The notes under the pieces: model-generated
Seen by the model: the letters and a program-made list of their open reading frames with translations, nothing else
Database searches by the model: none
What the model was told of the DNA's origin: nothing
DNA from: Methanothrix sp.
GTDB taxonomy: Archaea; Halobacteriota; Methanosarcinia; Methanotrichales; Methanotrichaceae
Length of the DNA stretch: 64,000 nucleotides
Direction: 5' to 3'
Assembly (NCBI RefSeq): GCF_030055635.1
Contig: NZ_JASFYM010000009.1
Span: 1 to 64,000 of the forward strand
Shown here: in pieces, positions 1 through 64,000 of the stretch
Layout: each line of letters opens with the position of its first letter
Position numbering within the stretch: position 1 is the first letter of the stretch
Made by a program: the position numbers and the translations under genes

Positions 1-1
1 G

Positions 2-478
2 CTAGCAGCGGCACAACGGAGACTTTCCAGGAAGATCAAGGGCTCGAAGAACTGGATCAAGCAGAAGCTCAAGGTTGCCAGGATCCACAGAAAGATCAGG
101 AATCTCAGAGACGAGTTTCTGCATCAGGTCTCGAAGAAGCTCGTGGATAAAGCGGATCTCATAGTATTTGAGAACCTGAATATCAAAAGCATGGTAAAGA
201 ACCACAACCTCGCGAAACACATCTTAGATCACTCCTGGGGTCGATTGATTCAATACACAACTTACAAGGCTGCGAGGGCCGGTAAGTCTGTTGAACTGGT
301 CGATTCCAGGTACACGTCTCAGCGCTGCTCAGGTTGTGGTATCATCGTACCGAAAACGCTTGAGGATCGAGTCCACGAATGCCCGCGATGCGGGCTCAAG
401 CTGGACAGAGATCATAACGCTGCATTGAACATACTCACCCTCGGACTGAGGGGTAGAGCCTGTGGAGATGCTGGATGA
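2..478 (+). CDS. tnpB: TnpB-type transposon protein, C-terminal part (5' end outside window)
   Basis: The reading frame is open from the first base of the window, so only about the last 158 residues are visible. They match the C-terminus of IS200/IS605 OrfB/TnpB, an RNA-guided nuclease. A RuvC-type Glu lies in LIVFENLNIK, a zinc finger of two CxxC pairs follows (RCSGCG and HECPRCG), and the last RuvC Asp is in DRDHNAALN. The C-terminus appears intact. The characteristic right-end hairpin follows within 25 bases of the stop. TnpB uses an omega-RNA made from this end of the element. Whether the N-terminal half and a TnpA partner exist cannot be seen here. Confidence 0.9.
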   Translation, partial: LAAAQRRLSRKIKGSKNWIKQKLKVARIHRKIRNLRDEFLHQVSKKLVDKADLIVFENLNIKSMVKNHNLAKHILDHSWGRLIQYTTYKAARAGKSVELVDSRYTSQRCSGCGIIVPKTLEDRVHECPRCGLKLDRDHNAALNILTLGLRGRACGDAG

Positions 479-490
479 AACAGATCAATG

Positions 491-530
491 AGACAGGAAG
501 CTCCGGCCTTCAGGCCGGAGAGGAAGTCAC
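491..530 (+). repeat. TnpB element right-end hairpin, copy 1
   Basis: A perfect 8-bp stem CTCCGGCC/GGCCGGAG (501-508 and 513-520) with a TTCA loop is followed by GAGAGGAAGTCAC ending at 530. It lies directly downstream of tnpB and matches three tnpB-less copies in this window (about 11188-11223, 48002-48038 and 60406-60441). In this family the segment forms the 3' scaffold of the omega-RNA and the next bases act as guide; that function is inferred from the family. Confidence 0.8.
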
Positions 531-534
531 TCAG

Positions 535-1032
535 ATGATGGTGAGAGTCCTCTTCGGCGGGGATAATCTGAGCAGGAAGATGCTAAGCTCTCTCTTTGAG
601 AGCTCCTTTCATGGTCTTGGGCTGTCCATGGAGTTCTCAGATCCACCGGAGCATATGCATGGAAGGAATGATGCCGCAGACATCCTGAGCGTGCTTTTGA
701 GGAGAACAGGAGCGCATCCATCAATCTGGGTGGTCGATGGCGAGATACACCTTCCAGGCACAGGCCCGGTATTCGGGTGTGCCGCCGGACGATGCGCGGT
801 TACCACAACATGTGGTTTGCCAGGAACGGCCTGGATGAATGTGGCACTGCATGAGATCGGCCACATCCTGGGGCTGGATCACTGCACCGGGCACTGCCTC
901 ATGCAGCCAGCCCTGAGTCGAGAAGAGATCGAGAGGCGCCCGTTCGCTCTGTGCGAGCAGTGCCTCGGGATCGCGAGGGTGAATGTGCAGCGTGGGCCCT
1001 CCCTCAAAGGTTATTTGCGTCCTGTGCCATAA
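535..1032 (+). CDS. Archaemetzincin-family zinc metalloprotease
   Basis: The protein has about 165 residues. It carries an HEIGHILGLDHC zinc site with the metzincin third His, then C-x-M and a distal CEQC pair, close to the archaemetzincin arrangement HExxHxxGx3C...CxM...CxxC. Spacing differs by about one residue in two gaps. The family is predicted to be soluble zinc peptidases; substrates are unknown. I prefer the ATG at 535 (or 538). The frame is open back to 475, but that would translate through the transposon right end. The best Shine-Dalgarno match, GGAGAGG, is part of the TnpB end hairpin, so the insertion seems to have supplied or replaced the ribosome-binding site. Confidence 0.8.
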   Translation: MMVRVLFGGDNLSRKMLSSLFESSFHGLGLSMEFSDPPEHMHGRNDAADILSVLLRRTGAHPSIWVVDGEIHLPGTGPVFGCAAGRCAVTTTCGLPGTAWMNVALHEIGHILGLDHCTGHCLMQPALSREEIERRPFALCEQCLGIARVNVQRGPSLKGYLRPVP

Positions 1033-1179
1033 CCCATGGTGCCTATGAGGCCAACATCCGCCATTTATCGGGAACTCAACTGAGCCCAGCTTTTGTGGCG
1101 GTATGTCTTCTCTTCCAGTATGTTGCCATCAACAGGATGAGCTTACCTCCAAGGCATGCCCGCCTCAAAACCTGCATCT

Positions 1180-2190
1180 TCACCTGCGCCGCTGCCTGAG
1201 CCCTTCGAGCATCGCATCGTATCTCTGTCTGATCCGCTCCAATATGTCGACATGGCTATCCTGATGTGTTGGTATTACTATCTCGGCTCCAGCTCCCTTG
1301 TAATCGGCTGCTGCGGTCACGCCCTCTCCTATTTCCAGATGCATGTCCAGGGCGATCTCCCTCGCGATCGGCGTCAGCGGTTTCACAGGACCCAGGCCCC
1401 TTGACCGATCCCTGTACTCCCTTAATGCAGCGTCGATCTCTCCGATCAGGGCTTCTCCAGCAGACACATCTTTCAGCTTGAGCATCAGCCTCTCCACGCC
1501 CTCCTTCAGCTTTGAGAATGTCGATGTGCCAATTTCTACGAGCTCCCCTGAGTAGTGCTCTCTTATCCTCTCCGCATACCCCGGGGATGCCACAAGTAGC
1601 CGGATCTCCCTGAGCCTGGCAGTATCACTCTCGTCAGGCCTGTACGGGTTTACCACCACGTAATCGATCCCAAGCCGCCTGGCCAGGCTCTCGTATATCG
1701 GGGTGACCCCGATCATCTCACGCTTCCTGGAGATCATCTCCCTCAGGAACTCAGGGTTCGCAGACTGCAGGCCGAAGTACTCCGCAAACCCTCTGGTCGT
1801 CCTGAGCTCCCTGGTTCTGCCCTTCTTGCTCGCGCTTATCAGGCCCATCCGCTCCAGGATCCTGACGTGCTCGTAGCACTTGTTCCCGCGGATCCTCGCG
1901 AGATCGCTCTGCGTTATCGGCTGCCTGTATGCGATGACAGCGAGCGTGCGTATCACTGAGGAGTCGAGCTCCCTTGGTGCGACCATCGCCACTGCCTGAG
2001 AGAGATCCCCTCTCACCTGCATCACAAATGAGCCCCCGACTGCTCTTACCTCGATGCCTCCACCGCGTGATGCATACTCCCTCGAAAGGGATTCTGCGGC
2101 ATCAAGCACCTCCCTGGCATCGAGTCCTGTGAGGCCTGATATCTCCTCCACAGAGAGGGGACGGCCCGCTGCGAAAAGCATCGCCTCCAC
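1180..2190 (-). CDS. scpB: ScpB-like segregation/condensation protein with long C-terminal extension
   Basis: The first ~180 residues match ScpB, the winged-helix (kite) subunit of the SMC-ScpAB condensin: EAMLFAAGRPLS start, AVIAYRQPITQSDLARIRG, then RTRELRTTRGFAEYFGL. At 336 residues it is well above the usual ~190-200. Residues ~185-336 form a charged, mostly helical tail I cannot assign to a known domain. The called start is GTG. A strong GGAGGT lies about 30 bases further upstream, with no standard start codon next to it, so the true start is uncertain. No scpA or smc gene is in the window. Confidence 0.8.
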   Translation of the reverse strand: MEAMLFAAGRPLSVEEISGLTGLDAREVLDAAESLSREYASRGGGIEVRAVGGSFVMQVRGDLSQAVAMVAPRELDSSVIRTLAVIAYRQPITQSDLARIRGNKCYEHVRILERMGLISASKKGRTRELRTTRGFAEYFGLQSANPEFLREMISRKREMIGVTPIYESLARRLGIDYVVVNPYRPDESDTARLREIRLLVASPGYAERIREHYSGELVEIGTSTFSKLKEGVERLMLKLKDVSAGEALIGEIDAALREYRDRSRGLGPVKPLTPIAREIALDMHLEIGEGVTAAADYKGAGAEIVIPTHQDSHVDILERIRQRYDAMLEGLRQRRR

Positions 2191-2310
2191 TATAGCTTTA
2201 GCACCTGCCTTTGTCGTTCTGGGACCTCCTGTGGGCGGTGATGTTCTGTTCTCTTAATCTCCATTCGGTATACGTTAAGAATCAGAATGCAGCCTCTCTA
2301 TCTGGGCATG

Positions 2311-2323
2311 AGATATATTTAAA
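2311..2323 (+). promoter_or_regulatory. TATA box for the 2350 gene
   Basis: An AGATATATTTAAA stretch lies about 27 bases upstream of the start codon at 2350. This spacing would give a very short leader or leaderless mRNA, common in archaea. Confidence 0.6.
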
Positions 2324-2349
2324 TTCGCTCCGGATCTCATGGGGTTAGA

Positions 2350-3063
2350 ATGAGCGAGTCGGTTCAGAAGTCGAAGGAATCCGTGCATGATGCTGATGAG
2401 CTCATGTTCATGGTCAAGGGACTGCAGAGCACAAACAGCTCCAGCGCCCAGATCATCGATATGCTCGAGATACTCGAAGGTCTGGCGCCATTTCTCGACA
2501 AGACCAAGGTGATAGAACTCAAGTGCAAAAACTGCGATAACTACGCGCCCTGCTTCTTCCCGCTGGAGGACGATTACGAGGTCATCGATACGCATGCATA
2601 CTGTCACAAGAAAGGCCAGCCTCTGCACCATCTGACGTTTCTATCAATAGCGAAATGCAGGGACTTCTCGAGAAAGGCCCAGATTGAGCTGGCAGATCTG
2701 GCGAGGAGGCTCATGGAGGAGCTGAGATCTGCCTTGAGAGACAGGAAAATATACGACCACAATGAGTTCGCGAACTATCCTATAGCCTTCGAGCTCTCAC
2801 AGGATTCAGACAGAGTTACTATCCAGCTCGGTCACATGTCTGAGGATGGCGTGTTCGTGATGGGCGATGCGCGTATCCTTCTGGTGAGAAGGCCGGATCC
2901 GAGGCTTGGAAACAAGGCCTCACAGATCGGCAGGGCACTTCACGATAACGATCTTGTTATCCTGGTTGAGGCGAGCAGGAGCGCCATGAAGCATCTAAGA
3001 CTGAAGGATGCGGTCGGGAAGATCGCTGCATCGCATGGCATACCGGTCATCTATGATCCCTGA
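2350..3063 (+). CDS. Conserved-looking cytosolic protein of unknown function with clustered cysteines
   Basis: The product has 237 residues, no signal peptide and no membrane segment. Residues ~55-110 contain CKNCDNYAPC, a later CHKKGQ and CRDF, which could bind zinc or an iron-sulfur cluster. The C-terminal half is an alpha/beta region ending in a hydrophobic strand-helix pattern (LVILVEASRSAMKH...). I do not recognise the family. Codon use resembles its neighbours and a TATA box sits at the right distance, so it is very probably a real single-gene unit. Confidence 0.75.
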   Translation: MSESVQKSKESVHDADELMFMVKGLQSTNSSSAQIIDMLEILEGLAPFLDKTKVIELKCKNCDNYAPCFFPLEDDYEVIDTHAYCHKKGQPLHHLTFLSIAKCRDFSRKAQIELADLARRLMEELRSALRDRKIYDHNEFANYPIAFELSQDSDRVTIQLGHMSEDGVFVMGDARILLVRRPDPRLGNKASQIGRALHDNDLVILVEASRSAMKHLRLKDAVGKIAASHGIPVIYDP

Positions 3064-3164
3064 TCTTCAGGTTTGAGCTCTATTTTACGCCTGGCTCAGG
3101 TAGTCGAATCGTCAGAGATGCGAACCCAACCAGCAGCATTCGACTTTACCTCATTCTGCAGTTG

Positions 3165-3270
3165 GCTCGTCTCTGTGAATTATCGGAGATTTGGATTGGG
3201 TTAATTTTCGGAATGTAGAGGCCCATTTCCGTCATTCTCTGCCAGCCCGATTAATCTGCTGGATGAGCCC
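3165..3270 (-). mobile_element. GGCTCATC-ended miniature element, copy 1 (degenerate)
   Basis: The 106-bp segment has imperfect terminal inverted repeats: GGCTCGTC at 3165 and GATGAGCC at 3263-3270. Read on the minus strand it aligns with the element at 11015-11123 (shared ends, GAGAATG.CG, CCGATAATTC near the far end). It encodes no protein. No target duplication is recognisable, so it is probably an older insertion. Confidence 0.6.
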
Positions 3271-3309
3271 CGCCAAATTACGGGGAGTGGGCCTTGCGTT
3301 TTGCATCCT

Positions 3310-3660
3310 TCATGATGTCCTTGCGCCCAGCTTTATTATCGCCTCAGCGAGGTCTCCCCCGCACTCCACCAGCGCGGCTTTGGCCTCCTCAGGGCTTGCT
3401 CCTGTCTGAGATACAACCAGCTCGATATCAGAGGGCGAGACCCTGGGAATCTCTGTGACATCTCCGGATATCTGATAGCTTCTGTTGCCCTGCGCCTCCA
3501 TTACTGCCACAGACGCGTTCTTGATCACTATCTCTCTGTCCGAGGTTCGTATGACGACCTCCTCCACGCCCTCGATCTCGTCGATGTTTATGCCCATGCT
3601 CTTCAGCATGCCCTTCATCTTCTTGGGGCTCATCCCCCGTCCGCCAAGTCCTGGAAACAT
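3310..3660 (-). CDS. nac: Archaeal nascent polypeptide-associated complex (NAC) protein
   Basis: The 116-residue protein has the archaeal NAC layout: a Gly-rich start (FPGLGGRGMSPKKMKGMLKSMGI), a NAC beta-barrel core (VEEVVIRTSDREIVIKNASV), and a C-terminal UBA domain (DIELVVSQTGASPEEAKAALVECGGDLAEAIIKL). It forms a homodimer that binds ribosomes and emerging chains. Length is normal. It is transcribed away from the downstream miniature element, with the tRNA-Arg gene upstream on the same strand. Confidence 0.95.
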   Translation of the reverse strand: MFPGLGGRGMSPKKMKGMLKSMGINIDEIEGVEEVVIRTSDREIVIKNASVAVMEAQGNRSYQISGDVTEIPRVSPSDIELVVSQTGASPEEAKAALVECGGDLAEAIIKLGARTS

Positions 3661-3848
3661 AAGACCACCGCAGGACAGAAGGAGATGGTTGGATTTATCC
3701 TTATCCGAGAAGGTATGCTCGCCACAAACCTGCGTTTACTGAAAGGCGGGCTGCAGATAACCAGTCAGAAGCGCATGAGAAGATCATCGCTGTGGAGTGC
3801 CATACAGCCGATCCGCATCGGACAGTGATGAAGCACCAAAATTCGAAC

Positions 3849-3933
3849 GTCCCGACCGGGATTCGAACCCGGGTTGAAGGCTGTCTGCGAGGATCTCCGC
3901 AGGCCTCCGGGATATCCACTACCCCATCGGGAC
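3849..3933 (-). tRNA. tRNA-Arg (probably GCG) with a short intron-like insertion
   Basis: The 85-nt cloverleaf on the minus strand has acceptor stem GTCCCGA/TCGGGAC, a D arm with GGGTAGTGGATATCC, and a T arm CCGGG-TTCGAAT-CCCGG. The best anticodon stem is GAGGC/GCCTT. It leaves a 21-nt loop, so about 14 nt look like an archaeal intron after position 37. The exon loop would read CTGCGGA, giving anticodon GCG (Arg). The insertion contains a CTGCG/CGCAG helix, as expected for a splicing-endonuclease substrate. The acceptor and T stems are certain; isotype and intron limits are less so. Confidence 0.75.
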
Positions 3934-3959
3934 AACGAGTGAGTCATGAATCCCTTCCT

Positions 3960-3968
3960 GGTTATAAG
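3960..3968 (-). promoter_or_regulatory. TATA box of the tRNA-Arg gene
   Basis: TTATAA at 3962-3967 lies about 29 bases upstream of the tRNA 5' end. The first three bases are also the stop codon (TAA) of the upstream uppS-like gene, so the promoter overlaps a coding end. Confidence 0.6.
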
Positions 3969-4756
3969 CCTGTTGATCTGGAGGCATACGACTGTGCTGT
4001 CCGGATTGCTCTGAGAAAGTCTATCTTTCTGAACTCCGGCCAGTACGGCGCACAGAAGTATGCGGCACACTCGCTTCCGTTTGCCTGCCAGGGAAGGAAG
4101 TTGGATGTTCTGAGCTCGCCACCAGTTCTTATTATGAGATCGACCTTCGGCACTGGCGGTTCTTCGATGGGATAGAGGTATCTGCTCACCAGATCCTCAT
4201 CGACATCGTCTATCCTGATCGTCCCACTGCGCAGGTCTCTTGCCATGGCCCTGGCTGCGTCGACCAGCTCGTACTGCCCTCCGTATGCGAGCGCCACGTT
4301 TAGGTACATCTGGCTGTACCCCTCGGTCGCGGCCTCAACCTCTCGTATGGCATTCTGCAGGTACTCAGGGAGCATGTCGATCCTGCCGATGGCCCTGACC
4401 CGAACCCTGTTTTTGTGGATCTTCTCAGAGCTGCACAGTTCAAGGAGCTTCTCCGCGATCAGGTTGAAGATGTACCTCTTCTCAGGCTCGCTCCTGCTGA
4501 AGTTCTCAGTCGAGAACGCGTAGACAGTCAGGTGCTTTATTCCAAGCTCCAGGCACCAGTCTGATATCTTCTCTGTGGTCTTCGCGCCGAGCCTGTGGCC
4601 ATTCGATACCGGCATGTTGTGCCTGTTCGCATATCTTCTGTTTCCATCCTGGATGACCGCGACGTGCTCCACTCTCGGGCCCCTGGCGAGCTGGCGCTTT
4701 AGCATTCTCTCGTACACTGCATATGCTGATGAGAGCAGCAGATCTCCGCATCTCAA
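3962..4756 (-). CDS. uppS: cis-Prenyltransferase (undecaprenyl/decaprenyl diphosphate synthase family)
   Basis: At 264 residues this has the family size. The diphosphate site appears as IQDGNRRYA (bacterial MDGNGRWA), followed by GHRLGAKT, LTVYAFSTENFSR, and the signature RTGGELRTSNFLPWQ. The enzyme adds isoprenyl units in cis to make the long polyprenyl or dolichyl carrier for glycans; in archaea it feeds N-glycosylation. The window also has sequon-rich secreted proteins and a glycosyltransferase fragment that would use such a carrier. The stop codon falls inside the TATA box of the next gene, tRNA-Arg. Confidence 0.93.
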   Translation of the reverse strand: MRCGDLLLSSAYAVYERMLKRQLARGPRVEHVAVIQDGNRRYANRHNMPVSNGHRLGAKTTEKISDWCLELGIKHLTVYAFSTENFSRSEPEKRYIFNLIAEKLLELCSSEKIHKNRVRVRAIGRIDMLPEYLQNAIREVEAATEGYSQMYLNVALAYGGQYELVDAARAMARDLRSGTIRIDDVDEDLVSRYLYPIEEPPVPKVDLIIRTGGELRTSNFLPWQANGSECAAYFCAPYWPEFRKIDFLRAIRTAQSYASRSTGL

Positions 4757-5004
4757 AAAAATCCCTTATGCAGGCTATCCTGAGCATGTATTTAACTGTT
4801 TCACACCGGGATTCTCGCAGCCGCATCGTTCACGCGTAATCCGGGAGGAGGCTTTTGGTTCTCATCAATACAAGTACACAGCCCATTGTTCACCCTCATA
4901 AAACCAGGAACCTGCAAGTCTTATACGACGTTCTTGGGAGCAAATGCAAATAAACAGGATCAGCTCGTTGAGGAGCCAAAAATAAAAGAGATTCCTGCAC
5001 CGTT

Positions 5005-5463
5005 TTACTCAGTCACAGGATACGCAAATGTGGAGACCTCGTTGCCCTCTGGATCGATGAGGGTGACGTTGCCGGCCTCAGCGAACTCGATCGTTGTGTT
5101 CAGGTATATCTCTGTCTCTGTATTCTCGCCAGCGCCCAGGAAGAGCTTCACAGAGCTGGCTGGCTGGACCTCGATCGCACCCAGTGTTACCGGCTCGTTC
5201 TCATCTATCTTGAGCGTGTAGTTCTCCAGGCTCTGGGCTGCATCGCCATCGTTGGCGATCTCCACATAGGCCTCCTCGATGTTGACATCAGCGATGTAGA
5301 GTGCCGCAACCTCTGCGGTGACATTCTCTGCTGTTACATTCTCTGCGGTTACGTTCTCGGCTGTGACATTCTCTGCGGTGACATTCTCAGCAGTATTTTC
5401 CGCATATGCCGCTCCCAGGAACACAAGCAGAGCAAGCATAAGCGTGTATGCTACGATCTTCAT
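5005..5463 (-). CDS. Secreted protein with tandem ENVTA glycosylation-sequon repeats and a lamin-tail-like domain
   Basis: The 152-residue product begins with a clear signal peptide (MKIVAYTLMLALLVFLGAAYAE). Then come five NVTAE pentads, each creating an N-V-T N-glycosylation sequon. The C-terminal ~100 residues form a beta-sandwich pattern (ADVNIEEAYVEIANDGD..., ...VTLIDPEGNEVSTFAYP) like a lamin-tail domain. A strong ribosome site (AAGGAGGT) lies 6-8 bases upstream of the ATG. The protein probably sits in the cell envelope with a dense glycan cluster at its N-terminus. The role is unknown. Confidence 0.75.
   Translation of the reverse strand: MKIVAYTLMLALLVFLGAAYAENTAENVTAENVTAENVTAENVTAENVTAEVAALYIADVNIEEAYVEIANDGDAAQSLENYTLKIDENEPVTLGAIEVQPASSVKLFLGAGENTETEIYLNTTIEFAEAGNVTLIDPEGNEVSTFAYPVTE
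5319..5395 (-). repeat. Five tandem 15-bp coding repeats
   Basis: The 15-bp unit encodes E-N-V-T-A and varies only at synonymous positions between copies (for example GTGACATTC against GTTACGTTC on the plus strand). The array is in frame and coding. Synonymous drift suggests selection for the peptide rather than recent slippage. Confidence 0.8.
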
Positions 5464-5973
5464 ATAATACCTCCTTGCTTTTTAATCAAAACTCATTCAT
5501 CTTAATTAAGATTTAAATCTTTTCTAAGATTGTTACAGATTTAATATTATTATCTTATCATCAGATTGTTTATAAAAATATCAGAAAATATCTTAAAATA
5601 AATTCAGCATCGGCAGAGATGATCTCCGCTGAAGCAGAGTTTCTGCACTTTAGGATGATTCGCGATCGTACATCTGCATTTGAGCAGGATGCAGCGGAAG
5701 AGGAACTGAACTGCCTATGATAGAATCGACGGTCCTCAACAGACTGTCGCCCCCATCCATTCAAGCAGCTGTATGGCCGCAGGATATGAGTACACGGCCA
5801 AACATACAGGAGCGCAGGACATCTCTGATCTTCCGGCCTGAACTCTGCAGCTTCAGTCCGGCGTCCCGCATATAGATCTGGTCCTATTCCGGTGCTCAGA
5901 AGCTCACCCCTTTATCAGGAGACCTCCTGCAGAATCCTCTGTGCGCACACTGGGACGCATCGCAAACTATAAC
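5464..5973. other. A+T-rich spacer with divergent promoter signals
   Basis: The first ~120 bases are strongly A+T-rich and must hold the promoter of the minus-strand 5463 gene. A TTTATAAAAATATC box at about 5569-5582 points rightwards to the small open frame at 5619. From 5721 to 5973 I see no convincing gene or RNA. Confidence 0.4.
5619..5720 (+). CDS. Possible small protein (33 aa), unknown
   Basis: The frame encodes an acidic 33-residue peptide (MISAEAEFLHFRMIRDRTSAFEQ...EEELNCL) with protein-like composition and helical periodicity. A TATA-like TTTATAAAAATATC lies 40-50 bases upstream. The ribosome-binding site is weak. No family is recognised; the chance of a random open frame this short is considerable. 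Confidence 0.3.
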   Translation: MISAEAEFLHFRMIRDRTSAFEQDAAEEELNCL

Positions 5974-6984
5974 ATGAGTGACGATGCTGCTGCTGTTATG
6001 TTCAAGCTGGGAGAATATGACGAGCTGACGGCAAAAGATCTTGCAGACCGTCTCAGGGAGATGAAGATCCGGGTCGATATACGGCCATCGATCGTGGCAG
6101 ATCTGAAGATCAGACCAGTACTCCAGGGGCGCTTCAGCGAGCTGAAAAACGAGATCAAGGACGAGAGGACAGTAAAAAAGTACGAGCACTACCTGGATGC
6201 TCTACGGAAGACATTCGCTGAGAAGCCTGCCCCGGAGGAGTTCTACAGAAGGTATCAGATGTATGCGGTTCCAAAGTGGGTCAAGATCGCCGAGAGGATA
6301 GAGGCACTGATGATGGAGAGGATCCGTGCAGAGGCGACCACAGAGGAGACATCTTCAGGGGAATCGTCTCAGGAGGCTGCTCAGGAACCACCTGCAGGGC
6401 CCTCTCCTGAAGAGACACCACACGAGGAAACCTCGCCTGAAGCTGCCAGCATATCTGATGAGGTCGATGAGGAGGTGGATTACGACATCCTTATTGATAA
6501 CAGAGCTGCCGCAGAATTCGTGGAGTGGGTTTTCTCGCTGAACAAGCTGGAGATGGATGAAGATCCCGGAGATAAGCTGAACGATCCAATCGTTGCAATA
6601 CCGGTTATAGCAAGCGATTATTCAGATCACCCGATGCTGCGAACGAATATACATGTGAGTCTGGAGAAAGCCTATGATCTCTACATAGATGAATGGTCTG
6701 TTTTCACATGCGAGGATCCGGACAAGGATTTCTTCGATGAGTTTCAGAATGAGGCGATTCAGATCATGGCGATCAACGCCATACTGAACAATCTGACAGA
6801 TATGCCGCCATCAGGCAAAGTTGACATGGAGAGCTTCTTGCACATGTGTGGCGTCTACATGGAGATGGATAGCGGCATTTTCAATGTCGATGCATATGGT
6901 GTGGCAGAGGATCTCGCAAAGATCCTTGAGAAAAATGGAGTGGTGAAGATAAAGGGAGATACGATCCGCTGGAAGAAGGTGTAA
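5974..6984 (+). CDS. Unknown acidic protein with an E/P/S-rich linker
   Basis: I take the ATG at 5974, giving 336 residues (the frame also opens at a GTG at 5941). An N-terminal ~105-residue domain begins with an alpha/beta pattern (FKLGEYDELTAKDLADRLREMKIRVDIRP). A disordered linker of repeated EE(T/A)S...P follows (~120-165). The C-terminal ~170 residues are mostly helical and end like a winged-helix strand (AEDLAKILEKNGVVKIKGDTIRWKK). There is no signal peptide or membrane segment. I do not recognise the family; it stands alone between divergent neighbours. Confidence 0.75.
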   Translation: MSDDAAAVMFKLGEYDELTAKDLADRLREMKIRVDIRPSIVADLKIRPVLQGRFSELKNEIKDERTVKKYEHYLDALRKTFAEKPAPEEFYRRYQMYAVPKWVKIAERIEALMMERIRAEATTEETSSGESSQEAAQEPPAGPSPEETPHEETSPEAASISDEVDEEVDYDILIDNRAAAEFVEWVFSLNKLEMDEDPGDKLNDPIVAIPVIASDYSDHPMLRTNIHVSLEKAYDLYIDEWSVFTCEDPDKDFFDEFQNEAIQIMAINAILNNLTDMPPSGKVDMESFLHMCGVYMEMDSGIFNVDAYGVAEDLAKILEKNGVVKIKGDTIRWKKV

Positions 6985-7121
6985 GCAATTCATCAAGGAG
7001 ACGGTCTCCCTGGTGACGTCATGTGATGCGCTTCCCGGGTGTTCAGGAGGCTGTGCGGCCTGTCCTGGAAGCTCTCTTTCAGGAGAGCTTAGATGCGACA
7101 GGTTATCCGATGGCCCGGACA

Positions 7122-7940
7122 TCAGCACTTCTGCCCGCGCCTTCTCTTCGGAGAGAGGGCTACAGATACCAGAAATATCGCAACGCTCATTATCGCGATC
7201 GAGCTGCCCACAGGGATATCGAAATACAGGGACGCAGCTGTTCCCGAGATGCTTGATGCAAGCCCTATGAGGGGTGATATCAGCATGATCCATCTCATGT
7301 CGTGGGAGAACTGGTACGCTGATGACACTGGATTCACCATAAGAGCGAATATGAGCAGGCCGCCGATGAGCTTGAGCGAGACCGAGACAGTGACGCCGCA
7401 GAGAAAGAGTATCGCGTAGTAGAATGGCTTCGTGTTGATGCCTGACTCCTCGGCGAGCTTTCTGTCGAGCATTATCGCGAAGAACTCCTTGTAAAAGAGG
7501 AATATCACCACCAGGAGCGCCAGCATCAGAACAAGAAGCCTGATGAGATCGGTGGTTGTTATTCCCAGGACGCTCCCCCAGAGAACTGAAAGAGCAGTGC
7601 TGCTCACCACAGACCCTGGTACGATGCTGAGAAACAGAAGCGCCAGCGCCATCGTGAGGGAGAACATGATTCCCAGGACGACATCAGCCTGCAGCCTGGC
7701 CTTATCCGCAACCGGTCCAAGGATCAGGGCAACGGCCATTGCCATACCCAATGCCAGAGCGAATGGGTCTCTGGATACGGCCAGCCCGAGCGCGGCGCCT
7801 GCGAAAGCAGCGTGCGACATGCAGAACCCCATCGATGAGAGGTTCATTCGCACAATGAACACGCCTATCATGGAGCACACGACAGAAGCAAGTGAAGCCC
7901 CGATGATCGTGTTCATCACTATACCCGGCGGCAGCATCAT
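7122..7940 (-). CDS. znuB: Metal ABC transporter permease (ZnuB/ABC-3 family)
   Basis: The 272-residue protein has about eight hydrophobic helices and the ABC-3 pattern (NLSSMGFCMSHAAFAGAALGL near residues 32-52, then a conserved core ending in KLIGGLLIFALMVNPVSSAY). The family imports Zn2+, Mn2+ or Fe2+. The gene begins immediately after the stop of its ATPase gene. No substrate-binding protein (ZnuA type) is next to it, which is unusual for an importer of this class. The C-terminal ~10 residues are basic. Confidence 0.92.
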   Translation of the reverse strand: MMLPPGIVMNTIIGASLASVVCSMIGVFIVRMNLSSMGFCMSHAAFAGAALGLAVSRDPFALALGMAMAVALILGPVADKARLQADVVLGIMFSLTMALALLFLSIVPGSVVSSTALSVLWGSVLGITTTDLIRLLVLMLALLVVIFLFYKEFFAIMLDRKLAEESGINTKPFYYAILFLCGVTVSVSLKLIGGLLIFALMVNPVSSAYQFSHDMRWIMLISPLIGLASSISGTAASLYFDIPVGSSIAIMSVAIFLVSVALSPKRRRGQKC

Positions 7941-8666
7941 CTAAGCCTCAGCGAATGCATCTCTGAACGTCCTGGAGGAGAGCATCTCGTCAGGATGCGC
8001 ATCTCCGATGAGCCGCCCGTCCTTCAGCAGCAGTATCCTGTCGCAGATATCGGACACGTGAGCTGTGTCGTGTATGACCATGACAGTCGTCAGCCCATAC
8101 TTCGTATGAAGAGTGCATATCTTCTTCGATACATCTTCCACAGCTCTGCAGTCCAGGTTCGAGTAGGGCTCATCCAAAAGCAGTATCCTGGGCCTCTTCG
8201 CGAGCAGCCTGGCCAGAAGCACCCTCTGCGTCTGGCCTCCTGAGAGCTTTCCTATCGGCCGGTCCCAGAGATGATCTATATCCATGAATTTTGCAGCCTC
8301 ATGCGCTATCTGCCAATCCTCCCTCCCCGGCCTTCGCAGGATGCCGATCTTCCCGAACCTCCCCATCACAACGACATCTCTCACTAGATACGGTGTGTCC
8401 TCGGGAAACGTTTTGGCCTGAAGCATGTAGCCTATATCCTTTCTGATCTCAGGGCCGTGCCTCCGGGCGTCCCTTCCGAATACCTCGACCCTGCCGGTCG
8501 ATGGGAGTATTCCATTTATCGTCTCGAGGAGCGTGGTCTTGCCGGCGCCGTTGGGTCCCATGACGCATACCATCTCTCCCCTGCTGATGGAGAGCGTGAT
8601 TCCCTTCAGGGTGGAGTTCCTCTCGCCATCGTAGAATGTGTGCACGTTCTCGAGCCGGATCAGCAT
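7941..8666 (-). CDS. znuC: Metal ABC transporter ATP-binding protein (ZnuC type)
   Basis: This 241-residue ATPase has Walker A GPNGAGKTT (~37-45), signature LSGGQTQRVLLARLL (~142), Walker B RILLLDEPYSNLD (~159-171) and a switch His (MVIHD). It pairs with the permease directly downstream. The FmdE-family gene ends 8 bases upstream, so the three probably form one transcript reading leftwards. Zinc or another divalent metal is the likely substrate by family; specificity cannot be read from the ATPase. Confidence 0.93.
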   Translation of the reverse strand: MLIRLENVHTFYDGERNSTLKGITLSISRGEMVCVMGPNGAGKTTLLETINGILPSTGRVEVFGRDARRHGPEIRKDIGYMLQAKTFPEDTPYLVRDVVVMGRFGKIGILRRPGREDWQIAHEAAKFMDIDHLWDRPIGKLSGGQTQRVLLARLLAKRPRILLLDEPYSNLDCRAVEDVSKKICTLHTKYGLTTVMVIHDTAHVSDICDRILLLKDGRLIGDAHPDEMLSSRTFRDAFAEA

Positions 8667-8674
8667 GGACCACC

Positions 8675-9100
8675 TCAGAGCCTCTCGATGATCGAGTCCA
8701 GCGGCATTCTGGACAGCTCCCAGGAGAAATCCTCCAGCTCATCATGCGACAGCTCTGAAATCCTCTCAACAATGCCTCTCCTGACCCTGAAGCTCACACT
8801 TCTGCCGTTTGAGTAAAATGTAGCCTCAGGCATGCCATCCTGGACGACAGATATGTTTCCCTTCCCGAGTGTGCATCCGGTGGATATCTGAATGCCATCC
8901 GCCATACACGATACAGGGGGTCTGCTACCTGACCGCACGAGAGCGCTGATATCCCTGTGACCATGAGAGCCGAGCTCCCTGAGAGCAGCGAGCCCCATCC
9001 TTATGCCAAGAACAAGAAACGGCCCCAGATGGCCGTGAAACTCACTGCCACGCTCTATCATGTTATCAATAGATACATTATCTGGATCTATCATGTGCAT
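8675..9100 (-). CDS. fmdE: FmdE-family protein
   Basis: Starting at the ATG at 9100 gives about 141 residues; in-frame GTG and TTG codons just upstream also follow the AAGGTGAT ribosome site (9111-9118). The FmdE signature is present: RGSEFHGHLGPFLVLGIRMG, then SCMADGIQISTGCTLGKGNI with conserved Cys and His. FmdE was named from the formylmethanofuran dehydrogenase operon; stand-alone members are often near metal or molybdenum genes. Here it leads an operon with a metal ABC transporter, which suggests a metal-linked role (inference). The C-terminal zinc ribbon of long FmdE proteins is absent. Confidence 0.85.
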   Translation of the reverse strand: MHMIDPDNVSIDNMIERGSEFHGHLGPFLVLGIRMGLAALRELGSHGHRDISALVRSGSRPPVSCMADGIQISTGCTLGKGNISVVQDGMPEATFYSNGRSVSFRVRRGIVERISELSHDELEDFSWELSRMPLDSIIERL

Positions 9101-9165
9101 CTTCAACACAATCACCTTATTGATCTGACTTGGTATTATCAAAGGCATGAAAATAACTTGAATTG

Positions 9166-9176
9166 CGATATATAGC
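9166..9176 (-). promoter_or_regulatory. TATA box of the FmdE/metal-transporter operon
   Basis: GCTATATATCG on the minus strand lies 66-76 bases upstream of the start at 9100, giving a leader of about 40 bases. Its position inside the upstream extension of the frame argues for the shorter FmdE start. Confidence 0.55.
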
Positions 9177-9506
9177 TTTTCCAGTAACAATGTTAAGATG
9201 CGCACTGCAATATTGTATTACCAGATGGTGGCGCTTACCATCACTCAGGCAGAAGGAAACTGAGGTCGTCTTGGGACTATGCCAGCCACTGGCTGCAATG
9301 GGAGCTGTGCCTTCTGGTCAGGATCGCAATGCGGCACATCGGGCAGCTGTCCAGAGGTTTGCTGGCGGTCATGAAGAGACAGAACGTGACGAAAGATATA
9401 GTTGTGCTCAGGCATGTTTTCGTCCAGCCATCCTGGTGGGCGCATTCTGAGCTCCTTTTCGCCATGGCCGGAAGCTTAATATCCCGCTCTGCATCGATCT
9501 CGGCTT
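9177..9506. other. Spacer without a convincing gene
   Basis: Several short frames overlap here on both strands. One minus-strand frame at 9245-9445 (66 codons) has AAAAGGAG close to its ATG, and one plus-strand frame near 9276 is Cys-rich. None has a family resemblance or clear codon preference. GCTTAATATCC at about 9474-9484 is the probable TATA box of lysS, implying a nearly leaderless lysS mRNA. Confidence 0.4.
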
Positions 9507-11000
9507 ATGATCATCCACTGGGCAGATGTGATTGCAGAGAGGCTCAAGGACGGTGGCCCGCACACACTGGCCACAGGCATAACGCCATCAGGGCCTGTGC
9601 ATATAGGAAACCTGCGCGAGGTCATGACAGCTGATGCTGTTTACAGAGCTCTTGTAGACAGGGGCGTTGAGGCGAGGCTGATTTACATAGCTGATACATA
9701 TGATCGCCTGCGGAGGCTCTACCCATTTCTGGACGAGAGCTTCAGGGAGCATGTGGGCAAGCCTTTATCTGAGATCCCATGCCCGGAGGGGTGCTGCAGC
9801 AGCTACGCAGAGCACTTCCTGCAGCCGTTCCTCAGATCGATGGATATTCTGGATATAAAGCCTGAGGTCTACAGGGCGGATCAGCTCTACAAAGAGGGCG
9901 TTTATCTGGATGCCATAAAGATCGCTCTGAAAAAGAGGGATGAGATCGCAAGGATACTTAAGGAGATCTCCGGCAGGGATGTTGCGCCGACCTGGAGTCC
10001 TTTCGATCCAATCTGCAGGGACTGCGGCCGCATGAACACAACAAGGGTGACAGGGTTCGATCCTGATGCGGAGAAGGTGGATTACGTCTGCGAGTGTGGA
10101 TCATCCGGGAGCGTGAGCATGCGTGGGGGTGGCAAGCTCGTCTGGAGGGTCGACTGGCCTGCACGCTGGCACATCTTCAAGGTGACGGTCGAGCCCTTTG
10201 GAAAGGATCATGCGACCGCCGGAGGATCTTATGACACCGGCAAGAGGATCAGCGAGGATGTTTACAGCTACCCTGCCCCGTATCCAATAGTCTACGAGTG
10301 GATCCATCTCAAGGGAAAGGGCGCGATGCACAGCTCCACAGGGCTTGTTGTGACTGTCCAGGAGATGCTCGATGTCGTGCCGCCAGAGGTTCTGCGCTAC
10401 CTCATAATCAGGACGAAGCCGGAGAAGCACATAGAGTTCGATCCTGGACTTCCGCTCCTCACACTTGTGGATGAGTACGATCAGAGGAGGGGCGATGCGA
10501 GGGCGCTGGAGCTATCCTCAATAGGACACAGCGAGCCGTTCAACATACCGTTCAGGCACATGGTTACTGCGGTACAAATTGCACGTGATGACGAAGATCT
10601 GCTTCTCAAGGTTCTGGAGAGGAGCGGCTACGAGACATCGCGCAGGGATGAGATACTCGCGCGCGCCAGGAACGTGAGGATTTGGCTGGAGAGGTACGCG
10701 CCGCCGTTTGTGAAGTTCGAGGTCAAGGAGACCCTCCCCCAGGCGGTCAGAAACATCACCCAGGAGGAGCGCAGGGGTCTTGGATTGCTAGCTGAGCGGA
10801 TCGATGGAAAGAGCGCGCAGGAGATCCACGACGAGATATATGCAGTGGCAAACGAGCTCAGCCTCGATCCAAAGAAGTTCTTCCAGGCAGTGTACCTCGC
10901 GTTTCTCGGTGAGCGTCAGGGGCCGAAGGCCGGCTGGTTCCTCGCGAGCCTGGACAGGGACTTCGTCAAGCAGAGGCTCATCGAGGCATCTCTCGCGTGA
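9507..11000 (+). CDS. lysS: Class I lysyl-tRNA synthetase
   Basis: The 497-residue protein is the archaeal class I LysRS, unrelated to the bacterial class II enzyme. It has the HIGH-type motif [11 protein letters not shown] (~29-39), a zinc-binding insertion with CRDCGR and CECG (~175-200), and the lysine-site region [18 protein letters not shown]. The KMSKS region reads [12 protein letters not shown]. The C-terminal helical anticodon domain is complete. It ligates lysine to tRNA-Lys. The next bases held a strong hairpin that has been interrupted by a miniature element (11015-11123). Confidence 0.96.
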
Positions 11001-11006
11001 GTGAAT

Positions 11007-11131
11007 GACTCTTTGGCTCATCCAGGCTAATTAGCGGAATATTGAGAATGGCGAAAAGGGAAGCTTCAACGGTACCGAAAATCCGGCTCAATCAAGCTTT
11101 CCGATAATTCGCGGAGATGAGCCGACTCTTT
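11007..11131 (+). mobile_element. GGCTCATC-ended miniature element, copy 2, with 8-bp target duplication
   Basis: The element proper is 11015-11123 (109 bp) with perfect 8-bp terminal inverted repeats GGCTCATC/GATGAGCC. It is flanked by the direct repeat GACTCTTT (11007-11014 and 11124-11131). No coding capacity. The duplicated target is the left arm of a hairpin (11124-11157), so the element jumped into the lysS 3' hairpin and regenerated it. Confidence 0.85.
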
Positions 11132-11157
11132 TTGGAGACGCCTCTCCAAAAAGAGTC
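11124..11157 (+). terminator. Perfect 15-bp hairpin downstream of lysS
   Basis: GACTCTTTTTGGAGA (11124-11138) and its exact complement (11143-11157) flank a CGCC loop. Before the miniature element inserted, this hairpin began about 6 bases after the lysS stop, so a transcript-end or mRNA 3'-stabilising role is likely. Confidence 0.55.
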
Positions 11158-11187
11158 ACATCGATCTGTTGATGGAGAGCAGCAGAG

Positions 11188-11223
11188 CGCAAACTCCGGT
11201 CTTCATGCCGGAGAGAAGGTCAC
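11188..11223 (+). repeat. Orphan TnpB right-end hairpin, copy 2
   Basis: GCGCAAACTCCGG, a CTCCGG/CCGGAG stem (11194-11199 and 11208-11213), then GAGAAGGTCAC ending at 11223. It matches the hairpin after tnpB at 491-530, but there is no tnpB frame upstream. Confidence 0.65.
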
Positions 11224-11329
11224 GCATGACTGGCAATCTCCTGGAAGGACTGGCGGCCACCTGCAGCATAACAGACACATATTCCAGGCATGTTCATCAA
11301 AACCGGAACAGTTCTGCAGGGGTGATCTG

Positions 11330-11461
11330 ATGTCAGGGATCGAGGAGGCTATACTGAGGCTTGAGGAGATCGCGGGTCGCCACATATGCGCCACACGAAG
11401 GGAGGAGCTGCTGGAGATCATAGAGATTCTGAGGCGCGAGCTTGAAAGGGAGAGGAGATGA
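11330..11461 (+). CDS. Possible small coiled-coil protein (43 aa)
   Basis: An ATG preceded by GGGGTGATC (a good ribosome site about 5 bases away) opens a 43-codon frame. It encodes a charged, strongly helical peptide (SGIEEAILRLEEIAG...REELLEIIEILRRELERE) with heptad spacing of hydrophobic residues. No family is recognised. It stands alone, convergent with the vWA gene. The ribosome site and composition make it more likely real than most frames of this size. Confidence 0.5.
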   Translation: MSGIEEAILRLEEIAGRHICATRREELLEIIEILRRELERERR

Positions 11462-11593
11462 GGCTGCGCTTCTCTGCCCCGCGTCCAGCCTCAAAAATCG
11501 ATGCAGCTCTGAGCAGTGTCAGTTCACTCGCACGCCAGCAGGCTTGCTGAATGAGCGAAGCATCACGGATGCACATCTTCAGCATGAAGAACC

Positions 11594-13939
11594 TCAGCCC
11601 CTTATCTCCCTCAGGCGCCTGATCGTGACCTCAAAGAGGAACAGGACCAGCGCAGCCAGAAGAAGCTGCCAGCTGATGCTCAGCCTCTCCTGGACGAGAC
11701 GCTCGCTCGCCTTTCTCGCCTCCTCCACTATGCTTCTTCCAGCCTCCTCCTCTGTGAAGATCTTTCCACCCGCTGCCTCTATCATACCTCTCAGCTCAGG
11801 ATTGAATCCGAAATTCCTGTACTCCAGCGGGTAGTTCACAGCGATCCCGTAGTCGTTAATGTAATACACACCCTCAGACTCCGGGACGATAGTCGCTGTG
11901 TACCTGCCAGGAGCGGTGCTCTCGATCCTCGCCCCCTCCCCGATCTCCGGCGGGCTCTCGCTTGAGACGTATATCTCCAGAGGGCTCCCGGCCCATCCGT
12001 CTCCAGCCTCAACCCGCTCCTTCTCCGGCCTGGGATCTCCAACAGCCCAGTTCACAATGGAGGATATGAGCATTGAATTCTCCGCAGCATAAAGCGACTG
12101 CGCCCAGGCATTGCCATCGTCTGTGGCCAGGGAGACGCTCCTTCCGAGGCCGTAGCGCATCGCTGTAACTATCGGCTTTCCATCTGTCAGCGCCACGAGC
12201 CTCTGGGCGCCTGGCTTCGGGGTGACGTCGTTGAAGCCGCTGATCGTAGCATTGATCTCAATCTCCTCTGTTATGTAGTGGTTCTGGTCCGTCACCACAA
12301 GCGTGTATCCGGAGACGTTCTCCGCGACCTCATGCTCCCCTTCAATCTCAGGAGTTCTCACCGTGAGAGAGCTCGGATACACTGCGGGACGGAACGTGGC
12401 GCCCGTGAGCGAGGCCATCTCCTGGAACCTGCCTGCAGACCCCGCATAGCTCTGGACCTGTATCAGGGTTACAGTCGCGTTCATCTTCCTCATAATATCC
12501 ACAGAGTTGAGGAATACCTGATCGCCCTTTACCTTGTCAGGCTCTATTCTGCCATCTGAGATGATCACAAGATCAGCCTCGGCCCTGCTCTCGTTGATGA
12601 TCTTCCATGCCAGGCGGAGCCCCTCATCCAGGTTCGTCTCGTCCTTACCGAGCGGCGTCTGGAGGCTCTTTATGCTCTCCTCTATGACGCCCCTGTTCCT
12701 GATCGGCACCGGCTGCGATACCACGTAGGGCTTCGTGCCGAAGACCACAATACCGACCCTGGCATCCCTGAGCTCCGGAGATCTCAGTAGCTCTATCGCG
12801 AGTGACTTCTCGTAATCGAGATATGTCGTGCTCTCCCCGATCCTCATCGGCGCCATGGTGCTTCCGGAGATGTCTATGACCATGATCAGAACCTTCCCGC
12901 CCTCGAAGATGCTCGGGGATGAGATGACGGGGAGAGCTCTCTCAAGCTCTGTGCCGTGATAGCCGCCCAGCTCATATGCATCCGGGCCTCCTATGACAAC
13001 CAGTCCGCCGCCGCTTGCAACGTAGCTCCTCAGACGGTCGAGATCCGGGTCGTACTTGATGTTGTCCAGGATGACCGCCTTGTAACCGCTCAGTGACTGC
13101 GGAAGGGAGTCAGCAGTGCTCAGATCGACAAGATCCCTGAGCACATCCATCAGAGGAGAGGGTCTGCCCAGGAGGAGAACTCTCGGCTTCGGCACGACGT
13201 AGACGGCTTTTGTGTACATGTTGTTCCTCTCGAAGTGGTCCTCGTCCGGGTGTATCTCAGCTCTCAGAAGGTGCGTCCCTGTGCTGCGGAACCGGTGTGA
13301 CATCCTTAAGGAGTCGTTTATGCTCTCCAGAGAGCCCCTGAATATCTCCAGGTCGTCCGCGTATACCACAGCATCGCCGCTGACGCTGCCGGATTTCCTG
13401 ACAATTATCTTGAATGGATAGTCGCCATCCAGAACCGCAATGTTGCTTCCGGATATCTCGACGCCCGCCTCCTTCTCTTGAGTGTTCATCTCTATCGCGA
13501 AGACCGAGACGTTCGAGCTTCTGGCGAGGAGCAGGGCATCCCGTAGCGGGCGCCCGCTGTTGCTGTAACCATCACTCACAAGCAGAATCGAATCAGCCTG
13601 TGGCATGTACTGTATGATCCTGTCTCCAAGAGGCGTGCTCTCGCCTGAGAAGTACCTGAGCTGCGAGTCCGGGATCCTCTCGCTCAAACGCTCCGCGACA
13701 TTCATGTCGAAGATCTCCATGGATACTGTCTGATCCGAGAGTATCAGTATCCTCGGCCTGCTCACGTCCTTTGTGTGCGTTGTTACTGTGTACGGGTTCG
13801 CCAGCGCGATTACGATCAGACACACCACCAGGGATCTGGTGAGAACCAGAAGCCTCCGCTGTGTGCGCTTTGTGTAGAGAATCCCTGCTGCGAGAACCAA
13901 AGGAACGAGCCAGAGCAGTTCAGGCCTCTGAAGGTACAT
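11594..13939 (-). CDS. Membrane-anchored von Willebrand factor A domain protein (second of a pair)
   Basis: From the ATG at 13939 (ribosome site GGAGGAGGGAG upstream) the protein has about 781 residues; an ATG at 13963 would overlap the previous gene. Two helices at the N-terminus (LLWLVPLVLAAGILY, VVCLIVIALANPY) and one at the C-terminus (LLLAALVLFLFEV) anchor it. A first vWA-like fold follows (ILILSDQTVSME), then a Gly-rich region GLVVIGGPDAYELGGYH resembling class I glutamine-amidotransferase-like folds, then a second vWA with MIDAS VIDISGSTMAP. The layout matches the vWA membrane proteins found with BatA/BatB-like pairs. The role is unknown; envelope assembly or sensing is possible. Confidence 0.85.
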   Translation of the reverse strand: MYLQRPELLWLVPLVLAAGILYTKRTQRRLLVLTRSLVVCLIVIALANPYTVTTHTKDVSRPRILILSDQTVSMEIFDMNVAERLSERIPDSQLRYFSGESTPLGDRIIQYMPQADSILLVSDGYSNSGRPLRDALLLARSSNVSVFAIEMNTQEKEAGVEISGSNIAVLDGDYPFKIIVRKSGSVSGDAVVYADDLEIFRGSLESINDSLRMSHRFRSTGTHLLRAEIHPDEDHFERNNMYTKAVYVVPKPRVLLLGRPSPLMDVLRDLVDLSTADSLPQSLSGYKAVILDNIKYDPDLDRLRSYVASGGGLVVIGGPDAYELGGYHGTELERALPVISSPSIFEGGKVLIMVIDISGSTMAPMRIGESTTYLDYEKSLAIELLRSPELRDARVGIVVFGTKPYVVSQPVPIRNRGVIEESIKSLQTPLGKDETNLDEGLRLAWKIINESRAEADLVIISDGRIEPDKVKGDQVFLNSVDIMRKMNATVTLIQVQSYAGSAGRFQEMASLTGATFRPAVYPSSLTVRTPEIEGEHEVAENVSGYTLVVTDQNHYITEEIEINATISGFNDVTPKPGAQRLVALTDGKPIVTAMRYGLGRSVSLATDDGNAWAQSLYAAENSMLISSIVNWAVGDPRPEKERVEAGDGWAGSPLEIYVSSESPPEIGEGARIESTAPGRYTATIVPESEGVYYINDYGIAVNYPLEYRNFGFNPELRGMIEAAGGKIFTEEEAGRSIVEEARKASERLVQERLSISWQLLLAALVLFLFEVTIRRLREIRG

Positions 13940-13944
13940 CTCTG

Positions 13945-15684
13945 TCAAAGCTCCCTCCTCCATCTCACTATTCCGAGCTCGGCCATGAGAAGCATCAGAG
14001 CCGCCAGAATGACCCAGACAGAGAGATCCCTCTCCACGAGCTTCTCCGTACTGACGCTGGATCTGAAGCTTCCGGGATCATAGGATCCTCCATTTCTCAG
14101 ATCAGACTCGGCGGGATCGTAGAGGTTCGCAGCGATTCTCCTTCCGTCAAAGGTGTACAGACCCGCCCTGTCGAGAAGGAGGAGCTGTGTGGTAACCGTG
14201 CCTCCAGGCGTGCTTATGGTCGTCTGTCTGTCCAATGGCACAACCTCTCCGGTCTTCCTGTTGAGATCATCCAGCGACGGAGCGCCTGTCAGCCATCTGA
14301 TCAATTCATACCAGAAGACAGGGTACTCAGGCCGCAGATGGAAATCGCTGCCGTACTCGAGCGCGTTGTACACGACAGTCCCCCTGCCGAGCTGCCAGTA
14401 TGCGAGCAAGGGAACGCTGTTCACCTCAACAATGGTCGTAGCTCCGCGCCTGGGCACGGCCTCGAGGTACGCCCTCATCCCGATCTCCTCGAAGTGTATT
14501 CCTTCTCCGAATACAGGATTTCTCGCCCAGGGGATGCCTGTCCTGTTCACCACGCCCGTTATCCTTACGGGCAGATACTCCGGGCTCGGGGAGTTCTCCT
14601 GCGGGATGTAAATGATCCTTCCTCCGGAGTCAACATACCTGTTCAGATCGCCATCGATAGAGCTGTTCCTTATCACCACCAGGTCATAGCCCTTTGGCTC
14701 TCCACTGGTATCAACGCTGCCAATTGCCCTGAGCGCCGCCAGTGTGGGACCGCTCTCTCCCACGTAGAGAATCCTCGTCTCACCCCGGGACGGGGCGTAG
14801 ATGTACGCAGTGTTGTCAGCGGATACCGCATCCCTGACATCGAGAGATACTGTGCTGATGCCGGATGGGAGGCTGAGGGAGAGGTAGTAGTCTGAGTCCG
14901 CATCCATGAGCGTTCTGTGCTCTGAGCTGCCGCCCTGTGATGCGACCCTTATCGTGAGATCCCTCGCAGATCCGTAGTTGTGGATCCTGCATGTGTAGTT
15001 GATCCCCTCGTATGTCTCTGTCAGCCAGCCTCCCACGATCCCGACGTTGTCCCCTCCCCCGCCTGTGTCCGCGAAGACTATGCTGGCGCCCGTCGCGGTG
15101 AGGGAGTCCCTTGTGGCGCCTGGATCGTCTCCGATCCAGCTCATGAAGTCTGAGATGACGAGGATATCACCGCCCTCAGGACCTGTCAGGGTGTATGCCA
15201 GGTTAATGGCGCTCGATATGTCCGCGGAGAGATCGAGCACCGAGATCTTACCGAGCATGGATCGCGCCTCATCAGGGCTGCCCTCTCTGAGCGCCACGAC
15301 AGGTATGCTCTCCGCCAGAACTATGCTCACCCTGTCGTATCCGGAGAGCTCTGATGATGCTATGCCAAGCGCGTTCTGGAATGTGCTCTCCATGCTCGCA
15401 GAGACATCCAGAACAAGAACGAGATGCGAGCCGGGGCTCCCCCTCTCCAGGGTATATGGCCCGGCAGCTGCAATAGATAGAAGAATGAGAATGAGGAGCT
15501 GCAGCCAGAAGAGCGGATCCTTTATCATCCTGCTCAGGGCTGCGGATCTCCTGGCCTTTCCAGCCTCAAGAAACCTTATGCTCGGGAAGAGAACATCACG
15601 GGGCTTCGGTTTTATGAGGTAGAGGACGATCAGCGGCAGTATGCTGAGAAGTCCGAGGAGTGCATATGGATTTCTGAACGGCAT
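13945..15684 (-). CDS. Membrane vWA-domain protein with BatA-type N-terminus (first of a pair)
   Basis: I use the ATG at 15684, which gives the BatA-type start MPFRNPYALLGLLSILPLIV; the frame is open to 15747. Two N-terminal helices bracket a short loop (PRDVLFPSIRFLEAGK), and one more helix lies at the C-terminus (VWVILAALMLLMAELGI). The vWA domain begins HLVLVLDVSASMEST, a complete MIDAS DxSxS. The stop lies 5 bases before the start of the second vWA gene, so the two are co-transcribed and probably form a complex. In bacteria such pairs accompany MoxR ATPases; none is visible here. Confidence 0.87.
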   Translation of the reverse strand: MPFRNPYALLGLLSILPLIVLYLIKPKPRDVLFPSIRFLEAGKARRSAALSRMIKDPLFWLQLLILILLSIAAAGPYTLERGSPGSHLVLVLDVSASMESTFQNALGIASSELSGYDRVSIVLAESIPVVALREGSPDEARSMLGKISVLDLSADISSAINLAYTLTGPEGGDILVISDFMSWIGDDPGATRDSLTATGASIVFADTGGGGDNVGIVGGWLTETYEGINYTCRIHNYGSARDLTIRVASQGGSSEHRTLMDADSDYYLSLSLPSGISTVSLDVRDAVSADNTAYIYAPSRGETRILYVGESGPTLAALRAIGSVDTSGEPKGYDLVVIRNSSIDGDLNRYVDSGGRIIYIPQENSPSPEYLPVRITGVVNRTGIPWARNPVFGEGIHFEEIGMRAYLEAVPRRGATTIVEVNSVPLLAYWQLGRGTVVYNALEYGSDFHLRPEYPVFWYELIRWLTGAPSLDDLNRKTGEVVPLDRQTTISTPGGTVTTQLLLLDRAGLYTFDGRRIAANLYDPAESDLRNGGSYDPGSFRSSVSTEKLVERDLSVWVILAALMLLMAELGIVRWRREL

Positions 15685-15911
15685 CTCTTGCTCTGATGCG
15701 GAGATCTGAGAAAAATGTTTGCCTGTGCGGTCGGGCCTGCATTTCATTCTGCAGTGAATGTGAGCTCCATGACCCCAATGCGACCTTTCGAGGACTGATG
15801 GCCATTACCACGAAAGCTTGACACTGAGAGATAACTCCCTGCCGACTCGCTTTTTGCTGAAAACCACATCAAATGCTTTCGTCCTTTCTGCGCTCCTTGC
15901 CGCAGTCGGGG

Positions 15912-15945
15912 TTTGAGGCGGGTTCGTGAGCAAACCCGCATCTCA
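15912..15945 (-). repeat. Short GCGGGTT palindrome, related to the 19795 repeat
   Basis: TTTGAGGCGGGTT and AACCCGCATCTCA face each other across 8 bases. The arms equal the ends of the 19795-19878 and 47918-47993 repeats but the middle is missing. It lies 17 bases beyond the TatD stop codon and could act as its terminator hairpin. Confidence 0.5.
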
Positions 15946-15962
15946 GGGCGCCTGGACGGATA

Positions 15963-16718
15963 TCACATTCCGTAGATCCTTCTGGTGTTCCTCACAGTCG
16001 CCCTGGCAAGATCCTCAGGATCCATTCCCCTCAGCCGCGCTATGAGGTTGAGCGAGTCCAGTATGAATAAAGGCTCGTTCCTGCCCCGCCGGGGAGAGAG
16101 AAACGGGCTGTCTGTCTCAATGAGCAGGTGATCCAAAGGCACGCTCCTGGCCAGAGCCTGGTGCTTCACAGATCTGCACACAACTGTTGCAATTGACACG
16201 TAAAATCCCCTGTCGACGATCTTCCTCATGGTCTCCAGGCTTCCGCTGTAGCAGTGGAACACCACCTTCCCCATGTCCTTCACAAGATCGAACGCGATAT
16301 CCTCGGTATCCCTGGCGTGTATCACAAGCGGCTTGTCGAGCTCCTCTGCGAGCTCTATCACCCTGCGGAAGACATCAACCTGCTGCTTTCTCAGAGCCAG
16401 ATCGCTGCACCTGTAGTAATCCAGCCCCGCCTCTCCGACCCCGATTATCTCCCCGGAGTTCTGCCGGATCTCCTCGAGGACGATATCCACATCCCCGGGC
16501 CTCATCCGGTCTAGGGAGTTTGGGCTGAGGCCCAGGGTCGCGTGGATGAACTCATGCGACCTGGCCAGCTTCAGCGTCTCCCTGTTCGTCTGAAGGTCAA
16601 CTCCGGAGTTGATCATCTCCACAACGCCTGCAGCTCTCGCCCTCTCTATAACATCCATCCTGTCCTTGTTGAAGTGCTTGAAATCGAGATGACAGTGTGC
16701 ATCTATGACTTCCACCAA
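15963..16718 (-). CDS. tatD: TatD-family metal-dependent hydrolase
   Basis: The 251-residue protein has the TatD metal ligands in order: DAHCHLD (HxH, residues 6-12), Glu in GVGEAGLDYY (~94), His in VIHARD (~130), HCYSG, and Asp in LIETDSPFLSPRRGRNEP. TatD proteins are divalent-metal DNases or hydrolases. It lies about 28 bases downstream of the LeuA-like gene's stop but reads on the same strand from its own start, so co-transcription order would be leuA then... the reverse: leuA is upstream and tatD downstream. Confidence 0.93.
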   Translation of the reverse strand: MVEVIDAHCHLDFKHFNKDRMDVIERARAAGVVEMINSGVDLQTNRETLKLARSHEFIHATLGLSPNSLDRMRPGDVDIVLEEIRQNSGEIIGVGEAGLDYYRCSDLALRKQQVDVFRRVIELAEELDKPLVIHARDTEDIAFDLVKDMGKVVFHCYSGSLETMRKIVDRGFYVSIATVVCRSVKHQALARSVPLDHLLIETDSPFLSPRRGRNEPLFILDSLNLIARLRGMDPEDLARATVRNTRRIYGM

Positions 16719-16746
16719 TAAAACATCCCCTGCTCATTTCTTTTGG

Positions 16747-18246
16747 TTACTTGGATGCACGTTCCTCGAGGAGCAGAAGGCGGTTTATGGCGCTGACAAG
16801 CGCCTCCACCGATGCCATGACTATGTCCTCCCGCGCAGACCGGGCGGATACCTTCCTTCCCTCGGTATCCTCAACCCCTATCACGACCTCTGCAAGGGCA
16901 TCAGATCCCCCTGTGATCGCCTCTATCCTGAAATCCCTCACCCTGATCAGGCTGTCCTGGCCGAGTATCTCCCTCACAGCCTTCACGGCAGCATCGACTG
17001 GACCAACACCGATGTTTGCGAGTACCTTCTCCTCGCCCCGGAACAGCGCCCTGACCGTGGCTGTGGGCGTTATCGTGTTACCGGTCATCACAGCCACCTC
17101 CTTGAGGACGAGCGCCTGCTCCCCCTTTGCGATCTCGCCCAGGACGACCTCTGCGATGGTCTGGAGATCCGCGTCTGTGACCTGCTTGCCCTTGTCGCCC
17201 AGCTCCTTTATCCTCTGGAGGATCTCCTGGAGCTGATCCTCTGTCGGATGATAGCCGGACTCCTCGAGCACCTTCTTCACCGCGTGCCTTCCCGTGTGCT
17301 TTCCGAGAACGATCCTGCGCCTGTGGCCGACCATCTCAGGCGTCATTATCCCGGGCTCGAATGTGTCGCTTCTCTCGATAACCCCATGGCTGTGTATGCC
17401 GCTCTCGTGGGAAAACGCGTTGTCTCCGACGATCGGCGCATTTATCGGTATCCTGGTCTCTGTGAGCCTTTCGACAAGCCTTGCAGTCTCAACGAGATAC
17501 TGCGTCTTTATCGATGTCTTCGCTCCGTATATCGAGTGCAGGCTCATGACGGTCTCTGCGAGGTTCGCGTTGCCTGCCCGCTCACCCAGCCCGTTGACTG
17601 TGACCTGGACCTCCCGCGCGCCCGCCTCCACAGCTGCCAGGCTGTTAGCCACCGCAAGCCCGAAGTCGTTGTGGCAGTGCACATCCACGAGTATGTTCAT
17701 GTAGCTGCAGACCTCTTTCACGAGCCGGTGGAACGCGGACGGCGCCATGACGCCCACGGTGTCGGGTATGTTTATTATGTCAGCGCCGGCGTTCTCAACA
17801 GCCTTGAAGATCTCCCTGAGGAAGGCGGGGGGCGTCCTGGTGGCGTCCATGGCTGAGAAGAGGCAGAGAACACCATGATCCTTCACGTACTCGACCGCCT
17901 TTATCGAGTCTGCAACTATCTCCTCCCTGCTCTTCTTTATCGTGTGTGCTATCTGTATGTCAGATGTCGATACGAAGACATGGACCATGCCGACACCTGC
18001 ATCGAGACACCTGTCGATATCGCTCCTGATGATCCTGGAGAGGCCGCAGACTGTGGCGGTGAGCCCCTCATTTGCTATGGCCTTGACGGATTCGAACTCG
18101 CCCCTGGACGATACAGGAAAGCCAGCCTCTATGACGTTGACCCCGAGCTTGTCGAGCTGCCTGGCGATTATGAGCTTCTCCTCAGGGGTGAGCGAGACCC
18201 CCGGAGTCTGCTCGCCATCCCTCAGGGTAGTGTCGAATATCCTCAC
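16747..18246 (-). CDS. leuA: 2-Isopropylmalate synthase / citramalate synthase family
   Basis: At 499 residues it has both parts of the family: a TIM barrel starting RIFDTTLRDGEQTPGV with HCHNDFGLAVANSLAAVEAG and NGLGERAGNANL, and a C-terminal LeuA allosteric domain (~370-490) for end-product feedback. The enzyme condenses acetyl-CoA with 2-oxoisovalerate (leucine route) or pyruvate (citramalate, isoleucine route). I cannot separate LeuA from CimA by eye. The called start is GTG with little ribosome site. The frame stays open a further 18 codons with protein-like residues (FYHLEHLRGQE) but no ATG/GTG/TTG, so the N-terminus is unresolved. Confidence 0.9.
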   Translation of the reverse strand: MRIFDTTLRDGEQTPGVSLTPEEKLIIARQLDKLGVNVIEAGFPVSSRGEFESVKAIANEGLTATVCGLSRIIRSDIDRCLDAGVGMVHVFVSTSDIQIAHTIKKSREEIVADSIKAVEYVKDHGVLCLFSAMDATRTPPAFLREIFKAVENAGADIINIPDTVGVMAPSAFHRLVKEVCSYMNILVDVHCHNDFGLAVANSLAAVEAGAREVQVTVNGLGERAGNANLAETVMSLHSIYGAKTSIKTQYLVETARLVERLTETRIPINAPIVGDNAFSHESGIHSHGVIERSDTFEPGIMTPEMVGHRRRIVLGKHTGRHAVKKVLEESGYHPTEDQLQEILQRIKELGDKGKQVTDADLQTIAEVVLGEIAKGEQALVLKEVAVMTGNTITPTATVRALFRGEEKVLANIGVGPVDAAVKAVREILGQDSLIRVRDFRIEAITGGSDALAEVVIGVEDTEGRKVSARSAREDIVMASVEALVSAINRLLLLEERASK

Positions 18247-18434
18247 CTCTTGGCCGCGAAGGTGCTCAAGATGGTAGAAAGCGATCCCACGCAGAAGTTT
18301 CTACTGACATGCTCGCAGGGTTGAATCGCGTGAGAGATAAAACTTTGCTTTCAGCTGGAGGCGCGGCTGAACCTGAGCTGGGCCAAGAAATGTCTGTGCG
18401 TCGCATGCATAAGGGAACGGCCAAAATCAGGCTG

Positions 18435-19148
18435 CTATCCCTTTGTTATCAGGTCGTATTCGACCCGTGCTCTCCGTATGGGTGGCACATCTCCCCACAC
18501 CGCCATCTCATTCCCCCTTACAACCAGAGCTGCGATCACCTCATCTCGATCCACTGCACTGAAGCACTCCTCCAGGCTGGCATCCGGGGTGACGGCATTG
18601 CCGAGCGCCGTTGCTCCGGCATCTGCTACCGCCGGATCTCTGGATATCACGGTCGCGACATCTGCGCATCCGAAGCTTATCGATGGCCCGACGGTCCCGC
18701 TGCTGCTGCAAATTCCCAGAACTCCTCCGGCAGGAGGGATCTCAAGCGCCAGGTTCTTTATAGGAGACGTGCCGGCGTATATCCCGACCAGCACAGGCTC
18801 ATCTGAGCACATCGCTATATCCCCGCCGTTATCAACGACCGCGTAATCAGCTCCTGCATCAACCATGGCCTCGACTGCGGCTGCAGCTATCGCACCGGCG
18901 ACCGCCGCCATAGGTCCGACGTTGAAGAGTGATGATGCATGACACATCCTTTTAACAACAGGAGGGGCATCATCTACAGGGCGATCGTACGGCTCGAGTG
19001 TCAGCTGGAAGATCGGGTCCATAGCTATGAACTCCTCAAGCTGGATCCTGCTCTCTATTATCGCGCTCTTTGCGATCTCTATGTGCTCCTGCGATCTGGC
19101 CACAATCGTGGCTATCGTCTGATGAAGCCTGAAGTGCTCGCGTATCAT
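18435..19148 (-). CDS. UPF0280-family (ApbE-like) protein
   Basis: The 237-residue protein resembles UPF0280, common in methanogens and distantly similar to the FMN transferase ApbE: MCHASSLFNVGPMAAVAGAIAAAAVEAM (~68-95), VVDNGGDIAM (~104), then GICSSSGTVGPSISFGCADVATVI. The Gly/Ala-rich core resembles the flavin-binding region of ApbE. The biochemical role is not established. It is a single gene with a MITE-like insertion upstream. Confidence 0.85.
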   Translation of the reverse strand: MIREHFRLHQTIATIVARSQEHIEIAKSAIIESRIQLEEFIAMDPIFQLTLEPYDRPVDDAPPVVKRMCHASSLFNVGPMAAVAGAIAAAAVEAMVDAGADYAVVDNGGDIAMCSDEPVLVGIYAGTSPIKNLALEIPPAGGVLGICSSSGTVGPSISFGCADVATVISRDPAVADAGATALGNAVTPDASLEECFSAVDRDEVIAALVVRGNEMAVWGDVPPIRRARVEYDLITKG

Positions 19149-19200
19149 CAGTGCTCGATCTCACTTCATCGCTATAGCTTTTGAGGATTCTGTGAGAAAT

Positions 19201-19330
19201 GCATCTTGGGTCGTGTACTTGTATCATTGAAATCCGCAGCGTTCACTTCAGCCAGACTCATGGGATGTCTCACCCATAGCACTCGATTTCAGCGGATCAT
19301 TCAGCTATTCGAGTACACGACCGCATCTTG
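19201..19330 (+). mobile_element. 114-bp GGTCGTGTAC-ended miniature element, copy 1, with 8-bp target duplication
   Basis: The element is 19209-19322 with ~30-bp imperfect inverted ends beginning GGTCGTGTACT. Perfect direct repeats GCATCTTG flank it (19201-19208, 19323-19330). It has no coding capacity. A second copy of the same length is at 32566-32679. Confidence 0.88.
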
Positions 19331-19494
19331 CCGCTCTGAGCAAACCCCCCCGGGTGCAGAGTTCAATCAGGTGAAACGTGCTCTGTGCATGAGATCCAGC
19401 GACTCAACAGACCTGATTGCTGACGCACACACAATCTCGAAAGTTATATTAAGATAGAGGATCATTTTATCAAGTAATTCATGAGGTGATTTGC

Positions 19495-19713
19495 TTGAAC
19501 GGGGATGTATATAAATTCATAGAGCTCGTCGGCACATCGACGGTTGGGTGGGAGGATGCGGTGAAGACTGTCGTGGAGACAGCCTCAAAGACTTTGAGGG
19601 ATCTGAGGGTGGCTGAGGTCACCGAGCTTGATGTGAGGCTGGACAAGGGCAAGATCGTCGAGTACAGGGCAAAGGTGAAGCTGTCGTTCAAGTACGAGAA
19701 GGAGGAGGACTGA
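19495..19713 (+). CDS. Dodecin-family flavin-binding protein
   Basis: The product is a 72-residue dodecin: VYKFIELVGTSTVGWEDAVKTVVETASKTLRDLRVAEV... ending in a beta strand (YRAKVKLSFKYE). Dodecins form hollow dodecamers that store flavins. I choose the TTG at 19495 because GAGGTGA lies about 5 bases before it; a GTG at 19486 is possible. A TATA-like TTATATTAAG lies about 40 bases upstream. Length and core motif (ELVGTS..SWEDAV) fit the family well. Confidence 0.9.
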   Translation: MNGDVYKFIELVGTSTVGWEDAVKTVVETASKTLRDLRVAEVTELDVRLDKGKIVEYRAKVKLSFKYEKEED

Positions 19714-19794
19714 GAGTTCAGCTCGTGGGCTTGCACCACTTAATGCTCCAGCTGCGATCGATGGCCTCAGGTAGATTCCGTAAATCTGGATGTT

Positions 19795-19878
19795 TTGAGG
19801 ATGCGGGTTAACATGAAAGCACGACATAGGCTGAAATCCTGTGTCGGCTTGCTTGGATGAAACCAACCCGCATCTCAA
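19795..19878 (+). repeat. GCGGGTT-ended repeat with internal hairpin, copy 1
   Basis: Outer arms TTGAGGATGCGGGTT and AACCCGCATCTCAA enclose an inner hairpin CGACA...TGTCG (19822-19846). The reverse complement matches 47918-47993, including GAAAGCACGACA and GAAACCAACCCGCATCTCAA. The inner stem differs between copies but stays paired. It could be a structured RNA or a small mobile element. Confidence 0.7.
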
Positions 19879-19949
19879 CGCCTTCATTCTTTTGACTCAC
19901 CTTCTCATGCGTGGTTTTCATACAGGTACACGACTCAGGCAACGATACA

Positions 19950-19957
19950 TTTATAAA
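19950..19957 (+). promoter_or_regulatory. TATA box upstream of the candidate RNA
   Basis: TTTATAAA in an A+T-rich patch predicts a start near 19978-19982, where GGTCCC begins. No protein frame follows at that distance. Confidence 0.5.
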
Positions 19958-19977
19958 CGAAAAATCCAACATAGAAT

Positions 19978-20280
19978 GGTCCCTTTAACGAGGGCTGGCA
20001 TGAGCATGGCATGATGTCGCTTTGAGTGCCGGTGCGATAGAGGGACGACACGCCGCATTGATAGGTCCTTGTGGGAGATCACTGACAGGGTCTGACGATG
20101 ACCTCAAGACAACCCACATGCGGTACATGTGCCCGTTGCGAGGGTTGCCGGTCAGACAGAGGTTACCGCAGGATGATGCACCGGAGTTAGCATCGGGCGA
20201 CAGATTCCTGTTACATCCCTCCCGACGTCAGGTGATCCGGTCGCGCGAAGCATGGCGATTTTCTGGATGATATAATCCAC
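19978..20280 (+). ncRNA. Candidate structured non-coding RNA (no known family)
   Basis: About 300 gene-free bases follow a good TATA box. Nested exact complements suggest a folded RNA: GAGGG 19990-19994 with CCCTC 20217-20221; TGTCGC 20015-20020 with GCGACA 20197-20202; CCGGTGC 20029-20035 with GCACCGG 20178-20184; ACCTC with GAGGT; AACCC with GGGTT; and a CACATG/CATGTG hairpin near 20115-20131. I do not find the conserved cores of RNase P RNA (GAGGAAAGTCC) or SRP RNA (GGAAG...AGCAG). The 3' end is a guess. It could also be a long leader of the 20380 gene. Confidence 0.4.
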
Positions 20281-20379
20281 CGGATGACGCTGGCCTGCAG
20301 CCGTCCTGGCATGGATCGATCACGCGCAAATCTTATCTATATTGTGTTTCGACTAGAGCACATCCCATGGTGGTGTGGT

Positions 20380-20592
20380 TTGAACAAGCTCTCACCCCAC
20401 AAGCACTGCATAATATGCGGCAATGCCATTGAGGCCGACAGCATGTTCTGTGATGAGCTCTGCGAATCGAAATACCGATCGGCCCAGAGGCGCCAGCAGC
20501 TTGTTTTTGTGGTCTTTCTTCTTCTCATGATCGCAACATTCGTCCTGCTTGGCATCCTGCCGGCGCTCTTCGGGCAGAGCAGGCCCGGCTGA
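20380..20592 (+). CDS. Small zinc-ribbon membrane protein (DUF2116-like)
   Basis: The 70-residue product starts at a TTG with GGTGGTG about 5 bases upstream. Its N-terminus is a four-Cys ribbon (HCIICGNAIEADSMFCDELCESKY), followed by a basic stretch and one transmembrane helix (LVFVVFLLLMIATFVLLGILP). This matches small archaeal proteins with one zinc ribbon and one membrane helix. The stop overlaps the ribosome site of the next gene, so the two are translationally linked. The function is unknown. Confidence 0.8.
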   Translation: MNKLSPHKHCIICGNAIEADSMFCDELCESKYRSAQRRQQLVFVVFLLLMIATFVLLGILPALFGQSRPG

Positions 20593-20602
20593 GGTGGTTG
20601 AT

Positions 20603-21046
20603 GTGAGGTATCTCGGATTGATCATCGCATCGGTGTTTTTGTTGCATGCCTCTGCTGGACTGAGCTACATACAGGTTAAGGATGTTACCATGATCCCAGA
20701 TGGCGAAGATCTGAGGCTCCAGGTGAATTACACGCTGGAGCCATTCGCGAAGCTTTATGTGCTTGCTCTGGGGTGCAGGCACATCGAGCCAGAGCTGATC
20801 AGGCTCTTCTCCAGCTATCAGAATGTGAAGACGGTGAAGGCCAAACCAACCACAGCAACGCTCGTCGTCGAGAGCGCGGGCACATACCTCGACGGTTACT
20901 ACCTGTACGACGCGAAACCCCTGAGCGCTCCGGTATCCAGGTTCACCGTAGTCTACCCGGAGGGCGTCACCAGGACTTTTATCAATGTGACAGCAACGCC
21001 GAGCATATTCGTGGAGAAAAATGCGCTGAGAATGGCTGCGCGGTAA
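20603..21046 (+). CDS. Exported protein of unknown function
   Basis: A GTG start with GAGGTG 6 bases upstream gives 147 residues. The N-terminus is a signal peptide or anchor (RYLGLIIASVFLLHASAGLS). The remainder is a beta-rich domain (IQVKDVTMIPDGEDLRLQVNYTLEPFAKLYVLALG...), with N-V-T and N-Y-T sequons. It follows the zinc-ribbon gene by 10 bases and is probably co-transcribed. I do not recognise the family. Confidence 0.75.
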   Translation: MRYLGLIIASVFLLHASAGLSYIQVKDVTMIPDGEDLRLQVNYTLEPFAKLYVLALGCRHIEPELIRLFSSYQNVKTVKAKPTTATLVVESAGTYLDGYYLYDAKPLSAPVSRFTVVYPEGVTRTFINVTATPSIFVEKNALRMAAR

Positions 21047-21373
21047 ACTCCGTTCGCTCTTATGCGGTTAGCAACTTGCAGGTCATGCAGGCTGACTGCA
21101 GGAAGCACTCATTCGCTCGCCAGGAGCGCATATCGAGACCGCTGCCCTCTGTGGGCAGGTCACAAGATGGATAGAACTCCATTATGCTTTGTGGAACCTT
21201 TACTGACACTCACAGCATGTGATCTTACATGATGCCAGCCCACGCATGCGGCACTTCTTTTATGCACATCTGGTATATACATTACAATAAGAATATAGAC
21301 ATAAGTTAAGATATATTTTTTATTTCGGCATAGTATATATAATACCATGCTATCTCTGCCATCGGTGATCGAG
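21047..21373. other. Spacer; pstS promoter at its right end
   Basis: Nothing gene-like is visible up to about 21280. From 21280 the sequence is A+T-rich, with AGATATATTTTTTATTT near 21308 and AGTATATATAATACC at about 21329-21343. The latter is the likely TATA box for pstS, 30-45 bases before its start. Confidence 0.5.
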
Positions 21374-22198
21374 ATGAGATTGCTGGCATTAATAGCCGTA
21401 ATGCTTGTAATGGGATCCATCAGCCCTGTGCTGAGCGCCACGGACGTGCGCGTCTCGGGATCGACCACTGTGCTGCCTCTTGCATCTGTATGTGCTGAGA
21501 GCTTCAACTCGGAGCAGAGTGATTACCGGGTCACTGTCACAGGCGGTGGCACCGGAGTGGGAATAACTGATCTGGGAGAGGGGAGATCGGATATCGCCAT
21601 GGCATCCAGGGAAGTGACAGACACTGAGAGGAGCAAGTATGAGACCAACGGCAAAAAGTTCAACGAGATACTGGTTGGATACGACGGCATAGTCATAGCA
21701 GTGAGCCCACAGGTTTATGATGCTGGCGTGAGGGCGCTCACAAAAGAGCAGGTCAGAATGATATATGCCGGAGAGATCACCAACTGGAAGGAGGTCGGTG
21801 GTCCTGACAGGCAGATATACGCCATAGCGAGGAGAGCGGGATCCGGCACGAGGGATACATTCAACGAGATCATAATGGGCTCTAAGGAGGCGGAGACCCC
21901 CGGAGTATCGACAGAGGCCGCTGACAACTCTGAGGTGAAGACCGCGATAAAGGGCAGCGATAAGGCGATATGCTATCTCGGGTACAGCTACGTCACAGAT
22001 GGGACTGTGAAGGGAGTTGCGCTGGATGGCGTGGAGCCTACAGTTGATAGCATCAAATCCGGAGAGTACCCGCTGGCGAGGAAGCTGTACTTCTACACCC
22101 TCGGCGAGCCCAGTCCGGGCGCCCAGGCCTTCATAGACTTCGTGCTGAGCTCACGCGGGCAGGATCTGGCTGAAAAGGCCGGGTATATACGGGTATGA
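21374..22198 (+). CDS. pstS: Phosphate ABC transporter substrate-binding protein
   Basis: From the ATG at 21374 (GGTGATCG upstream) the protein has 274 residues with a signal peptide (MRLLALIAVMLVMGSISPVLSA). The PstS-type binding pattern is clear: VSGSTTVLPLASVCAESFN, TVTGGGTGVGITDLGEGRSDIAMASR, and RRAGSGTRDTFNEIIMG. No lipobox Cys is evident. It would deliver phosphate to a PstCAB complex, but none is in the window, so it is an orphan here. A different phosphate-type transporter gene is at 44353. Confidence 0.92.
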   Translation: MRLLALIAVMLVMGSISPVLSATDVRVSGSTTVLPLASVCAESFNSEQSDYRVTVTGGGTGVGITDLGEGRSDIAMASREVTDTERSKYETNGKKFNEILVGYDGIVIAVSPQVYDAGVRALTKEQVRMIYAGEITNWKEVGGPDRQIYAIARRAGSGTRDTFNEIIMGSKEAETPGVSTEAADNSEVKTAIKGSDKAICYLGYSYVTDGTVKGVALDGVEPTVDSIKSGEYPLARKLYFYTLGEPSPGAQAFIDFVLSSRGQDLAEKAGYIRV

Positions 22199-22240
22199 GT
22201 GCTGGATCTGGGGATCCAGACCCAACTATTTTTACAGATG

Positions 22241-22341
22241 GGCCATCCCTGTGATCCAGCGGACGGTGATCTAACAGAAAGAAACGAGTCAATTGCTGAT
22301 TGGAGCTACCGGAGTTCGTCCCTCCAGCGACCGCATGAGCC
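22241..22341 (+). mobile_element. GGCTCAT-type miniature element, copy 3 (degenerate)
   Basis: The 101-bp segment begins GGCCATCCCTGTGATCCAGCGG and ends CGACCGCATGAGCC. It aligns with 52909-53019 (TGTGATYCAGCGGA, CAGAAAG, TCAAyTGCTGAT, CGACCrCATGAGCC). No target duplication is visible and the left end is mutated. Confidence 0.55.
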
Positions 22342-22403
22342 TTGTTAAATACACATCGTATTACGTTGCATGCGATTCCTTAACCGATGACCAATGGATG
22401 CCC

Positions 22404-22979
22404 TCAGGCATTTCGTTTCACATCTCGGGGCAGATGATCCACAGATAGCATCTCCCTGAGCTTTGCCAGATCGGATACGAAAAGCTCCATGCGATCCTTG
22501 TTTCTGAGAACAGCCGCCGGATGGAATGTGATCAGATACAGATCGTCGAATATCCTCCCCCTGAGAGATGTCACGCCCTGCATCCCGAGTACAGCCTTTG
22601 CGGGGACGTTCCCGAGGAGGCAGACCGCTGATGGTCCGATTATCTCGATCTGCTTTCTGAGATACGGCATGCACGCCCTTATCTCCTCTCTGCTGGGCTG
22701 CCTGTTTCCTGGCGGCCTGCACTTCACGATGTTTGTTATGAAGATCTCACCACGATTCAATCCCGCAAGGCCCAGCGCCCTGTTCAGGATCGCACCAGCC
22801 CTTCCCACAAACGGCCTCCCCGCAAGATCCTCGGCCGCGCCTGGTGCTTCGCCTATCATCATGATACTCGCATCCGCCGGCCCCTCACCCGGAACTGCGT
22901 TTCTTCTTGTCTGCGAGAGCCTGCACCTCTCACATCTCATGATCTCACATGCAAGCTCCCTGAGATCACTCCCGCACAC
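22404..22979 (-). CDS. udg: Family 4 uracil-DNA glycosylase
   Basis: This 191-residue enzyme removes uracil from DNA, as thermophiles and other prokaryotes do with family 4 UDG. It has the four Cys of the [4Fe-4S] cluster (CERCRL near residue 16; later CRPP and CM), motif A GEAPGAAEDLAGRPFVGRAG, and motif B FHPAAVLRN. A GTG start with GGAGGA upstream is used. It reads in the same direction as, and 75 bases after, mutL, so the two repair genes may share a transcript. Confidence 0.95.
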   Translation of the reverse strand: MCGSDLRELACEIMRCERCRLSQTRRNAVPGEGPADASIMMIGEAPGAAEDLAGRPFVGRAGAILNRALGLAGLNRGEIFITNIVKCRPPGNRQPSREEIRACMPYLRKQIEIIGPSAVCLLGNVPAKAVLGMQGVTSLRGRIFDDLYLITFHPAAVLRNKDRMELFVSDLAKLREMLSVDHLPRDVKRNA

Positions 22980-23054
22980 GGTTCCTCCTTCACTGGATCA
23001 CACCAGAACCCTCGAGATTTCCATGAGATATCTCCCGAAAAGCCCTCTCACCGA

Positions 23055-24728
23055 TCATCTCCTCCCGAACATCCTCTCCAGGCTCTCAGATGATATCCGA
23101 ACAACAACAGGCCTTCCATGCGGGCATGTCCTGGGGTTGTCGCATGCGAAGAGGTCTGTGAGAAGCCTGAGCATCGCACCCTCGCTCAGCTTCTCTCCTG
23201 ATTTTATGGAGCCCCTGCAGGCCAGAAGCTTCAGAGCCTCGTCCCTGAAAGAGGTCTTGCACGCCCTTCCGAGCTGAAGAATATCTCTGAGAACAGCACG
23301 AACCGACTCCGGGCTCTCAAGGCCCACAGCTGCGGGCACGGCCCTGACGCTGTACGCCCTTCCTCCGAAGTGATCGATCTCGAAGCCGATCTCCCTGAGC
23401 TTCGCGGAGAACGAATCGAGGAGTGCTGCCTCCCCAGGGGAGAGTTCCACCGTGACCGGCTGGATCAGCTCCTGAGAGATGCTCTCGCTCTCGCATTTCT
23501 CGAGAAGATGCTCGTATCTGATTCGCTCTGCTGCAGCATGCTGGTCCACGAGCATTATTCCATCATCATACTCCACAACGATGTAGAGATCGAGAGCCTG
23601 GCCCAGGATTCTGATGAGAGGCTCTGAGATTCTCTGCTCGGCCTGCACCTCCAGGGGGAGCGTCTCCTGGATCTGGGGCTTTGGGATCAAGAGCTGCGGT
23701 TCTGTTATCCGCGCTGGCGGGGCGGCAGCGGGTATCGCGGAGGACCTCAGAGCGCTGAGCGCTGCATCCCTCACAGCATCATAGATCTCGCCCTCCCTGA
23801 GGAACCTGACCTCCCTCTTCGCTGGATGGACGTTCACATCCACCAGAGATGGTTCGATCTCGATCGATATCACAGCAACATAGCTTCTGCCCGACCGCAG
23901 AAAGCCCCTGTACGCATCCCTCAGCGCCTGAATGAGAGCTCTCGAGTACACCGGCCGGCTGTTCACATAAACCAGGATGGACTCGGAGTCCTGGCGTGAG
24001 GCATCTGGAGAGGATATCATGCCGCGGAGCTCGAACCCCTCTCCTTTCGCTGTTATGGGTATCATGCCCTTAACAGTCCCGAGCCCGAATGCTCTGATCA
24101 GAGCATCATCCCATGTCTCCGATGCGTTCGATCTGAAGAGCGATCTCCTGCCGGAGGAGATCTCAAATGATACTCTGTGGTGTATTATGGCCATCTGCGT
24201 AACAGTCTCTGCGATCCTCGCGAGCTCCTGTGAGGGGGAGGAGAGATGCTTGAGCCTCGCAGGGATGTTCTCGAAAAGCCCCCTCACCTCTATGCTTGTC
24301 CCGTAAGGGCATCCATCATCTCTTATCTCAGCAACCCTGCCGTTCTCCAGTCGAAGATACGTGCCCATCCCAGAGCTTCTGGTTCTCGTCTGCACCTCAA
24401 CGCATCTTGATACGCTGGCTATAGCAGACAGCGCCTCACCGCGGAACCCAAGGGTTTTAAGCCTGAAGAGATCATCTGCTCTTGAAATTTTGCTTGTGGC
24501 ATGCCTCTGGAATGCGAGCGGCAGATCATCACGCTCGATCCCGCAGCCGTCATCGACGACCTTTATGAGTGATATGCCACCGTCTCTGACCTCGACGAAG
24601 ATCCGCGTGGCTCCAGCGTCTATCGAGTTCTCGATCAGCTCCTTGACGACAGATGCCGGCCGCTCTATCACCTCCCCCGCAGCTATCCTGCTCACGGTCT
24701 CTTCATCAAGTATGTGTATCCTGGGCAT
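23055..24728 (-). CDS. mutL: DNA mismatch repair protein MutL
   Basis: The protein of about 557 residues has the GHKL ATPase signatures: IAAGEVIERPASVVKELIENSIDAGA, VVDDGCGI, and TLGFRGEALSAIASV. The C-terminal dimerisation domain starts around residue 370. It ends with CPHGRPVV and lacks an obvious DQHAxxE(x)4E endonuclease motif: DQHAAAERIRYE is present in the canonical place. The start ATG at 24728 lies within the last 23 bases of mutS, so the genes are coupled. Most archaea lack MutSL; methanogens that have it are thought to have obtained it from bacteria. Confidence 0.95.
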   Translation of the reverse strand: MPRIHILDEETVSRIAAGEVIERPASVVKELIENSIDAGATRIFVEVRDGGISLIKVVDDGCGIERDDLPLAFQRHATSKISRADDLFRLKTLGFRGEALSAIASVSRCVEVQTRTRSSGMGTYLRLENGRVAEIRDDGCPYGTSIEVRGLFENIPARLKHLSSPSQELARIAETVTQMAIIHHRVSFEISSGRRSLFRSNASETWDDALIRAFGLGTVKGMIPITAKGEGFELRGMISSPDASRQDSESILVYVNSRPVYSRALIQALRDAYRGFLRSGRSYVAVISIEIEPSLVDVNVHPAKREVRFLREGEIYDAVRDAALSALRSSAIPAAAPPARITEPQLLIPKPQIQETLPLEVQAEQRISEPLIRILGQALDLYIVVEYDDGIMLVDQHAAAERIRYEHLLEKCESESISQELIQPVTVELSPGEAALLDSFSAKLREIGFEIDHFGGRAYSVRAVPAAVGLESPESVRAVLRDILQLGRACKTSFRDEALKLLACRGSIKSGEKLSEGAMLRLLTDLFACDNPRTCPHGRPVVVRISSESLERMFGRR

Positions 24729-27273
24729 CCCTACAGCCGAGCCTTCTTCTGTATTCCACAAGCATGTTAAGGGCCTGAAGCGGTGTTATCTTCTCAGGCT
24801 CGAGGTTCTTTATCTCCTCGAGTATGGAGCTATCCTGCGTCTCGGGCTGATTGAAGAATATGAGCTGGGTGTACCTCTTAGATCTCCTGGATTTGCACTT
24901 GCTGATCTCTATGGCTGCCTGCCCCTCTATGATATCGAGAAGCTCCTCCGCTCTCCTTATCACCTGCTCCGGTACTCCGGCGAGCCTGGCGACATGTATG
25001 CCGTAGCTCTTGTTTGTCGCGCCGGGCACAACTGTTCTCAGAAACGTTATCGATCTCCCCTCCTCCTTCACAGCCATGCTGTAGTTAACTATTCCGGGGA
25101 GGTTTAGCTGTGTGAGCTGGTGGTAGTGCGTCGCGAAGATAGTCTTTGCCCTTATTCTGGAGTGTATGTACTCAGACACAGCCCATGCGATGCTGAGGCC
25201 GTCGAATGTGCTCGTTCCCCTCCCGATCTCGTCGAGCAGAATAAGGCTGTTTTTTGTAGCTGAGACCAGTATGTTCGCAAGCTCGCTCATCTCCACCATG
25301 AATGTGGATCTCCCCGAGACGAGATCGTCCCTCGCTCCGACCCTTGTGAAGATCCTGTCGACGAGCCCTATCTTCGCATATGATGCAGGAACGAACGAGC
25401 CGATCTGAGTCATTATGACTATCAGAGCGACCTGGCGCATAAATGTCGACTTTCCGGCCATGTTCGGGCCGGTCAGTATCATGAACCAGCTGCTCTCATC
25501 CATTGTGAGGTCGTTCGGGACGAAGCTGCCCTTCATCACCCTGTCGAGGACAGGATGCCTTGAGTCGCGCAATATTATCTCCCTGCCAGCATCGACCAGG
25601 GGCCTGACCATCGCTCCCCGGAGGGCGGTCTTCGTCAGGCCAAGAACCGTGTCCAGTTCCCCTGCAGCTGCTGCAACCTCCTGCACAGATCTGGTCCTGG
25701 ATGCGACCTGCCGCCGCAGATCCAGGAAGAGCTCGTACTCGAGCGCTGATGACCTCTCCTGGGCTGAGAGCACCCTGCTCTCCATCTCCTTCAGCTCCTG
25801 GGTCACGAATCGCTCCGCATTTGAGAGAGTCTGCTTTCTTATGTAGTCGCCTGGCACCATCGAGAGGTTCGGCTTCGTGACCTCTATGTAATAACCGAAG
25901 ACGTTGTTGTATCCGACCTTAAGAGACTTTATCCCGGTCCTCCTCCTCTCCGAGGATTCGAGCTCCGCGATCCAGCTCCTCCCGCTTCTGAGCGCTCTGC
26001 GCAGCTCGTCCAGCTCGGGGCTGTAGCCATCCCTTATCACTCCACCATCCCTGGGCGAGGATGGGGGATCATCCGAGAGCGCCCTTTCGAGCATCTCCAC
26101 AAGATCATCAAGCTCTTTCACATCAAGCCTCTTTCTGATATCAGCAAGATACTCTGACTCCAGACCGCTCATCGCCCGTGCGATCTCCGGGATCCGGCGG
26201 AGCGATGATCGCAGCGCCACGAGATCCTTTGGCCCTGCGCTTCCAAGCGAGACGCGCCCGATGATCCTCTCCAGGTCGCTGAGACCCTCGAGAAGCTCCG
26301 AGATCTCCTCTCTGATCAGAGCTTTTCTCACCATCTCCTCAACCGCATCCTGTCTTCTCCGAATCACCTCCAGAGACATCGACGGCATCTGGAGCCATCT
26401 CGCCAGCGTCCTGGACCCCATCGGCGTTACTGTTTCGTCCAGGACCTCCATCAGCGTGCCGCTTCTGGACCCGTCCCTGAGGTTCCTGAATATCTCCAGG
26501 TTTCTGAGCGTGATATCATCGAGAAGCATGTACTCAGAGGAGGATATCATCCGGATCGGCTTGATGTGGTCAACCGAGTGAATCCTGGTCTCCCGCAGGT
26601 AGGAGAGTATCGCGCAGGCAGCGCGGGCGCACAGTGGGCTTTTCTCTGGCAGATCTCCAAGAAGCCCACCATCCCCGGCCATCACATTCAATGAAAAGAT
26701 CTCCCCATCAATGCACTGCACACGCATGCCATCCAGAGATACACCGGGCGGAGCCAGGCACTCAGCCGGAGAGAACCTGGCCAGCTCAGATCTCAGCCGC
26801 TCCACTGGAACCTCAGATGCCATGAAATCGCCTGTCGATAGATCGAGAAGCACCAGCCCTGCGAGCCCGTTCTCCGGAAGAATGGCTGCCAGGTAGTTGT
26901 TGCTCTTCTCCTGGAGCAGCGCTGGCTCTATCACAGTCCCGGGGGTGACTATCCTGGTGATCTCCCTCCTCACGATCCCCTTCGCCTGCTTCGGATCCTC
27001 GACCTGCTCGCATATCGCCACCTTGTGGCCTGCGTTAACGAGCCGTGAGAGGTAAACGTCCAGCGAGTGATATGGTATGCCCGCGAGCGGGATCCTGTTC
27101 CCCTCGTCGTCCCTCTGCCTCGACGTTAGAGTTATGTTCAGCGTTCTTGATGCCGTAACCGCATCCTCGCCGAACGTCTCATAAAAATCGCCCATTCTGA
27201 AGAGGAGAAGGGCATCTGGGCACTGCTCCTTTATCCTGAAGTACTGCTCCATGAGCGGCGAGAGCCTTGCCAT
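24706..27273 (-). CDS. mutS: DNA mismatch repair protein MutS
   Basis: This is a full-length MutS1 of about 855 residues. The mismatch-contact motif is FRMGDFYETFGEDA (~25-38), and the ATPase has Walker A TGPNMAGKSTFMRQ, Walker B LILLDEIGRGTSTFDG, and ATHYHQL. The C-terminal helix-turn-helix (GVPEQVIRRAEELLDIIEG) is present. A TATA-like CATATTTAAG at 27294-27303 is only about 22-28 bases from the start, so the mRNA is probably nearly leaderless. It leads an operon with mutL. Confidence 0.96.
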   Translation of the reverse strand: MARLSPLMEQYFRIKEQCPDALLLFRMGDFYETFGEDAVTASRTLNITLTSRQRDDEGNRIPLAGIPYHSLDVYLSRLVNAGHKVAICEQVEDPKQAKGIVRREITRIVTPGTVIEPALLQEKSNNYLAAILPENGLAGLVLLDLSTGDFMASEVPVERLRSELARFSPAECLAPPGVSLDGMRVQCIDGEIFSLNVMAGDGGLLGDLPEKSPLCARAACAILSYLRETRIHSVDHIKPIRMISSSEYMLLDDITLRNLEIFRNLRDGSRSGTLMEVLDETVTPMGSRTLARWLQMPSMSLEVIRRRQDAVEEMVRKALIREEISELLEGLSDLERIIGRVSLGSAGPKDLVALRSSLRRIPEIARAMSGLESEYLADIRKRLDVKELDDLVEMLERALSDDPPSSPRDGGVIRDGYSPELDELRRALRSGRSWIAELESSERRRTGIKSLKVGYNNVFGYYIEVTKPNLSMVPGDYIRKQTLSNAERFVTQELKEMESRVLSAQERSSALEYELFLDLRRQVASRTRSVQEVAAAAGELDTVLGLTKTALRGAMVRPLVDAGREIILRDSRHPVLDRVMKGSFVPNDLTMDESSWFMILTGPNMAGKSTFMRQVALIVIMTQIGSFVPASYAKIGLVDRIFTRVGARDDLVSGRSTFMVEMSELANILVSATKNSLILLDEIGRGTSTFDGLSIAWAVSEYIHSRIRAKTIFATHYHQLTQLNLPGIVNYSMAVKEEGRSITFLRTVVPGATNKSYGIHVARLAGVPEQVIRRAEELLDIIEGQAAIEISKCKSRRSKRYTQLIFFNQPETQDSSILEEIKNLEPEKITPLQALNMLVEYRRRLGCRDAQDTHT

Positions 27274-27488
27274 CAATCACATGTAGACCGCCTCTTAAAT
27301 ATGACTTTCGAATGCCTGAGAGAGAGCAGCGTCCAGAGATGCTGTAACCTTCTCTGTTGCAGGCTGTTCGAGCGGGTCTGCATAACCTGGCGATGGATCC
27401 ACTGAATAGTTCTGCTGGAATCGATTGACCCCAATAGGACTCTGAAATCGCAGAAAGTATAAGATCAATTAGTAACAATATCACAGCT

Positions 27489-27998
27489 ATGCGGATGCGC
27501 TTGCTTTTATGTGCTGCGGTGCTACTCCTGTGCTTCAGCACGCAGGTTCTGACGGAAGATGCTGGCCTTTACGATGGCATTTTTACAGGTATTGCAACCG
27601 GAGATAGAGGCACCAGCGCACTGCTCACACTGAACCTCACCCAGAACGGCAGTGCGGTCAAGGGGATTGCGACTATCCTTCCCGGCATAAAGGTCGACAC
27701 AGGAGGCCTGATATGCCCTGGCCTGGTTGACGTTCCCGCAGGCACAGTGCCTGTAAAGGGCAATGTATCCACCAGAAACCCGCGTGTGCTCATCGCGGCT
27801 TCTGCTATCCAGACACAGGGCATGAGCATTGTGGCAGATGTTCTGGCAGAGATATCCACAGATGGCAATTCCATGAGGATTCAGATAAGGCTCAAGACCC
27901 CATGGCCCTGCCGGAACCCGACGATCCGGGCGGATCTGACCAGGATGCGAGGTGGATCTACACAGACTCAAGTCTCCACCAGCAATCGAATGCGATGA
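27489..27998 (+). CDS. Secreted protein of unknown function
   Basis: The 169-residue product has a signal peptide (MRMRLLLCAAVLLLCFSTQVLTEDA) and a beta-rich body with repeated Gly/Thr turns (GIFTGIATGDRGTSALLTLNLTQNGSAVKGIATILPG). Two N-x-T/S sequons are present. The tail is basic and low-complexity. AAAGTATAAGATC about 35 bases upstream resembles a TATA box. I do not recognise a family; it is divergent from mutS. Confidence 0.65.
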   Translation: MRMRLLLCAAVLLLCFSTQVLTEDAGLYDGIFTGIATGDRGTSALLTLNLTQNGSAVKGIATILPGIKVDTGGLICPGLVDVPAGTVPVKGNVSTRNPRVLIAASAIQTQGMSIVADVLAEISTDGNSMRIQIRLKTPWPCRNPTIRADLTRMRGGSTQTQVSTSNRMR

Positions 27999-28170
27999 AT
28001 GGCTCAAGGGGCACGGAAGAGGGTGCTATTGAGTTGATAGACTCAATGATCCATGAATGCAGCGCATCTGTTCAGAACCATGCGACCTATCTACATCCTA
28101 TGCAAATTTTGAGGTGAGTTCATAGAGCAGCACATCTGCTCTGCAGAAAATCCCATAAAAATGCCAGAGC

Positions 28171-30015
28171 CTAATGCTCTGGCAGCATGAATGCTATGTC
28201 CTCAGATGGATGGCGGTACAGCCTTGCGCCAAGGCGCTTCTGATCCAGGATGTGCCCTATGATCCCGATCGTCCTGCCCAGCGCGAAGAGCCCGTTGAGG
28301 TATCCGTACTTCAGCACATCGTCTATATCCTGCTGCGTGAAGACCGGACACGATGCCATCAGGTCCAGGAAGAGTATGCCTATGCACCCATCGACGTTCA
28401 GGATCAGATTGCCCTTCTTGGCCGTTGTGATCGCCTCGACCTGGAGCGCGTAGTTGAGGAGATCCGTCCTGGCGAAGTGCCGCTTTGCGTAATCGATCAG
28501 CAGCTGCACCCTCTTATCAGGGTTCTTGACGCTCTTGATCCTGTGACCGATGCCCGGGATGTTCACGCCCTTTCTCTTCATCTCATTCACGAACTGCTCG
28601 GGGGTGAGACCGGAGTCGTATGCCCTCTTGAACTCCCTCGCCGCATCATCTATCGCCCCTCCGAACCTCGGGCCGATCGTGAGCAGTCCGCTTGCCAGTG
28701 AGGAGATGAGATCCTTGCCGGCGCAGGATGCGACGATCGCGTTGTGCGCCGCGGAGACGGATGGCCCGTGATCTGCGACTATCTGGAGAACAAGCTCTAT
28801 GAAGCGGGCAGCATAATCGGGGAGCACCTTCTTGAACCAGAGCAGGCCGATCACCCCGCCGATCCCCATGTTCCGCTCAAGCACATCGCTCAGAGGTATC
28901 CCTGCGTATAGCACCTCCTCGCCGCGGTCATCCGAGATCGTGCATATGAACGTTGTGGGCCTTCTTATCATGCCAGTTGAGAGGGCCTTGCTGTAATCCA
29001 CAGGTATGCTCGGAACCTGCGGCTCTACCACCTCTCTGACCTTTCCCTCGGCCAGGAGCCTCTCGTACACCTTTCTTATCTCATCTCCATATCCATCGAA
29101 GGACTCTGGGACGTGTGCCCCTGCCTCCTTAAGCGCGCGGTTCTTCTCCTGCGCGGTCTCCCTCGCTGTATCCGCCTTCGCACCCGCATGCCCGAACTGG
29201 ACGCTCGCAGGCAGAAAGGGCGCGCATGTTCCCGTGACCCAGGCAACAAGCGGCTTTGTTATCCTCCCCTCATTCAGAGCATCGACGATCCTGTACTCGT
29301 CCTCCCCGCCGAGCTCGCCCAGGCAGGCGATCATCGCTATATCCGGATTCGCCTCATACCTGAGTATGTGATCGAGCATGCTGGAGCCAGGGTACCTGTC
29401 GCCGCCTATGGCTATGCCCTCGTAGACGCCATTCGAGTTCCTGGAGATGATGTTGAAAGCCTCGTTGAGCATGCCGCCTGACTTTGAGACGAACCCAACA
29501 CATCCAGGCCTGTAGAGCCTGCATGCGACGATGTTCTCTATCGTTCCCGCGGTGTTGCCTATCCTGAAGGCGCCAGCAGCCAGGCCACCAACAGTTGCAG
29601 GCCCTATTATCACCTTGCCTGCTCTTCTCGCAGTCGCCCCGATTATCCTGGCGTGCCTCTCAGGCACTCCCTCAGCTATGATGGCAACAGTTCTTATTGT
29701 CCTCTCCCTTAAAGCCTCCATTGTTGTATCGAACGCGGATCTGTGTGAGGCGAAGTTCACCATCACATCAGCATCTGGATGCTTCTCGGCAGCCTCCGCG
29801 ATCGTCCTGTACATCGGAAGTAGGATCTCCTTCGTCCCCCAGAACGCCTTGTGTATTCCGGATCTGCTGGGGTTTATTATGGCCGCGATGCTGGGAGTCT
29901 CCCTCTGGCATACGTAATCGAAATCGAGCATCCTCTGGATCGCGTTCACCTGGTAACCGTAAACGAAAGCCTTCGTGTTCCTGTCGAAGAGAATGTAATC
30001 AGGCCTCGAGCTCAT
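28171..30015 (-). CDS. ATP-citrate lyase, citryl-CoA lyase subunit
   Basis: The 614-residue protein matches the C-terminal half of animal ATP-citrate lyase (plant ACLB-type). The N-terminal ~330 residues form a succinyl-CoA-synthetase alpha-like part with the phospho-His loop SVQFGHAGAKAD. A citrate-synthase-like domain follows (~350-614) with IGPRFGGAIDDAAREFKRA, NIPGIGHRIKSVKNPD and LNVDGCIG. With its partner it cleaves citrate with ATP and CoA to acetyl-CoA and oxaloacetate. It starts 3 bases after the stop of the other subunit. Such a pair is unusual in methanogens. Confidence 0.92.
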   Translation of the reverse strand: MSSRPDYILFDRNTKAFVYGYQVNAIQRMLDFDYVCQRETPSIAAIINPSRSGIHKAFWGTKEILLPMYRTIAEAAEKHPDADVMVNFASHRSAFDTTMEALRERTIRTVAIIAEGVPERHARIIGATARRAGKVIIGPATVGGLAAGAFRIGNTAGTIENIVACRLYRPGCVGFVSKSGGMLNEAFNIISRNSNGVYEGIAIGGDRYPGSSMLDHILRYEANPDIAMIACLGELGGEDEYRIVDALNEGRITKPLVAWVTGTCAPFLPASVQFGHAGAKADTARETAQEKNRALKEAGAHVPESFDGYGDEIRKVYERLLAEGKVREVVEPQVPSIPVDYSKALSTGMIRRPTTFICTISDDRGEEVLYAGIPLSDVLERNMGIGGVIGLLWFKKVLPDYAARFIELVLQIVADHGPSVSAAHNAIVASCAGKDLISSLASGLLTIGPRFGGAIDDAAREFKRAYDSGLTPEQFVNEMKRKGVNIPGIGHRIKSVKNPDKRVQLLIDYAKRHFARTDLLNYALQVEAITTAKKGNLILNVDGCIGILFLDLMASCPVFTQQDIDDVLKYGYLNGLFALGRTIGIIGHILDQKRLGARLYRHPSEDIAFMLPEH

Positions 30016-30018
30016 AGC

Positions 30019-31275
30019 TCACTCCCCCCTCAGTGCCATTGGCACTATCCTGGTCATGTGCGTCTCAGGGCCGTAGACCTCTATTGGTATTCCGAGCTCC
30101 CTGCCGAGCTCCCGCATCATCCTCAGCCCCTCCTCGTAGTTCGGCCCACCTCTGCGCACGTATATCCTGACGTTGTTCTCCCTGAGCCTGTCCCTGTACT
30201 CCCTCAGGGCCATGACAACGCCCTTGAAGGTGCTCGCGACGTCCGTGAAGTTCGCTATCGCGCCGCCGATGAGCAGCACCTTCCCCCTCGGATCTTTCTC
30301 CCTGGTCATGAGATCGAGTATCGTCTTTGTGTAATGGTAGGTATCCTCAGTGCTCGGATCGCCGCTGTACTCGCCGTAGTTCGCCAGCTCTCCGGCGAAG
30401 CCGAGATCGCATATCGTATCGGTGTATATCACGCTGGCTCCGCCGCCTGCGACCATCGTCCACACCCTTCCCTTCGGATTCAGTATCGTGAGCTTCAGCG
30501 ATGCGCCTGTCTTCGCATCTATCTCCTTTATGAAGAGCTCCTCAGGTGTCAGGCTCCTCCCGAATGGCTCCGGGAATACGAGATCTCCCCACTTCTTCCT
30601 GCACCAGAACTCCTCGGCATCGTCCAGCTTCGCGACCATATCGAGCGGTATTATCTTCCCGTCGACGATCGTGAAGGGGTTGATCTCCAGGTAGGCGAAA
30701 CCGAGGTCTACGTAGAACCTGAAGAGGGCCTCGATGAATCTTGCCACTCTCTCTGCATCCGGAGAGGCCGGGAGTTTGGATTTTATATCAACTGCATCGA
30801 TGCCATCCAGAATATCAACGTGCATCTGAACGACCCTGTCCCAGTTCTCCTCCACGCAGACGCCTCCCTGTGTGGAGAAGTAGATGGTATCCCCGTCGCG
30901 ATCCGAGCTTATGGCCACATAGAGCTCATTCTCATGAGGCACATACGGCTCAACCAGGAAGTGATCCAGGACGCCCCTGACACCGCCTATCGTCACCTCT
31001 CTCTTCATGTTCTTGCTCAGGTACTCCCTGACATCATCCCAGGAGGCGTTAAGCAGGACAAGCCCGTGGACGCCTCTTTTTCCGAAGAGCTGATCAGGCT
31101 TCACCACAAGCCTCTTCTCGAGAATCCAGGGATTCTCGGAGACCGTGCGTTCCAGATCGGTCTCCGGCCCGATCAGGGCAACCTCTCCTCTGTAGTCAAA
31201 ATCATCGAGGTATTCTGGGAGGAACCTGGCAAGCAGCCTCTTAGCATCAAACTCCCTAATGCCTCTCTGCGCCAT
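30019..31275 (-). CDS. ATP-citrate lyase, ATP-grasp/citrate-binding subunit
   Basis: This 418-residue protein matches the N-terminal part of animal ATP-citrate lyase. The ATP-grasp region begins with the family pattern REFDAKRLLARFLPEY and contains VVKPDQLFGKRG and LEINPFTIVDG...DMVAKLDD. The citrate-binding domain follows with GRVWTMVAGGGASVIYTDTICDLG and GELANYGEYSGDPS. AAGGTGGTT precedes the ATG, and TTTGTAAATAC at ~31308 is a plausible TATA box. The catalytic subunit follows 3 bases downstream. Complex formation is inferred from the family. Confidence 0.92.
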   Translation of the reverse strand: MAQRGIREFDAKRLLARFLPEYLDDFDYRGEVALIGPETDLERTVSENPWILEKRLVVKPDQLFGKRGVHGLVLLNASWDDVREYLSKNMKREVTIGGVRGVLDHFLVEPYVPHENELYVAISSDRDGDTIYFSTQGGVCVEENWDRVVQMHVDILDGIDAVDIKSKLPASPDAERVARFIEALFRFYVDLGFAYLEINPFTIVDGKIIPLDMVAKLDDAEEFWCRKKWGDLVFPEPFGRSLTPEELFIKEIDAKTGASLKLTILNPKGRVWTMVAGGGASVIYTDTICDLGFAGELANYGEYSGDPSTEDTYHYTKTILDLMTREKDPRGKVLLIGGAIANFTDVASTFKGVVMALREYRDRLRENNVRIYVRRGGPNYEEGLRMMRELGRELGIPIEVYGPETHMTRIVPMALRGE

Positions 31276-31374
31276 CTTACAACCACCTTCTGCGGGCCTA
31301 AGCGCTCTGTATTTACAAATCTTCTGGTCTGGCGCCAGGAAAGTGTTACATATCTGCGCAGACCAGCTCTCACC

Positions 31375-32364
31375 ATGGACTGTCCATCATGTGGAGGACG
31401 ATGCGTAAGACCAGCGGCTCATGTTCTGAATTCCATCGATTATATTTACATGGCGTGTCGGGAATGCAAAAATGAGCCGCATATTGACAAGAAGGCCCCA
31501 CGGAGATCCCTCGAGATAGGAGGGCTGGAGAGGTGCGAGCACTGCGGGAAAGCACCGCTGGATCTGGTCATGCTCGAGGCGATGGATCTCCTCGTCGAGG
31601 AGGGGCTTCGCGACGATCGCGAGCCGCTCCGCAGCGTCGGCTCGCCGATGATAGAGATTGGCTATCCCCTGCCATATCCACCGCGCCTCGGCGATTCTCA
31701 GCTCATACTGCTGATGGAGAGGGTGAACAGAAGTGCTGCCTCCAGGCTCATCGAGATACCGGAGGTAAAGGGCGTGATAAGACGCAGCAGACAGATACCT
31801 GGCGTTGTTGATAAAAAAGGGCACACATGGGAGCTGCTCTCAGGCTGCGATATGCGCTGTGACATCATCCAGAGCATCTACGGGGATCTTGTGATATACA
31901 AAAACCAGTCGAAGATACACATAGAGTTTCCCAGGGAGAGCTACCCTAAGATACGGATTCTGGAGAATCTAAGGATCGCGGGAAGAAGCGTGATCGACGG
32001 TCTCTGCGGGCCTGGAACCCTCGGGCTTGTCTGTGTACTTGCCGGCGCGAAAAAGGTCGTGATGAACGACATATGGCTGCCGGCGATCGAGAACGTGCTC
32101 ATAAACCTGGAGGCCAACAGGGACATCCTGGGCATAGATAGCATAGAGCTCTTCGATCGTGGAGATGAGCAGGTTGGAGGCAGTCCCAGGCTGGTCGGGC
32201 GCGCAAGGGGCGCATGCGAGATAGAGGTATACCATGGGGATATACGAAAGCTCTTCTCAGCTGTGAGCCCCCAGGATATATGCATACTGGATCACTTTCC
32301 TGGCGCACCGCTGGACGAGATCAGGAGAGCATGCAGCTCCTGCGATGAAATTGTGGTAATATGA
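31375..32364 (+). CDS. Zinc-ribbon SAM-dependent methyltransferase-like protein
   Basis: The 329-residue protein starts at the ATG at 31375. N-terminal Cys pairs (CPSCGGRC, CREC, CEHCG; residues 3-65) suggest two zinc ribbons. A middle domain (~85-180) is unassigned. Residues ~195-329 carry a class I SAM-binding fold: VIDGLCGPGTLGLVCVLAGAKKVVMNDIWLPAIENV. The product may modify an RNA or protein; target unknown. It is divergent from the ATP-citrate lyase genes, and its stop lies 1 base from the convergent tRNA-Pro. Confidence 0.75.
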   Translation: MDCPSCGGRCVRPAAHVLNSIDYIYMACRECKNEPHIDKKAPRRSLEIGGLERCEHCGKAPLDLVMLEAMDLLVEEGLRDDREPLRSVGSPMIEIGYPLPYPPRLGDSQLILLMERVNRSAASRLIEIPEVKGVIRRSRQIPGVVDKKGHTWELLSGCDMRCDIIQSIYGDLVIYKNQSKIHIEFPRESYPKIRILENLRIAGRSVIDGLCGPGTLGLVCVLAGAKKVVMNDIWLPAIENVLINLEANRDILGIDSIELFDRGDEQVGGSPRLVGRARGACEIEVYHGDIRKLFSAVSPQDICILDHFPGAPLDEIRRACSSCDEIVVI

Positions 32365-32365
32365 T

Positions 32366-32439
32366 GGGACAGCGCGGATTCGAACCGCGGTCCAAGCGTC
32401 CCAAACGCTCGAGGATGGACCAGGCTACCCTACTGTCCC
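32366..32439 (-). tRNA. tRNA-Pro (TGG)
   Basis: The 74-nt cloverleaf on the minus strand has acceptor stem GGGACAG/CTGTCCC, anticodon stem GAGCG/CGCTT, loop TTTGGGA with anticodon TGG, and T arm CCGCG-GTTCGAAT-CCGCG. No intron is present. CCA is not encoded. Confidence 0.95.
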
Positions 32440-32768
32440 GCAGAAGGGCAACGCAGTATGAATCAAACCATGGATATATAGCTAATCCTGAAGTGACTGC
32501 AGGGCGATGAGCAGAGGCTCCTGAAGACCAGATGAGGGAGGCTGCCCGGATCTGAACGAATCGCGGGTCATGTACTCAAATCACTGAATGGAAACTCAGG
32601 AACCGGCATTCTCAGGCACAAGAGATCACAAACCTGCGGTGTCACATGCTCCTCGGTTCGATGATCTGAGTACACGACCGAATCGCGGAGGTGCCGGATC
32701 TCATGACGGAGACCGCCCCGATTCTCAGATAATGCAGGGGCGCGGTCACATTTGACGCATCTTAGATC
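32440..32768. other. Spacer holding a 114-bp miniature element
   Basis: Apart from the element at 32566-32679 and its flanking duplications I see no gene. GGATATATAGC near 32472 is the likely TATA box of tRNA-Pro, 30 bases upstream of its 5' end. Confidence 0.5.
32558..32687 (+). mobile_element. 114-bp GGTCRTGTAC-ended miniature element, copy 2, with 8-bp target duplication
   Basis: The element is 32566-32679 with ends GGTCATGTACTC and GAGTACACGACC. Perfect 8-bp direct repeats GAATCGCG (32558-32565, 32680-32687) flank it. It has the same length and ends as 19209-19322, but much of the interior has diverged. Confidence 0.88.
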
Positions 32769-33257
32769 TCACCTGCACCTTCTTGCCGCGCTCTCGAGGG
32801 TCTTTGCCGTGATCATCGCAGCCCGCGCCTCCCTTGCTCTGCCGAGCGCTGCCATGGCGTGGCTCTTGTTGTACCATGCGCCTATGAAGTAAGCATCGAT
32901 CTCGAGGGCCTTGTCGAAGCAGGCGAGCGCCTCCTGGTATCTCCTCATCGATCCGAGGGCCATGCCCTTGTTGTTCCAGGCAAACGCATGTTTTGGATCG
33001 AGCCTGAGCGCCTCGTCGTAGCTCTTCAGAGCGTCCTCATACCTTCCCATGTACGAGAGAGCGATCCCGCGGTTGTTCCAGGCGTCCACGATTGTTGGAT
33101 CATGCTCTATAGCGCGATCGTATGCCTCCAAGGCTTTCTCATATCTTCCCGAGTTGAAGTAAGAGTTGCCCCTCTCGAGCCATCTCCTGGCATCCGCAGC
33201 GCCTGCTTCGCTCACGAGCGTCACTGCGAGAGGCCGGGCAAATGATGGAAATATCAT
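32769..33257 (-). CDS. Tetratricopeptide-repeat protein
   Basis: The 162 residues hold four consecutive 34-residue TPR units (RGNSYFNSGRYEKALEAYDRAIEHDP, then RGIALSYMGRYEDALKSYDEAL, KGMALGSMRRYQEALACFDKAL, KSHAMAALGRAREARAAM). TPRs mediate protein contacts. The first ~22 residues are hydrophobic and could be a weak signal or simply a long start. It follows the DUF166 gene by 33 bases on the same strand. Confidence 0.88.
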   Translation of the reverse strand: MIFPSFARPLAVTLVSEAGAADARRWLERGNSYFNSGRYEKALEAYDRAIEHDPTIVDAWNNRGIALSYMGRYEDALKSYDEALRLDPKHAFAWNNKGMALGSMRRYQEALACFDKALEIDAYFIGAWYNKSHAMAALGRAREARAAMITAKTLESAARRCR

Positions 33258-33290
33258 GATTTTACATATCCACAGGATATTACAAAAACC

Positions 33291-34088
33291 TTACCCGGGC
33301 GCGGCTCTCCTGATCGCCTCCTCGACCTTATCCCTTATGATGTACCCTGCCCTGTGCAGCACGGTATCTCCGATCTCAGGATCACGGTCCATGCTCGCAG
33401 TGCATGGATATGCATGGTGTGCCTCTGAGATCCTCTCGTGCAGGTGAGGATCATCCTTCTCCACGCCGATCAGCCGCTTGGCCACAAACCACGTCGATCC
33501 GCATGGGGCTGATCTGATGACACTGACCGCGGCGATCACATCCTTCCCCTCCCTCCCCTTCCGGAGCACCATCTCCAGCTCAGGCTCGCCGATCATCGCT
33601 CTACTGAGAAAAGCTGCTATGTTCGGCTTTGCAGGATCGGGTTTCATGGCACAGAATGGCTTGGAGAACGCGGCCTCCATACCCAGCTCCTCCGCAGCCC
33701 TGGTCACCTGCATTCTGAGCCCCAGAGGCATATCCTTCGGGCTCTCTGAGCATCCGATTATTCCTTTGATCCCCGCATCCCTCATTCTTGGGAGCATTCC
33801 GAAGAGTATGTCGGGATGTACATTTATGACGATCGCGATATCCGCCTCTGGAACCCGGGGAAGCAGCGGCTCAACGTCGTCTATGAAATCTCCAAGAGTC
33901 GATGGATCGGGCATCTCAACCGCCGCCACGATGTCCTCAGCTCCGCTGTACTTTCCGCTCCTGCACTGCGTGCACGCCTCACCGCATGATATGCAGAATC
34001 CGGGGTAGTTGAGAAGATTGCCGACGACCCTCTCGCCGAACTCACCGTTGTAGTAGAACACAACCCTCAAGAAAGTCACATCCTCCAC
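33291..34088 (-). CDS. DUF166-family protein (archaeal)
   Basis: The 265-residue protein matches DUF166, an archaeal family. It starts VVFYYNGEFGERVVGNLLNYPGFCISCGEACTQCR with a Cys cluster, continues with IVINVHPDILFGMLP, and ends with SAPCGSTWFVAKRLIGVE and HHAYPCTAS. The Cys residues may bind a cluster. Some annotations call the family thymidylate-synthase-like, but no biochemical role is certain. The start is GTG. Confidence 0.8.
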   Translation of the reverse strand: MEDVTFLRVVFYYNGEFGERVVGNLLNYPGFCISCGEACTQCRSGKYSGAEDIVAAVEMPDPSTLGDFIDDVEPLLPRVPEADIAIVINVHPDILFGMLPRMRDAGIKGIIGCSESPKDMPLGLRMQVTRAAEELGMEAAFSKPFCAMKPDPAKPNIAAFLSRAMIGEPELEMVLRKGREGKDVIAAVSVIRSAPCGSTWFVAKRLIGVEKDDPHLHERISEAHHAYPCTASMDRDPEIGDTVLHRAGYIIRDKVEEAIRRAAPG

Positions 34089-34215
34089 GTAATTTGCACA
34101 GGTCGCTATGTAACAGTTTCGAGCTGTATACGATGAGAACCCGTGCAGCCGGAGAATGCTTCCATGACAGATTCGCAGAGCTTCGTCGGAGAGGCTCGCC
34201 TGGTCCGGCTCTGAA

Positions 34216-37200
34216 CTACTCAGGCTCGAAGCCGTGGTTCCTGAACTGCAGGGCTCTGCTGTTCTCGCTCACGATCCGCACGACGTTCTCCGGGAAGCCC
34301 TCTGCGGATCTGGCCTGGATCTCAAGCGTCACCTGCACATCAGATCCATTCAGGAGGTGCACAATCACCTCCTCTGCGATGCGGGCTGCGTCGCGGCCCA
34401 CGCGCTCCGGGTCCAGATCCACAGCCGCGTAGAAGCGGCGCGGAGGTTTTTTGATGGTTTGGGTCTCTGTGGGCACATCCCCTCTGGTCCTCACAACAGT
34501 TCTGCCCGCCTCATACGCAGATGCTCCAATACTTGATGACGCAGATGCTGCGGCGGCCTGGGCATCGCCTGTGATCTGACGGATCGCAGCCTCATTTCTG
34601 ACGAGAATGCAGCTGCTCTCTGGCGTGATCCTCACCGCCTGGCAGTACCTGAGGCCCTGGTAGCGGCCGTTCTCGTAGCCATCAGCGAGTGCGAAAGTCT
34701 CGGTCTCCCAGGAGATAAGCGAGATCCCCTCAGCGACTGCCTCGGCAAGCACCTCAGGAGAGCGAAGGCGGGGGAGGTAGATGTAGCTCGAGAAGTCCTC
34801 GACGAGCTGCCTCACGGATACGTGATCACCCCTCCACAGAGGGATCTCGTCGAGGTACCTGCGCAGCACTGCTGGTGCGAGCTTTTCTGTGAGCATCCCC
34901 TCATGCTTGAGCTTCCTGATCGCTCTTGTGATTATATCCTCGCTTCCTGTGAGCCGGAACTGCTTCCACTCCACAGGCGCAGATGGGCTGCTCTGCTCCG
35001 GTACGAGGAGCCACTGATATGTCTCAGGAACGCGCGCAGCTACAGCTCTCTCTGCATCCTCCATCTGCGCCCTTGCCTGTCTTGTCTGATGCGGATCGAG
35101 GTTCAGCTCCTCCCTCTCATCGAGAATGGATCTCCACGCTAGGTATCTTCTGAGAGCATCCTCGAGATCGCTGAGGCGCATGCTGTCAGCTGCGAGAAAC
35201 ACGAGGGTGTTGCGATACATGCGCGGCGCGCTCCCCCGTCTCTCCAGGATCTCTCCCGCAGCCTTCATCGCAGGATTATCCGCGTCCCTGGTGTATGGCA
35301 GATCAGGGGGAAGAACAACCAGCCTTGCATCAAGATCATCGGGGATATCCGAGCTAGAGCGCGGCAGCATGTGAACGCGTATCTCACTCCTCCTAACCTC
35401 CGACCGGAGCCTCTGCTCTAGCTCCTGAATCACACTGTCACGATCGCGCTTCAGCATCTCGGCCCTGTCCTCGGCAAGCTTTGTTACAGTTGGCTGGGTT
35501 GAGTACCAGTAGCGTGATCCATCCTGGTAGAGGTATGTAGCCGTGGCCGCGAGCCGCCTGAGGGCATCACCGAATATCGCGGGAGGCTCGCCAGGCATCA
35601 CGCAGCCGAGCTTGATCCTGCGATCCTCGATGCCCCGATGCGCTGCTGCTGCCATAGGCGCAGAGCCGAGATAGACCGTGCGGGCGACACGTCTGGTGGC
35701 ATGCAGCTTGCCGAGGTTCGGGTTCTCGGAGTCGAGCCTTCTTGGAAGAGAGTCCGGGCCGTCGACGTCCTTCTCGATTATGGGCATCCAGTTGTCAGGG
35801 AGGTAGCGGGTTAGCTCGAACCTCACCCTGTCATCGTCTATTGGCACAGACGCGGGGAGAATCAGAGGGTTCCTGTCGCCGTCCCTCCAGAGGCAGTGGA
35901 TCACAGCCGCCATCAGCCTGAGAACACCTCTGGTCCTCTGGAAGTTCGCAAGAGATGACCAGTCGGAGTAGAGCCGATCGAAGAGCTCCGGATGTATCGG
36001 GTAGGCAGCCCTGATCCTCCGCTCGTAATCTGCCTCTGCGCATTCTGATGGGAACTCATCCCGCTGGCTGCGGTAGAGATCTGCAAATGCCCTGGCGATG
36101 ACATCCCTCTGCTTGAACTGGTCTGGATCCGTGAACGGCTGGAAAAGCCTCCGCCTGACGATCTCAAAGCTCTCCTCTGCGGTTGCTGGCCGCCAAGGCG
36201 ATTCAATCCTGCCGATCACCTTTCTCAGACGTTCAAGGGCCTCACGCCCCCTGATCCCGCCGACCTCTGTGTCGTCAGCACCGGACGCATCCGATGCGGG
36301 GAGCGACACGACTAGGAGCGCGCGATCCGCGAGCTTTGCGGACTCTGTCAGGTTCTGAGCGAATGTGAACTGGGTCTCGAAGCTGCCCGCGGGCAGATCA
36401 CCGAGATCGTGGAGCTGTCTGGCGTATGCGACCCACTCGTCTATCAGGATGAGGCAGGGACCATGCTCTTTTAGGAGCTGTCTCATGACGTCTCCGGGAT
36501 TAGTCGCGCGCTCGTCATCGCTCCGGACGCGCTCGAACGCCTCGCGGCCTCCGAGCTGCCATGCGATCTCCCCCCACAGGGTGCAGATGCGCGTGCCGTC
36601 TGGCTTGACCGATGGATTCCCTGGAGAGATCCGGTTTCCGACGAGCACAACCCGCTTCACCTTCGGCACAGAGCTCACTCCAGCAGCCTTCATGACCTCC
36701 TCTATGCCGGGGAGATCTGATGGAGGGGTGCCTGAGAAGAGGTGATAGAGAGCGAGCATCGAGTGTGTCTTGCCACCACCAAAGCTCGTCTGGAGCTGGA
36801 CCACAGGCTCACCGCCCATGCCGCTCAGGCGCTTCAGGGCGTTGACCAGGAGCCACTTAAGGCTCTCTGTGAGGTAAGTCCGCCTGAAGAACTCGACCGG
36901 ATCCCTGTACTCATCGTTCCCCTCGCCGAGATAGACCTGCCATAGGTCGGCTGCGAACTCGGCCTGCTGGAACCTGCCCGCTGCGACGTCAGGATGTGGT
37001 GTGATGACCTCGCGCCAGGGCTTAAGGCCTCCGGTGGCAGCTGCTTCTATGAGAGAGCCCCCTGCCTTTCGCTTCTCGTTCCTGACCTGCTCATCGAATC
37101 TCAGGCGCAGGAGCTCCAGCTTCATGCGCTCCAGATCCTCTGCATGGGGAGCAGATACAGCTCGCAGGAGTCGCGCTGCAGAATCGATAGCCCTGTATGT

Positions 37201-37524
37201 GTCGTCGCTGGAGAATGTGTGCTGATGCGCCCATCTGTTCCTCCAGTCGCGCAGCTCTGAGACCAGGCTTCTCTCAGAGAATCCGAGGGTGTGCTTGAAG
37301 CACTCGTTCCAGGTCTCCCACATCAGCTTGAGAAGACCTGCCGCGTCCCACTGGGAGATGTGTCTGTCGGCGAGCTTCTCCTCCTCAGAGAAGCTCTGGA
37401 GGCGCTCCATGGTTATGGCGCCTGACTTGAGGGCCTCCTTGATCTCACGCTCAACGAAAGGCGCAAGCCCCTGGCGCAGAAGCTCAAGCGCCTTGCCGAC
37501 ACGCTCATGGTTTGTGATGGACAT
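34216..37524 (-). CDS. DUF499-type P-loop ATPase with HEPN (Swt1-like) N-terminus, defence-associated
   Basis: This 1102-residue protein has an N-terminal helical domain (~1-125) with R-x4-H (RNRWAH, 95-100), the pattern of HEPN RNase domains of the Swt1 group. The large ATPase follows with Walker A SFGGGKTH (~247-254) and Walker B CLILIDEWVAYARQL, the DUF499 type found in BREX-like and other defence loci. The middle contains winged-helix-like segments; the C-terminal ~150 residues include an Ala/Ser-rich linker. It lies downstream of the DUF1156 methyltransferase and DUF3800 genes on the same strand after a 368-base gap. An ATP-driven restriction role is inferred. Confidence 0.85.
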   Translation of the reverse strand: MSITNHERVGKALELLRQGLAPFVEREIKEALKSGAITMERLQSFSEEEKLADRHISQWDAAGLLKLMWETWNECFKHTLGFSERSLVSELRDWRNRWAHQHTFSSDDTYRAIDSAARLLRAVSAPHAEDLERMKLELLRLRFDEQVRNEKRKAGGSLIEAAATGGLKPWREVITPHPDVAAGRFQQAEFAADLWQVYLGEGNDEYRDPVEFFRRTYLTESLKWLLVNALKRLSGMGGEPVVQLQTSFGGGKTHSMLALYHLFSGTPPSDLPGIEEVMKAAGVSSVPKVKRVVLVGNRISPGNPSVKPDGTRICTLWGEIAWQLGGREAFERVRSDDERATNPGDVMRQLLKEHGPCLILIDEWVAYARQLHDLGDLPAGSFETQFTFAQNLTESAKLADRALLVVSLPASDASGADDTEVGGIRGREALERLRKVIGRIESPWRPATAEESFEIVRRRLFQPFTDPDQFKQRDVIARAFADLYRSQRDEFPSECAEADYERRIRAAYPIHPELFDRLYSDWSSLANFQRTRGVLRLMAAVIHCLWRDGDRNPLILPASVPIDDDRVRFELTRYLPDNWMPIIEKDVDGPDSLPRRLDSENPNLGKLHATRRVARTVYLGSAPMAAAAHRGIEDRRIKLGCVMPGEPPAIFGDALRRLAATATYLYQDGSRYWYSTQPTVTKLAEDRAEMLKRDRDSVIQELEQRLRSEVRRSEIRVHMLPRSSSDIPDDLDARLVVLPPDLPYTRDADNPAMKAAGEILERRGSAPRMYRNTLVFLAADSMRLSDLEDALRRYLAWRSILDEREELNLDPHQTRQARAQMEDAERAVAARVPETYQWLLVPEQSSPSAPVEWKQFRLTGSEDIITRAIRKLKHEGMLTEKLAPAVLRRYLDEIPLWRGDHVSVRQLVEDFSSYIYLPRLRSPEVLAEAVAEGISLISWETETFALADGYENGRYQGLRYCQAVRITPESSCILVRNEAAIRQITGDAQAAAASASSSIGASAYEAGRTVVRTRGDVPTETQTIKKPPRRFYAAVDLDPERVGRDAARIAEEVIVHLLNGSDVQVTLEIQARSAEGFPENVVRIVSENSRALQFRNHGFEPE

Positions 37525-37892
37525 CTTACCACATTCCTGTTCATCCGCGAATCCGAGGCGGTTATGTCGATAGTGCAGGACCGTACACGTCGCGGGGCGG
37601 AATCTCTGCCATTTTGTCAGCCTTAAAGAAAATAAATTTGTCGGATGTGGGGAAACTGTGCCTGGGAGGGATAAAAATGCTCTTTATGGGAAAGACCCAA
37701 AGATCCGGGTATATGTAAAGAGGTAACACATGGGTGACATCGAAGAGGGATTTATTTGGGCCACCCAGGAAACAATTAAATATCATCAAGGAGACTGCTG
37801 TAATGGATAGGTAAGTCCTTGGGAAACCATGTCTATCTGGGAATACCCATTTAGACGAGAGGGGCTCGTTCCTGATCGGGAATACCAAGGGT
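37525..37892. other. Gene-free gap inside the defence cassette
   Basis: The 368 bases are more A+T-rich than the flanking genes and contain several short G/T-rich near-palindromes (for example GGGAATACC motifs around 37840 and 37880). A minus-strand frame crosses it but overlaps the DUF3800 end and has poor composition. I see no RNA or promoter that I would call. Confidence 0.35.
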
Positions 37893-38663
37893 CTATCCGT
37901 TCTGCTGTTTTTGCCAGAATATCCTTTCTTTATATTTTGATCCAAACCGCTCCACGTAGAAGCGGTCATTATGAGCATATTTACAACTGGCCGCCCCTGC
38001 CACTATATCTGCAGCCCATATACCAGGCTCTATGTGTGAACTCATCTCCTGCAGGCATGGTAATTTTCCCTGATAAACTTTAAGCTCCATCGATTCGAGG
38101 TATCGCTCTTTGTTGCTGACGTAATCTTTGAACTCTTCGGTTTGAGCTGGAGAGAGCCGACCGCGGTCATATACAACAGATGGAGGATATCGTGCGTTTA
38201 CACCACGCATTACATTTATTAACAGCGTTTGAGCAAACACGAAGTTTCCAAGGCGTTCAGAAGTCCAAGAGTTGTATGCCTGCCTTTTATCCAAAACCGC
38301 TGCAAACACCATTTTTGCATCTTTCTTTATAATATCAATAGCTTTTTGGCGTACATCGGGAAGGTTACTCACGTATTTATTGACTTCCTCTTCGCTGTAG
38401 TCGAGCTGCTGCAACATCTTTGTCGTTGGAAGATAAAATTTCAGCTCTGTTATATCGCGTGGATATTTCTTGCTATCATGCACCTTTTTCAGCAGCCTTT
38501 TTAAATCCTTTCGTAACTGTGATGGATTGGTGCAGTGGACGAAGCCTACTGTGTAGTAAGGGTGCTCCCCTATGGAGGCTTCAGATAAACCAAGGTCTCC
38601 AGATTCATCTGCAAAAATGACCTCCCCGTCCACCGCATGGTATCTCCTGTGCCTCCATGACAT
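37893..38663 (-). CDS. DUF3800-family protein (RNase H-like fold), defence-associated
   Basis: The 256-residue protein has the DUF3800 start VIFADESGDLGLS (DESG, ~15-20) and a distal acidic IWAADIVAGAASC near residue 222, giving a predicted RNase H-like active site. It starts 6 bases after the stop of the DUF1156 methyltransferase, so they are co-transcribed. Codon use is clearly more A+T-rich (AAA, TAT, ATA) than in its neighbours, which suggests separate acquisition. DUF3800 proteins are frequent in defence islands; a nuclease role is inferred. Confidence 0.8.
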   Translation of the reverse strand: MSWRHRRYHAVDGEVIFADESGDLGLSEASIGEHPYYTVGFVHCTNPSQLRKDLKRLLKKVHDSKKYPRDITELKFYLPTTKMLQQLDYSEEEVNKYVSNLPDVRQKAIDIIKKDAKMVFAAVLDKRQAYNSWTSERLGNFVFAQTLLINVMRGVNARYPPSVVYDRGRLSPAQTEEFKDYVSNKERYLESMELKVYQGKLPCLQEMSSHIEPGIWAADIVAGAASCKYAHNDRFYVERFGSKYKERIFWQKQQNG

Positions 38664-38669
38664 CTCTTC

Positions 38670-41489
38670 TCATCCCAGCGTCCTCTGTGCGGGTTTGACG
38701 AGCCTGATCAGCTCAGGCCAGCTCTGGACGAGGGCGTTGTAGCGGATAGCATCCTGCGAGCGCCTCCTGCGGTCGCAGATCATGTAGAGCCTGTAGGCGA
38801 GGTCGCGCGCGGAGTCCGCGTTCGGGCCGAGCTTCGAGAGGAGATCAGAGGCTGCGGTCTCGCCACCGGATTCGAGCAGCCTGATCAGGTGATGGGTCAT
38901 CTCCCAGACTGTGAGGCGCTTGTCCACTGTAGGATCATAATCAGATGGCAGCTCCTCTGGCTTCAGCAGCCTGACCCTGCCGCGCTTCGACTCGATTATT
39001 CCGGCATCCACCATGCCGTCGACGCTGGTGTTCTTCGCCTTCGAGAGCGTCTCGGCATCCCCGAACGCGCCGGATTCGAAGCCGTGCTGTTCGAACCACG
39101 CGAGCGCCCAGCGTGTATCGGCATCGAAATCACCCTCCTGCTCCGCCAGGACCTCGTCGAGAGTTGCGTTGATCAGCCTCAGCGCCTCGCCGACGCTGAC
39201 CCTCTCCCCTGAGGCCTCCACCACCTCAGAGTACCTGCTGTAAACCGCCATTCCAGGGCCGATGGCAGCCTGCTGCAGATCCACAGGCGCTATGCCTCCC
39301 TCCCGCATCACTCTGAGCGCATGGGGGAGCTCCCGTCTCAGCGCCGCGATGAGCTCCCTGCGGGTGGCCACTCCTGCGCCGGCAGGCCTGGGTCTGCATA
39401 CGAGGACTATGCTCGACGCCAGCACGTTCGCCTCCCTCGCGTTCGTCCTGTTCCCGAGCTCTGTCCTCATAGGCCAGGTTCCGGTGATCATGAACCCTGC
39501 ATTTATAACGGCCTCCAGGAACGTCTCCCAGCCGGTCCTCGCCCCGTTCCCTGTATTCTCGGACTGCTTGTAAGCGTAGTATACCGTCACCGGAAACTCA
39601 GGATGCGCCTGCTCGGCGATCCTCCTCAGGGACTGGGACATCCCCTCCAGGAAGAAGCGCTCAGCCTCCTCCCTGGATCTGTGCCTGTAGGGAACAACGA
39701 CCATCTCCTCATTTTTGGGGGCTGAGAGCGTTGCGAAGAGCTCAGGGTATATGTCTCTGAGGGTTCTCCTGAGCCAGACGTAGAAGTAATCGGAGAGATC
39801 CGCGTATCCGATGTTGTCGTGGTACGGCGGATCTGTGGAGACGATTCTGTTTCTGCTTAACGACTGCGATCTGGCATCGGAGATCAGAGATGAGCCCTCA
39901 GGACCCCGCCGCACCGCACGCAGGACCTCCACGACATTGCTGAGCATCGAGCTGAAGGATCCGCTCGATCCGGAGAGGGGATTTGCCTCGGCGTAATCCC
40001 ACGTCATCGGGATCGCCTGGCGTGTGAAGGTGTTGCGAATGTTGTCTCTGCCTGAATGCCAGCCGCATATCGTCGATGAGTAATCTGCGCACTTGTCCAG
40101 AGCGAGTGCGAGGTAGACGCCGATCGCCTCGGCGTAGGCCCTGGCGCCTCTCCCGCCTTTCGCCAGCACATCGCCCTCGGGGATCCCCGCTTCTCTCGCG
40201 TCCCGATGCACCCTCTCGATCGTCTCCTTTATGATATCAGAGAATGTCGTGAGCGCCACGAGCTGGCGCGGGGAGAAGAGATCGCCGAAGGTGGTGAGAC
40301 CGTAGAGAGGCGTTCTGAAGTCCCTTGTATCACTAGAGATGGATACATCCGGCTTCCATGTCGGGATAGCGCTTCTTGCGATCTCCTCATGCTCTTTTAT
40401 CGCTGGGAGGTAGACTCTACCACCCGGGCCGTCTGCAACTATCGCAATCAGACGTGCGCCCATGCGCCCGTTTATTCCTTCGGACCGTATGTATTCGAGA
40501 GATATCGGGATACCCGAGAAAATACATAGAAAGCCTGAGTTTTTCCCGCCTGATTTAGTACCCTGCTTCGCCCATTCCGGCATCTCCTCAGCGCCTGCGT
40601 GCACCCTGAACCAGTACTCCCTCCCATCGATCACGGGCTCGAGGTATGCGTGCTTCCTCGTTGAGAGAACGTAGGATGATATGAGCGGCACCTCGATATC
40701 TGCGAACGCCGGGTTCGGGCTTCTCACCGTTCTTGCCCAGATCCACGCGATCACGGTGAGCTCTTCTCCCACAAGATCTCTGAGATCATCCCTCTCAGAG
40801 GCCATCTCCTCTGTGATCCTTATCTTCGGATAGAGATGACCGATCCTCCGCTCCGCCTCCCTGAGGAGCTCGTTCCCGTAGAAGGGAACATCCTCTGCGA
40901 GACCGTGGGTACCATCAGAACCGATCCTGCGGTTCGCTGCCGGGTTCACAGGACCGATTCCAGAAAGCTGCGCTGGGATCTCGATGAGAGCTTTGTTTAT
41001 GAGAACTGCCACCGGGTTCAGATCACTTGCACATGCCCTGAGCCCGAGGCGCTGAGCCTCAAGCGGTATCGAGCCGCCTCCAGCGAATGGATCGTGGAAC
41101 CCGGGGAGCCTGCCCGGGTCGTAGAGCTCCTTATCGTTGCTGCCAGCGCATGCCCTCCTCCAGGATTTCCAGATCTCATCCCTCGCACCGGTGAGAATTG
41201 TTTCATCGTTCGAGCTCTCCCATCGCACGAGGTTCCTGATTATCGAGAAGAGACGATCACGCTCCCGCTTCTGATCCTCCTCTGTCAGAAAGAGCTCAGG
41301 CCAGGCAGATGGATCGTCGACCATCTGGGCGAAGAGCACAGCCCTGGATGCGGCCAGCGGCCTCCTCGCCCACCAGAGATGGAGCGTGCTCGGATGTCCG
41401 TGCCGGATGGATTTCTCGCGCGATGCCTCTCTGTTTATGACATCGAGAGGCAGGGCGACCTCGATGAGCTTTTTTCGATAGGATGTCAC
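38670..41489 (-). CDS. DUF1156 adenine-specific DNA methyltransferase, defence-associated
   Basis: The 939-residue protein begins with a DUF1156 domain (LIEVALPLDVINREASREKSIRHGHPSTLHLWWARRPLAASRA). SAM-binding motif DPFAGGGSIPLEAQRLG (133-149) with SDLNPVAV follows, and the catalytic DPPY is at 553-556 (IVSTDPPYHDNIGYADLSDYFY). About 410 residues between the motifs could include target recognition. The C-terminal third is helical. The start is GTG behind GGAGGGG. N6-adenine methylation of host DNA as self-marking is the expected role. It heads the three-gene cassette. Confidence 0.9.
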   Translation of the reverse strand: MTSYRKKLIEVALPLDVINREASREKSIRHGHPSTLHLWWARRPLAASRAVLFAQMVDDPSAWPELFLTEEDQKRERDRLFSIIRNLVRWESSNDETILTGARDEIWKSWRRACAGSNDKELYDPGRLPGFHDPFAGGGSIPLEAQRLGLRACASDLNPVAVLINKALIEIPAQLSGIGPVNPAANRRIGSDGTHGLAEDVPFYGNELLREAERRIGHLYPKIRITEEMASERDDLRDLVGEELTVIAWIWARTVRSPNPAFADIEVPLISSYVLSTRKHAYLEPVIDGREYWFRVHAGAEEMPEWAKQGTKSGGKNSGFLCIFSGIPISLEYIRSEGINGRMGARLIAIVADGPGGRVYLPAIKEHEEIARSAIPTWKPDVSISSDTRDFRTPLYGLTTFGDLFSPRQLVALTTFSDIIKETIERVHRDAREAGIPEGDVLAKGGRGARAYAEAIGVYLALALDKCADYSSTICGWHSGRDNIRNTFTRQAIPMTWDYAEANPLSGSSGSFSSMLSNVVEVLRAVRRGPEGSSLISDARSQSLSRNRIVSTDPPYHDNIGYADLSDYFYVWLRRTLRDIYPELFATLSAPKNEEMVVVPYRHRSREEAERFFLEGMSQSLRRIAEQAHPEFPVTVYYAYKQSENTGNGARTGWETFLEAVINAGFMITGTWPMRTELGNRTNAREANVLASSIVLVCRPRPAGAGVATRRELIAALRRELPHALRVMREGGIAPVDLQQAAIGPGMAVYSRYSEVVEASGERVSVGEALRLINATLDEVLAEQEGDFDADTRWALAWFEQHGFESGAFGDAETLSKAKNTSVDGMVDAGIIESKRGRVRLLKPEELPSDYDPTVDKRLTVWEMTHHLIRLLESGGETAASDLLSKLGPNADSARDLAYRLYMICDRRRRSQDAIRYNALVQSWPELIRLVKPAQRTLG

Positions 41490-41895
41490 TTTCCCCTCCA
41501 GCGTATAGCTTGCAAAATCCTTATTTCCATCTTTCCCATGCTCTATGGTCGTTGCTTGTAGATTCCTGAAAAGTATTCTTCGTCAAACCCGCAAAGGTGC
41601 TGCAACGAAAGAGCTTGCGCGGGACATGAGGGTGTCAAAAAGGAGGGTGTAGATTTGGCAGTCCCATTAGATGTGTTTATTTTGAGCAATGCTGGTATGG
41701 AAATCGATACCAATGGACCGGTTAACAAATTTCCGGCGCCCCACAGCGTGGTTGATGGCTAATTGTTTTCGCGCTTATCCACACGTCTTAGGTAGAGTAC
41801 CTATTCGCGCCAGTCGCGTTTATTCTCATAAATCATTTTATAAATATTATATTTTTATATTTTGGATGGTTGCCTGATACATCACCATTGGAACA
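41490..41895. other. Low-GC spacer with IS remnant
   Basis: The spacer holds the IS481-like fragment at 41545-41652. Its right end is very A+T-rich (ATAAATATTATATTTTTATATTTT at 41840-41865). Nothing else gene-like is visible. Confidence 0.45.
41545..41652 (+). pseudogene. N-terminal fragment of an IS481-like transposase
   Basis: The 35-codon frame ends in a helix-turn-helix typical of IS481-type transposases in methanogens (TRKGAATKELARDMRVSKRRV). It stops at TAG exactly where functional relatives read V-Q-I-W; the codons after the stop are ATT TGG. A CAG-to-TAG change is the simplest explanation. The frame breaks soon after, so the rest of the gene is lost. Confidence 0.5.
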
Positions 41896-43440
41896 TTACC
41901 TATCTAGTGCAAAGGTTCTCTCCGTAACAGGCCTCTCCTTGACCTCATGAATCAGCATCTCAATTCTATTTCCGATGCCCATGATTCTGAAATTCTCTAG
42001 CTTGTCCAGGGCATGTTGAAGATTGGCGCTTCTCTCTGCATAGATGGTGAACAGTGATTCACCTTCATCCACGATATCCCCGAGCTTCTTATGAAGGAGG
42101 ATTCCGGCGCCGGAGTCCTTCGGACATCCGGCAAACCTTGCCAGATCGGCGACCAATGCATTGTTGATCCATAGCACAATCCCAGACCTATCGGATTGAA
42201 GTGTGAACTGATGGCTGCCAAGGGCAATATCTTCAGGATTTATCCGTGGGTCTCCTCCTTGCGCCTCAATTATCTCCCTCATCTTCATCTCGGCCTTTCC
42301 GGATCTTAGGGCCTCTGCTGCATGCTCGCGTCCGTTTTCTTTTCCAGCCATCTCCAGGATCATCCCAGCGACAGCGATTGCCTTTTCAACCACGTCCGAA
42401 GCACTTCCTCGGTTCATAAGAGCTTCCAATGCCTCCTTTGCCTCTAAAGAGGGACCTATAGCGTAGCCCACCGGCTGCTCGCCATATGTGACAGCACATC
42501 GTACCTGCATTCCCATGCGGCTGCCGATCTCCATGAAATCCTTGGCCAATAGATCCGCCTCCCCGATCGTCTTAACCTTAGCGCCCCTCCCGCAAGGGAT
42601 GTCGACTACCAGGAGGTCCGCACCGACAGACTTTTTCTTGCTCATGATCGAGGGGAGCAGGAGCGGATCGATTGATAGAGGGTACTCTACCTTCACGAAT
42701 ATGTCGTCTGCAGGGGCTAGATGGACAGAGCCTCCCCAGACAATGCAACCGTCTGTTCTCTCCACCACCTCCTGCATCTCTCCCATATCCAGGCTTACGG
42801 GCATCAGTACTTCTGCTCGATCTGCAGTCCCGGCTGCAGATGTGATAGCCCTGGAAGAGGTTTTGGGTATCGGGAGCCCGCATGCTGCAATAATCGGGAC
42901 CACAAGCAGTGTAGTCTTGTCTCCAGGCACACCTCCTATAGAATGCTTATCAACAACCGGTTGTTTGTCCAGCTTCAGCATGTTGCCGGTCTTCACCATG
43001 GCACGCGAGAGGTTTGTAGCCTCGTCAAGATCCAGGCCGAAGCAATGCAACGCGGTCACGAAGGCGGCTATCTCCACATCGCTCAGCTTTCCCCCAATCG
43101 TATCCTCAACGATATTCAGGATCTCGTCATATACCAGCTTTCGTCCCATCAGCTTGTTCCTGATAAATAATAGAGAGGCAGGGAAGGGCGCAACATTTAC
43201 TTCGACATCGACACCCTCCTCGAGGCCAAGGGCGGCCCAAACTTTCTTGCATACCCCTATGTGACCCGGCTGAACGAGGTCGGTGGATGTGTGAACTATC
43301 GCTGTCTGCTCCACCACATCAGTTCGGATCGTGATCCTTGCCAGGCTCATAGCTCCTAGCTGCTCAGCGTCTTGTTCATGCAGTACTGCAACGGCCTTCC
43401 CACCCGCGTCTAAACCCAAAAACACCGTTTTTAGAATCAT
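41896..43440 (-). CDS. deoA: AMP phosphorylase (archaeal DeoA type)
   Basis: At 514 residues from the ATG at 43440 it has the size of archaeal AMP phosphorylase, larger than bacterial thymidine phosphorylase because of an N-terminal ~85-residue domain. The phosphorylase signature is KHSIGGVPGDKTTLLVVPIIAACGLPIPKTSSRAITSAAGTADRAEV. The enzyme splits AMP with phosphate to ribose-1,5-bisphosphate and adenine. The next enzyme, ribose-1,5-bisphosphate isomerase, is at 60445. Codon use is less G+C-rich than in the flanking core genes. Confidence 0.92.
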   Translation of the reverse strand: MILKTVFLGLDAGGKAVAVLHEQDAEQLGAMSLARITIRTDVVEQTAIVHTSTDLVQPGHIGVCKKVWAALGLEEGVDVEVNVAPFPASLLFIRNKLMGRKLVYDEILNIVEDTIGGKLSDVEIAAFVTALHCFGLDLDEATNLSRAMVKTGNMLKLDKQPVVDKHSIGGVPGDKTTLLVVPIIAACGLPIPKTSSRAITSAAGTADRAEVLMPVSLDMGEMQEVVERTDGCIVWGGSVHLAPADDIFVKVEYPLSIDPLLLPSIMSKKKSVGADLLVVDIPCGRGAKVKTIGEADLLAKDFMEIGSRMGMQVRCAVTYGEQPVGYAIGPSLEAKEALEALMNRGSASDVVEKAIAVAGMILEMAGKENGREHAAEALRSGKAEMKMREIIEAQGGDPRINPEDIALGSHQFTLQSDRSGIVLWINNALVADLARFAGCPKDSGAGILLHKKLGDIVDEGESLFTIYAERSANLQHALDKLENFRIMGIGNRIEMLIHEVKERPVTERTFALDR

Positions 43441-44352
43441 CTCTAGCACTCCGTCTTCCAGCTTCGTCTCCCAGTTTGATGCGCAGTTATTGGGGGATTA
43501 TGAATTAAGATCTTAGGACATTTGCAGAGGAGAGCTGAGCCGAGTTAAATTTGATTTGCACTTGGAGGTCCCCATTCTCCTCCAGGTAAGAGTGGATCTC
43601 CTTCTGCATGAATACGACTTTAGGGATTCTCTTTAAGCTTCACATGAACCTCAACCGCTTTTCTTCCAAGGATCGTGCTTGTACTGCACCCCAATCAACC
43701 TTAATGGCTTCTATCAGGCTCGTTGGAAGAGTCCAATCCCTTGTAGATGCCTCTAACTTCCCCCTGGATTTCGACCACATCTGCGAGGCTTCTAAGCATG
43801 CTCGTCACCTCATCTGCGGTCATGTAGAACTCCTGCACAAACCCCTCGTCCACTTGTAGGCTTCCTTCCAATCTGCTTGGTCTTCCACTTATCGTTACCA
43901 TTAAGATCACTGGGATTGATTTTGGATCGACTTGCTGAAAATATTTTCGGTATCCTTTGCATTCTTCAAGACCGGAATTCTCCGGTGCTTTCTGGTAGAG
44001 CTGGTCTCAAAACTATTTACGCAGACTTCCATCAGGATCTAGATTTCACATCGGTTTGGTGCTAAGGGCATTGATTACTCACGTGTAATCTCTGTTCGGT
44101 TAAAAACGGTACGCATCGCTATTTTGAGACGAGTACTAGTCAAACGGCTACGGTGCATCCAGCAGCTAGCTGTGCGGTTTTAAATTTAAAATAAGTGTTG
44201 ATTGTTCGTGTATGACTGGGCTTGCTTTCGTTTGAGCATAAGGTTTTTATTGGGAATCCTCATCTGGTAACCGGGTGTAGATACTGAAGCATATAAGCAA
44301 AAGGAGATGCGGGCATAATCTTCCCCGAATAGCTTGAGGGATCTGAAATAAG
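43441..44352. other. Long low-GC intergenic region
   Basis: About 900 bases contain only the small frame at 43701-43901 as a candidate gene. TTTTAAATTTAAAA near 44177 is palindromic and could serve as a TATA box in either direction. No RNA fold stood out. Confidence 0.4.
43701..43901 (-). CDS. Possible small protein (66 aa), perhaps frameshifted
   Basis: An ATG with AGTGATC about 6 bases upstream opens a 66-codon frame with protein-like composition (VTISGRPSRLEGSLQVDEGFVQEFYMTADEV...). Near its end another frame takes over with equally protein-like sequence (LIEAIKVDWGAVQARSLEEKRLRFM). A one-base frameshift may therefore have truncated an ~85-residue protein. No family is recognised. Confidence 0.4.
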   Translation of the reverse strand: MVTISGRPSRLEGSLQVDEGFVQEFYMTADEVTSMLRSLADVVEIQGEVRGIYKGLDSSNEPDRSH

Positions 44353-46017
44353 ATGATGTTAGATCTGCTTTTCGCCGTTATTCCTGCTGTCATTTTATTC
44401 CTTTACGGCATTGAGAATTTCTCTGAAGAAGTTCGACATGTAGCTGGTGAACGCTTCCGATCCGCTCTGCAAAAAGCGACAAGGACACCTCTTCGTGGCG
44501 CGCTTGCGGGCGCGGCAGTTACTGCAATGGTCCAATCCAGCACTGCTACAACAATCATCGCTGTGGGGCTCGTAAACTCCGGAGCGATATCATTCTTGGG
44601 TTCCCTGGGGATAATTATAGGTGCGAACATTGGCACAACTCTTACTGCACAGCTAGTTGCCCTCAAGCTGACGGCCTTTGCTCCAATATTTATTATCCTT
44701 GGGTTTGTGATAAGCATAATTCGTGGACCTTACAGGGCTTTTGGAAAGCCGATATTTTATTTCGGGCTTGTATTCTATAGCCTTAATTTGATTTCGTCAG
44801 TGGTTGCACCTCTGCAGGGAGACCCTGGCGTTCTATCTCTTATAGCCACGACAGACAATACCTTAATGGCAGTCGCCATCGGTTTTATTATAACAAACCT
44901 GTTCCAGTCTAGCTCGGTCACTGCAGGGCTGGTTGTTGTCCTGGCACAAAGCGGTCTGATCACCACTATACAGGCCGTACCGTTAATACTGGGAGCCAAT
45001 ATCGGCACATCAATCACAGGGCTTATCGTATCCCTGCGCATGAACACAGCGGCGAAGCGTACTGCAGTTGCTCAGTTTCTCTTTAATTTTCTGGGTGTGC
45101 TGCTCTTTCTGCCGTTTATAGATGGCTTTTCGCTGCTGATCGAAGAGCTGGGCGGCTCTGCTGCTCAGCAAGTGGCAAATGCCCATCTTATCTTCAACTC
45201 CACATGTTCGGTGATATTTCTGCTGGCAATAAAGCCGTTTTCCAGCCTGATCATGTACCTTCTGCCGCAAAAGGACGGAGAGATAGTCTTCGTCACAAAA
45301 CATATTACACCGGAACTCCCAGCGGACATCTCAGCCGCGACTATTCTGGTGGAAAAAGAGATTGGGCACATGCTCAAAGTCACTGGAGATATCTTTGAGA
45401 GCGCTCTGAAGGTCGCAGATGGCAAGATCGACATGTGTTCAAGAGTTGTGCAGCTGAGAGACTACGTCGAGTTTCTGCATTCACAGATCATATCTGCCAT
45501 CATGTCACTATTAGATCGTCAGATATCTCTTGAAGGTGCCGCTCGTCTCGCTATACTTGCACGAGTTGCCGACCTCTGCGGCCTGATGGCGCAGCAGATG
45601 GTATCAATGGCAAAAGTATTCGAGATGATGAAGGATAAGAAAATTGCACTATCACCAGAATCCTACACTGGCATTCAGGACATGGCGGTCCTTTGCAGGG
45701 AGAATATAGAATATCTTTTGGCAACATTCCCGGAAATGCCGGAGGATATTGAGAAACAAATGCGCCTAAATGATGAGCGTCTCCGTCAATTGTTGAACTG
45801 GAATTATAAGGGATATCTGATCAGGTTGGCTGCCAAGAGTTCTTACAGCAAGATGTTCTCAGAGATACTCTTCTCCTTCGAGAGAATCGGATCCATCATC
45901 AGGGAATTGAGAAAGACATCCACAGTGATGGGGCTGCATGCTTCTGCCCTGGATGTGCCTGATCTCATCAACCCGCCCGATCAGGATGATGCGGCCGCCG
46001 GCCACGACGAAAAATGA
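44353..46017 (+). CDS. Na/Pi cotransporter-type protein with PhoU-like C-terminus
   Basis: The 554-residue protein has about eight membrane helices (residues 1-300) with the duplicated QSS motifs of the Na+/phosphate cotransporter family (VQSSTATTIIAVG and FQSSSVTAGLVVV, each followed by GANIGT). A helical PhoU-like cytosolic domain fills residues ~330-530. It likely moves phosphate with sodium, or regulates it. The gene lies alone in the A+T-richer stretch between the two halves of the defence region. Start is ATG at 44353 or 44356. Confidence 0.92.
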   Translation: MMLDLLFAVIPAVILFLYGIENFSEEVRHVAGERFRSALQKATRTPLRGALAGAAVTAMVQSSTATTIIAVGLVNSGAISFLGSLGIIIGANIGTTLTAQLVALKLTAFAPIFIILGFVISIIRGPYRAFGKPIFYFGLVFYSLNLISSVVAPLQGDPGVLSLIATTDNTLMAVAIGFIITNLFQSSSVTAGLVVVLAQSGLITTIQAVPLILGANIGTSITGLIVSLRMNTAAKRTAVAQFLFNFLGVLLFLPFIDGFSLLIEELGGSAAQQVANAHLIFNSTCSVIFLLAIKPFSSLIMYLLPQKDGEIVFVTKHITPELPADISAATILVEKEIGHMLKVTGDIFESALKVADGKIDMCSRVVQLRDYVEFLHSQIISAIMSLLDRQISLEGAARLAILARVADLCGLMAQQMVSMAKVFEMMKDKKIALSPESYTGIQDMAVLCRENIEYLLATFPEMPEDIEKQMRLNDERLRQLLNWNYKGYLIRLAAKSSYSKMFSEILFSFERIGSIIRELRKTSTVMGLHASALDVPDLINPPDQDDAAAGHDEK

Positions 46018-46029
46018 TGGCTTCATTGA

Positions 46030-47316
46030 TCACAGGCCAACGAATCTTGAAACTGTAACTATCAGCAAAGCAACCGGTATGGCATATTTTGTGAGTAGAG
46101 AGAGAAGCATAAGCCGCCTCTCTGTGAGATGGACCTGGCGGATTAAGATATCGCTATCCGTGTACCACCGGAAGACGACTGCAACAAGAAATGCAGCTAC
46201 TGGCAGTCCTATCGTTCCAACAGTCTTATCCATCAGGTCTAAGATCTTTGACCCAAGCATATTTAGATCGACTGAGCTGTAGCTCAGACAAGAAGGCAGA
46301 CCTATCAGCATAATGGTTACTGTCAGGAAAATGCTTGCCTTTGTCCTGTTCATGTTGGTTTCTCTAATAATGGCAGCCACAATCACCTCCATCATCGATA
46401 TTGCTGAGGTGATAGCTACGGAGAAGAGAAGAGCGAAGAAAGCCGTCGAAAAAGCTCGACCTTGTGGCATCAATTCAAAGCCTTCGGGCAGAGTGGTAAA
46501 GGCAAGCTCAGCGCCTGCAGTGGGTTCTAGACCGAAGGTGAAGACTAGAGAAAAGATATAGGCTCCTGCCAGCATGGCGACAGCAAGGTCAGCGATAGTG
46601 ATGACCAAAGCGGATTGTGGTATGTCGGTTTCATCATCGAGATATGCCCCATATGTGATTAGAATGCCCATGCCGACTGATAGGGAGAAGAAAGCCTGAC
46701 CCAGAGCAGCGCTCCAAACGCTTGGATGGGCGAGCATGGAGAAATCAGGGCTAAGGAAAAAGTTCATCCCAGGATGAAAACCTGGAAGAGTGATGGAGAA
46801 GAATACCAGAATCAGCAGGATGAGAAATGCAAATGGAATCAAAGTGGATACTATCTTCTCAATGCCCGCTCGAACGCCCAGACAAACAATCACGCCAGTT
46901 GCCAGCGCTGAGATCAAAAAGTAAGCTACTGGCTGCAACGAGGAGGTGAACGAAGAAAAGGCTATCTTGAGGTCGAGAAGTGAGAAGACCAGATACGCCA
47001 TAGTCCAGCCGGTGATCACCAGATAGTAGCTCAGGATTAAGAGAAGTGTCGTACATATCATCCAACCCAATATCTTGAACTTTTCGCCAGCACGGCCAAA
47101 GCACGAGACCACATCCGCTCTAAAATGCCTTCCTACAGCCATCTCGAGGATCATCAGAGGAACGGCGAACAGAAGAACTGCCAAAAGGTACGGTATTAGG
47201 AAAGCTCCTCCTCCATTCTGCCCCACTACCGATGAAAATCGCCAAACATTGCCTATGCCTACGGCTGATCCTATTGCTGCCAATATAAAACCCGTTCTCG
47301 AAGACCACCTCTCCAT
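46030..47316 (-). CDS. Neurotransmitter:sodium symporter (NSS/SNF) family transporter
   Basis: From the ATG at 47316 the protein has 428 residues and about 11-12 membrane helices. The family signature is at the start: ERWSSRTGFILAAIGSAVGIGNVWRFSSVVGQNGGGAFLIPYL, which includes the sodium and substrate sites of helix 1. LeuT-type members import amino acids with Na+. It converges with the Na/Pi gene (12-base gap). A small frame at 47378 diverges from it. Confidence 0.93.
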   Translation of the reverse strand: MERWSSRTGFILAAIGSAVGIGNVWRFSSVVGQNGGGAFLIPYLLAVLLFAVPLMILEMAVGRHFRADVVSCFGRAGEKFKILGWMICTTLLLILSYYLVITGWTMAYLVFSLLDLKIAFSSFTSSLQPVAYFLISALATGVIVCLGVRAGIEKIVSTLIPFAFLILLILVFFSITLPGFHPGMNFFLSPDFSMLAHPSVWSAALGQAFFSLSVGMGILITYGAYLDDETDIPQSALVITIADLAVAMLAGAYIFSLVFTFGLEPTAGAELAFTTLPEGFELMPQGRAFSTAFFALLFSVAITSAISMMEVIVAAIIRETNMNRTKASIFLTVTIMLIGLPSCLSYSSVDLNMLGSKILDLMDKTVGTIGLPVAAFLVAVVFRWYTDSDILIRQVHLTERRLMLLSLLTKYAIPVALLIVTVSRFVGL

Positions 47317-47377
47317 GTTTGCTCTTTTGATTATTCTCAAGGGCTTTATGTTGTCATCTCTTACTATTTAGAATGTG

Positions 47378-47488
47378 ATGCCGCAGATATTCGATGACGC
47401 GACTCTCTGGCCGAGATTCTGGCTTTATGCTTGGCCTCTTGCATTCGTTGCGCAACTTGTTGTTATCGCCCAACTATCTGGGAGGTAG
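47378..47488 (+). CDS. Possible small one-helix membrane protein (36 aa)
   Basis: The frame encodes MPQIFDDATLWPRFWLYAWP followed by a hydrophobic helix (LAFVAQLVVIAQL) and ends SGR. Small one-helix partners (MetS type) are known beside some bacterial NSS transporters, but those are in the same operon; this one is divergent. It may equally be a broken N-terminus. Confidence 0.3.
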   Translation: MPQIFDDATLWPRFWLYAWPLAFVAQLVVIAQLSGR

Positions 47489-47698
47489 AGCTGACCATCG
47501 AGCGGTCTTCTACATGATCCGTTTACGTATCCAAATTTGAAGTGTTTTTGTGCACGGTCCTCACAAACCTGCTGCAGTTCCCAAGACCGCGGTTTAACAG
47601 CAAACCCTATTTATTGATGAGCGCAGTTGCTCACATCGCATGTATCAACCCAAAAACGTGACGGAAAGTAACATGAATCTAATATATTTTATTTTAAT

Positions 47699-47827
47699 TC
47701 AAGCTGCTGTGTTGGAGAAGTTATGAAAATCCGCAACCAGAAGACGATTCCAGCAATGCGTGAATAATAGATCAGAATCGATATCTTGAGACATTATCTC
47801 GAGAGGTTATCCAACACAGCAACTCAA
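47699..47827 (+). mobile_element. 121-bp inverted-repeat element (deleted IS)
   Basis: GCTGCTGTGTTGGA (47703-47716) and TCCAACACAGCAAC (47810-47823) match at 13 of 14 positions when reversed, and TCAA directly flanks both ends. A short frame MKIRNQKTIPAMRE starts just inside the left end, like the first codons of a transposase, then stops. It looks like an internally deleted insertion sequence. Confidence 0.6.
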
Positions 47828-47917
47828 GCAGAAGATAGTGGTAGAAACAATGTCAAGGTACCAATATTATTGAAACGCTGCATGCGACATTAGAGGCGTG
47901 CCAAAAGGATGAAAGCG

Positions 47918-47993
47918 TTTGAGATGCGGGTTGGTTTCGTCCAAACAACCCGACAAGGAAGGTCAACCCTCCATGTCGTGCTTTCATGGTAAA
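47918..47993 (-). repeat. GCGGGTT-ended repeat with internal hairpin, copy 2
   Basis: TTTGAGATGCGGGTTGG at the left and GCTTTCATG at the right match the reverse complement of 19795-19878. The inner stem CGACA...TGTCG (47951-47978) is kept while the loop-side bases differ. The second outer arm has decayed. Confidence 0.65.
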
Positions 47994-48001
47994 CACTCAG
48001 T

Positions 48002-48038
48002 ACGCAAACCCAGGTCTTCAGGCCATAGAGGAGGTCAC
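48002..48038 (+). repeat. Orphan TnpB right-end hairpin, copy 3 (degenerate)
   Basis: ACGCAAACCCAGGTCTTCAGGCC and GAGGAGGTCAC match the other copies, but the left stem arm is mutated. It ends 2 bases from the stop codon of the convergent helicase gene. Confidence 0.55.
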
Positions 48039-48040
48039 CT

Positions 48041-51000
48041 TCACGCCGGCTCCTCAGCTCTCGCCAGCAGCTCCTCGAAGTCGTAGTTCACGCTCGTCAC
48101 CCCGAAGTCAGGCTCCCTCCGGAACGGTCTTCTTATGTAATGCACCCTGTGCTCATCGCCAGCGAGAAACTCAACGATCGCCAGTATGTAATCATCCGGC
48201 TTGTTCAGCGACGTCAGGATCTCGTTTCTCGTCACCGTGAGCGTCTTGGCTCCGGAGGCCCGGCCCTTGACCTCGATGAACCTGAGACGCCCGGTTCTGG
48301 GATCCCTGCTCTCTATGTCGTATCCGATCCTCTCCGCCTCCCTGTCGATGGGCAGATACCCGAGCCTCCGCTCGAGATCGATCACGATCTTACGGGCGCG
48401 AGCCGCGACTTCCTGAGGATCCACGTCCTCTGACCCCGCAACATCTCTACCACTCAATGCATCGATCATCCCCCTTGGCACGACAAGGAACCCGCCAATG
48501 ACAACGGGATGCATCGGAGATAGCTGCTTCTCCAGGTCGAGCTCCCTCATCCGCCTCTCAAGCCGGGCCTGGAGCTCATCCGCCCTTCTCCTCGCCTCCT
48601 GTGAGTTCAGCCGCGCTCCCGCTTTTCCCTCGCGCTCCAGAAGCTTGAGCTTCTCCGCCTGATGGTCCCAGTAGGCGATCTCCTTGGTGAGACGCTCCCT
48701 GACCGCGGCGCGAGTCCTCTCCACCATCTCCAGCCTGCGCGCCCTGACCTCGCTCAGGTGCTCAGGAACCATCTCACCAATTGCATGCTCCAGAGCCCTC
48801 TGTTCCAGCTCAGGTCCGATCCAGGCACACTCCGGTCTGCTCAGGATCTCAGCAGGCGATGGCTCGCCCGGAGCCAGCGGCCTCAGATCCAGATACGGAG
48901 CACTGTTCAGGTGCCTCACACCACCGGAGCGATCTACCTCGACGTAGAGCATGCGCCTGCTCACAGTCCGCCTCTCGCCTGACGGTAGAGTGCTCGCATC
49001 CTGAATCGCATGCTCCATGTAGAAGACGACCCGCGGATCCTTTCCATTATCGCGATCATCCACAAGAACAGCGCCTGTGCGAAGGATATCGCGGTGCTTT
49101 TCAAGGATCAGATCGATGACCGCATCAAGAAGCGGATGCCCGGGGCAGAGGAACGCAGCTCTCGGCACGCCCTGCGGCGCGATGAGCTCCTTCTCGAAGA
49201 CGACGCGCTCATACCTCTCCAGTATCTGCCTGTCTCTCGATCTTGCGTGCTGGCGGATGCCCGCCGGCACCCTCCTGATCTCATAGCGCCTGCCCTCCCT
49301 CTGGTGCACCGCCCCGCCGAGATGCCGGAAAGCCTCAAGGAAGAACGACTCGATGTAGTGGGGCTGGAGCCTCCTGGCCTCTGCACGCTCCATCTCCTCT
49401 CTGATCCTGGCGACCTTCCCCACATCCATCAGATCGCGTGCGAGCGCCCGTTCCTCGATCAGCTCCATCAGGCGCTCACGGTCCACGGCCCCCTCTATCG
49501 CCCTCGTTATCCTGTCACGAACCTCGGGCCTGTCACCATACCGTATAGCGTCTATGAGCAGATCCTTCAGACTTCTCCCATCGAACTGGAGCTTCCCGAG
49601 AACATCGAAGACCCTTCCCCCCAGAGCCTCGCGTGCCCGGTCGAGCTTCTCGAGCAGCGTACGATACACATCGCCCTCTCGCGTATCCTCAGCAACAAGA
49701 TTCCAGAGATGGCACACCTCAGTCTGTCCGATTCGATGTATCCTCCCGAACCTCTGCTCAATTCGATTTGGATTCCAGGGCAGATCGTAGTTCACCATCA
49801 GGTGCGCTCTCTGTAGATTTATGCCCTCACCGGCTGCATCGGTTGCGACGAGCACCCTTGCCTCTGGATCGTAGAGGAAAACCTCCTGAGCTCTCCGCCT
49901 CTCCTCCCGCTTCATACCCCCATGTATCGTAACAACCGCTTCATTCCGCCCGAAAAGGGAGCGTATCCTGTCTGCCAGGTAGCTCAGAGTGTCCCTGTGC
50001 TCTGTGAATATGACAAGCTTCTCCCTGGAGATCGAGCTGGATCTGATTGTTGCATCTTTTGATTCAAACACCTCGCTCAGAACCCTCGAAAGCTCAACCC
50101 ATTTGGAATCCCTGCCGCTCTTGCGCACCCTCCCGGCGAGATCCTCAAGCCGCCTCAGCGTCTCGATCTCAGATCTGAGATCATCGATGGTCTGAGCTGC
50201 TGTGGCCTGGCCCACCACCTCCTGCTCTATGAGGTATACCTCAGACTCAGGCGCGTCCTCAAGCTCCTCCAGCTCCTCCGCATCCAGCTCCAGCCCGCCC
50301 GCTGCATTCATCCTCCGATTCTTCATCTCATGAAGCTGCTTCTCCAGCCGCTCCCGCCTCCTGCGCAGCGACCGGTATATCGCCTCCGGCGAGGATGCAA
50401 GCCTCCGCTGCAGAATCGTCAGCGCAAAACCCACCGTCCCAGCACGTTTGTTGTTTGCGAGGGCATCCGCCCTGTTGAACTCCTCACGAACGTACTCGGT
50501 CACCTCCCTGTACAGCTCTGCTTCCTCCATGGATAGTTTGAACGGTACAGTGTAGGCTATGCGCTCCGGAAAAAGCGGCGTCCCGTCGAACCTGAGCAGG
50601 CTCTCCTTGTCCACCCTTCGCATAAGATCGGAGACATCAACTCTGTGAACACCACCCCTGAACCTGCCCTCGAACCGATCGCTGTCGAGCAGCGCCATGA
50701 ACAGCTGGAAGTCCTCCTCCTTGCCATTGTGCGGGGTGGCGGTGAGAAGCAGGAAGTGGCGGGTGATGCCGGAGAGAATCTGCCCGAGCCTGTACCGCTT
50801 CGTGTACTTCACCTCGTCTCCGAAGAACGTGGCTGAGAGCTTGTGCGCCTCATCACATACTATGAGATCGTAGCGGCACTCATCAACGCGGAGCTTGTCG
50901 TGGAGCGTCTCATCCCTGGCGAGCTTGTCGAGCCTCGCGATTGCCAGGTCGTTCTCCAGGAACCAGTTTCCGGTTCTCGCAGCCTCTAGCTTGTCATTTG

Positions 51001-51592
51001 TGAGTATCTCGAAGTGAAGATGGAATCGCTGGTACAGCTCATCTTGCCACTGCTCGGCCAGGCTTCCAGGGCAGACTATGAGGCATCTGTGGAGATCCTC
51101 TCTGAGCATCATTTCCTTTATCAGAAGCCCTGCCATGATCGTCTTCCCCGCGCCCGGATCATCGGCAAGGAGGAAGCGCAGAGGCTGGCGCGGGAGCATG
51201 ATCTCGTAAACCGCTGAGATCTGGTGGGGCAGGGGCTCGACGAGAGATGTGTGCACTGCTAGCAGCGGATCGAATAGATGTGCCATTCTGATCCTGTACG
51301 CCTCGGATACCAGACGGAAGAGCTTGCCATCGCCTCCAAAGCTCCACTGGTGCCTCTCAGCCGGCTCCAGGCGCTGCTCATCATCCCTGTAGAGTATCTC
51401 CTCAGCAACACGCCCAGATGGCGTCCTGTAGATCACGCTCAGCGCGTTCGGGCCGTGCCACCGCACGCTCACCACAGTCACAGTGGAGTCAGGCAGCACC
51501 CCGCGCAGGGAGATATTCGGGCGGATGTCCTCCAGCCTCAGTCCAAACCACCTCTCGTGGATTTGATCCTGATTCCATGCACCCTGCAGCAC
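48041..51592 (-). CDS. SNF2-family helicase with C-terminal DUF3883 nuclease-like domain
   Basis: The 1183-residue protein has a SNF2/SF2 helicase core: PLPHQISAVYEIM, Walker A DDPGAGKTIMAG, DEAH in VCDEAHKLS, LTATPHNG, and the C-lobe ATDAAGEGINLQRA...RIEQRFGRIHRIGQ. The C-terminus has the DUF3883 pattern GYDIESRDPRTGRLRFIEVKGRAS, a PD-(D/E)xK-like site. A coiled coil lies at ~965-1030. The GTG start overlaps xseA by 55 bases, so translation is coupled. Such helicases occur in restriction-type defence loci; the methyltransferase half lies 7 kb away. Confidence 0.9.
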   Translation of the reverse strand: MLQGAWNQDQIHERWFGLRLEDIRPNISLRGVLPDSTVTVVSVRWHGPNALSVIYRTPSGRVAEEILYRDDEQRLEPAERHQWSFGGDGKLFRLVSEAYRIRMAHLFDPLLAVHTSLVEPLPHQISAVYEIMLPRQPLRFLLADDPGAGKTIMAGLLIKEMMLREDLHRCLIVCPGSLAEQWQDELYQRFHLHFEILTNDKLEAARTGNWFLENDLAIARLDKLARDETLHDKLRVDECRYDLIVCDEAHKLSATFFGDEVKYTKRYRLGQILSGITRHFLLLTATPHNGKEEDFQLFMALLDSDRFEGRFRGGVHRVDVSDLMRRVDKESLLRFDGTPLFPERIAYTVPFKLSMEEAELYREVTEYVREEFNRADALANNKRAGTVGFALTILQRRLASSPEAIYRSLRRRRERLEKQLHEMKNRRMNAAGGLELDAEELEELEDAPESEVYLIEQEVVGQATAAQTIDDLRSEIETLRRLEDLAGRVRKSGRDSKWVELSRVLSEVFESKDATIRSSSISREKLVIFTEHRDTLSYLADRIRSLFGRNEAVVTIHGGMKREERRRAQEVFLYDPEARVLVATDAAGEGINLQRAHLMVNYDLPWNPNRIEQRFGRIHRIGQTEVCHLWNLVAEDTREGDVYRTLLEKLDRAREALGGRVFDVLGKLQFDGRSLKDLLIDAIRYGDRPEVRDRITRAIEGAVDRERLMELIEERALARDLMDVGKVARIREEMERAEARRLQPHYIESFFLEAFRHLGGAVHQREGRRYEIRRVPAGIRQHARSRDRQILERYERVVFEKELIAPQGVPRAAFLCPGHPLLDAVIDLILEKHRDILRTGAVLVDDRDNGKDPRVVFYMEHAIQDASTLPSGERRTVSRRMLYVEVDRSGGVRHLNSAPYLDLRPLAPGEPSPAEILSRPECAWIGPELEQRALEHAIGEMVPEHLSEVRARRLEMVERTRAAVRERLTKEIAYWDHQAEKLKLLEREGKAGARLNSQEARRRADELQARLERRMRELDLEKQLSPMHPVVIGGFLVVPRGMIDALSGRDVAGSEDVDPQEVAARARKIVIDLERRLGYLPIDREAERIGYDIESRDPRTGRLRFIEVKGRASGAKTLTVTRNEILTSLNKPDDYILAIVEFLAGDEHRVHYIRRPFRREPDFGVTSVNYDFEELLARAEEPA

Positions 51593-52749
51593 GCCTCACC
51601 ATCTGAGAACACAAGCCTGATATCCTCACCCCTGGAGAGATCTGCTGCACGGCACACGACTCCGGATGGGCCTACAACCATGGTGTAACCCCTTGATAGC
51701 AGTGCGAGCGGGCTCGCAGAATCCAGTCTTGCCCTGGAGAGCTCAAGCCTTCTCTCTCTGGAGTCCAAGATCGAGATCTCAGCATCCAGAAGTCTCCTCG
51801 AGAGATCTCGAAGCCTGATTTTCCTCCTATCGAGGAGGGCATACATCTGGCGGGCCTCAACGCCCCTTCCGAGGTAATCCAGTCTGGATCTGATTCGCTC
51901 CAGCTGCGAATCGATGGCCCATGTCATGCGATCCTCCAGGTTCCGGAGGCGCAGCCTGATCTCCTCCACATCAGGCACTGCCAGCCTCGCGGCAGCTGTC
52001 GGCGTCGACGCCCTCGCATCCGCGACCAGATCGGCGATTGTGACGTCAACCTCATGTCCGACCGCTGATATGACAGGAGCATCGCACTCAGCTATCGCCC
52101 GCGCTAGGTGCTCGTCGTTGAATGGCGAGAGATCCTCAGCAGAGCCGCCACCCCTGCATAGTATTATGACGTCCGCCCTCCCGCGCAGAGCCCTCAAAGC
52201 GAGTATCATGCTCTGCGCAGCTGCATCCCCCTGCACGGTCGCCGGCGAGAGTACGATCCTCGCGGGATATCTCCCAAGAGAGCGAACAACATCTCGAAGC
52301 GCAGCCCCATCCAGGGATGTGACGATCCCGATCCTCTCCGGATATTTTGGGAGATGCCTCTTCCTCTCAGGAGCGAAGAGCCCCTCAGCTGCAAGCCTTC
52401 TCCGGATGACCTCGAGCTCCATCGCGCTCCTCCCGATGCCGGTGTCGGGAGAGATCAATCGCACCTGGAGCTGGACATCACCCCTCGCCTTGTAGAATCC
52501 AACATCACCGAAGACCCTGACGTTCATGCCGTCCCTGAGAGCAAAATCGAGGTCAGCTGCATGGTTCCTGAACATGACGCATGAGATCTGGGCCTCAGAG
52601 TCCTTCAGAGTGAAGTACCGGTGGCCTGAGCTGTGGTTCACAACATTCGAGAGCTCGCCACGCGCCCAGACATCATGAAGCCTCACATCCCCGGCTATCC
52701 TGTCCTGGATCCTTGTGCAGAGCTCGGAAACAGAATACGTGTATACCAT
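51538..52749 (-). CDS. xseA: Exodeoxyribonuclease VII large subunit
   Basis: The 403-residue protein shows the XseA order: OB fold (VWARGELSNVVNHSSGHRYFTLKDSEAQISCVMFR), catalytic domain (RIGIVTSLDGAALRDVV, IILCRGGGSAEDLSPFNDE, VISAVGHEVDVTIADLVADARASTPTAAA), a coiled coil, and the C-terminal SPLALLSRGYTMV motif. ExoVII degrades single-stranded DNA with the small subunit XseB. No xseB frame is visible nearby. Its 3' end overlaps the helicase gene. A TATA box about 26 bases from the ATG suggests a leaderless operon mRNA. Confidence 0.94.
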   Translation of the reverse strand: MVYTYSVSELCTRIQDRIAGDVRLHDVWARGELSNVVNHSSGHRYFTLKDSEAQISCVMFRNHAADLDFALRDGMNVRVFGDVGFYKARGDVQLQVRLISPDTGIGRSAMELEVIRRRLAAEGLFAPERKRHLPKYPERIGIVTSLDGAALRDVVRSLGRYPARIVLSPATVQGDAAAQSMILALRALRGRADVIILCRGGGSAEDLSPFNDEHLARAIAECDAPVISAVGHEVDVTIADLVADARASTPTAAARLAVPDVEEIRLRLRNLEDRMTWAIDSQLERIRSRLDYLGRGVEARQMYALLDRRKIRLRDLSRRLLDAEISILDSRERRLELSRARLDSASPLALLSRGYTMVVGPSGVVCRAADLSRGEDIRLVFSDGEACCRVHGIRIKSTRGGLD

Positions 52750-52771
52750 CAGGTGGTAGCAGCTCTCGCGA

Positions 52772-52783
52772 TCTTATATAATT
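52772..52783 (-). promoter_or_regulatory. TATA box of the xseA-helicase operon
   Basis: AATTATATAAGATC on the minus strand lies 24-34 bases upstream of the xseA ATG, which has no ribosome site. A leaderless transcript is likely. Confidence 0.6.
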
Positions 52784-52900
52784 TTTTTGTGATGCATTTG
52801 AGTGCGAAAAAAATATAGGCCGCAGCCCCACATGGCCGCATCCTTTGCCGATGCCTCTGGGCCTCTGATGATCCCACCCGAACACTACGTGACCCCTGAT

Positions 52901-53027
52901 ACCGTCAGGGCTCATCCTGTGATTCAGCGGATCATTAACCTCGCAGAAAGATGTGGCGTCAACTGCTGATGGTGGAGGTTATCAGAGTTTGCCTCTCCTA
53001 TGATTCGACCACATGAGCCACCGTCAG
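52901..53027 (+). mobile_element. GGCTCAT-ended miniature element, copy 4, with 8-bp target duplication
   Basis: The element is 52909-53019 (111 bp), with ends GGCTCAT and ATGAGCC. Perfect direct repeats ACCGTCAG flank it (52901-52908 and 53020-53027). It aligns with 22241-22341. Confidence 0.85.
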
Positions 53028-53042
53028 AGTCGCTGTGCGCGG

Positions 53043-54182
53043 CTAACCACTCAGCATTCTCCCGATGCGCTCCAGCGCCTCTCTTATGCGGTCTATCGAT
53101 GTGGCATACGAGATCCTCACGTAATCCTCTCCAGCGGGCCCGAATGCAGATCCAGGGGTGACCGCGATCTTCGCCTCTCTCAGGAGGCGCTCAGCGAAGG
53201 CATCCCCTCCGCCGAGGTGAGAGACATCGGGGAACGTGTAGAAGGCCCCTCCCGGAAGCGCGCATCTTATCCCAAGAGATCTCAAACCCTCCACCAGCAG
53301 ATCTCTTCTCGCCCTGAACTCCTCTGTCATCCTCTTCACTTCATCCTGCGGCCCCTCGAGAGCTGCGATGCCTGCCCACTGGACGAAGGTGGTCGGATGT
53401 GACACAGAATGGGATAGAAGCCTGCTGACCCATTTCAGTATATCCTTCGGGCCTGTGAGGTATCCCAGCCTCCAGCCGGTCATTGCATATGACTTTGAGA
53501 AGCCGTTTATGGTAACGGTCCTGTCAGCCATATCAGGGAGCGAGGCTATGCTGATGTGCTCATGCCCGTAGATTATCTTCTCGTAGACCTCATCGGATAC
53601 GACGTAGATATCGTGGTCGATGGCGATATCCCGGATCTCGTTCATCACATCACGCCCGAAGACGGCGCCGGTCGGGTTGCACGGGGAGTTTACCAGTATC
53701 GCCTTTGTCCTGGATGTTATCGCATCAGGAAGATCTATCGGCATGAAATCCTGGTCGACGTCTGCCCACACGGGCCTGCCGCCAGCGAACCTGATGCAGG
53801 GCTCGTAGCTCACCCATGATGGGCCGATGAGCACCATCTCATCCCCATCATCGAGGAGCGCCTGGATTGCAGCGAAGACGGCCATCTTCGCGCCAGGGGT
53901 GACAACAACATCCTCAGGCACCGCTGGGATCCTGTTCTCCTCGCGGAGCTTCTTCGCGATCGCCCTTCTGAGCTCAGGTATCCCGTTCGTCGGGGTGTAC
54001 CTAGTCTTACCCTCCGTCACGTACCTGCAGGCTGCATCGCATATGTGTCTGGGGGTATCGAAATCAGGCTCCCCAACACCGAGATCTATGATGTCGAAAC
54101 CCTCAGAGTTCATGCGCTTGGCCTCCGCAGAGATCCTCATGGTGGCTGATTCCTCTATCGAGGCGAGCCTCTTTGATACCAT
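53043..54182 (-). CDS. Pyridoxal-phosphate aminotransferase, class I/II (aspartate aminotransferase-like)
   Basis: The 379-residue enzyme has the fold type I pattern: GEPDFDTPRHI, TPTNGIPELRRAI, SPCNPTGAVFGRDVM, DEVYEKIIY, PLP lysine in NGFSKSYAMTGWRLGYL, and the substrate Arg near the C-terminus (YVRISYAT). Aspartate or a related amino acid is the likely donor; exact specificity is open. The lumazine synthase gene ends 1 base upstream, so the two are co-transcribed. Confidence 0.93.
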   Translation of the reverse strand: MVSKRLASIEESATMRISAEAKRMNSEGFDIIDLGVGEPDFDTPRHICDAACRYVTEGKTRYTPTNGIPELRRAIAKKLREENRIPAVPEDVVVTPGAKMAVFAAIQALLDDGDEMVLIGPSWVSYEPCIRFAGGRPVWADVDQDFMPIDLPDAITSRTKAILVNSPCNPTGAVFGRDVMNEIRDIAIDHDIYVVSDEVYEKIIYGHEHISIASLPDMADRTVTINGFSKSYAMTGWRLGYLTGPKDILKWVSRLLSHSVSHPTTFVQWAGIAALEGPQDEVKRMTEEFRARRDLLVEGLRSLGIRCALPGGAFYTFPDVSHLGGGDAFAERLLREAKIAVTPGSAFGPAGEDYVRISYATSIDRIREALERIGRMLSG

Positions 54183-54183
54183 A

Positions 54184-54594
54184 TCACTCCCCCCTCAGGC
54201 GCCTGACCATCTTGACGGCTGCCTCAACCGCGCGCTTGCCATAATCGACGCGCTTGTGGGCATCCGGCCTGGACATCCTCGGTCCGCTGATGCCGAGCGT
54301 GACGGGCTTGTCGAACTCCAGCGAGAGATCCATGAGCTTTCTTGCAGCATGCTGTGCGACTATCTCGTCATGCGCGGTCTCGCCCTGGATCACGCATCCG
54401 ATCGCCACAACAGCATCGATCTCATCGCTCTTCAGGAGCTTTCTTACAGCCAGCGGCATGTCGTAGACCCCGGGAACCATTATCGTCTCCACAACCTCAG
54501 CGCCGAGAAATCGCGCATGCTCCCTCCCGAGGAGCTCCATCTGGTATGTTATATCCCTATTGAACTCTGAAACCACGAAACCAAGTCGTACCAT
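54184..54594 (-). CDS. ribH: 6,7-Dimethyl-8-ribityllumazine synthase
   Basis: From the ATG at 54594 the protein has 136 residues, the archaeal RibH length. Motifs: VVSEFNRDITYQM (N-terminal substrate loop), VPGVYDMPLAVRKLL, VVAIGCVIQGETAHDEIVAQHA with the catalytic His, and FDKPVTLGISGP. It makes the riboflavin precursor. The frame is open 10 codons further, but ATG 54594 fits the family start. Dodecin at 19495 would bind the flavins this pathway makes. Confidence 0.95.
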   Translation of the reverse strand: MVRLGFVVSEFNRDITYQMELLGREHARFLGAEVVETIMVPGVYDMPLAVRKLLKSDEIDAVVAIGCVIQGETAHDEIVAQHAARKLMDLSLEFDKPVTLGISGPRMSRPDAHKRVDYGKRAVEAAVKMVRRLRGE

Positions 54595-54705
54595 AACATC
54601 AACATCCGATGAAGATGTAACCATCTAGGTTCATGCATTCTTTAATAAATCCATCGATACCATGCATCAAAACCCATTTATCCTAAGCAAATTGGGAGGA
54701 CATCC

Positions 54706-55605
54706 ATGAGCATCGTTTACGTCAACGGCAGCTTCGTCCCGAGGGAGCAGGCTGTGGTCTCCGTCTTCGACCACGGTCTTCTTTATGGAGATGGGGTCTT
54801 CGAGGGCATTCGCGCATACGGAGGCAGGGTCTTCAGGCTCGAGGCGCATGTCAGGCGCCTCTACGATTCGGCGCAGGCCATAATGCTCGATATACCGATG
54901 ACGCAGGAGGAGATGTGCGAGGCGATACTCGAGACCCTCCGGAGAAACAACCTGAGAGATGCGTACATCAGGCCCTTGGTCACCAGGGGCGTCGGCGACC
55001 TGGGCCTCGATCCGAGAAAGTGCTCAAAGCCCACTGTCATCATAATAGCGGTCAAATGGGACGCGATGTATGGCAACCTCTACGAGGTCGGGCTGAACGC
55101 GATCACGGTCACCGTGAGGAGAAACTCGCCTGCCGCGCTCCCGCCGAACATAAAGTCTCTGAACTACCTGAACAACATCCTCGCGAAGATAGAGGCCAAT
55201 ATAAAGGGAGGGGATGAGGCGATATTCCTAGACGCAGAGGGCACGATCTCAGAGGGCAGCGGCGACAACATATTCGTTGTTAGGGATGGCAGGATCTACA
55301 CACCCCCGACACTGAACAACCTGAAGGGCATAACGAGAGAGGTCGTGCTGGAGCTCGCGAGCCGGAACGGCATACCGGTTCATGAGACCAGGCTCGGGCT
55401 CTTCGATCTCTACACCGCAGAGGAGGTCTTCGTTACGGGAACCGCAGCCGAGATAGCGCCTGTCTCCAGGATCGACGGCAGGGTTATAGGAAACGGGAAG
55501 CCCGGACCTGTTACAAAGCTCCTGATGAAGCTCTTCAGGGAGTGCACAGAGTCGGAGGGCACGCCGATATACAGAGAGAACGTCGAGGTCGCTGCCCAGG
55601 AGTGA
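54706..55605 (+). CDS. ilvE: Branched-chain amino acid aminotransferase
   Basis: The 299-residue fold type IV PLP enzyme has the start [49 protein letters not shown], the PLP lysine in [15 protein letters not shown], and [13 protein letters not shown]. It interconverts leucine, isoleucine and valine with their 2-oxo acids, the same pathway as the LeuA-like gene at 16747. GGGAGGA precedes the ATG. pyrE follows 41 bases downstream on the same strand. Confidence 0.96.
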
Positions 55606-55646
55606 GGTTGTTCAGGCGGTCATGCTTTCAGCAATACGAGGTCGCA

Positions 55647-56210
55647 ATGTCAGAGCTCAGGGAGCAGCTTCTCAACCTGATAAAGGAGATGGCGCTCGAG
55701 ATCGGCACTGTGGTCCTGTCATCGGGCCGCACCAGCGACTACTACGTCGATCTCAGGAGGATGGTTCTCACCCCAAGGGGGGCGTACCTGACAGCGAAGC
55801 TCCTCCTGGATCTCGTGAGGCCGGAGGTCAGTGCCATCGGAGGGATGACGCTCGGAGCAGATCCGATCGTCTCCTCCATGATCGTTGTCGGTCATATGGA
55901 GGGCAGGGATCTGTGTGGACTGATCGTTAGAAAGGAGCCGAAGAAGCACGGCAAGAGGAGGTTTATAGAGGGGCCTGTGCTGGAGGCGGGCGCAAAGGTC
56001 GCGGTCGTGGATGATGTCGTGACGACAGGAAGCTCGCTGCTCAGATCGATCGAGCGGATCGAGGAGGCGGGTTACAGGCCTGTACAGGCCCTCGCAGTCC
56101 TGGACAGGATGGAGGGAGGAAAGGAGGCGCTGAGGGATGCTGGATTCGAGCTCGAGTCGCTCTTCACTAGAGACGACCTCGGGCTCGCTCAGCGCGATCA
56201 CTCCATGTAG
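55647..56210 (+). CDS. pyrE: Orotate phosphoribosyltransferase
   Basis: I choose the ATG at 55647, giving 187 residues. The OPRTase features are ELREQLLNLIKEMALEIGTVVLSSGRTSDYYVDLRR and the PRPP loop VAVVDDVVTTGSSLLR. It converts orotate to OMP in pyrimidine synthesis. It is probably co-transcribed with ilvE. Its last 13 bases overlap the convergent purA gene. Confidence 0.95.
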   Translation: MSELREQLLNLIKEMALEIGTVVLSSGRTSDYYVDLRRMVLTPRGAYLTAKLLLDLVRPEVSAIGGMTLGADPIVSSMIVVGHMEGRDLCGLIVRKEPKKHGKRRFIEGPVLEAGAKVAVVDDVVTTGSSLLRSIERIEEAGYRPVQALAVLDRMEGGKEALRDAGFELESLFTRDDLGLAQRDHSM

Positions 56211-57463
56211 ATGGTCTGCTCCCTCGCAGGCCCAACGGATATCGCAGCTATATCCACATCCATGAGCTCCTGTATCCTCTCCACATACGCCCTCGCGTTC
56301 TGGGGCAGATCGCTGTAATCCAGGGCATCGCTTATGCTCTCAGACCACCCCTCTATCTCCTCATACACAGGGACACATCTCTCCAGGTCGGATGTGCTCT
56401 CCGGCGGGTAATCTATTATCTCCCCGTCGAGCTCATATGCGACGCAGATCTTTATCCGCCTGAGGCCGGTGAGCACATCCAGCTTCGTCAGAGCGAGCTC
56501 TGTGTATCCGTTCAGATAGACCGCCTTTCTTCCGAGAACTGCATCGAACCAGCCGCAGCGCCTCGGCCTTCCGGTCGTCGTACCGTACTCCCCGCCAGCC
56601 TCCCTGAGCCTGGCTCCGGTCTCGTCCCTGAGCTCGGTTGGCAGCGGCCCCTCACCCACGCGCGTGATGTACGCCTTCACAACGCCCACGACGTTGTCGA
56701 CGCGCACAGGACCGACGCCCAGGTTTGCGCACGCGCTGCCTGCTGTTGTGAAGCTCGATGTGACGAACTTCTGCGTGCCGTGGATCACATCCAGGAACGA
56801 TCCCTGCGCGCCCTCTGCGAGAACCATCCTGTCCTCATCGAGCGCCCTGTTTATCTCAAGCGAGACATCTGTGAGGTTGTTCTTCAGAGCCCTTCCGATC
56901 TCCAGGTACTCGCTCAGCTGCGCCTCGTCTCTCACAACAGACGGATCCCCTCCCATCTCCCTTATCGCAGCTTCCTTGGCCGGCGCTATCTCCTCGAGCT
57001 TCCTTCTCAGCTTCTCCGGATCTGTGATGTCAGCCATCTGCACCTCCTCGCGCGCGATCTTGTCGATATACGCATACCCTATGCCGCGCTTGGTGGTGCC
57101 GATCTTTGCCGTCCTGGCCTTCTCCCTCAGGGCATCCAGCTCTATGTGGTAGGGCATTATTATGCTCGTCTTCGGGTCTATGCCGAGATCCACCTTCATT
57201 CCCTCTCCCCAGAGAGCCTGGAGTTCTCCCCAGAGTATCTTCGGGTTGAGCACCACGCCCGGGCCTATCAGAAGTCTTTTGTTGAAAAGAACGCCGCTGG
57301 GCACCAGATGGAGCTTGTATGTCTTGTCCCCTACCTTCACCGTGTGCCCCGCATTGTCCCCGCCCTGAAAGCGCGCAATGATATCATACTTTTCAGCAAG
57401 CAGATCCACAATCTTGCCCTTGCCCTCATCACCAAACTGTGCACCTGTGATTATCGTGAACAT
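56198..57463 (-). CDS. purA: Adenylosuccinate synthetase
   Basis: The 421-residue enzyme starts with GAQFGDEGKGKIVDLLAEKYDIIARFQGGDNAGHTV, the GTP/IMP-binding signature. It also has the catalytic Lys loop and QGSFLDVIHGTQKFVTSSFTTAGSACANLGVG with TTGRPRRCGWFD. It forms adenylosuccinate from IMP and aspartate using GTP. The 3' end overlaps pyrE by 13 bases on the opposite strand. Confidence 0.96.
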   Translation of the reverse strand: MFTIITGAQFGDEGKGKIVDLLAEKYDIIARFQGGDNAGHTVKVGDKTYKLHLVPSGVLFNKRLLIGPGVVLNPKILWGELQALWGEGMKVDLGIDPKTSIIMPYHIELDALREKARTAKIGTTKRGIGYAYIDKIAREEVQMADITDPEKLRRKLEEIAPAKEAAIREMGGDPSVVRDEAQLSEYLEIGRALKNNLTDVSLEINRALDEDRMVLAEGAQGSFLDVIHGTQKFVTSSFTTAGSACANLGVGPVRVDNVVGVVKAYITRVGEGPLPTELRDETGARLREAGGEYGTTTGRPRRCGWFDAVLGRKAVYLNGYTELALTKLDVLTGLRRIKICVAYELDGEIIDYPPESTSDLERCVPVYEEIEGWSESISDALDYSDLPQNARAYVERIQELMDVDIAAISVGPAREQTIYME

Positions 57464-57681
57464 GCTCCGTGGGTTGGGTGCATTGTAGATAAACCATTTC
57501 CCACAAGCTCAGTTCACTCAGCAATCGCATCGTCAATGGTGCCGGTCGCTTTCTGTGCGGTCAATTGGAATATAGAAATGTATAGAGTATTTTCATCTAT
57601 TTAGTTAATTTGTGACAACTATAAAGCTGCGTGTGGGAAGCACGTGTTGTAGGAGGCTTTGGCGTAGAAGCGGTGAGCTGA

Positions 57682-58116
57682 ATGATGAGATCAAACATCT
57701 GCAACAAACTTATGGGCATAGCGGATTACTATGAGGCGGTCTTCACAGGGCCGGCGGCCGTGGAACACAGCAGGTTCAGGAGCAGCGTTCTGGGGATGAT
57801 CATAGAGATGCTGGACGTTCTGAGGATCAACGAGGATCTCAGGATGGAGCTGATAAGGTCAATAACAGAAGGCTGGAGGATGGAGATGGTCGGAGATGAG
57901 GCTGAGGAATCAGAGATGGTTCTGGAGAAGCTCGAGAGCGTGAGATGTGCAGCGATGCGTGATGATACCAGCTACGGCCTGGAGATAGGCGTGCTCATGT
58001 CGCTTCCGATCCGGGAGATGGATCTCAGGGAGGATCATGTATCTCACGTCTATGATGTGATGAACAGAATCATGGAAAATCTGAGCAGAAAGACAGGCGA
58101 GCACCTGGTCGCATGA
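57682..58116 (+). CDS. Unknown small helical protein
   Basis: The 144-residue product is acidic, helical and Met-rich, without signal peptide or membrane segment. It contains an unusual density of E-M and R-M pairs and one N-terminal Cys. GGTGAG precedes the ATG, and AACTATAAAG at ~57616 is a plausible TATA box. No family is recognised. Confidence 0.65.
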   Translation: MMRSNICNKLMGIADYYEAVFTGPAAVEHSRFRSSVLGMIIEMLDVLRINEDLRMELIRSITEGWRMEMVGDEAEESEMVLEKLESVRCAAMRDDTSYGLEIGVLMSLPIREMDLREDHVSHVYDVMNRIMENLSRKTGEHLVA

Positions 58117-58337
58117 TGTGCCCTCTGGCGCTCACAGCGCACGATACTCATTCGATCCCTTGACTGGGGCCAGTCTCCAGCATCCGGACATTGATCGTGG
58201 GCATCTCATCCGTGGTCGTTCTTGCATCACTGTATGCGACCCTGCAGGACTCATGAGCAGGACTCATGAGTTATTGTGCAGGAGAATGCCGATTCTGAGA
58301 GGATGTTCAGCGATTCGGGCCCGCAATCTGATAGGGC

Positions 58338-60146
58338 TCACCTTCCCCAGAATATGTCCTTCTTCCTCTTGATCTCCAGGAACTTCTCGAAGACCTCAAT
58401 CTCATCCTGAGACATCTTCTGCTTGAGCTCCTGCTCTATGATCCTGGCATGCTTCTCAGGTATGTTGACGTAGAGGAGATCCCCCTCGTGGATCTGGCGC
58501 CCAACAGTCGGACCGTCGATAGATATCGCGACCTCCTGACCGACCGTTGCCATGGGTATGTTCTCGTTCCTCTGCTGGATCCCGCGTATTGTGCCAACCA
58601 CAGCGCCGTCCTCGCGGATCAGTGGCACGTTATGCGTTATCGTCCCTCCCACAACCTGCACGCCGACTATAGCAGGCTTGGACTGCCTGAAGACGCAGTC
58701 GGGCAGTATGCGAACGCAGCCTGGCTTGACTATCGCCTCAAGCCGCTCCTGCTCCATCTGCATCTTCTTCTCCTCCATCCATGTCTCGTAGCTCTCGAGG
58801 AGTGTGTAGATCACATCGCTCTGGAATACAGGAACGTCCAGCTTCTGTATCTCCGCGAGCGCATCAGGAAGTATCTCGACATTGAACCCCAGTATGACTG
58901 AGAGCAGAGGGTCCTTGAGGGCCGCGGCCCTTATCACGTCCCTGCGCGTTATCGGGCCAACATCAGCCACATGGATGGGTATGTTCTTGGCGCGAAGCTC
59001 GCCGACAAGCCCCTCCAGAGAGCCGATGGTGTCCGCCTTCAGTATCACGCCAACCGTGTCCGTATCGATCCTCACAGCCTCGATCTCGGACCTTATCTCC
59101 CTGGCTATCGCCTCCGGATCCTCCCCCTCGCCCACGACGCGTATGGTGGATCCTGCAAGCGCGGTCTCGAGCTTCGGGGCTGATACCTTTATGCCGGAAG
59201 CAGCGACGACGTGCTTCACCGGAGTGAACCGCTCCTCGCTCCGTATCTCCTTGAGCGGTCTGGGCTTGAGAAGCGCCCTCACCTTTGTTATTATCGGCTC
59301 GCGTGGCGTCCCGACCACGATCGTGTCCCCGACACTGATCATGCCGTCGTACAGTATGACGTCCAGCGTCGTCCCGAGGCCCCTCTCCTCCTTCACCTCG
59401 AGTATCGTTCCCACACCCGGACGGTTCGACTCTATCTCAAGGTTCTGCTTCAGGAACCTCTGTGCGAGGCCGACCAAGACGAGAAGAAGATCTGGGATTC
59501 CCTCTCCGGTTATGGCGCTGACCGGGATTATGCCCACGGTCTTCGTGAAGTCCGCTATCCTGTCGTAGCGGTTGGAGTCGAATCCGTATTTGTAGAGCTC
59601 CCCAACGAGCTCGTATATCTTCGTCTCCAGCGTCTCAACCACCCGCTCTGTCTGGCCTGCGAGGCTCTTCGCCATCGGGGCGTTCTCTACAGGCCGCCAT
59701 CCCGGGATCCTGTCTATCTTGTTTGCAGCGACGACGAAGGGAGTCCTGTACCTCTTCAGGATGTTGATCGACTCGATTGTCTGCGGCTGGAACCCCTCGT
59801 TTATGTCAACTATGAGTATTGCCAGATCCGCGAGCGACCCCCCACGGCTTCTGAGCGATGTGAACGCATGATGGCCCGGGGTGTCTATGAATAAAAGCCC
59901 AGGAACCATGAGGTTCGCCTTGAACCCGGAACCGCAGAACTGCTGTATTACGCTCAGGGGGATCTCGGTAGCGCCTATATGCTGCGTTATGGCTCCTGCC
60001 TCGTACTGTGCGACAGTGGTGCCCCTTATCCTGTCCAGCAGCGTTGTCTTCCCGTGATCGACATGCCCCATAACGCAGACTATGGGGGTTCTCAGCTGTG
60101 AGACCTCCTCCTTCGAACGCGTACCCTTTTTAGATCTCTGACGCAT
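58338..60146 (-). CDS. infB: Translation initiation factor aIF5B (IF2-like)
   Basis: From the ATG at 60146 (AGGAGG 9 bases upstream) the protein has 602 residues, the usual archaeal aIF5B size. G motifs are VMGHVDHGKTTLLD, FIDTPGHHAF and AANKIDRI. Domains II-IV follow (GTILEVKEERGLGTTLDVILYDG...; C-terminal DIEVFEKFLE...). It promotes ribosomal subunit joining. A TATA box (60253-60262) lies inside an upstream open frame, which rules out the longer starts and predicts an ~80-base leader. Confidence 0.95.
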   Translation of the reverse strand: MRQRSKKGTRSKEEVSQLRTPIVCVMGHVDHGKTTLLDRIRGTTVAQYEAGAITQHIGATEIPLSVIQQFCGSGFKANLMVPGLLFIDTPGHHAFTSLRSRGGSLADLAILIVDINEGFQPQTIESINILKRYRTPFVVAANKIDRIPGWRPVENAPMAKSLAGQTERVVETLETKIYELVGELYKYGFDSNRYDRIADFTKTVGIIPVSAITGEGIPDLLLVLVGLAQRFLKQNLEIESNRPGVGTILEVKEERGLGTTLDVILYDGMISVGDTIVVGTPREPIITKVRALLKPRPLKEIRSEERFTPVKHVVAASGIKVSAPKLETALAGSTIRVVGEGEDPEAIAREIRSEIEAVRIDTDTVGVILKADTIGSLEGLVGELRAKNIPIHVADVGPITRRDVIRAAALKDPLLSVILGFNVEILPDALAEIQKLDVPVFQSDVIYTLLESYETWMEEKKMQMEQERLEAIVKPGCVRILPDCVFRQSKPAIVGVQVVGGTITHNVPLIREDGAVVGTIRGIQQRNENIPMATVGQEVAISIDGPTVGRQIHEGDLLYVNIPEKHARIIEQELKQKMSQDEIEVFEKFLEIKRKKDIFWGR

Positions 60147-60252
60147 GGTGGATCCTCCTAAAAATACCGCAGGCAATGAGACTGCGATTCCAGGCAACAC
60201 CTCACGGTGCTCAGAAACTCTCCGGTGCAGCTCTTTATCTCTCGATCTCAAC

Positions 60253-60262
60253 AAATATAAAT
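60253..60262 (-). promoter_or_regulatory. TATA box of infB
   Basis: ATTTATATTT on the minus strand lies about 107 bases upstream of the ATG. The resulting leader contains GCACC/GGTGC-type complementarity around 60200-60235 that could fold. Confidence 0.5.
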
Positions 60263-60290
60263 CCTCTGCATCCTTCGGGCACGCCCTGGA

Positions 60291-60360
60291 GGTCTGACCG
60301 CAGGATCCCCTGCCCCTCCAAAGTTCGTGGTCCCGAGGAGCCGATTGAGTCGGCTGGGAT
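60291..60360. other. Hairpins between R15P isomerase and infB
   Basis: GCAGGATCCCCTGC near 60300 and AGCCGA/TCGGCT near 60340-60357 are inverted repeats in the gap after the R15P isomerase gene. They may help end its transcript; no poly-T tract is obvious. Confidence 0.3.
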
Positions 60361-60405
60361 CGATATATCAAGACGAGATCTCGACGATGCTAGAGAACTG
60401 CAGGG

Positions 60406-60441
60406 CGCAAACTCCGGCTGTCAGGCCGGAGAGGAGGTCAC
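60406..60441 (+). repeat. Orphan TnpB right-end hairpin, copy 4
   Basis: GCGCAAACTCCGGC, stem CTCCGGC/GCCGGAG (60412-60418, 60425-60431), then GAGGAGGTCAC. It ends 3 bases from the stop of the convergent R15P isomerase gene. There is no tnpB frame upstream. Confidence 0.65.
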
Positions 60442-60444
60442 AAC

Positions 60445-61353
60445 TCATGCCCCGATCTCCCAGCCGAGCCACTCCTTTATTATTATGTAGCTCATCTCCG
60501 GCGGTATGGCTCCGACCTCGGTGCATATCACATCTATGTACTGATGGGGCGTCACATCGAAGGCCGGATTTCTCACGCGGAGATGCTTGTACCTCATGTA
60601 GTCATCGAGAACCTCCTCAGGTCCCCGCTCCTCGATCTCGACGAGCTCCCCCATGAGCGTCTCCGGGCTGAACTTGTACGTCTCGGCTGCCACCATGAAC
60701 GGCTTCCTGGCCTCGTGTGCGCAGAGCGCGATCTGCGATGTTCCTATCTTGTTGACAAGCGAGCCGTTGGCAGTTATTACGTCAGCGCCGACAACAACGA
60801 GATCCACATCCTCGATAACGCTTCTGACAGCAGAATCCACAATCAGCTCTGTTGGGATCCCAACCTCATCAAGCCTTTTTATGGTCAGATGCCCCTGATA
60901 CCTGGGCCTGGACTCGGTGGCTATGACCCTTATGCTCTTTCCATCCATGTGAGCGCGCTCGATGACCGCCAGCGCAGCGCTTGAGTTGCAGTGGGTCAGT
61001 ATCACATCGCCATCCCTGACCCTCCTGCTGCCGATCTTGCCGATCCTCTCCACGGCCCTCAGGGATCTCTCTATGAAGCGATCTGCATTTGCCACGACCT
61101 CCCTCCTGGCAGAATCGAGATCCTTCGAGCGGTACCTGACAACCATCCTCACGGCATTTGATAGAGAGACAGCGGTTGGCCTGGTCCTGAGAAGCGTGCC
61201 CGCAGCATTCTTCAGCGCCCTGTCGAACTCATCCAGGCTTGATACATCCAGGTTTAGAGCAAAATCCCTCAGCGCAGCAGCTGCTGCACGTGCGATGAGC
61301 CCTGCGCCCCGTATCTCCATGCTCCTGATCTTCTCTGCGGTATCCTCTATCAT
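60445..61353 (-). CDS. Ribose-1,5-bisphosphate isomerase (eIF2B alpha-like)
   Basis: The 302-residue protein (ATG 61353; a TTG at 61365 is possible) belongs to the eIF2B-alpha-related sugar isomerases. The start is EKIRSMEIRGAGLIARAAAAAL, with GDVILTHCNSSAALAVIERA containing the active-site Cys, and VVVGADVITANGSLVNKIGTSQIALCAHE with the active-site Asp. The Cys in THCNS fits R15P isomerase rather than methylthioribose-phosphate isomerase or eIF2B. It makes ribulose-1,5-bisphosphate for RuBisCO III, following AMP phosphorylase (41896). Confidence 0.9.
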   Translation of the reverse strand: MIEDTAEKIRSMEIRGAGLIARAAAAALRDFALNLDVSSLDEFDRALKNAAGTLLRTRPTAVSLSNAVRMVVRYRSKDLDSARREVVANADRFIERSLRAVERIGKIGSRRVRDGDVILTHCNSSAALAVIERAHMDGKSIRVIATESRPRYQGHLTIKRLDEVGIPTELIVDSAVRSVIEDVDLVVVGADVITANGSLVNKIGTSQIALCAHEARKPFMVAAETYKFSPETLMGELVEIEERGPEEVLDDYMRYKHLRVRNPAFDVTPHQYIDVICTEVGAIPPEMSYIIIKEWLGWEIGA

Positions 61354-61435
61354 GATGGGATGCAATGCATCCTTTGGAGATCTATGTTGCGATGGTATCG
61401 GAGATTCAAGTTGGAGAGCATCACATTCTTCTCAA

Positions 61436-61918
61436 TCACTTGCGGATCTTTTCAGCCAGCCTGGCGACCCTCTCGCCAAGCTTTCTGCATGTCCTCAGGG
61501 AGTCATCATCGGGAGAGCCGATGGCTATGGCTCCATAATGCCCTCCGGTCTCCATCGGATCCCCTGCAACAATCATCCCATGTATCATCATCGCCTGAAG
61601 GATGGAGAGAATCGTCGTCTGATTTCCTCCCTCGATGCTCGCAGAGGATGTGAAGGCAGCGCCGATCTTGTTCTCCAGCTTCCCCCTCACCTTCGCGCTT
61701 CTGTCGAAGAGCTGCTTTACCTCGGCAGCCATCAGACCGTAGTATGTGGGGGATCCGATAACTATTCCATCAGCCGACTTGAGATCATCGAGCTGAACAT
61801 CCTCGACCCTCTTGAGATCGACATCCGCTCCAGCATTCCTCGCTCCCTCAGCCACAGCTCTGGCCATCTTTTCCGTGTTGCCCGTCCGGGAGTAGTACGC
61901 GACCAGTATCCTAGTCAT
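61436..61918 (-). CDS. Flavodoxin-family protein (WrbA-like)
   Basis: Starting at the ATG at 61918 (GGAGGA 8 bases upstream) the protein has 160 residues. The FMN phosphate loop is YYSRTGNTEKMA (~8-19), then GSPTYYGLMAAEVKQLFDR, and SASIEGGNQTTILSILQAM as in WrbA-type NAD(P)H:quinone oxidoreductases. It binds FMN and carries out one- or two-electron transfers. It is 70 bases upstream of the R15P isomerase gene on the same strand. Confidence 0.9.
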   Translation of the reverse strand: MTRILVAYYSRTGNTEKMARAVAEGARNAGADVDLKRVEDVQLDDLKSADGIVIGSPTYYGLMAAEVKQLFDRSAKVRGKLENKIGAAFTSSASIEGGNQTTILSILQAMMIHGMIVAGDPMETGGHYGAIAIGSPDDDSLRTCRKLGERVARLAEKIRK

Positions 61919-62307
61919 GATATTCCTCCATTTTGATTGTGAGCATTCATCATACTTAACTTTCTCCCATCGTGCATGCATATAAACGTTTGAAAAAGAG
62001 GCGACACATTAACAAAATTAGAAATACATTATATTTTTTAATTAACATTGTGTAGTTCGCCAATCTGCAGAAGGAAATCGGATATGCTCCGCCCCAGAAC
62101 AAATATAGTGAGCATTGTATGAAAATCGGGCGCGCAATGAAAGGGCAATGTGGACCGAGAGAGGACTGCGGAACTTGAGCTAACTGCGGCATCGCATCAG
62201 TGAGGATGTATCAAATCTGATTCAGCAATCTGCTGCGACATGTGAATCGTCCAGCTCTTATGGGCTCCAGCGTCCCTTGCGCACTCTCGGCGGCTGGCTC
62301 AGACAGT
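61919..62307. other. A+T-rich spacer
   Basis: CGTTTATATGC at about 61978-61988 (minus strand) is the likely TATA box of the flavodoxin gene. The segment 62010-62050 is very A+T-rich. I see no gene or repeat from 62050 to 62307. Confidence 0.4.
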
Positions 62308-63678
62308 TTATCTGACAGCCTTGCTGTCAATCCACGACCAAATCCTCTCATCTCCAGGCTCCAGCCACATTCCCTCCTCGGGATTCAGAAGCGAGTAATG
62401 AACGCTCGAGTTGTACATCAACCCCCTGTAGTAATCTGCATCGCTCCTGATCGACCCGAGGCTCAAAAAGTTCTGCTCCTTTCCCACCACAGCAGACTCT
62501 ATTGCGATGTGCCCCCTCTCTGTCCTGACCACAACCCACATGTGCTCGCCGAGCGGATGATCCCTAGCCCCCACCATCAGATAAGCATCATAGCCCATCC
62601 CTTTCAGAAAGGACCAGCAGACCTGAGATGCGTTGGAGCAATCGAACCTGCCCTCACTGTATCTGGGAATGTAGCTGTGCTCCCCAAGGATCCTCTCAAG
62701 ATCGCTGCGGTCTGTGCTGTTGTCCATCTCCAGATGAACATACCTCGATGGCTCGCACCTCCTCACGATGTAATCAAGAGGTATACTGAGATTGATCGAG
62801 TTTGCCGCTGCAAGCTCCCCAGGGTCGCTGTACACAATTCCCCTGTACCATTCGTCCTCGAAGACCTGCACACCCACGGATCTCTCAGGATTCAGAGGAT
62901 TGAGCGATATCGCCTGCCATTCGTCACCATCCTTCACAGCGATCCACACGCTGCCCTGCCTCTGCATGATCACAGGGGTGTAGCCAGCCTCCCTAAGGAG
63001 ATGAAAGACAGCAGCAGGTCTAATGAACATATCCTGAGGAAAAGAAACATCGATGCCATCATACGATCGAAGCCCTCTCTCAGATACAGTGTGATTTGTG
63101 TGGATCAGAAACTGTCCTCCGGTAAGATGTGATGGGTCCGCATACCTCCAGCTCGAGAGGAGATCTGAGAGGAGCAGCGACCATGTGTCGTTGCGGCCCT
63201 TTCTCTCAGCAAGAGTTCTGGATCTGTTGATCTCAGAGATCGTCTGCAGAATGCTGAGCAGCGTCTCTGTGCTACCGGAGCATGACTCCATCGAGGCGAT
63301 GTATGTGCGATCGGCCGCAGGAGAGTACCATACAGCGAAGGTCTTCCTTGCACCGTACCCTGCGAAGCTGTAGTTGATGTCAAGACATCTCGCATCGAGG
63401 GTTCTGATGCTGCAGCTGAATCTGCTGTGGGAACCAATCTCAAGACCGTTGCCGGTGTAGAGCTGGAGGATGGCATCCAGATAGCTCTCAGGCCCGACGC
63501 CGATATCCCTCAGCCAGAGGAGATTGAACGTCACGCATGGCGCCTCAGAGGTCAGCACCCCTGAGCCCTCGTTTCCTTGAACTGTCGCATTCCCGATAAC
63601 GACGGAGAATCCGGGTGCCTGTAGCGCCAGGGAGGAGTCCATGAGGAGCACGATGAGGAGAAGCATCTTCAAATGCAT
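62308..63678 (-). CDS. Secreted protein with C-terminal transglutaminase-like domain
   Basis: The 456-residue product has a signal peptide (MHLKMLLLIVLLMDSSLAL) and several N-x-S/T sequons. The last ~130 residues resemble a transglutaminase-like cysteine peptidase: FDCSNASQVCWSFLKGMGYDAYLMVGA with the Cys, GEHMWVVVRTERGHIAIES with the His, and an acidic third residue. Residues ~20-320 are unassigned. The substrate may be S-layer or envelope protein (inference). It starts 9 bases after the glycosyltransferase gene, so the two are likely co-transcribed. Confidence 0.78.
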   Translation of the reverse strand: MHLKMLLLIVLLMDSSLALQAPGFSVVIGNATVQGNEGSGVLTSEAPCVTFNLLWLRDIGVGPESYLDAILQLYTGNGLEIGSHSRFSCSIRTLDARCLDINYSFAGYGARKTFAVWYSPAADRTYIASMESCSGSTETLLSILQTISEINRSRTLAERKGRNDTWSLLLSDLLSSWRYADPSHLTGGQFLIHTNHTVSERGLRSYDGIDVSFPQDMFIRPAAVFHLLREAGYTPVIMQRQGSVWIAVKDGDEWQAISLNPLNPERSVGVQVFEDEWYRGIVYSDPGELAAANSINLSIPLDYIVRRCEPSRYVHLEMDNSTDRSDLERILGEHSYIPRYSEGRFDCSNASQVCWSFLKGMGYDAYLMVGARDHPLGEHMWVVVRTERGHIAIESAVVGKEQNFLSLGSIRSDADYYRGLMYNSSVHYSLLNPEEGMWLEPGDERIWSWIDSKAVR

Positions 63679-63687
63679 TTGATGTCC

Positions 63688-64000
63688 CTACCGCCTCTTT
63701 CTGTAGAGCTCCCTCATCACCTCTCTGTGCATCGTCGCCATCATGTCTCCCTGTATGCCCATGAGGAAGAGCTGGAACCCGACTATGATCAGTATCGCGG
63801 TCAGGATCGTCAGAGGTATGTGCTCCACCCTCCCGTTGAGCCAGTCCCTCACCACGTACAGGCCGAGCAGAAATCCCACAGACCCGAAGATCGCTCCCAT
63901 CAGCCCGAAGTAGAAGAGAGGGTTCTGCGTCTTGGCGAGCCTGTAGATCGTGAGCATGATCTTCGATCCATCGCGGAGCGGGCTGAGCTTGGTCCTGGTC
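63688..64000 (-). CDS. Glycosyltransferase family 2 protein, C-terminal part (5' end outside window)
   Basis: The frame is open through the window edge; the visible ~103 residues end a family 2 glycosyltransferase. The sequence RTKLSPLRDGSKIMLTIYRLAKTQNPLFYFG precedes two membrane helices (LMGAIFGSVGFLLGLYVV and IPLTILTAILIIVGFQLFLMGI), as in archaeal dolichyl-phosphate sugar synthases. The donor sugar cannot be told. It would use polyprenyl phosphate carriers from the cis-prenyltransferase at 3962 and likely serves N-glycosylation. Confidence 0.75.
   Translation of the reverse strand, partial: TRTKLSPLRDGSKIMLTIYRLAKTQNPLFYFGLMGAIFGSVGFLLGLYVVRDWLNGRVEHIPLTILTAILIIVGFQLFLMGIQGDMMATMHREVMRELYRKRR

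Follow-up and report, generated by a model that had tools for sequence, protein, structure and literature searches.

The window, as we call the whole stretch of DNA that was analysed, comprises 64,000 nucleotides of a Methanothrix sp. contig (NZ_JASFYM010000009.1, assembly GCF_030055635.1). It carries on its forward strand a promoter-like element, a gene for a structured RNA of 224 nt with three H/ACA hairpins (19979-20202), and then a gene for a small membrane protein. In the following list the limits of hairpin I come from the alignment to the Rfam model RF00064, the pairing in relatives and the target search, and those of hairpins II and III from the relatives' pairing and the target search.

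19940-19957, + strand: promoter, with the conserved BRE-like block CAACGATACA (19940-19949) and the TATA box TTTATAAA (19950-19957)
19979-20050, + strand: H/ACA hairpin I
19979-19986/20039-20046, + strand: lower stem of hairpin I
19987-19993 and 20034-20038, + strand: guides of hairpin I, AACGAGG and GCGAU
19994-20001/20026-20033, + strand: upper stem of hairpin I, with kink-turn GA/UUU-GA
20048-20050, + strand: box ACA of hairpin I
20052-20127, + strand: H/ACA hairpin II
20052-20058/20118-20124, + strand: lower stem of hairpin II
20059-20067 and 20111-20115, + strand: guides of hairpin II, UGAUAGGUC and AACCC
20068-20074/20102-20108, + strand: upper stem of hairpin II, with kink-turn GA/GAU-GA
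20125-20127, + strand: box ACA of hairpin II
20131-20202, + strand: H/ACA hairpin III
20131-20139/20190-20198, + strand: lower stem of hairpin III
20140-20147 and 20186-20189, + strand: guides of hairpin III, GAGGGUUG and GUUA
between 20148 and 20184, + strand: upper stem of hairpin III, with kink-turn GA/GAU-GA
20200-20202, + strand: box ACA of hairpin III
20320-20592, + strand: the following gene, which lies outside the RNA gene and encodes a DUF2116 zinc-ribbon membrane protein (coding 20383-20592); it is preceded from about 20320 by a conserved block of its own

Across six congeners the conservation falls into three blocks, namely the promoter block (19940-19957), the RNA up to about 20207, and a third block from about 20320, and the spacers between them are unconserved. 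The block CAACGATACA before the TATA box is kept in all six members of the genus, with a variable spacer following the promoter, and in most of the family a TATA-like element lies at similar spacing about 30 nt before hairpin I. We consider it probable that the TATA box at 19950 drives transcription of the RNA, and infer that the RNA starts about 22-26 nt downstream of this box, at the first base of hairpin I; scans for sigma-70 promoters and bacterial terminators were disregarded since they do not apply to archaea. An earlier note on this DNA had proposed that a structured RNA of some 300 nt, under a promoter of its own, lies at 19950-20280, and this proposal is borne out by the TATA box at 19950-19957, the conserved block, the covariation and the family match described below, except that the RNA ends at about 20202 and so measures about 224 nt. 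It was also right that no convincing protein frame exists here, as only short mechanical ORFs overlap the RNA (82 aa at 20022-20270 and 57 aa at 19841-20014) and the conserved positions track the RNA stems and the guide pockets.

The position of the RNA upstream of the DUF2116 gene on the same strand, together with the fact that the two stay paired within the genus, raises the question of whether it is a long 5' leader or riboswitch controlling that gene, as the same note had suggested. However, some 110 nt of unconserved spacer lie between them, extended by about 440 nt in one congener (G004), the DUF2116 gene has its own conserved upstream block which holds a TATA-like element just before the gene in the six congeners, and this gene and its neighbour were found adjoining the RNA only within the genus, whereas the RNA occurs phylum-wide and matches a known family of stand-alone genes. 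Because of the unconserved spacer, the separate upstream block and the genus-only linkage, the RNA is to be regarded as a gene of its own, and the leader explanation is given almost no credence. As for the DUF2116 gene itself, one extra T at 20379-20383 relative to five congeners puts its conserved ATGGTGGTG start out of frame, hence its start here would have to be the TTG at 20383, or else the extra T is an assembly error.

Several other features of the window were observed on the way. A strong hairpin (z -5.4) at 19793-19885 on the + strand belongs to a palindromic repeat of MITE- or REP-like character, of which about 12 copies (76-83% identical) are scattered over the genome and few occur in congeners. 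A second palindromic repeat family of about 115 nt is represented at 19196-19335, which has 26 matches in the genome; three congeners have about 9-13 each. ARAGORN called a tmRNA at 31749-32458 on the - strand, overlapping a tRNA-Pro(tgg) gene (32365-32439); tmRNA is not known from archaea, therefore this call is presumably a false positive.

Regarding the identity of the RNA, a default Rfam scan at the gathering threshold is blank over the window, and thus also gives no match to RNase P RNA or SRP RNA, in agreement with the absence of these two noted earlier. When the cut-off was lifted for the region 19700-20400, the Rfam scan that the earlier note had called for gave one strong match and no other, to RF00064 (HgcG) on the + strand at 19923-20207, which covers the whole model (1-276) with 64.5 bits and an E-value of 4.8e-17. 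The score lies below the curated gathering score of 77, which is set high, and for this reason the gene stays unannotated in the default scan. In the same permissive scan a SECIS_2 candidate on the minus strand (18.7 bits against 70, E 0.88) was rejected as noise. HgcG is an H/ACA guide RNA that goes by the names Pab40 in P. abyssi and Pf7 in P. furiosus (PMC2241582, PMC4652768, PMC2584109); three guide hairpins are described for Pf7 (PMC4652768, PMC2584109).

The score under the curated gathering score does weaken the identification of the three-hairpin RNA with RF00064, so that the orthology is argued from the hairpins and pockets, as read from the sequence, and not from a Rfam listing. According to the alignment to RF00064, and to RNAalifold and pair counts on the relatives, the three H/ACA hairpins stand in the order of Pf7 with much the same guide pockets, and the hairpin I pocket letters GAGG / GCGA are the same as in the RF00064 consensus. 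Each hairpin is built of a lower stem (7-9 pairs), an open pocket that carries a 5' and a 3' guide, an upper stem with a kink-turn at its end, and an ACA box; in II and III the 3' guide is preceded by one or two bases that are unpaired. All three hairpins of the window sequence have 14 nt between the beginning of the 3' guide and the ACA, and productive archaeal guides have a spacing of 14-15 nt (PMC4652768). An ANA box is found in nearly all relatives. The kink-turn motif (tandem GA and a 3-nt bulge) occurs in all three upper stems, with the GA mostly invariant or nearly so in an alignment of 35 sequences, and by this motif the kink-turns appear to be of the L7Ae type and are putative L7Ae sites. 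Seven members (L013, L015, L016, L017, L019, L020 and L043) have an insertion of 4-5 nt, GTTAGCAG(A)GCATC, in hairpin III between the guide and the lower stem on the 3' side of the pocket, which lengthens the distance to the ACA.

A score under the Rfam cut-off might also be expected of a new, unrelated structured RNA which resembles HgcG only by the common H/ACA architecture. Such a coincidence is extremely improbable, since the match to RF00064 is full-length, the three hairpins come in the same order with much the same pocket letters, and many relatives in the phylum match the same model. The RNA gene at 19979-20202 on the + strand is therefore, with high confidence, orthologous to HgcG (Pab40/Pf7), a box H/ACA guide RNA of archaea; it is a further member of a guide family already known, and the suggestion that it could be an undescribed RNA is not sustained. 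This reading is based on the family match, the anatomy, the covariation, the guide-target complementarity, and the presence of Cbf5 and Nop10.

By blastn the RNA is found once each in 24 of the 25 Methanotrichaceae genomes searched. In a MAFFT alignment of 35 relatives, which is blind to structure, 95.4% of the cells are paired in the countable stems, and 18 pairs are compensated against 7.9 in shuffles (0 of 500 shuffles reach this number), whereas structures slid by 1-3 columns give only 32-42% pairing. RNAalifold, with the alignment as its sole input, independently gives the same three hairpins. The lower stem of hairpin I was left out of this count because its 5' pocket varies in length and MAFFT misplaces the stem, and it covaries too when the pairing is fitted. 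For hairpins II and III, 18 more distant sequences in an alignment fitted to the model show 23 of 28 pairs compensated and a covariation of 0.70 against 0.28. The folding energy is unexceptional (MFE of 331 nt, z -1.3 and +0.3 on the two strands, about 100 nt of which lie outside the RNA), and the case for the RNA rests on conservation, covariation and the family match, not on folding energy; on these grounds the structured RNA is a real, well conserved, stand-alone gene.

The covariation check also decides on the fold that had been proposed from exact complements. The complements do exist (CCGGTGC at 20029 with GCACCGG at 20178, and TGTCGC at 20015 with GCGACA at 20197), but the two long-range helices drawn from them are not supported, as they have 2 compensated pairs against 2.6 in shuffles at 76-86% pairing among the same 35 relatives, and it is the three local hairpins that covary. 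The halves of the complements belong to these hairpins: each 7-mer forms part of the 3' strand of an upper stem, and GCGACA takes in the end of a lower stem together with the ACA box.

By analogy with the solved H/ACA system, each hairpin would assemble with Cbf5, Nop10, Gar1 and L7Ae, its two pocket strands would flank a single uridine of the 23S rRNA by pairing on both sides of it, and this uridine would be presented to Cbf5 and converted to pseudouridine. The same genome encodes Cbf5 (457.6 bits) and Nop10 (78.9 bits), the two partner proteins that were searched for. The transcription, protein binding and modifying activity of the Methanothrix HgcG would likewise follow by analogy.

rRNA genes were not found in the assembly of the window, hence the 16S-23S region of a congener was used for the target search, and rRNAs of the family were compared as well. 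In E. coli numbers, the best uridine in the congener rRNA is U2496 for the hairpin I pocket (GCUUGC[U]ACCUCG), U2586 for the hairpin II pocket at the 14-nt spacing (CUGGGUU[U]AGACC), and U1915 in helix 69 for the hairpin III pocket (GUAAC[U]AUGACCCUC), so that all three pockets have bipartite complementarity to an rRNA uridine, and these would be the sites modified by hairpins I, II and III, respectively. The three predicted uridines all belong to helix 69 or to the peptidyl-transferase centre and its surroundings. Shuffled guides equal the observed best score in 6% (I), 0.3% (II) and 5.5% (III) of trials, thus no single pocket is decisive, and the strength lies in the agreement with sites known or proposed for the HgcG family. 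Pab40 guides U2588 of P. abyssi 23S rRNA in vitro (PMC6138745), Pab40.3 and Af4.3 guide the U1915 equivalent (PMC4652768, PMC2584109), and a Pf7-II homologue has been proposed for Hm 2621, i.e. E. coli 2586, in haloarchaea (PMC2584109). In P. abyssi, 40.2 is reported to modify L1932 (PMC4652768). This position is not favoured by the Methanothrix hairpin II. We take U2588 of P. abyssi to be U2496, on the basis of the common hairpin I pocket and of the offsets of other P. abyssi positions. Across 16 genomes the rRNA hardly varies at the target sites, which leaves no room for a covariation check of guides against targets.

The target of hairpin II is less certain than the other two, because of the L1932 report for Pab40.2 and of a second register which is equally good. 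When the pocket is shifted by one or two bases, it pairs with the A-loop region GGUUGUUCGCCUAUUAA by 5 + 9 or 6 + 9 pairs, with U2554 or U2555 as the uridine. The AUA before GGUC in this pocket is conserved in most relatives and is paired only in the A-loop register; RNAalifold offers an alternative in which GGU pairs with ACC inside the pocket. Covariation cannot choose between the two registers because the rRNA is invariant there in the 16 genomes. It is conceivable, although we consider it rather doubtful, that hairpin II is a double-duty guide for U2586 as well as for an A-loop pseudouridine at U2554 or U2555, which, if true, would explain the conservation of AUA in spite of its lack of pairing in the U2586 register. 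The eukaryotic A-loop pseudouridine, Psi2923 in yeast, is guided by snR10, and hairpin II would in that case be its functional counterpart.

The AUA left unused by pairing to U2586 could also be taken to speak for an H/ACA RNA whose main role is other than rRNA modification, for example as an rRNA folding chaperone or an mRNA regulator through the same pockets, and extra-ribosomal targets have been proposed for archaeal H/ACA guides (PMC4652768). We consider such a role very unlikely, since the bases of the pockets fit known rRNA sites of other archaea and the rRNA at these sites is nearly invariant in the 16 genomes.

In comparison with known systems, the Methanothrix RNA shares with HgcG/Pab40/Pf7 of Thermococcales the three hairpins in the same order, the kink-turns and ACA boxes, the hairpin I pocket GAGG / GCGA and the U1915 equivalent as target of hairpin III, and according to RNA-seq Pab40 starts with the first base of its first motif, which is consistent with the TATA distance in Methanothrix. 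It differs from them in its score below the RF00064 cut-off, and its hairpin II has a regular upper stem with a kink-turn and fits U2586 best, whereas a large internal loop is described for Pab40.2 and L1932 is reported as its target. Afu4 of Archaeoglobus fulgidus, by its description also a three-motif H/ACA RNA, appears to be the counterpart of HgcG; Af4.3 guides L1970, the U1915 equivalent, as predicted for the Methanothrix hairpin III, but the assigned targets of Af4.1 and Af4.2b are 16S position 1167 and 23S L2601, respectively (PMC4652768). In Haloferax, HP1 (Hvo1) corresponds to stem II and is proposed for Hm 2621 (E. coli 2586), and HP2 (Hvo2) corresponds to stem III and is directed to 1915/1917 (PMC2584109), which are the targets predicted for the Methanothrix hairpins II and III. 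The haloarchaea have no stem I and a long spacer between the two hairpins, while the three hairpins of Methanothrix stand close together.

A covariance model of hairpins II and III, seeded with the Methanothrix relatives and built from 23 sequences, gives hits in 229 of the 296 Halobacteriota genomes sampled (95 of 116 genera), with E-values that are rough owing to a short calibration. RF00064 itself gives matches in 25 of 150 genomes of the class, not one of them above its cut-off, and nothing in 14 control genomes, Methanosarcina and Haloferax included. A scan of named genomes for the DNA pattern of hairpin II gave Methanothrix/Methanosaeta, Methanocrinis and Candidatus Methanoperedens. Methanotrichaceae have hairpin I, as do loci of the families f2, f11, f17 and f21, and it was not seen in the inspected loci of f3 (presumably Methanosarcinaceae) and of f5 / Methanoperedens, where U2496 is still U. 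In the loci L107, L074, L119 and L085 (Methanoperedens) a short conserved palindrome, such as TCCAGAACTACGAATTCTGGA, lies just upstream of hairpin II and occupies the place of the Methanothrix hairpin I.

That hairpin I has apparently been lost in lineages which retain its target uridine is a small evolutionary puzzle. The wider interest of the finding is confined to the extension of the family and to the A-loop idea; for the organisms concerned, the survey predicts pseudouridines at the peptidyl-transferase centre and in helix 69 in methanogens and ANME-2d archaea.

Follow-up and report, generated by a model that had tools for sequence, protein, structure and literature searches.

The window, meaning the whole 64,000-nucleotide stretch of Methanothrix DNA analysed here, carries on its minus strand three large genes, which we call HmaA, HmaB and HmaC, with a smaller DUF3800 gene between the last two. 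HmaA and HmaB are on the same strand and in the canonical order, but they stand 6.5 kb apart. From HmaA to HmaC, the locus comprises:

48041-51592, minus strand: HmaA, helicase-nuclease, recognised by PADLOC, Pfam and motifs
41490-48040, no strand assigned: insert of ~6.5 kb between HmaA and HmaB, no part of the Hma system
47702-47994, in the insert: multicopy ~120-bp repeats
46030-47340, minus strand, in the insert: SNF-family symporter
44353-46017, plus strand, in the insert: Na/Pi cotransporter
41896-43449, minus strand, in the insert: second AMP phosphorylase
38670-41489, minus strand: HmaB, 939 aa with a GTG start, DUF1156 N6-adenine DNA methyltransferase by profile
37893-38663, minus strand: DUF3800 protein, 256 aa, between HmaB and HmaC, putative RNase-H-fold nuclease
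37525-37892, minus strand: spacer between the DUF3800 gene and HmaC, 368 bp
34216-37524, minus strand: HmaC, 1102 aa with an ATG start, DUF499 AAA+ ATPase with an N-terminal Swt1-like HEPN domain

A first-pass annotation had described the last three of these genes as a putative defence cassette. The methylase, DUF3800 and ATPase ORFs were confirmed at the positions it gave, all on the minus strand, as was the start of the DUF3800 ORF 6 bp after the methylase stop codon, and the motifs DPFAGGGS, DPPY, DESG and RNRWAH are all present as it described them. The families that it assigned also stand, as the DUF1156, DUF3800, HEPN_Swt1 and DUF499 profiles all exceed their Pfam cut-offs. Judged at the level of sequence, the domain and motif content of the three ORFs is not due to chance. 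A further ORF of 138 aa (37562-37978), which overlaps the end of the DUF3800 gene in a different frame, was taken as spurious.

HmaB matched its PADLOC profile with 1366.8 bits over residues 5-931 of 939 and Pfam DUF1156 with 108.6 bits (1.7e-31). Motif I, DPFAGGGS, begins at residue 133 and motif IV, DPPY, at residue 553; both are intact, and D133, P134, F135, G137, G139 and the DPPY of residues 553-556 are invariant across 23 homologs. HmaA, to judge from profiles and motifs, is an SNF2/SF2 helicase with a C-terminal PD-(D/E)XK nuclease domain: the PADLOC profile covers residues 18-1182 with 1621.7 bits, Pfam recognises Helicase_C, SNF2 and NOV_C/DUF3883 domains, and the motifs are intact (Walker A GAGKT at residue 147, DEAH at 247, GYD...EVKG at 1090-1110). 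Its ortholog in one congener, G003, is 90% identical and has an open frame. Since the annotated 5' end of HmaA overlaps xseA, the true start is probably inside the annotated ORF, near 51540.

HmaC matched its PADLOC profile over residues 167-1100 (1140.6 bits), and Pfam identified both HEPN_Swt1 (126 bits, 9e-37) and DUF499 (1.7e-33). The ATPase motifs, Walker A GGGKT at residue 249 and Walker B LILIDE at 358, are intact. The HEPN motif RNRWAH occupies residues 95-100 (R95-x4-H100), and both R95 and H100 are kept in all aligned homologs that have the HEPN region; the region is absent from three aligned homologs. An AlphaFold model built on a 39-sequence alignment has a mean pLDDT of 85.4, and its N-terminus is helical over the span matched by the HEPN profile, as expected if the HEPN assignment made earlier is correct. 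A sequence search found no PDB relative of HmaC. When the model was compared with the PDB, the only significant match was the BrxC-BrxB fusion 9zn5 (E 6e-5, probability 1.00). The predicted fold of HmaC is therefore BrxC-like, and this match provides independent support for a relationship with BREX.

Given that PADLOC recognises all three core proteins, we hold with high confidence that the locus is a chromosomal Hma (Type-1 BREX-related) system of Methanothrix, antiviral and restriction-modification-like. The system is a known one, here split in its layout and carrying one unusual embedded gene. Hma was defined as a combination of helicase, methylase and ATPase (Payne et al. 2021, PMC8565338) and was renamed the Type-1 DUF499-centred BREX-related (BR) system in a 2026 study, which counted it in 2446 taxa, 203 of them archaeal, with an HEPN-fused ATPase in 1370 of the 2446 (PMC12839542). 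The comparison upholds, on sequence grounds, the broader earlier reading of a defence locus with a putatively self-marking methylase, a DUF499 ATPase and an HEPN domain bearing an RNase motif. The statement that it matched no complete named system was wrong, and the reported absence of HsdR was wrong in effect, because HmaA, in the same window and on the same strand 6.5 kb upstream, is the equivalent subunit; it was this distance that made the restriction subunit seem absent. Nor do the genes form a three-gene cassette, since the core consists of HmaA, HmaB and HmaC, and the DUF3800 gene is a low-GC embedded gene outside that core. The locus is thus a widespread published system and not an unnamed cassette, and tools or readers that need tight adjacency can overlook complete Hma systems.

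The likeness to Hma/Type-1 BR lies in three core proteins matched near full length and in their A-B-C order, strand and domains; the window differs in the 6.5 kb between HmaA and HmaB and in the DUF3800 gene between HmaB and HmaC. Most related loci that are long enough to show it have the A-B-C order, and eight archaeal Hma loci have this order with no more than about 5 kb between genes. The domains are essentially equal to those of the Ava_2192-type loci, described in 2013, in which an HEPN-DUF499 protein has a methylase and an SNF2-DUF3883 helicase as neighbours (Anantharaman et al., PMC3710099); in those loci, too, DUF499 carries a Swt1-like Rx4H HEPN domain, and what the window adds is the split locus and DUF3800. 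Of the BREX systems, type 3 is the closest. HmaC shares with BREX a BrxC-like predicted fold, and for the Hma/BR methylase and helicase homology to components of BREX has been described (PMC12839542). However, the window proteins include no PglZ, BrxB or BrxL, and BREX proper was rejected, as PADLOC detected no PglZ, BrxB, BrxA or other BREX genes among the 43 other window proteins at 1e-8; the absence of PglZ had already been reported, rightly, in the first-pass annotation. The NCBIfam anti-phage DUF499/DUF1156 equivalogs NF042962 and NF042963 are distant homologs, and their scores of 181 and 116 bits lie so far under the cut-offs of 1200 and 1000 that the window proteins do not belong to that subtype.

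The segment separating HmaA from HmaB has a GC content of 0.43-0.53, depending on the gene or spacer, versus 0.59-0.60 in the Hma genes. Its AMP phosphorylase is 46% identical to the copy common to all six Methanothrix genomes examined and has no close counterpart in the five congeners. In congener G003 the HmaA ortholog is followed after 162 bp by the start of HmaB, at the contig end. This adjacency points to insertion of the low-GC 6.5-kb segment between the two genes in the window; insertion into an ancestral A-B interval is the simplest reading, and we infer the order of events from it. The divergent AMP phosphorylase shares its low-GC segment with two sodium-coupled transporters. At the HmaA end of the insert, a ~120-bp element (47702-47824) has 18-bp imperfect terminal inverted repeats (AGCTGCTGTGTTGGAGAA / TTATCCAACACAGCAACT) and is MITE-like, with many copies in the window genome and in congener G002. 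A neighbouring repeat of ~123 bp (47871-47993) recurs several times elsewhere in the assembly at 97-100% identity and is a possible source of misassembly or recombination.

Within the genus the Hma system is unstable. HmaC was not found in two congeners; in G002 (L149:1-3080) it is frameshifted and adjoins the DUF166 gene as in the window, and in the complete genome of G005 (L142:8285-9776) an 82-residue C-terminal remnant of HmaC, lying directly behind xseA, is the scar of Hma loss. In the window, xseA and the DUF166 gene flank the Hma locus; in the other genomes they are not neighbours, which indicates a chromosomal rearrangement at the locus as well.

The layout invites the question of whether the system still works. 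With 6.5 kb and three metabolic genes, one on the opposite strand, lying between HmaA and HmaBC, the two parts do not share a transcript, and the system could be in decay; at the extreme, the separation would have left the modification part orphaned and the nuclease drifting, as the HmaC remnant and frameshift in two congeners might suggest. However, given that HmaA, HmaB and HmaC are all full length with intact motifs, that HmaA retains an open frame and close identity to its congener ortholog, and that HmaA lies directly downstream of xseA and could be transcribed from there, we consider a non-functional system unlikely. Alternatively, the split might be an artefact, the window having been misjoined at the ~120-bp repeat near 47.9 kb, with HmaA and HmaB truly adjacent. 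The near-identical copies of that repeat elsewhere in the assembly would permit such an error, but the misjoin must then have yielded the correct order and orientation of HmaA and HmaB by chance, and we regard it as very improbable. The idea of a stand-alone three-gene cassette with DUF3800 and HEPN as its effectors, proposed in the first-pass annotation, draws on the methylase, DUF3800 and ATPase genes being consecutive and co-directional; yet it is HmaA-HmaB-HmaC that recurs as a unit, the window genome does contain HmaA, DUF3800 is not recurrent and some HmaC homologs have no HEPN, so that this proposal is hardly tenable. We therefore favour an intact Hma system divided by an insertion.

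The DUF3800 gene differs from its surroundings. At a GC content of 0.444, versus 0.595 and 0.601 in the flanking genes, its composition is foreign, and no homolog of its product was found in the five congeners. The gene is full length and co-directional with HmaB and HmaC. Its product scores 37.2 bits against the Pfam profile (5.8e-9; cut-off 21), has DESG at residues 19-22, and keeps all of the putative catalytic acids: D19, E20, E73 and D166 are invariant, and D219 nearly so, in 11 sequences that include distant archaeal relatives. Published reports assign the family an RNase-H fold and describe it as an accessory of CRISPR types V-A2 and VI-F (PMC10910872, PMC12669027). From the profile match and conserved acids seen here, together with the fold given in those reports, we regard the protein as a putative RNase-H-fold nuclease; a sequence search of the PDB returned no relative, and a single-sequence fold prediction was unusable (mean pLDDT 37.5). 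Like the nucleases of CRISPR V-A2 and VI-F, it belongs to this family and adjoins an interference module, but unlike them it has no adjacent Cas effector and no fused TPR domain. Searches for relatives in viruses or plasmids found none, and in PADLOC-DB 2.0.0 the protein matched no PADLOC family at E 0.01 and no HEC or PDC model.

The 368-bp spacer that follows matched nothing in Rfam and does not fold with unusual stability (z -0.15), and a structured RNA tied to DUF3800 was accordingly rejected. Positions 37764-37841 of this spacer are 88% identical to the sequence upstream of HmaC in a congener. A 5-kb contig of G003 (C40, locus L150), made up of small mobile-element-like ORFs, has a 78-bp stretch in common with the spacer at 88% identity.

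The neighbourhood of DUF1156, DUF499 and DUF3800 put forward earlier did not recur in the loci and genomes searched. DUF3800 was absent from all 80 other Hma/DUF499 loci, in a profile scan of the loci and a Pfam search of their 46 source genomes. In a paired search of 394 archaeal genomes, 81 with HmaC/DUF499 matches and 54 with DUF3800, the window alone, among the matches listed, had DUF3800 beside an Hma/DUF499 gene. DUF3800 as a recurrent Hma partner was thus rejected. The slot that it occupies is nevertheless a busy one: the B-C interval is at least 300 bp in 25 of 66 related Hma loci, and extra genes are often found there and in the A-B interval, including members of the PIN, PD-(D/E)XK, Uma2, Schlafen and ABC-ATPase families. 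In archaea, the B-C slot holds an HEC-01 gene pair in locus L225 and a GmrSD-like HEC-05 gene in L220, and a gene of the same size as the latter in L221. HECs are genes that were chosen for testing because of their place between Hma genes, and several of them protect against viruses (PMC12988326, PMC12111858). The DUF3800 gene resembles these "guilt-by-embedding" cases in being an extra co-directional gene between Hma core genes, but it matches no HEC or PDC model and its embedding was found once.

Because defence genes occupy the same slot elsewhere, the position of the DUF3800 gene suggests a defence role by analogy, whereas recurrence speaks against one. Most likely it encodes an accessory nuclease embedded in the locus or is a defence gene in its own right; that it is a passive passenger is nearly as likely. 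That the gene has no functional tie to Hma, being a mobile or selfish low-GC gene that landed in a tolerant intergenic slot, is a substantial possibility, if short of even: its GC content stands out between neighbours of 0.60, the five congeners yielded no homolog, and neither the 80 loci nor the matches listed in the 394 archaeal genomes place it beside HmaC elsewhere. Against this, it is co-directional and starts 6 bp after the HmaB stop codon, it is of full length and retains every putative catalytic acid, and known defence genes hold the same slot in other Hma loci. The stronger claim, of a genuine RNase-H-fold auxiliary effector of Hma that would act with or back up the helicase-nuclease, is tentative and on balance doubtful. 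If true, it would place in the system a superfamily outside the seven nuclease superfamilies catalogued around BREX/BR in the 2026 survey of accessory nucleases, which mentions neither DUF3800 nor RNase H. If the DUF3800 protein is protective, an RNase-H-fold nuclease would join the BREX-related accessory effectors, and DUF3800 would be tied to defence beyond CRISPR. The sole point here that is possibly new is the embedding of an RNase-H-fold auxiliary nuclease in an Hma locus, of which a single case was seen.

We propose a model that follows the published Type-1 BR model (PMC12839542), by analogy with which the activities of the window proteins are assigned. HmaB would methylate adenine (m6A) at a specific site in host DNA. 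HmaC, as a BrxC-like AAA+ protein, would assemble on and scan DNA and license HmaA, which would translocate on unmodified DNA and cut it with its C-terminal PD-(D/E)XK nuclease; antiphage activity of the helicase-nuclease is recorded in the 2026 study (PMC12839542, citing Liu 2024). The HEPN domain of HmaC, as a latent RNase, would probably serve as a back-up, killing or stalling the cell should restriction fail. The first-pass annotation had cast HEPN as an effector; that it is the primary one is unlikely, since the published model gives the primary role to the helicase-fused nuclease and treats HEPN as a suicide RNase held in reserve (PMC12839542). The embedded DUF3800 gene would be an accessory of recent acquisition, its product most likely a nuclease, independent or auxiliary, that is expressed together with the Hma proteins, and HmaA would have been separated from HmaBC by the later metabolic-gene insertion, its gene still intact.

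Other features were noted in passing. An ARAGORN tmRNA call at 31749-32458 was set aside, as it spans an ordinary tRNA-Pro and the host is archaeal. An 837-aa ORF on the plus strand (29851-32364), antisense to ATP-citrate-lyase-like genes, is probably a by-product of composition. At the edge of the window, positions 143-475 hold a TnpB/Cas12f-like C-terminal fragment and then a short M54-peptidase-like ORF. Among the related loci, a Meiothermus plasmid (L188:5547-25687) carries an intact HmaABC followed directly by a vWA/tubulin-like/BrxL gene set.
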